Positions 1 to 21,160 of a stretch of DNA of 21,160 nucleotides are shown one piece after another. Location of the stretch: positions 1 through 21,160 of IMG/VR virus record IMGVR_UViG_3300037585_003919. One strand, 5' to 3'. This DNA comes from a virus. Numbering within the stretch: the stretch's first letter is position 1; each line of letters starts with the position of its first letter. The notes beneath the pieces were generated by a model. That model made no database searches. It saw only the letters and a list, made by a program, of their open reading frames with translations, and was not told where the DNA came from. A program made the position numbers and the translations under genes.

Positions 1-564
1 GGGTCAGATATGATCGATGCACTCAAGATCAAAGTAAGTTCTCTCGCTGAGCTTGCTAAGATTGGGAAGGCCATTATGAGCGAGGGAAAACCCTACAAGT
101 ATATTGCTATTGACACCATCACACAGCTTGAAGTTTGGTGTGAGGAAGAAGCTAAGCAATTGTACAGAGCTACCCCTATGGGTAAGAACTTTGACAAGGA
201 TAACAAGGGACTGTCTGTACTGTCACTGCCCAACGGTGCTGGTTACTTGTATCTACGTAGGGCTTTTATGAAATGGTTTAACCGTCTTTCACAATTAGCA
301 AACCACGTTATCTTTGTGGGTCACTTAAAAGATAAGTACCTAACTAAGAATGGTAAAGAGGTTAAGGCTAATGATCTATCTCTGTCCGGTAAGCTAAGAG
401 AAATTGCATGTGCAAACTCTGACGCTATTGGGTACATATACAGAGGGGATGGGGTAACTAAGATTTCGTTTGACTCAACAAACGACGACACAGCAGGTTC
501 ACGCTGTGAGCATCTAAGAGGTTTAGATGCTGAATTGGAGTGGACAAAGATTTTCATCGATTAA
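1..564 (+). CDS. Sak4-like RecA-fold recombination ATPase, 3' part
   Basis: This is the C-terminal part of a phage P-loop ATPase of the Sak4 / AAA_24 type, which loads on single-stranded DNA and supports recombination-dependent replication. The frame is open from base 1, so the ATG at base 10 is probably internal, and the Walker A loop must lie upstream of the window. Counting from that ATG, a hydrophobic strand ending in Asp35 (YIAID) fits Walker B. A later strand, VIFVGHLKDKY, fits the sensor strand, and DLSLSGKLREI followed by SDAIGYIYR is typical of the C-terminal half of this family. The probable ssDNA-binding protein two genes downstream fits a recombination/replication role. The sequence shows a truncated ATPase; the Sak4 assignment comes from motif resemblance and from the common occurrence of this gene in crAss-like replication blocks. 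Another RecA-like ATPase is the main alternative. Confidence 0.72.
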   Translation, partial: GSDMIDALKIKVSSLAELAKIGKAIMSEGKPYKYIAIDTITQLEVWCEEEAKQLYRATPMGKNFDKDNKGLSVLSLPNGAGYLYLRRAFMKWFNRLSQLANHVIFVGHLKDKYLTKNGKEVKANDLSLSGKLREIACANSDAIGYIYRGDGVTKISFDSTNDDTAGSRCEHLRGLDAELEWTKIFID

Positions 565-575
565 ATAAATAACAA

Positions 576-980
576 ATGTCTTTTGACACAAGAGTAGACG
601 CTACCCCAGAGGTAGTGCAAGAAGATACACCTCAAACTTTGACGGTGTCACAAATAATAATGGACCTTGGTAACGGTATAGATCGTGCAGGTATACGGAA
701 GAAGTATGGATTAACTGCAGCAGAATTGAAAATGATCTTTTCTCACCCTAAACTACATAAGCTTAGAGTTAAGAAGCATCAAGTAATACGTGTGCAACTT
801 ATAGATGATACTGTAGATGTTAATCAAACTAGCATTCCTGTAGAACAAGAAAAAGTAGATGAACTTAGAGACGAAGCTAACACACAGTTAATAGAAGCTT
901 TGAACCCTGAGTTTTTACAACCTACAGATAATAATTTTTATAATTCTCATAATGATAACCAAACTGAAATTCAAGACTAA
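576..980 (+). CDS. Small phage protein with possible helix-turn-helix
   Basis: This encodes 134 residues with no family I recognise. Residues about 25-65 contain a helix-turn-helix-like stretch (AGIRKKYGLTAAELKMIF) followed by a basic segment (KLHKLRVKKHQ), which suggests nucleic-acid binding. The last third is acidic and Asn/Gln-rich, probably disordered. The ATG at 576 lies 11 bases after the preceding stop and follows an A-rich, Shine-Dalgarno-free leader. The stop shares one base with the next start (TAATG at 977-981), so this gene and the probable ssDNA-binding gene are likely translationally coupled. It could be a small regulator or a loader for its neighbours; the sequence does not decide. 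Confidence 0.8.
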   Translation: MSFDTRVDATPEVVQEDTPQTLTVSQIIMDLGNGIDRAGIRKKYGLTAAELKMIFSHPKLHKLRVKKHQVIRVQLIDDTVDVNQTSIPVEQEKVDELRDEANTQLIEALNPEFLQPTDNNFYNSHNDNQTEIQD

Positions 981-1744
981 TGGCTATTCAATCTAATTCC
1001 TCCGAGGTACAAGTTGCTGGTGGCGGCATACCTCTATACACAGGCATCGCTCCTGTAACTGTACTTGCAGTTAACCCTAACCTAGGAGAACTTAATTCTC
1101 TTGGTGTTCAAATGAAAACTGAACCTAATTATTCTGGCATACAGCTTGGCGATAACGTCAAGAATAAGCTTGTATTCTGGGTTAGAAACAGTGAGCACAA
1201 CTTTAGTACTCGAGTAGAAATACTTGTTGGAGCTGAACATCGCCCTGCATCTAAGACTGGTAAGTTTCAGATTACTAACAAGTTTGGTCAAGTAACTTGG
1301 GCTGAGAAGCCTGACACTGCACCGGATTGGTTTAAGCAAGAAGGTGTACGTCGTATGTATCCTGGTGAAGAGATACTTATAAACTTTGTAAAGTCTTGGG
1401 CTAATATCCCTAGTGATGGGGAGTGTGCATTCGATACAATTGATGAGATTGTTAAAGGTAATGTTGCTGAGCTTAAGACTTTGGTAACTTCATTGAAGGA
1501 TAACAAAGTAAGAGTTATGCTAGGTGTTAAAGATGGTAAGTATCAACAAGTATATACTCGTTGTTTCGGACGTCTAAAGCCTGCACGTACTGACATCTTT
1601 GTTCGTTCTTTGAACGATGAGTATGGCACATTCAATGCTGATTATAACTCAGATCTTATACTACAAAGGTATAATCCTGAGATTATAACACCTACAGCAG
1701 AGACTGAGCCTATTGCAGAGGCAGTAGATACTGATTGGTTATAA
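980..1744 (+). CDS. Probable single-stranded DNA-binding protein
   Basis: This encodes 254 residues. The body is rich in alternating beta-type stretches with scattered aromatic residues (KLVFWVRN, QVTWAEK, QVYTRCFGRLK), compatible with an OB-fold. The C-terminus, about residues 240-254, is an acidic tail ending in an aromatic and a hydrophobic residue (EAVDTDWL). Such tails are typical of replicative ssDNA-binding proteins (bacterial SSB, T7 gp2.5), where they recruit other replication proteins. Position fits: it lies between a Sak4-like ATPase with a small HTH-like protein upstream and a primase downstream. The start overlaps the preceding stop by one base. No family-specific signature was recognised, so the function is inferred from the tail and context. 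A recombination annealing protein is a reasonable alternative. Confidence 0.6.
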   Translation: MAIQSNSSEVQVAGGGIPLYTGIAPVTVLAVNPNLGELNSLGVQMKTEPNYSGIQLGDNVKNKLVFWVRNSEHNFSTRVEILVGAEHRPASKTGKFQITNKFGQVTWAEKPDTAPDWFKQEGVRRMYPGEEILINFVKSWANIPSDGECAFDTIDEIVKGNVAELKTLVTSLKDNKVRVMLGVKDGKYQQVYTRCFGRLKPARTDIFVRSLNDEYGTFNADYNSDLILQRYNPEIITPTAETEPIAEAVDTDWL

Positions 1745-1757
1745 ATAATAGAGGTTG

Positions 1758-1830
1758 GGGGGAGATTCATGTAAAAGAGGTTCAAGCATTAATAAGCACG
1801 TGTGTCCTCTTTCTCCCCCTTCCTTTTATT
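1758..1830 (+). terminator. Hairpin after the ssDNA-binding gene, possible terminator or leader structure
   Basis: GGGGGAGA at 1758-1765 pairs with TCTCCCCC at 1812-1819, and AAGAGG at 1775-1780 pairs with CCTCTT at 1806-1811. The right arm is continuous while the left arm has a nine-base bulge. A pyrimidine-rich run (TTCCTTTTATTT) follows. It lies between the stop at 1744 and the primase ATG at 1835. It could end the upstream transcript or act as a 5' leader structure for the primase. The 25-nt inner loop and interrupted T run make it an imperfect intrinsic terminator. Confidence 0.42.
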
Positions 1831-1834
1831 TACT

Positions 1835-2890
1835 ATGATACATTCACGACAAAGCGAAGACACACTTACAAAAGAAGGATTACTTAGTAAAGTATCTGAA
1901 TACCAGATATTTAAATACTATTGTCCACCTTTTGATAAACCAAATAAAAAGTTTAAAAGTGATCTTCGTAAGGACAGAAGTCCTACAGTATCTATAGCAA
2001 TGATCAACACTAGGTTAAAGTATAAAGACTTTGGCCACCCTGATCATACCTTTGATTGTTTCGCTTATGTTGGTTATAAATACAATCTAAACTTTCGTGA
2101 GACTCTTAAACATATAGACCAAAGTTTTTGCCTTGGTTTATCAGCCGCTAAGAGTACGTATAAAGCACCCCCTAAACTCGTTGAAGACATTGAAATAACA
2201 GAGAGTTTACCTGTTAATATTCATGTTAAATGTAGAGACTGGAATAAAGAAGATGCTAAGTATTGGAAACAATTTCATATAAGTAAGAGAATTCTTCGTA
2301 TATTTGATGTTAAACCCATAACACACTACTGGATCAATGAACAACGTTTTTCGTGTAATAGTATCAGCTATCGTTACCGCTTTGACTGCGGTTATAAGAT
2401 TTACCGTCCGCTTGAAAGCGATTTTAAATGGAGCTCTAACGTGGGTAGTCACTGCCTTCAAGGCTACAATGAACTTCCTGAAACTGGTGATCAAGTATTT
2501 CTCACAAGTTCCCTCAAGGATGTTATGTGCTTGGCGTCTTTTGGTCATGCATCCTTTGCGCTTCAATCAGAAATGCTTATGCCAAACCAAAAAACCATTG
2601 ATGAAATCAAAGAAAGGTTCAAAAAAGTAATCGTATTATACGATAATGATTTTGATAAACTTTCTAATCCCGGTCAAAAGATGGCCGATAAGATTTGTAG
2701 GTTATATGGTTTAAGTAATTTGAAGATACCTTCTCATTATAAGAGTAAGGATATATCTGATGTAGTTAAAAATAACGGAATACGAATAGCAAAAAATGTC
2801 ATCAAGAACTTGGAAGGGACGAACAAAGCGAGGGACACCCAAAATAAAATCAAAGCCGACAGAAATAGATGGAATAAAGTTCCGTTCTAA
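1835..2890 (+). CDS. DnaG-like (TOPRIM) DNA primase
   Basis: This encodes 351 residues from ATG 1835. An in-frame GTG at 1802 exists, but it lies inside a hairpin and would add only a low-complexity SSFSPFLLF stretch, so the ATG is preferred. The N-terminal part has the phage-primase pattern of Ser/Asp-Leu-Arg-x-Asp-x-x-Pro-x-x-Ser followed by a KDFG-like element and a helical segment, but no CxxC zinc-finger cysteines. The TOPRIM core follows: VFLTSSLKDVM at 221-231 and VIVLYDNDFD ending at 274, with the metal-binding DxD (Asp270, Asp272) present. The glutamate that normally starts the first TOPRIM motif is replaced by Ser225; a conserved-looking QSE follows shortly after. Its role would be RNA primer synthesis at the phage fork. 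The 3' end overlaps the endonuclease gene by 95 nt. Primase is the best fit; a non-catalytic TOPRIM protein cannot be excluded. Confidence 0.72.
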   Translation: MIHSRQSEDTLTKEGLLSKVSEYQIFKYYCPPFDKPNKKFKSDLRKDRSPTVSIAMINTRLKYKDFGHPDHTFDCFAYVGYKYNLNFRETLKHIDQSFCLGLSAAKSTYKAPPKLVEDIEITESLPVNIHVKCRDWNKEDAKYWKQFHISKRILRIFDVKPITHYWINEQRFSCNSISYRYRFDCGYKIYRPLESDFKWSSNVGSHCLQGYNELPETGDQVFLTSSLKDVMCLASFGHASFALQSEMLMPNQKTIDEIKERFKKVIVLYDNDFDKLSNPGQKMADKICRLYGLSNLKIPSHYKSKDISDVVKNNGIRIAKNVIKNLEGTNKARDTQNKIKADRNRWNKVPF

Positions 2891-3266
2891 ACTAGAGGCT
2901 CATTGTTATCGGATGTTAAAAGATGCTTTTATAGAAGCTGATTATGAAAAACATAAGTATGTTCTTCTAAAAGGCTTTCATTATCCTAACAGTTCTTACG
3001 AGGACAACGGTAAAACAGGATTCCAAGATAAACAGAAACATAAAGTACGCGATATAACTTATACTCCAGACTTCGTAGATCCTAAAGGTAGATGGGTCAT
3101 AGAGTGTAAAGGCTATGCAAACGAACGTTTCCCGCTTAAATGGAAGATGTTTAAACAACTCTTAATGGAACAAGATGATCCCCCGGTACTATTTGTACCA
3201 CGGAATCAACGACAAAACATTGAGACTGTAAATCAAATTTTAGAAATAATAGCCCCGACTAAATAG
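2796..3266 (+). CDS. DUF1064-type PD-(D/E)XK endonuclease
   Basis: This encodes 156 residues. The opening element DGIKFRSKLEA (Glu34) and the later YTPDF (Asp92) plus VIECKGY (Glu103-x-Lys105) give the E...D...ExK arrangement of PD-(D/E)XK nucleases, in the layout of the DUF1064 phage endonuclease family. Such proteins are thought to cut branched or nicked DNA during replication and recombination, which suits a place next to a primase. Length is normal for the family. A stretch of about 20 residues (roughly 65-85) between Glu34 and Asp92 is rich in Lys, Asp and Gly and may be an extra loop. The start overlaps the primase gene by 95 nt. No later in-frame ATG precedes the conserved core, so this long overlap seems real. 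The TAG stop lies inside a terminator hairpin. Confidence 0.78.
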   Translation: MSSRTWKGRTKRGTPKIKSKPTEIDGIKFRSKLEAHCYRMLKDAFIEADYEKHKYVLLKGFHYPNSSYEDNGKTGFQDKQKHKVRDITYTPDFVDPKGRWVIECKGYANERFPLKWKMFKQLLMEQDDPPVLFVPRNQRQNIETVNQILEIIAPTK

Positions 3267-3278
3267 TTGGGGCTTTTT
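3251..3278 (+). terminator. Rho-independent terminator after the endonuclease gene
   Basis: AGCCCC at 3251-3256 pairs with GGGGCT at 3269-3274. The stem continues inward through one G-T pair and three more pairs, giving ten pairs around an AAAT loop (3261-3264), and a run of five T ends at 3278. The TAG stop of the endonuclease gene (3264-3266) sits within the loop and inner stem. This is the clearest single-direction terminator in the window and separates the replication genes upstream from the rIIA-rIIB-exonuclease unit that starts 14 bases later. Confidence 0.82.
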
Positions 3279-3291
3279 AATGCAAAAATAA

Positions 3292-5997
3292 ATGAGTATA
3301 AAGACAATTGGAACACATGCAGACAGTAATAGTACTGGTGTTGAAAAACGAATTAACAAATCTGCTGAAAAACTTGTCTTTGATATTCTTCAATCCACAC
3401 AATACTCTACCCCTATTGCTTCAACTGTACGTGAGCTGGTGACTAACGCCTGCGATTCACAACGTGAGAAGGAAATTGCATTAGAGATATTGTCAGGAGA
3501 AAAAGAAATCAAAGACTATTTTATAACTAGACATGAAGAAGAATATAAAGATTCTAATTTCAATCCTAGCTACTATAGTAGGAATAGGCTTAGCGCTATT
3601 GATAGCGTCACAGTGCAATACACCGAGCGATCTGGCACTGGTTACTGCGATACTTTTAGCGTTTTGGACTACGGTGTGGGTATTGGAATGCCAAGGCTTG
3701 AAGGTTATTTGGAACTGGGTTTCTCGACTAAGAGGAACACGGCAGAAAACTTCGGAGCCTTCGGACTCGGAGCAAAAGTCCCGCTCTCAACAGGAGTAGA
3801 CTTCTATACTGTAGAAACTGCACATGACGGTAAGTTATTTAAGTTTAACTGCTATGCATATAAGACAGATTTTATGATAGGTAAGTTCGAAGGAGATGGT
3901 CATGTGACTATGTCTAATGGAACTAATGTCTATTATAAAAATACTGAAGACACTAATTATACTAAAGTATCATTTGGTGTTAAGAGACACAACAGGGATA
4001 AGTTTAAAGAAGCTGTACAGGATCAGCTAAACTATCTCCCTAATGTAAAGTTTACTTACATCTACGAGGATGGGGTAGAATCAGATAAAACTGTTAAGAG
4101 TGAAGTTTTATACAACTCTGACAATCTGATTGTATCAGACTCGTGGGGTTGGAGTAAACCACATATACTAATGGTTAAAGATCCAAAGTCAACTACCGGT
4201 ATTAACTATGGTTATGTAGATTTCCGTGAGTTAGAAATGGAATCTTTATGGGGTTCAGTGGCTATTAAATGTCCTGCACGTCAAGCATATACATCTCCAG
4301 GTAATGGAACTGAAGTTGTATTACAGGAAGGTGTTGATGTTACCCCAAGTAGAGAGAAAGTTATATGGAACGAAAATACCAAAGCATACATCCAAGGTGC
4401 AATTGAGAGGGCAGCTCAAGACGCAGCAGATGTGATTGAACAACAGTTAGATGAGAAAGACTTTATGACATGGATTAAAAAGTGCAGAGATGTCCTCTAT
4501 AAAGGAGACAATGATGACTCAGTACTTAAAGCTCTAGGTCGTATTGTAGATAAAGAGAAGATCAAGCCTAAGTTTCCTGGAGATAAAACTATAACGTTTG
4601 CTGGCCCTGGTGGTCTATTGAAAGGATACAAGGTAAGAAATGTAAACAGAACATTTAAGAATGGAAAATGGAAGATTGAAAGAGAAGAAGTTGGTTGGGG
4701 TTCAGTGAACTTTAACAATTTGTATTTTATTGAAGGCAATCCGTCTAAGACTAAGGACCTGTACCTTATGAGAGAACAGACCCTGTCCATCATTACTCAG
4801 CATAATCCAGAAGAAGTTGGAGATTCAAACCCAATTAAAGAAGCGTATATAGATAATGTCAATCTTATGCGTGTACGTAATTGGGAATTGATTAAAGACT
4901 CTTCTACGATTAAGTGGGATTATGATGAAATAGAAATACCTGAAGACTTCGAAGCAGGAGTATTACACGATGAAGAGATAAGAGCACAGCATGGTAAGTT
5001 TGAAAACTTGACGCCTGCAGAACGTAGAGAGTTAACAGGAGAACAGGTTCTGTTTACTTTACGTCGAGCAGATTCAGGTGATAAGAAATATGCCAATGAA
5101 GTTGATGACTGGGTATGGGATAAAGTTGAGGCACCCCTTAACTTACTAAAGCAAACATCAGTAGAAACGTACTACGGTACATCTGAAGATGTTGACTTAC
5201 TATATCTAGCCGCTACTATATGTGCGCCTAATGTTCCTGATTGGAACGGTGTTTATCCTGATCTAGATTATTGGCATCAAAATAGAAATACACATGCAAA
5301 TGCACGGAATCAAAATCCTGTGTTTACTAACTTTAAACCACAACGTTTCTTTAATGATTATTATGGGAAATGGGCTAGTGGTATGGGGGAAGATAAAACA
5401 GCACAAAAGGAGACTCCGATACAGTTGTATAAAGTTTCTAATAAGATGGCTAAACAACTTGATGGATCAAACGCTAAGCACATTAGTACTTTCTTTTCAA
5501 TGATTGATAATAATAAATGGACAATGAACGAACAAGTCAAAGAGTGGTTTACAGGATGTATGCTGCCTAAGATCCCAGACTGGGTATCTAAATTAAAAGA
5601 AGTTGACCCGCAGTACGAAGACGTCTTTACTAAATGTATGGAGTATCAGGATAAATATGAACATCATGATAACTTTTATTTCCATAGAGGAAATGAAAAG
5701 ACTCAAGAAGTTATATCTCTAATGAAGAAGATGCATGACATGCAAGTCTTCTTGTTAGATAATGATGACCCTGAAGCTATCAAGAATAAATCCTTGGAAG
5801 TCTTTAAGGTTTCAGATATCCAATCAACCATCATGGATGAAGACATGCTTATACTGGGTCAGTACCTAGAAGAGTTCTTAGAGCCTCTACGTCCACTGTT
5901 TGACCAGGTTCATTTCATTGACTCTCAGGAGTTTTGGAAAGAAATTAGTTCGTATCTTGAGATGAAAAATAGACATAAGTTTAACCCACCATTATGA
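3292..5997 (+). CDS. rIIA-like GHKL ATPase
   Basis: This encodes 901 residues with a GHKL (gyrase/Hsp90/MutL) ATP-binding domain at the N-terminus. The N box is RELVTNACDS (Glu48, Asn52, Asp55), the DxGxG loop is Asp126-Gly128-Gly130, and the glycine-rich lid is FGAFGLGAK (155-162). This layout and the adjoining rIIB-like gene match the T4 rIIA family, although T4 rIIA is shorter (725 residues). T4 rIIA and rIIB are membrane-associated and govern rapid lysis and resistance to exclusion by a lambda prophage; their molecular mechanism is unsettled. The ATG at 3292 follows the upstream terminator after a short A-rich leader; an ATG at 3280 leads at once to a stop. The gene ends in ATGA, overlapping the rIIB-like start. 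Codon use is unusual between about 3600 and 3800 (see findings). ATPase identity is sure; the function is by analogy. Confidence 0.85.
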   Translation: MSIKTIGTHADSNSTGVEKRINKSAEKLVFDILQSTQYSTPIASTVRELVTNACDSQREKEIALEILSGEKEIKDYFITRHEEEYKDSNFNPSYYSRNRLSAIDSVTVQYTERSGTGYCDTFSVLDYGVGIGMPRLEGYLELGFSTKRNTAENFGAFGLGAKVPLSTGVDFYTVETAHDGKLFKFNCYAYKTDFMIGKFEGDGHVTMSNGTNVYYKNTEDTNYTKVSFGVKRHNRDKFKEAVQDQLNYLPNVKFTYIYEDGVESDKTVKSEVLYNSDNLIVSDSWGWSKPHILMVKDPKSTTGINYGYVDFRELEMESLWGSVAIKCPARQAYTSPGNGTEVVLQEGVDVTPSREKVIWNENTKAYIQGAIERAAQDAADVIEQQLDEKDFMTWIKKCRDVLYKGDNDDSVLKALGRIVDKEKIKPKFPGDKTITFAGPGGLLKGYKVRNVNRTFKNGKWKIEREEVGWGSVNFNNLYFIEGNPSKTKDLYLMREQTLSIITQHNPEEVGDSNPIKEAYIDNVNLMRVRNWELIKDSSTIKWDYDEIEIPEDFEAGVLHDEEIRAQHGKFENLTPAERRELTGEQVLFTLRRADSGDKKYANEVDDWVWDKVEAPLNLLKQTSVETYYGTSEDVDLLYLAATICAPNVPDWNGVYPDLDYWHQNRNTHANARNQNPVFTNFKPQRFFNDYYGKWASGMGEDKTAQKETPIQLYKVSNKMAKQLDGSNAKHISTFFSMIDNNKWTMNEQVKEWFTGCMLPKIPDWVSKLKEVDPQYEDVFTKCMEYQDKYEHHDNFYFHRGNEKTQEVISLMKKMHDMQVFLLDNDDPEAIKNKSLEVFKVSDIQSTIMDEDMLILGQYLEEFLEPLRPLFDQVHFIDSQEFWKEISSYLEMKNRHKFNPPL

Positions 5998-7139
5998 TAC
6001 ATGTAAATAGAATAGGTGAAATGATATCCGGCAGCTACGGTAACACCCCGTACTCTCGTAATTACGAGGAGGATGTTTACAATGAAATGCTATCTCTTGC
6101 TACGCAAGCAGATGAGGTTTCAACGGTGGAAGAATATAACGGCATTCTAGAAAAGTTTGCTTTATTAACTACAGAAGATTTCGATAAGAAGATGATACAC
6201 GACCAGTTCTTGGGCGGGGTATCTCTTCATAAAGATTCTGCTGGAAGACATTTTGTTCAATTTGGAGAAGGAGAGGTATTAGGCACTCCGCTACCTGAAT
6301 CATTAGTGAATCGTTTCTACGAATCACATGATAAAGGCGTGGATGTTTCTCCCCTTTACAAACTATGGATGAGATGGCTTCGTAATCCTATACTTAGCAA
6401 GAAAAATGAAAAGTTTACCGAAAGGTTCTTTGACTTTATCGACATGAAGTATGTGCACCCTACACTCAAGAAAGAGTTAATGGAGGAGCACGGACTAAGT
6501 GAAGAACTTGCTGAGCAACGTGCTACTATGTACCAAGTAAAGATCACTAAAGAGGGTCTTGTAAATGCTTTCAAAGTATCTAGAGAGATAATGCATAAGT
6601 ATGATTCTGAGACAGGGGAAGAAGTTCCTCGTTACAAACGTACTTTTAATGTCGATACTGGAGAGATTGAAGGCGAAGGCTTACCTGATACTGTAGAAGA
6701 AAGACTCTTTGAGCCCTCTGTTATGGGGACTGGAGGTGATGCTTTCTACTGTGAGGGTGCTAACGGATTTACTAACCCAGGCCACTTTATTAAAGTTGGT
6801 TGTACACACAGACTCTCTTCATGGGATGAGGTGAACACTAATGATAATGCAACTTGTGTAAAAGGTTTACACGTTGGTGGTCTTAAGTATATCGCTTGGT
6901 ATAGTGGTGAAATTCACAATGTTTTTATTGATCCTATGCACATTGGTGCTGTCCCTGATTCAGAGGATGGTGCTATTCGTTGCCTTCAGTACTTCGTACA
7001 CTCCAGCTTAGTTGGTGTGAATGGTAGTATGTATCACTCTTCTGCGTATGCAGCTAAGACTGATGAAGAGTGGGTAAAATTAAAACATGATGTACTCCTT
7101 GATATGCAAAAGGATGTACTGTCTTTACAGAATCTGTAG
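5994..7139 (+). CDS. rIIB-like protein
   Basis: This encodes 381 residues and its ATG overlaps the rIIA-like stop by four bases (ATGA), which implies coupled translation and a joint role. The diagnostic part is the C-terminal half. HRLSSWDEV is followed by the signature CVKGLHVGGLKYIAWY (Lys290-Gly291-Leu292-His293-Val294-Gly295), then a hydrophobic strand with FIDPMHIGAVP and a closing strand RCLQYFVH. This resembles the conserved end of T4 rIIB and its relatives. T4 rIIB has 312 residues; the extra length here is mainly in the N-terminal, charged helical part, which looks family-specific. No membrane segment is visible. The role is probably in lysis timing or in defence against exclusion by prophages, together with the ATPase upstream. 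The family call is good; a precise role is inference. Confidence 0.78.
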   Translation: MIHVNRIGEMISGSYGNTPYSRNYEEDVYNEMLSLATQADEVSTVEEYNGILEKFALLTTEDFDKKMIHDQFLGGVSLHKDSAGRHFVQFGEGEVLGTPLPESLVNRFYESHDKGVDVSPLYKLWMRWLRNPILSKKNEKFTERFFDFIDMKYVHPTLKKELMEEHGLSEELAEQRATMYQVKITKEGLVNAFKVSREIMHKYDSETGEEVPRYKRTFNVDTGEIEGEGLPDTVEERLFEPSVMGTGGDAFYCEGANGFTNPGHFIKVGCTHRLSSWDEVNTNDNATCVKGLHVGGLKYIAWYSGEIHNVFIDPMHIGAVPDSEDGAIRCLQYFVHSSLVGVNGSMYHSSAYAAKTDEEWVKLKHDVLLDMQKDVLSLQNL

Positions 7140-7900
7140 TGGATAATGTAAATAGAATACCTAAAGACGGAAACATTTGTTTAATTGATGCAGACTCTCT
7201 TGTATACTATGAGATGGATAAAAGCACATACGAAGAAGCAGTCTATGGACTGGATAAGCGTATAGCTCATATTCTTGACCAATGTAATACTACACAGTAT
7301 GCTGGTTTCTTAACAGAAGGCAGATGCTATAGATATGGAGTGGCACAAGATTACAAAGGTAATAGAAAAGGCAAACCCAAACCACCTATATTCTACGCTC
7401 TCAAGCAATACTTGAAGCAAGAGTATGGGTTTTGGGGCCTGTCTATTCTAGAAGCTGATGATCTTGTAAGCTACTATGCATATACTGATGAACGGAAAAC
7501 TATCATCTGTTCACCGGATAAAGATGTGCTTTATCAATGTGTAGGCATGCATTACAATTATCGTATATCAGAGTTTCTGCATACCTCTCCTGAGGAAGCA
7601 GTTAAGTTTCTTTGGAAACAAGTCTTAATGGGAGATAGTACAGACCACATACCAGGTCTACCAGGTGTTGGTGAAAAGACTTCGACTAATTGGTTGAAGA
7701 CTCGAACCAAAGATTTTGAAGGGTTCGCCCTAAAAAAGTACGTTGAAAAGTTTGGAATGGTAGAGGGATTATTTAAATTCCAAGAAACATTCCGACTTGT
7801 ATACCTGCTCAGAAGTGAGGAGGATGTAATGAGAGAGGCAAATATTAAGTTACCGCCTCTTGAAGTTTCAAGTCGTACAAGCACCAAAGACCTATGGTAA
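7139..7900 (+). CDS. 5'-3' exonuclease / flap endonuclease
   Basis: This encodes 253 residues with every metal-binding motif of the FEN/PIN-type 5' nuclease family in order: LIDADSL (Asp17, Asp19), a GVAQDYKGNRKGKPKP arch-like basic segment, EADDLV (Glu105, Asp107, Asp108), CSPDKDVL (Asp127, Asp129) and GDSTDHIPGLPGVGEKTS (Asp166, Asp169, with the helix-hairpin-helix glycines). Family members such as T5 D15 or the N-terminal domain of DNA polymerase I remove RNA primers and 5' flaps during lagging-strand synthesis, so it complements the primase in this block. The start is GTG and shares one base with the preceding TAG stop (TAGTG at 7137-7141), so translation is probably coupled to the rIIB-like gene. 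Nothing catalytic is missing, so the enzyme is likely active. Confidence 0.93.
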   Translation: MDNVNRIPKDGNICLIDADSLVYYEMDKSTYEEAVYGLDKRIAHILDQCNTTQYAGFLTEGRCYRYGVAQDYKGNRKGKPKPPIFYALKQYLKQEYGFWGLSILEADDLVSYYAYTDERKTIICSPDKDVLYQCVGMHYNYRISEFLHTSPEEAVKFLWKQVLMGDSTDHIPGLPGVGEKTSTNWLKTRTKDFEGFALKKYVEKFGMVEGLFKFQETFRLVYLLRSEEDVMREANIKLPPLEVSSRTSTKDLW

Positions 7901-8673
7901 CATGTCAAACAGTTCAGTTTATACCCATCAATGGGAGGACTGTTAGGCTAACTGGGGATTTTTCTGTATGTACTACAGAAAAGGATGGTAAAAATATCAA
8001 GACCTTAACATTTGATTTTCCTGACGGCCCTTGCATAATAACCGTTGGGAACACTATCACAGTAGGAGACACAGCTAGGTTCAAAGTAAATGTCATAGTC
8101 GAAGCTAAAAGTTCCTTTGGAATTACTACGCACTACGATCTATTGACTGCTCCTTTGACTACTAGCAGTACTATGGCCCTCCCTTTCTTGGGAGGTAACC
8201 GTGGTCTCTTTATGTGGGACAAAATGTTTGTAAATGCTTTTGTGGCTACAGAAGAATATGAAGATTGCATTGCACTTCTTTATCGTTATTCTGGTCAGCC
8301 TATTTTTACAAAATTTGAATCTGCCTTGTGTTCTTTTAGAACGTTTATAAAAAGAATTGATCCGGATCCGTATCATGTACTTTTTATATTTGATATTCCA
8401 GAAGATGCAAAACTATCTTATGAACACTTTAGAAATGGACGCTATTCACTTATAGATGATAAGTGGAAGTTTAAAATTCTAGATTTTCATGGGTTTGATG
8501 CACACGGACATACAGGTCAAGTACTCTTTCAAGCTCCTGCTCTAAGGAAATCGTTAGAGGAAGAACTACAAGTCATATTGCCTGAAGATGCAGAGCTCTA
8601 TGACAAAATTAAAATGACAAAAGAGAGATATAACCCTGAGTATTATTCACCTAAGAAACAAATCTTTAAATAA
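7894..8673 (+). CDS. Unrecognised phage protein, 259 residues
   Basis: I do not recognise this protein. Its ATG at 7894 overlaps the exonuclease stop by seven bases, and there is no ribosome-binding site, so it is probably read by coupling. The N-terminal third is beta-rich (VQFIPING, GPCIITVGNTITVGDTARFKVNVIV). A glycine/aromatic patch follows (LPFLGGNRGLFMWDKMFV), then a mixed alpha/beta part with YHVLFIFDIPEDAKLSYEHF and a His/Asp/Gly stretch (FHGFDAHGHTGQ, about residues 201-212) that could bind metal. It has no signal peptide or membrane segment and a basic C-terminus. Its place between a flap nuclease and a nucleotide-modification-associated protein suggests DNA metabolism, but that is guilt by association only. 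The coding call is secure because the frame is long, tightly packed and has no competing gene. Confidence 0.85.
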   Translation: MVTCQTVQFIPINGRTVRLTGDFSVCTTEKDGKNIKTLTFDFPDGPCIITVGNTITVGDTARFKVNVIVEAKSSFGITTHYDLLTAPLTTSSTMALPFLGGNRGLFMWDKMFVNAFVATEEYEDCIALLYRYSGQPIFTKFESALCSFRTFIKRIDPDPYHVLFIFDIPEDAKLSYEHFRNGRYSLIDDKWKFKILDFHGFDAHGHTGQVLFQAPALRKSLEEELQVILPEDAELYDKIKMTKERYNPEYYSPKKQIFK

Positions 8674-8679
8674 TTCGTG

Positions 8680-8710
8680 GGGTACTAGGATAAATCGTAT
8701 CTTAGTACCC
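8680..8710. terminator. Perfectly paired 13-bp hairpin between genes
   Basis: GGGTACTAGGATA at 8680-8692 pairs with TATCTTAGTACCC at 8698-8710, with one G-T pair and a five-base loop. It starts six bases after the stop at 8673 and lies 22 bases before the next ATG. Only a weak TATTAATT follows instead of a T run, so it is either a poor intrinsic terminator, an RNA-stabilising or processing hairpin, or an inverted-repeat protein-binding site upstream of the last rightward gene. Confidence 0.5.
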
Positions 8711-8732
8711 TATTAATTCAATTAACACTATT

Positions 8733-9062
8733 ATGATAGAAGGAATATGGTTTTGTGACGAACATGCTACAGATACATCAAAATATATAAGTAAAGATTT
8801 GGATACTATCGAAGAAGTAAAGTATATTCTCAACGAGATATATAAAATGCTCGATGAGAAGAATAAAGCCTACGGAGATTCCGCGTTGAACCCGATTAGA
8901 TTATTTTCACGAGCTAATGCTCAAGAGGCACTTCGTGTACGAATAGACGATAAGCTAAGTCGGATTAAAAATCAAGATCTTAATGATAATGAGGATTCAA
9001 TTGCAGACTTAATTGGGTATCTAGTTTTACTTAAAGTAGCTATTAAAAAGAAAAGGGGCTAA
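8733..9062 (+). CDS. DUF1599 / nucleotide-modification-associated domain 1 (Nmad1) protein
   Basis: This encodes 109 residues, almost all of them one domain. The signature is clear: KNKAYGDSALNPIRLFS (Lys43 to Ser59), then LRVRIDDKLSRIKN (67-80), then EDSIADLIGYLVLLK with acidic residues Glu87, Asp88 and Asp92. This is the all-helical DUF1599 / Nmad1 pattern, distantly like MazG nucleotide pyrophosphohydrolases, and often found near phage base-modification genes. A role in nucleotide-pool control or in handling a modified base is plausible, but no base-modifying enzyme is visible in this window. The start at 8733 lies after a 13-bp hairpin. The TAA stop (9060-9062) sits in the loop of the terminator shared with the giant leftward gene. 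Confidence 0.88.
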   Translation: MIEGIWFCDEHATDTSKYISKDLDTIEEVKYILNEIYKMLDEKNKAYGDSALNPIRLFSRANAQEALRVRIDDKLSRIKNQDLNDNEDSIADLIGYLVLLKVAIKKKRG

Positions 9063-9074
9063 CGCCCCTTTTTT
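9051..9074. terminator. Bidirectional terminator between converging genes
   Basis: AAAAGGGGC at 9051-9059 pairs with GCCCCTTTT at 9064-9072 around a four-base TAAC loop, and the T run extends to 9074. Read leftward, the same hairpin is followed by a T-rich tail interrupted by one C, so it can stop transcripts from both sides. The loop contains most of the TAA stop of the Nmad1 gene, and the giant gene's stop (9083-9085) is nine bases beyond. It marks the border between the rightward replication block and the leftward virion block. Confidence 0.85.
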
Positions 9075-9082
9075 ACCACGGA

Positions 9083-12000
9083 TTATTTCTGTAAGAACTT
9101 AATCTTTTCCTCAGGAGTTAACGTTGATATCATACCATCAACAACTGGAAGAACTCTTTTAATCTTGTGCATGATTTTTCTATCACCTTTCTCATTGATA
9201 CCTGACTTACGCTGATAGAAAATATCCTCTTCCCCGGTTATCCCTATTGCGTATCCTACCTCAGCAGCACCTTGGTCAATAAGCCCAGTCCACTTTCTTA
9301 ACAGGTTAGCTGTAGCTGTTGGTGAATCTATTATTCTCATAGCTTCCTTTGGATTAACAAACTGTAGCATCTCTGTATTCAATCGCTTAGCTTGATAAGC
9401 AAAGAATCTAAGAGCATAGTTATCATCGTCATCATCACTCATCATACCGGCTAAAGCTCTCCCGATCGCATACGTTGCTAATACTACAGATGTCTCAAAG
9501 AATGCACGGCGTATGTTTTGTTGATCCGTCTCCGAGTAATCACTTAGTGCAAATCTACCTTGAGTAAACATGTTCTTTAAGTAATCTAATGCTGATAAGT
9601 ACATACCTCTAGTTACTGTACCTGCTTCCTGATCTACGTGGTATCCATCACCATGCCCAAACCTCTTACGAAGTTGTGGTTGGAAATAATTACGGAATAA
9701 AGTCATCACCTTACCTAAAGCTGATCTTTGGAAATGTGACTTATCACGTCTACCTTTTATTTGGTTAGTTCTTTTTTGTACAGAGTTAAGCTTAGCTACA
9801 AATTTACCTTGATCAAAGTTAGCAACACGTGGGTCTACCACAAGGAACCCTTTTTCATCCATTACTAGAAGATCCCATAAATCAGCAGGCTTACCTTCTT
9901 TGTTGTTAATTACCTTACCACTCTTATCCTTAAGCTTACCTTCCATAGCTTTCATTAAAGCAATCATTCTTACACCAGAAGTCTGATGTTCCACTGCATG
10001 CTGCAGTACAAAGAATGAATCAGTAGACATAGCTTGTTTAGTCTTACCACCGGTAATATTTTTACCCGCTCCATCTGTCATTTCTACAAGTGCATCAAAC
10101 ATTTGCATAGCTTGTCCAAGTTTGGTAGTTGGAGCCATCTTACCTAAGTCTGACATTGCTCCTCCTGAAGCTGCGTATTCTGCTATAGCTGCTCTGTAAT
10201 TTGCACGAGTAAAAAACTGTCCTGCCCATGCTTCCTCCCACGTCATAAGGTTATCAAGAATTGCTTGGTTACCTGCTTGAAGTGTGTTAAACGATAGCGT
10301 GTTAAGTGCTGTTAATACAGACACTGATGATGCTATCTTGTTTGCCTCACCAAGACCTCTAATGTATTGAGGTATATCATACATACCATAGAAGTTAGCA
10401 TCTACAAATGACTGCAAATGCTTAAAAGTATTAGAGTCTATACCCTTACCCTTTCTGTATACTTGAGCGTCTCCTGGAGATAGCTTATTAAGAATCCTAG
10501 ACCCAGTTGATGGATCAGTTTCTAATACTTCTCTACGTGCATGTATGTCAAGCATAGTATTTACTAATCCTTGCATCTCAGCTTTAGCTTCAAACATGTT
10601 TGTCATATGATGAAACTGCATTAAGCTAGCTGCTATATCACGACTTACATCTTTAGCATCAACTCTATTTGTGTACAGGATTGGTACACCTTTTTGTACT
10701 TGCCCATCTACTTCCTGGAATACACCATACTCTATATCTGTAGCTTGTCTAGTTAAACTGTCTACTACTTGATCTTTAACACCAGAGAACACTCCTTGTT
10801 CCTGTACTCGATCTGCACTATCTTTTCTAATAGCAGGCATCTGATACGAGAACGTATCCCATGCATTAGTAAATAAATTAGCTTTAGTACCTCTAGCCTG
10901 GTCAGCATGGTATCTATCTACCATTGCTTTGTAATAAGCTTTCTTTGCAGGATCTGCTTGTATAGCCTCCCATTGCTTACTCCTATACTTATCACTAGGT
11001 CTAGCTAATGCTCCTGAATAAGTTTCATTACTTTTATTCCATTTAGCATCTTTAACTAACTCTCCTAATTCTTGCTTTAATACTGCTAGTTTATCTTGAT
11101 CGAATGCAGACTCTGATCCTTCTAACTCTGCAATTTGATCTTTTAGTTTTTGTTGTTCTTTTTGATTTTCATCAAACAATGCATCAGCATTTTCAACCGG
11201 CTGAGTATTCTCTGCATACCAAGCTGCTCTACTTCTATAGTACTGTCGTACTGCAGGAGAACCTTTACCTGTCTCATCCATAGCCCATTGCTTGTAAGCT
11301 TCACTATTCCTAGCTACAAACTTACCGTTTTTATCTTTAGGCCATCCATTATTTTCTTTAAAGCTATTTTCTGCATTAGTACGTGCTTTGTAAAATTCAT
11401 TTACATCATACTCTTGTACTAAAAATAATAAATTTTGTCCTTTAACATTATGTTCTGTTAAGAAAGGTTTATTGAATTCACTAACATTAATGCCCCCACC
11501 TTTAGCTTCTCTAAATGCATCATATACTTTTTGGAAATCAAAGATAGTTTTTCTACTACCTTCATTTGCCTTAGTCATTTGATCTATATAGGCAAGAGCA
11601 AATAACTGAAGATTTTGTTCTGAAGAATAAACTAAAGGATCCATTTGATAAGAGTATGCAGACTTATCTACATGCGCTTGAGTCATTTCTTTTATCAACT
11701 GCTTCCTGCCAAGCTTCTTATTACTTAGCTGTTCAATTTTAAGATCAAGAAGTGCTTTTTCTCTTTGAGCATCGCTAAGCTCTCCTCTACCATGCTTAAC
11801 TTGTATTAAACTGTACTCAGGATCTCTCTTATCAATACCAGCTATGTCTTTATTACGTTTAGCTGCTGCAATAATATTATCTAAATCTGCATTTACTTCC
11901 TCACTACCATAGTTAACAATAGAATCAGCTGCTAGTGGAATAGCTATCTTAAGATATTCATTATCTAACTCTTGAGCATCAATTAGTGCTTCTTGTAAAT

Positions 12001-15000
12001 CTGCTAGAATATCTTTCTTACGTTGCTCTGTACCTTCTTCCCCTACCACATCACGCAGCAATACTTGTGTTTGTCTTACAAGACTACCACCCCCATCTAC
12101 TCCGTCAATAATTCTTCTTACTACATCAACCTGCTGTAATACTCTTAAAGCTTCTTTCTTACCAACTGGTGCCTCTCTTTCAGATAGATTTCTTAAATCA
12201 TTCATCATAGCCTTGGCCCTGTCTACATTAAGAACTACATACTCTTGGATCTTCATAAACGCATCAATGTCGTTTTTGTTTTCCTTTAGTCTCTTAAGGT
12301 TTTTCTTTAATTCTTTTAGCCTACGTACTTGTTCAGTGTCTCTTGTAGCTTCTGGCACCATCTCGAGTTGACGTATCTCTGCATTGACGCTAATAGTAGC
12401 AGTCTTGTACAGGTTATCAACTTCAGTTTGCATATCCCTAGATCGTTGGACTTTGGAATTAAATATACCAGACAATTGTAATCCACGTAATTCACCAGCA
12501 AACATCTTTTCTGCAAGAACTACAGCCGCATCAGGTTGTACCCCAAACAGTTTACCTATAGCTCGCATAATTCTGTTAATCAGTCTACGGAATGCACTAG
12601 GCTTATTCTTTTCAATGTTAGCTCCTTCAATACCTATAGCTGTTACAAGTATCTCTTTACCCATTTCAAACTCACTTAAGTTATCACCTGCATACGCATC
12701 TTCTACTTGCTTGACTAGATCTGGACGAAGCTTTCTTACTTGTGCTATGTATTTTTCTACTTCTGCTTTAGGCAACATGTCTACAATGATGTGACCAAAC
12801 TCGTGGTAAGCTGTATCGTCTGTCATCTGTGATGGATCAAACGTAACAACGTCTCCGTCAACTTGACCTTTTACCCCTTTTGGCAAGGAGCCTTCTTCTA
12901 CGATTACATCAATTCCCGCATCTGCAAACGCAGCTTTTAGTTTAGAAATCTTAGCCTTAGGATCTGCCTCACGACTTAAGATTGCATCAATTTCTCTACT
13001 TAATGTTGCTTTATTCTGTACAGGTTGCATACTTTCTGGAGTAGCATTTTTGTTAGGATATAATATACTACGATCGTTACCTGCTTCATTTAACATTCCT
13101 TCACGTCCCCTTGTTTCAGTTCTGTGATAAGTTACTATCTTTTGGCCTTCTCCATCTGAAATTCCTGTTTCTATTCTTTCATATACGTAAGAGTTTCCAA
13201 ACCCATCAGTAGCTACTATATAAAATGGTTTTCTTTTTAATATTTTATCAGGAATAATACTTAATACTGGCGATGGTACTCCTCTTACCATACTAACTGC
13301 ATTATCTAATACCGGGAACATAGGTTTTTTACCAAGCTTCATATGACCGTAATCTTGTAGGAACCTAGATTTAAGATCATTCAGTGCTGATGCGGTAGTC
13401 TCTACCTTAACCATTTCTTGTGCTAAGTATTCTCCTGCACCTATTTCTTTCATAACAGAGTTAGGTAACATCCCAAACATAGAAGTTGGGGATGTTATAA
13501 ATCCTGTAGTAGATATTGAATTGGTAATAAGATCTTTAGCAAAGTTCTTTATTTGGATAGTAGTTTGTGCATCATACCCAAAAGACTCTGGTCTATTTAG
13601 CATGCGCTCCCACTCTCTTTGCATCTTGTTTTGCTCAGCTAATGTTCTACCTTGAGCATTGTTAAACTCTAAACTAAAGAACTTGTTTTTAGCATTATAT
13701 TGAGTCTCTTTAGGAGTAAGCTGCTTAATAATACTAAGGTTAGCTATTAATGGCAGCTGTCTCATATTACTCAAGCCTGCTATAATATTCTGATCCGTAG
13801 ATAAATGTACTATGCTTAAAGTATCTTCTGTCAAGTAAGCAGACTCGCTAAGTGGGGACCCTTGCTTAGTAAGTAAATGATGAGATATTATTCTATTTAA
13901 AGCTTTATGCTCTTCTATACCTAAAAACCCTTTACCAGTTAAATCTTTTACAAAGTTTTTAAATCCAGTAACTGATATCTGTGTACCAATCATACCTGCT
14001 CTATTGGCAACATCTATTGCTGTTTCCATAGCTCCATAATATGCAGCTTGGTATCTATACAGGTCTCCTGTCAACACTCCCTCTACAAAAGATGCTCCTC
14101 CATAAGCATCAAGCTGTCCTTCTCTAATAGCATTTATCTTATCGAAGTATGCCTGGTGTGCAGCAACAGTACCAGCCCCGTCTATGTTGTCTACAGACAC
14201 GGCTGAGTATGTAGTCTGCAATGCATTAGCACCTTTATATAAAGCTATTAACGTATCCTCTATTTCTCTAGTAGGAGTTTCTTCTGTAATATCTAGATTA
14301 GCTGTATTATTTTCTTTTTTATTACTACCAAAGAAGAATGCTTTCTTAGGAGTATTTTCATCTTTGCTTTGCATAGCTTCAGTAACCTTCCTTACATGTG
14401 GATTGTTAAGAAACTTAATAATTTGTTGTGGTGTGGCACCTATGCTTAATAGGTATACTGTAAGTGGTGCTGTCTTAGAATTATCGTTAGCTGCATTTTG
14501 CAACGGATCTTTTACAGAGTCAACAGCTGCAGATAGGTATTGCTTCAAGTAGTGGTCAGTAGGTCTGATGATACCAAATACATCCGGGAATGCTGAGTTT
14601 TGTGTAACAGCATTTAACCTCTTACCATCTACAGTTACAGTTACAGGACCAGTGATCTCTTGTCCTGTTGACGTTACTATGTTTCGTCCAGCTATAGAGT
14701 TAGCATATATACCACGGAGTGACATAGATAACATGTTCTCGTATGCAGCTGTAATATGTGTCATAGGGTTAAACAAGTCTACATCACCACGCTGTTCTTT
14801 ACTCATACCTATCGCTGCTAGTCCTGCTTCAATATCTCTAATACCTTCTGGGTCTAAAACTTCTTGTGCATGAATAGGATCTACAGCAACAGCTTCCATC
14901 ACATCTAATATGATATTGTTTACTGCTTTTGCAGGGTATGTTGCATCAAGTATTTGTGCCGGGTTAGCACTAAGAGACTTATAGTCTGGCATAATTCTAC

Positions 15001-18000
15001 CTGTACCGTCTTTCTTTTGTGCGGGCATCATTAAGAACATCTTATCAATGTCAAAGTCAGAACCCATAGCAGTAGTAATCTGAGCTGGTACACGTACCGC
15101 GGACTGAGCTCCAGATTTATTAACCCTTTTAATTTTAAGAGTTACCATAAATGATTTACTCGCATTTGGTATACGGTATGCAATCATTCTTTTGTTTTCC
15201 TCTGCTACATCTGTAGTATCTAAGTCTACACCTACAGGCAAGTCAAGTCCAAACGCTTTCATTTGTGCCTCTCCTATCTCTATCTCTGCATGTGTAACAT
15301 AACCATCTTCGTTTACATCTAAGAACTTAAGCTCTCCTGTTTCTTCATGAGCCCCAAACTCTGCAAACTGCACCATCTCAAGCCCATCAACTTTTTGCTT
15401 GTATACGTTTCTTCTAAAAGCACTAAATAATAGACTATCAAATGTAGTTTGGAAACCAGGGTAGCTAAGTGGTAAACCAAACATCACATTACCTGCCTGA
15501 TCTAACTCTAGCCTCATACTTTCAATAACATTCTCAGCAAGGCCTCTTTCTTTAGCCATGTCTAAAAGCCTATTACGTAAAGTAACCATAAACTTACTGT
15601 CTACTATCTGGTCTTTATTTTGCTCAAAAAATTCACTAGTAAATCCTAATGCATTTTTAAGTTCGTTAAGATCATTCTGAACCTTACGTTCAATAGCATT
15701 ATGATATATCTCCAACATCTTAGAGCCCTTAACTTTTGTAGCCTTGCCGGTTCCAATGTTAAGAGTGTAGCTATGATTACGATCAACGTTAGCTATCTGA
15801 TTCTTCTTAGGCTGCTTACCAAGGTTTGTCTTGGTCTCTTCTTTGATGCCTATATCTTGCGGGAATCTTAGACCTCTAGTGTCCAAAGTCATTACATGCA
15901 GTTGATCAAACTGTCCTGCAAATAAAGTTTCTGGGGTAGATATAAGTTTGTTATCTACAATCTTATATGGACGTATCTGCCCAAGCTTAGTAGCTGACTC
16001 TGTATTGATGACATTAATAGGAGTCTGACCTGCATATTGATCTCTTCCTTCCATACGAGCAAGCATATCTTCAAGAACAGGACGTCCATCTGCAAGATCT
16101 CGAGTAAGAATCATGTAAGAATTTTTATCTGATATAGGTATATTTATATCAGAGAGAGATCCTCCCATATTATTTATTGTATCATACTGAGGCTTCATAG
16201 GGACAAGTGGACTACGTGTTACATCCCAAGGTTGTCCAGCTTTGTACTCTTCGTACACCTCCTGATCGCTAGGCATCCATTCTCCTTGTCCTTGCCTAAT
16301 TTTTCTGTAGTGGTCTATGCTAATAAATGCTTGTGCATCTGTAGCGTTAGTTTCTCTATACTTTTTTATTGCATCCTCTGCAGCTTTTTTAGCATTTTCT
16401 GGAGTAGCCCCACGACTTATTAATCCTTTCTCAATAGCAGCACCATATTTCTCTGCAAGTCCGTTAAGATCTTCAGGGGTAAGATCTTTAACTGTAGCAG
16501 TAGTAAATGTAGGATCAGCTCCATACTCTCCTGCAACAGTTATATTAAGCATGCCTCCTGGTGTAGTAACAAGATTGGCTCTCTTAATAAATGTTCTTCC
16601 GTCTTTAGTCCAATTGCTTGTACCGTTACGTAACATTTGATTAGATACTTTTTTACCTAATACATCAGTTAAAATAAAATCCTCTAAGAAATTATCTAAA
16701 TTACCATAATTAGAAAATACATCTGCTCCAAGCTTTGATTTAAGAAGTCCTTCTAAATTTGGATTCGCATCTTTTATTTCTCCTTTGATTGTAGATAGAG
16801 CCTTGTTAACATCTTCACCTAACCCTTCTAATATTTCATTGCTTATTGGATCACCATATTCATAATGATTATAAATAGCTTGAGCTCTTTTTTCATTATA
16901 CTTTAGCCCAGGTAAGTTCATTCTTTTGAACCACTCCTTAGTATGGTAACCTTCTATTAATGGATCGTTATTTGTTTTAGCTTTATCTATGTACCTCTTT
17001 GCCTTGTATGCTCTGTGCATATCAAGTATAATCTCATTCTTAATAATAAGAGTAGCAGTCTCATTACTAACTAGTCCAAGCGCTTTAAACCCTTTCCCAT
17101 TCCTATTAGATACCTTAGGGAAAGTATGAAAAGTCATACGCTTTCTATCCGCTTGTGTAGTAAGTGCTACATTAGATGTATCCTGGCCTCCGTTATGAAA
17201 TTGAGACATAACAACAACCATCACGTCTTCTTGGTTAAGTTCGTCGTATGCTTTGTTCTGTTCTCCTTTTAGTATCCCAAGATCTGTAAACTTAAACTTA
17301 CCTTTAAATTTAGGCGAAGTAAGAAGCTTTGCACTTATACCTACAATTTGACCTTTAATGCTTACCCCATCTTTGCCTAGCATTTCTACAGCTTGGGTTC
17401 CATCTTTTATTCTATTCTGTAGATTATTTATTTCTGTACGAGCATTAATAGGGTAGATAAGCTTACCTCCCATATTAAATGAAGTAGCAGGAGCTGACTC
17501 AAATGGTTCTACAAAGTCTCTTATAACTCTGTCAATAGTTTTCTTTTCAGTTTCAAACAGATTAACATGACCTATATCATCACCTTTATTATTCCTTCTA
17601 GTAGGATTTGAATGTAATGCAGCTAACGTTGTGAGTTGTGTTCTAGGAGCACTAATAAGTCTAGATATATCTACATTGCCGCTAAGCACTTGAGATCTTA
17701 CACGCTCTCTTGCCTCTTCTCTTGTAGGAGCTATGCTCATACCCATGTCCATTAAAAGATCAGCAAGTACGTTAGCATTCTCTACAGTATTCGTACTGTC
17801 TTTCTTAAGCTTAGATATGCCTTCTTTAATAGTAGCTGCTTTTTCTGGAGAAAGCCTAAAGACATCATTATCTAATGCATCTTTAGTAACTGTATATAAA
17901 GTTTGACCTGCTTCAGATTTCCACTTCTTTTTAAAAAATGATGTAGAAGATTGTGAGTTAGCATCAAAAGTTCTAGCAGATCTCTCTGCTGTTTCAGTGC

Positions 18001-21000
18001 TAAGAGCAGGATCTATAATTACAAACTCAGTCAGTCCTAAACTACCAAAGTTGTTGAACAACAATGATTTTTGTTGATTATTAAGAGAGCTAACGAACTG
18101 TGATACTCCTGCAGCTGGGTGTGATGCAGGTAACTGTCTAAGCTTTTCTGCCATCTCAACACTATTCTTAGAATTGTATGTAGCACCAAGCACTGCAGCA
18201 TATATATCTGCTACCGGTACAAACGTGTCATACCCAAACACTCCTGTGTTTTTTACGTCTGTAGATACAGGTATCCTCCCAAGTAATCTTTTTACTTTAT
18301 CAGTTAGTTTTTTGTAAGGGTTTTCTTCTAATCTACCCTTGTTATATATACGTTGGTATACAACACCTACATCTTCTACAAGTATTTTAGTATCTGATTT
18401 TTCTCTTACTGTATACCCAAACTCTTCAAGCCTGTCTAGTACATCAGCTCGCATACCACGGTCTTGCTCCATGCCAGTAGCATCGTACGTGCTAAACCAC
18501 GTATCGTATACTTCTTGTAAGTATGCTTTTCTTTGGGGATCTTCTGTTTTAGCTGCTTCATCTCTAAACCACTCAGCAATCATAGAGCCTTCACCCGCTG
18601 TGCCTTCTGTAGATTCAGGGTCTCCAAACAACATACCAGCATCTAACGGTTGATTTTGTTCTACAAGAGACTTAATCGTATTAAGTACTTTAGCTACTCC
18701 TACATCTCTAGCTTCCTCAAATACTCTAGCATTACCAACTCTATCTAATGCAGATAACGTTGTTTCTACTTGAGGTGCAGGTTCTGTTTCAATAGGATTA
18801 TCTTCTATTACTTCAGGAAGTACTTCTATTTCTACATCTTCTACAGTATCAGCTGGTACTGCGTTTTCTTCAATTGGGGCCACAGGAGTCTCTTCATTTA
18901 CTGCATCTCTAGTAGCTTCTTCAAGTTTACCATCAGTGGCATTGTACTCCATGGTAACACCAATGTCATGGAAAAACTCACCATAAGTTCGATCCATAGC
19001 TTTAAAGTCTACAGCTAAAGGACCAACATCATTAGTGTTCTCCATAAGTGTAGCATCAGATAAATAGTCTAAGTAGTTATCATACTGTGTACTATCATCT
19101 ATAGGTGAAATAAACATTCCATCTACATTAATAAGCCTTGTATCAATTTGAAATTTTGAACTCTTAAGATTATTCTTTATAAGATCAGTTACAATTTTAG
19201 TATCCTTTGGATCACCATCTTTTACTACCTCAAAATTACCAGCTTCGTCATAATTACCAACACTAAACTTTACATTCTCCTCTTCAGATTTAGCAAACTG
19301 ATCAGTGTACATACGATATACAACACCTGTTTCATCTTTTACAAGAATGTAATTACTAAGAACACCATCTATATCTGAAGTACCTATATTTAATCTAGGA
19401 CCTAATCCGACTAAACTTTCTAACTTACTTGCAGCCCCATCTTTATTACTTTTTAAAAGTCCATGAGCTGTCTGATAAGCAATACTACTTTGTCCTATCG
19501 TTCTTGCACTAGCTGCAGCTGGTCTATACTTGCCATCAGGCTGTTTAAGTATTATATATACTGTACCTGGCTTAAGACTGTCTCCATTTATATTTGTAAT
19601 CTCATTAAGTTGACTTTCGTCAAAAGGAACTATTTCACCATCTTGATCTACTTTTCCTGTATCTATGTAAGTCTGCTTTGTACGCTCCCCTGTCTCCTCA
19701 TCTACAACCTCTCTACCTCTTATTATACCTAGTATAGGCTGTTCTTCTGACTTTTCAAAAGCTTCCTGTACTGATATAAACTTTTGATTACCTTGCTCAT
19801 CAACCATGTTATTAGGGTTGTTGAAATCTCTACCGGTAATTTCAGCTGTAATCTTTTCACCAGTTTCTAGTCTTTTTAATAAAGTAGAATAGTCTGCAGA
19901 TACATTTCTAACTAAGCCTATGTAGTCGTTACCAACTTTTATAGCTATAGTCTTTCCATCTTTTAACAACTCAAACGTTGCTATTTTGTTTTCTAGCCCA
20001 GGCTTAAACAATGGCTCTCTATTAAGTTGCACATCGTTATTTTCAAACAGCCTCTCGTCATACTCTATCCTACCTTTAGAAGGATTGTTCTGGTTGTTAA
20101 CAGTTATTTTATACTTCCCAATTCCTTGACTTCTGTCTAGAGTAAAATCACCAGCATTAATAACAATACCTGCTTTAGCGTTATCTATATCCCTAGAATT
20201 ATCAATACCTTGCTCTGCTTGTGCAGCTGCTGCTTCTTTATCTGCAGCAATTTCGTCTGCATCTTTTTGAGCTTGCTCAGCTTCTGTTGCTTCTGCAATC
20301 ATTTCTGCAGCTTCTGCATCAGCTGCTTGTTCTTCAGAGTCTGTAAGGTCCATTACTTCCCCTCCAACCGGTTCTAGTCTTGCTGTTGTTCGTCCTTCTT
20401 CTTTAGCTTGCTTAACCTCATCTTGCATAATTGATTTACGCACAGGATCTTCTTCTTCTTTAAGAAGTTCTTCTATTGCAGCGGGAGTCATTGCCCCAAT
20501 CTCTTGCCTAATCTTAGCTTCTGCTTCGTTCCTTTCACGTTTAACCTGCGCTATTTCTTCTTGCATAGCTGGAGATGCATTGCTTGCATCTACATCTGCC
20601 AGATCAGATTCTTTTACAGTCTCATTAATATCCTCTCTAATAGCTTGGTCTATCTTGTCTTGCTTTGCTTGTTCCGCTCTAGACTTTTCTCTTAAAACAT
20701 ATGCATCTCTTACTTCAGGAACAGCACTAAGGTTATTAAGAGCTTCTACCGCTTTCCTTCTATCAAGTGAAAGACCTAATAGATCTTGCATTTTTTCTTT
20801 AATCTCTTCTCTTAAAACAGGATTTGTTTCATTAATTCTTAAAAGAGATTCGTTTAATTTATCTAGTTGTTCTTGAGTAGTTACAGGTGCTACAACATTA
20901 CCAGAAACATCTCTTGTTCCTACTTCAACAGGTTGTAAAGGATCTCCAACTACAGCACTAAATATTTCACGGTTATTTAAAATATCTTGAATATTACCAC

Positions 21001-21154
21001 TCCCTTCAGGATCAGCTTTATTTATTTCATTAACAAGATTATCTACTCTACCATCTATATTAGTAAGATCAGCTGAGTTATTAAACAGCATACGTTTGTA
21101 CAATGTCTCATCAGCAATAATTTCTGCTTCCTCGTTCTTTTTCTCTTTAGACAT
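9083..21154 (-). CDS. Giant crAss-like virion RNA polymerase polyprotein with zincin protease motif
   Basis: This uninterrupted frame encodes about 4,023 residues from the ATG at 21154. The frame stays open to the window edge, so a further N-terminal extension cannot be excluded. Residue numbers here count from base 21160. Residues 158-320 are charged, Glu/Ala/Lys-rich and probably coiled; 754-800 form an acidic Pro/Val linker. The polymerase core, about 1300-2300, contains SDFDIDKMF (DFDID at 2035-2039), the metal-binding loop of the two-barrel RNA polymerases of crAss-like phages. Lys1725 (ESATKLGQ) and Lys1773 (FPQDIGIKEE) are candidates for the partner barrel. At 2786-2790 lies HEFGH, with Glu2836 (EMGKEILVTAIG) as a possible third zinc ligand: a zincin. 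Coiled-coil stretches follow (about 2911-3011 and 3324-3368). The C-terminus has a hydrophobic segment (3890-3907) and then five aspartates (3909-3913). It is probably packaged, injected and used for early transcription, as known for phi14:2 gp66 (roughly 2,200 residues). The protease role is unknown. Confidence 0.85.
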   Translation of the reverse strand: MSKEKKNEEAEIIADETLYKRMLFNNSADLTNIDGRVDNLVNEINKADPEGSGNIQDILNNREIFSAVVGDPLQPVEVGTRDVSGNVVAPVTTQEQLDKLNESLLRINETNPVLREEIKEKMQDLLGLSLDRRKAVEALNNLSAVPEVRDAYVLREKSRAEQAKQDKIDQAIREDINETVKESDLADVDASNASPAMQEEIAQVKRERNEAEAKIRQEIGAMTPAAIEELLKEEEDPVRKSIMQDEVKQAKEEGRTTARLEPVGGEVMDLTDSEEQAADAEAAEMIAEATEAEQAQKDADEIAADKEAAAAQAEQGIDNSRDIDNAKAGIVINAGDFTLDRSQGIGKYKITVNNQNNPSKGRIEYDERLFENNDVQLNREPLFKPGLENKIATFELLKDGKTIAIKVGNDYIGLVRNVSADYSTLLKRLETGEKITAEITGRDFNNPNNMVDEQGNQKFISVQEAFEKSEEQPILGIIRGREVVDEETGERTKQTYIDTGKVDQDGEIVPFDESQLNEITNINGDSLKPGTVYIILKQPDGKYRPAAASARTIGQSSIAYQTAHGLLKSNKDGAASKLESLVGLGPRLNIGTSDIDGVLSNYILVKDETGVVYRMYTDQFAKSEEENVKFSVGNYDEAGNFEVVKDGDPKDTKIVTDLIKNNLKSSKFQIDTRLINVDGMFISPIDDSTQYDNYLDYLSDATLMENTNDVGPLAVDFKAMDRTYGEFFHDIGVTMEYNATDGKLEEATRDAVNEETPVAPIEENAVPADTVEDVEIEVLPEVIEDNPIETEPAPQVETTLSALDRVGNARVFEEARDVGVAKVLNTIKSLVEQNQPLDAGMLFGDPESTEGTAGEGSMIAEWFRDEAAKTEDPQRKAYLQEVYDTWFSTYDATGMEQDRGMRADVLDRLEEFGYTVREKSDTKILVEDVGVVYQRIYNKGRLEENPYKKLTDKVKRLLGRIPVSTDVKNTGVFGYDTFVPVADIYAAVLGATYNSKNSVEMAEKLRQLPASHPAAGVSQFVSSLNNQQKSLLFNNFGSLGLTEFVIIDPALSTETAERSARTFDANSQSSTSFFKKKWKSEAGQTLYTVTKDALDNDVFRLSPEKAATIKEGISKLKKDSTNTVENANVLADLLMDMGMSIAPTREEARERVRSQVLSGNVDISRLISAPRTQLTTLAALHSNPTRRNNKGDDIGHVNLFETEKKTIDRVIRDFVEPFESAPATSFNMGGKLIYPINARTEINNLQNRIKDGTQAVEMLGKDGVSIKGQIVGISAKLLTSPKFKGKFKFTDLGILKGEQNKAYDELNQEDVMVVVMSQFHNGGQDTSNVALTTQADRKRMTFHTFPKVSNRNGKGFKALGLVSNETATLIIKNEIILDMHRAYKAKRYIDKAKTNNDPLIEGYHTKEWFKRMNLPGLKYNEKRAQAIYNHYEYGDPISNEILEGLGEDVNKALSTIKGEIKDANPNLEGLLKSKLGADVFSNYGNLDNFLEDFILTDVLGKKVSNQMLRNGTSNWTKDGRTFIKRANLVTTPGGMLNITVAGEYGADPTFTTATVKDLTPEDLNGLAEKYGAAIEKGLISRGATPENAKKAAEDAIKKYRETNATDAQAFISIDHYRKIRQGQGEWMPSDQEVYEEYKAGQPWDVTRSPLVPMKPQYDTINNMGGSLSDINIPISDKNSYMILTRDLADGRPVLEDMLARMEGRDQYAGQTPINVINTESATKLGQIRPYKIVDNKLISTPETLFAGQFDQLHVMTLDTRGLRFPQDIGIKEETKTNLGKQPKKNQIANVDRNHSYTLNIGTGKATKVKGSKMLEIYHNAIERKVQNDLNELKNALGFTSEFFEQNKDQIVDSKFMVTLRNRLLDMAKERGLAENVIESMRLELDQAGNVMFGLPLSYPGFQTTFDSLLFSAFRRNVYKQKVDGLEMVQFAEFGAHEETGELKFLDVNEDGYVTHAEIEIGEAQMKAFGLDLPVGVDLDTTDVAEENKRMIAYRIPNASKSFMVTLKIKRVNKSGAQSAVRVPAQITTAMGSDFDIDKMFLMMPAQKKDGTGRIMPDYKSLSANPAQILDATYPAKAVNNIILDVMEAVAVDPIHAQEVLDPEGIRDIEAGLAAIGMSKEQRGDVDLFNPMTHITAAYENMLSMSLRGIYANSIAGRNIVTSTGQEITGPVTVTVDGKRLNAVTQNSAFPDVFGIIRPTDHYLKQYLSAAVDSVKDPLQNAANDNSKTAPLTVYLLSIGATPQQIIKFLNNPHVRKVTEAMQSKDENTPKKAFFFGSNKKENNTANLDITEETPTREIEDTLIALYKGANALQTTYSAVSVDNIDGAGTVAAHQAYFDKINAIREGQLDAYGGASFVEGVLTGDLYRYQAAYYGAMETAIDVANRAGMIGTQISVTGFKNFVKDLTGKGFLGIEEHKALNRIISHHLLTKQGSPLSESAYLTEDTLSIVHLSTDQNIIAGLSNMRQLPLIANLSIIKQLTPKETQYNAKNKFFSLEFNNAQGRTLAEQNKMQREWERMLNRPESFGYDAQTTIQIKNFAKDLITNSISTTGFITSPTSMFGMLPNSVMKEIGAGEYLAQEMVKVETTASALNDLKSRFLQDYGHMKLGKKPMFPVLDNAVSMVRGVPSPVLSIIPDKILKRKPFYIVATDGFGNSYVYERIETGISDGEGQKIVTYHRTETRGREGMLNEAGNDRSILYPNKNATPESMQPVQNKATLSREIDAILSREADPKAKISKLKAAFADAGIDVIVEEGSLPKGVKGQVDGDVVTFDPSQMTDDTAYHEFGHIIVDMLPKAEVEKYIAQVRKLRPDLVKQVEDAYAGDNLSEFEMGKEILVTAIGIEGANIEKNKPSAFRRLINRIMRAIGKLFGVQPDAAVVLAEKMFAGELRGLQLSGIFNSKVQRSRDMQTEVDNLYKTATISVNAEIRQLEMVPEATRDTEQVRRLKELKKNLKRLKENKNDIDAFMKIQEYVVLNVDRAKAMMNDLRNLSEREAPVGKKEALRVLQQVDVVRRIIDGVDGGGSLVRQTQVLLRDVVGEEGTEQRKKDILADLQEALIDAQELDNEYLKIAIPLAADSIVNYGSEEVNADLDNIIAAAKRNKDIAGIDKRDPEYSLIQVKHGRGELSDAQREKALLDLKIEQLSNKKLGRKQLIKEMTQAHVDKSAYSYQMDPLVYSSEQNLQLFALAYIDQMTKANEGSRKTIFDFQKVYDAFREAKGGGINVSEFNKPFLTEHNVKGQNLLFLVQEYDVNEFYKARTNAENSFKENNGWPKDKNGKFVARNSEAYKQWAMDETGKGSPAVRQYYRSRAAWYAENTQPVENADALFDENQKEQQKLKDQIAELEGSESAFDQDKLAVLKQELGELVKDAKWNKSNETYSGALARPSDKYRSKQWEAIQADPAKKAYYKAMVDRYHADQARGTKANLFTNAWDTFSYQMPAIRKDSADRVQEQGVFSGVKDQVVDSLTRQATDIEYGVFQEVDGQVQKGVPILYTNRVDAKDVSRDIAASLMQFHHMTNMFEAKAEMQGLVNTMLDIHARREVLETDPSTGSRILNKLSPGDAQVYRKGKGIDSNTFKHLQSFVDANFYGMYDIPQYIRGLGEANKIASSVSVLTALNTLSFNTLQAGNQAILDNLMTWEEAWAGQFFTRANYRAAIAEYAASGGAMSDLGKMAPTTKLGQAMQMFDALVEMTDGAGKNITGGKTKQAMSTDSFFVLQHAVEHQTSGVRMIALMKAMEGKLKDKSGKVINNKEGKPADLWDLLVMDEKGFLVVDPRVANFDQGKFVAKLNSVQKRTNQIKGRRDKSHFQRSALGKVMTLFRNYFQPQLRKRFGHGDGYHVDQEAGTVTRGMYLSALDYLKNMFTQGRFALSDYSETDQQNIRRAFFETSVVLATYAIGRALAGMMSDDDDDNYALRFFAYQAKRLNTEMLQFVNPKEAMRIIDSPTATANLLRKWTGLIDQGAAEVGYAIGITGEEDIFYQRKSGINEKGDRKIMHKIKRVLPVVDGMISTLTPEEKIKFLQK

Positions 21155-21160
21155 AAACAA

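Follow-up and report, generated by a model that had tools for sequence, protein, structure and literature searches.

The minus-strand frame and its surroundings

The window, as we call the whole stretch of DNA analysed here, comprises 21,160 nucleotides of the IMG/VR virus record IMGVR_UViG_3300037585_003919. On its minus strand, one unbroken open frame runs from the right edge to a stop codon at 9083-9085. The frame is still open at that edge; position 21154 is not the gene start, and the true start lies outside the window. A longer contig (L002), differing from the window by 5 mismatches in 17,356 aligned bases, holds the complete gene of 4,652 codons (L002:3767-17725; 4,652 aa), whose start and the stop of an 824-aa gene overlap in ATGA. 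Adding 629 to a window residue number r gives the full-length number, r+629. An earlier note on this DNA had described a single frame of about 4,000 residues; the frame is indeed single and unbroken, but with the N-terminus outside the window the whole protein has about 4,650 residues, with a chain mass of 515 kDa.

A second contig (L003), from a different metagenome, encodes a 4,627-aa protein in a likewise unbroken frame, with 85% identity over the whole protein. Between L002 and L003, dN/dS was 0.135 overall and 0.04-0.37 per full 150-codon block, including the regions of the two junctions described below. Purifying selection acts on the entire frame, the junctions too. Since the same frame is found in two independent assemblies with low dN/dS, it represents one coding sequence under selection. 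The window is a linear 21-kb fragment with the frame open at its edge, as might be expected if the frame were an assembly error or were never translated as a single protein. This reading is, however, hardly conceivable given the recurrence in two metagenomes, dN/dS below 0.4 in all blocks and the occurrence of more three-part fusions in another clade. An assembly error joining separate genes, which the earlier note had named as one of two findings that would overturn its interpretation, is thus excluded.

Two other features of the window were noted. Between the convergent gene ends, at 9055-9074, a short GC-rich inverted repeat is followed by T runs and looks like a terminator serving both strands. 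At 3292-7139, two genes match the rIIA and rIIB profiles (phrog_612, E 2e-19; phrog_609, E 3e-7), flanked by a Holliday-junction resolvase-like gene and an exonuclease.

At the nucleotide level, the window had no match among phage records, and searches of Pfam and PHROGs with the whole protein returned no significant family. Judged by the proteins encoded on the contig of its relative, the window phage is a crassvirus: L003 carries a crass portal (phrog_6547, E 2e-118) and head protein (phrog_11589, E 1.6e-83), and its major capsid protein matches 129 phage records, mostly crassviruses, at ~28% identity.

Three phi14:2 virion proteins in one chain

On the evidence of sequence matches, the frame is a colinear fusion of homologues of three separate virion proteins of phage phi14:2, which are encoded there in the order gp67 (1,797 aa), gp66 (the RNA polymerase, 2,180 aa) and gp65 (1,421 aa), and which MS/MS, according to the record annotation, has detected in virions. 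Matches within the 4,652-aa protein are to gp67 at residues 85-466 (E 8e-8), to gp66 at 2114-2682 and 2835-2891 (E 9e-20) and to gp65 at 3910-4651 (E 4e-33). The earlier note had proposed a polymerase fused to partner regions on both sides and exceeding gp66 in size; these partners turn out to be the gp67 and gp65 homologues, with their order kept. Profiles built from relatives with split genes place the two junctions as listed below, where all boundaries of domains and junctions are edges of profile matches and therefore approximate. Beyond the window edge is the conserved N-terminal domain of gp67 (residues 73-468).

9083..21160, minus strand: fused virion RNA polymerase gene, its 3' 4,025 codons, none of them for cysteine
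18872..21160, minus strand: gp67-like part, C-terminal half (full-length residues 630 to ~1390)
18722..18886, minus strand: junction 1 (gp67-like part/polymerase), a Pro/Glu-rich linker near full-length residues 1386-1440, no Cys (approximate)
13112..18871, minus strand: gp66-like RNA polymerase part, full-length residues ~1390-3310
13895..17017, minus strand: polymerase catalytic core, window residues 1380-2420, predicted two-barrel RNA polymerase fold (AlphaFold2 model)
15044..15058, minus strand: DFDID catalytic loop (DxDxD), window residues 2033-2037
13052..13144, minus strand: junction 2 (polymerase/gp65-like part), near full-length residues 3300-3330, no Cys
12413..12952, minus strand: zincin-like domain of the gp65-like part
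12791..12805, minus strand: HEFGH metal-binding motif (HExxH), window residues 2784-2788
9095..10867, minus strand: conserved C-terminal domain of the gp65 family

The assignment to the Crassvirales virion RNA polymerases (gp66 family) is secure by profile and by predicted fold. The DFDID loop lies inside the one frame, as the earlier note had said, within the motif GSDFDIDK, and phmmer places the protein in the gp66 family (E 1.6e-14). A profile of 66 relatives of the window protein, built with gp66 left out, finds the phi14:2 gp66 structure (PDB 6vr4) at E 1.3e-270 and no other PDB match. The core was modelled with AlphaFold2 (pLDDT 86.6, pTM 0.88), and in a Foldseek search of this model 6vr4 was the best match (E 2e-33, TM 0.73); the RNAi polymerase QDE-1 came second, and RNA polymerase II was a weak further match. 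Only 6vr4 and QDE-1 match the fold significantly; multisubunit RNA polymerases rank next, with no T7-like single-subunit polymerase domain among them. The two double-psi barrels that the earlier note had expected around DFDID are thus borne out at the level of the predicted fold, in one chain and with a QDE-1-like fold. By analogy with phi14:2 and crAss001, the polymerase would be packed in the virion and transcribe early genes.

Giant polymerase chains are known from other phages. The comparison with N4, also drawn in the earlier note, holds at the level of function only. N4 gp50 (3,500 aa) is one giant chain as well, delivered with the DNA and without Cys; it belongs, however, to the T7-like single-subunit polymerases and not to the two-barrel enzymes, and was not found as a homologue of the window protein. 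In P23-45, a two-barrel virion polymerase is part of a giant delivered protein (5,002 aa), but its partner is the tail tape measure protein and the phage belongs to another group (PMC10770324).

Fusion states and terminal cysteines across Crassvirales

Two scans of viral contigs yielded 160 loci (numbered with an L), and all but a few of the phages in the comparison are metagenomic. The grouping of the three parts was assigned from domain profiles, with cysteines not used, and nearly every possible combination occurs: three genes, gp67 fused to gp66, gp66 fused to gp65 (L024), a break shifted past the zincin-like domain (L067, L080), and all three parts fused (window phage, L028, L032, L035, L042, L045). 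In a phylogeny of the polymerase core, the state of junction 1 changed at least five times and that of junction 2 at least three times, and the fusion of all three parts is found in two separate clades. The earlier note was right that other crassviruses divide these parts among several genes, but fusion is no singular event, and the view of it as a lone oddity is ruled out by two- and three-part fusions recurring across the order. Indeed, a fused crassvirus polymerase by itself is an already known kind of protein: a review speaks of polymerases of up to ~6,000 aa and of "1-3 large subunits", fusions among crass-like phages are noted in the P23-45 paper (PMC10770324), and the annotation of p-crAssphage (Carjivirus communis) gp44 already describes a fused subunit. 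In the latter phage (gp44/gp45), the polymerase is fused to the gp65-like part, so two of the three parts are joined rather than all three, and there is one Cys on each side of the remaining break.

In L007, L075 and L128 the polymerase gene is broken exactly at DFDID (L007:10170-11068, L075:11368-12243, L128:11944-12877), and in L007 an endonuclease gene sits between the polymerase halves. The interruption is probably a self-splicing intron. No Cys stands beside it in these three loci, as expected for an intron and not for a protein end.

The fused and split forms differ in their cysteines. The fused proteins contain none in 4,627-5,639 aa: the window phage has 0 in 4,652 aa, where ~53 would be expected from the other genes of these loci, and the other three-part fusions of 5,472-5,639 residues have 0 as well. 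In split phages, the parts are almost free of Cys except for one at each end that faces a partner. As an example, phi14:2 has exactly four, all at such ends: gp67 has only Cys1797, its last residue, gp66 only Cys3 and Cys2179 (of 2180), and gp65 only Cys3. Cysteine counts cover a first set of ~84 loci, annotated phage loci included, and a second set of 52 contigs absent from the first. Over these 136 loci, Cys was present at 326 of 347 junction-facing ends versus 0 of 190 outer ends. Within the first set, a Cys lay within 10 residues of 97/101 C-ends and 105/111 N-ends facing a junction, and of none of the outer ends (0/50 N-ends, 0/75 C-ends). The 52 new contigs gave 56/60 C-ends and 68/75 N-ends by the same limit, versus 0/22 N-ends and 0/43 C-ends on the outside. 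In control ORFs, an end Cys occurs in ~6-15%; these, together with the normal Cys content of the other genes in the window, rule out end cysteines as a general trait of the genomes.

The position of the end Cys varies (2-7 from the start, -1 to -9 from the end), and it moves with the break: in L067 and L080 the Cys pair is shifted along with it. In crAss001, where gp47, gp50 and gp49 are the homologues of the N, polymerase and C parts, respectively, and where the genes are separate and the end Cys present, the rule holds although the gp67 homologue (gp47) is encoded on the opposite strand, showing that it is not a by-product of gene adjacency. Mapped on the tree, junction 1 comprises 33 split cases with Cys and 33 fused without, with 0 exceptions, and junction 2 comprises 83 split with Cys and 10 fused without, with 2 exceptions. 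As independent contrasts, there are at least five and three changes at the two junctions, and all eight agree with Cys loss upon fusion; sign tests per junction gave p 0.06 (junction 1) and 0.25 (junction 2), short of significance due to too few independent changes. Six further annotated genomes are concordant (p-crAssphage, jaberico, DAC15, Fpv3, ProJPt-Bp1 and cr272_1). It speaks against the rule that some lineages (L082, L084, cr272_1) are not Cys-poor. The exceptions to the rule were traced to the interruption at DFDID (L007, L075, L128), to a wrong choice of start (L007, L111, L128), to a fragment (L036) or to an N-domain missed by the profile (L076, L084, L086, L163), and are only partly accounted for in L066, L132, L105, L107 and L109.

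What appears to be new here is the Cys rule, the fusion being known already: in the open-access papers searched, we found no earlier description of end cysteines in crass cargo. A Cys-poor cargo as such is not specific to these phages, as N4 gp50-52 and T7 gp15 also have 0 Cys. Cys avoidance may thus be general for ejected proteins, the end Cys being the exception.

A proposed end-to-end chain and its alternatives

The pairing of Cys across nearly every break and its absence at fused junctions are what would be expected of pieces that have to be linked end to end, and suggest that the parts are always delivered in that form. A disulfide would be the simplest joint, given that its position can vary by a few residues, that virions could allow it to form and that the cytoplasm would open it. 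We infer the disulfide itself, the packaging and the ejection as a chain. By homology, the three-part cargo would be packed in the capsid, where in split phages the C-end of one part would be disulfide-bonded to the N-end of the next. The chain would then thread through the tail while partly unfolded and go on to transcribe early genes; the bonds, formed in the oxidising virion, would be reduced and opened in the host cytoplasm, which would release the parts. In the window phage, peptide bonds would take the place of both links, both Cys pairs being gone, and the lack of other Cys would avert wrong pairings. Our best explanation, a fused cargo polymerase whose three parts form one physical chain throughout the order, with end-Cys disulfides where the genes are split, is in our judgement fairly probable. 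We are also inclined, with slightly more reserve, towards the broader statement that in every crassvirus the delivered polymerase cargo is one covalent three-part chain, whether by disulfides or by gene fusion. For crAss001, disulfides have been reported in the virion tail, and gp47, gp49 and gp50 are reported virion cargo that must partly unfold to pass constrictions of <50 angstroms; the three proteins are not resolved in the cryo-EM paper.

A bond between the parts being an inferred one, the end Cys could instead serve homodimers, another virion protein or a metal, with fusion dropping sites no longer needed. Lone end Cys are also found in p-crAssphage gp47 and Fpv3 gp30, as this reading would allow. 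It is nevertheless unlikely, since the Cys stand only at partner-facing ends and never at outer ends, since nearly every break has them on either side, and since they move with the break; attachment to a third protein, moreover, does not predict the loss of both members of a pair upon fusion. The two lone cases are single end Cys in other cargo-type proteins, at -2 in p-crAssphage gp47 (L173:20141-22714) and at 5 in Fpv3 gp30 (L176:9913-11709), and the linked chain may extend to more members in some families, or they may mean something else. In some crassviruses, thioredoxin-like genes lie near the polymerase block (L175:46-324, p-crAssphage gp39; L177:36142-36417); they are possible helpers in making or opening disulfides, and could equally be genes of nucleotide metabolism.

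The earlier note had left it between delivery as one chain and later cutting. A polyprotein, cut into three by the zincin-like domain or a host protease before packaging or after delivery, would fit several features: in the gp65-like part, an HExxH motif followed by a conserved distal Glu (HExxH...E) lies just after junction 2, the p-crAssphage annotation names a zincin protease in this block, and junction 1 is a flexible Pro/Glu-rich linker. However, the domain belongs to the gp65 family in fused and split phages alike. HExxH is kept in the clade of the window phage and in many split phages, while EExxH is found in fused L032, L035, L039, L042 and L045 and in crAss001. As HExxH does not follow fusion, self-cleavage is not required for it, and zincin-driven cutting as a requirement of fusion is ruled out by the degenerate motif in another clade of three-part fusions. 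Furthermore, a model of the domain had no significant match in a fold search against the PDB and a Pfam search made no call, so that the zincin fold itself is tentative; the domain's profile against PDB sequences gave chance matches only. Finally, the cut products would be without the end Cys that nearly every split relative keeps. We therefore regard a polyprotein as decidedly improbable; the Cys rule speaks for delivery of a single chain. In part of the order, a (P)EExxH form is conserved, in which the first His is replaced by Glu and the second His and the distal Glu are kept (e.g., L005:8437-12483, which is crAss001 gp49, L032, L035 and L042); the result may be a pseudo-enzyme or a changed metal site.

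Crassviruses and N4-like phages pose the question, still open, of how a series of giant folded proteins can exit the phage head in order when the channel is <50 angstroms wide. The Cys rule offers a simple and testable answer, namely that the proteins form one thread, for a group that includes some of the most abundant human gut viruses, and it predicts the exact cross-linked peptides in cultured phages. The fused gene of the window, which yields the thread directly, serves as the natural control. If the proposal is true, a phage could send several giant proteins down a narrow tail in a set order, as a thread, and release them afterwards.
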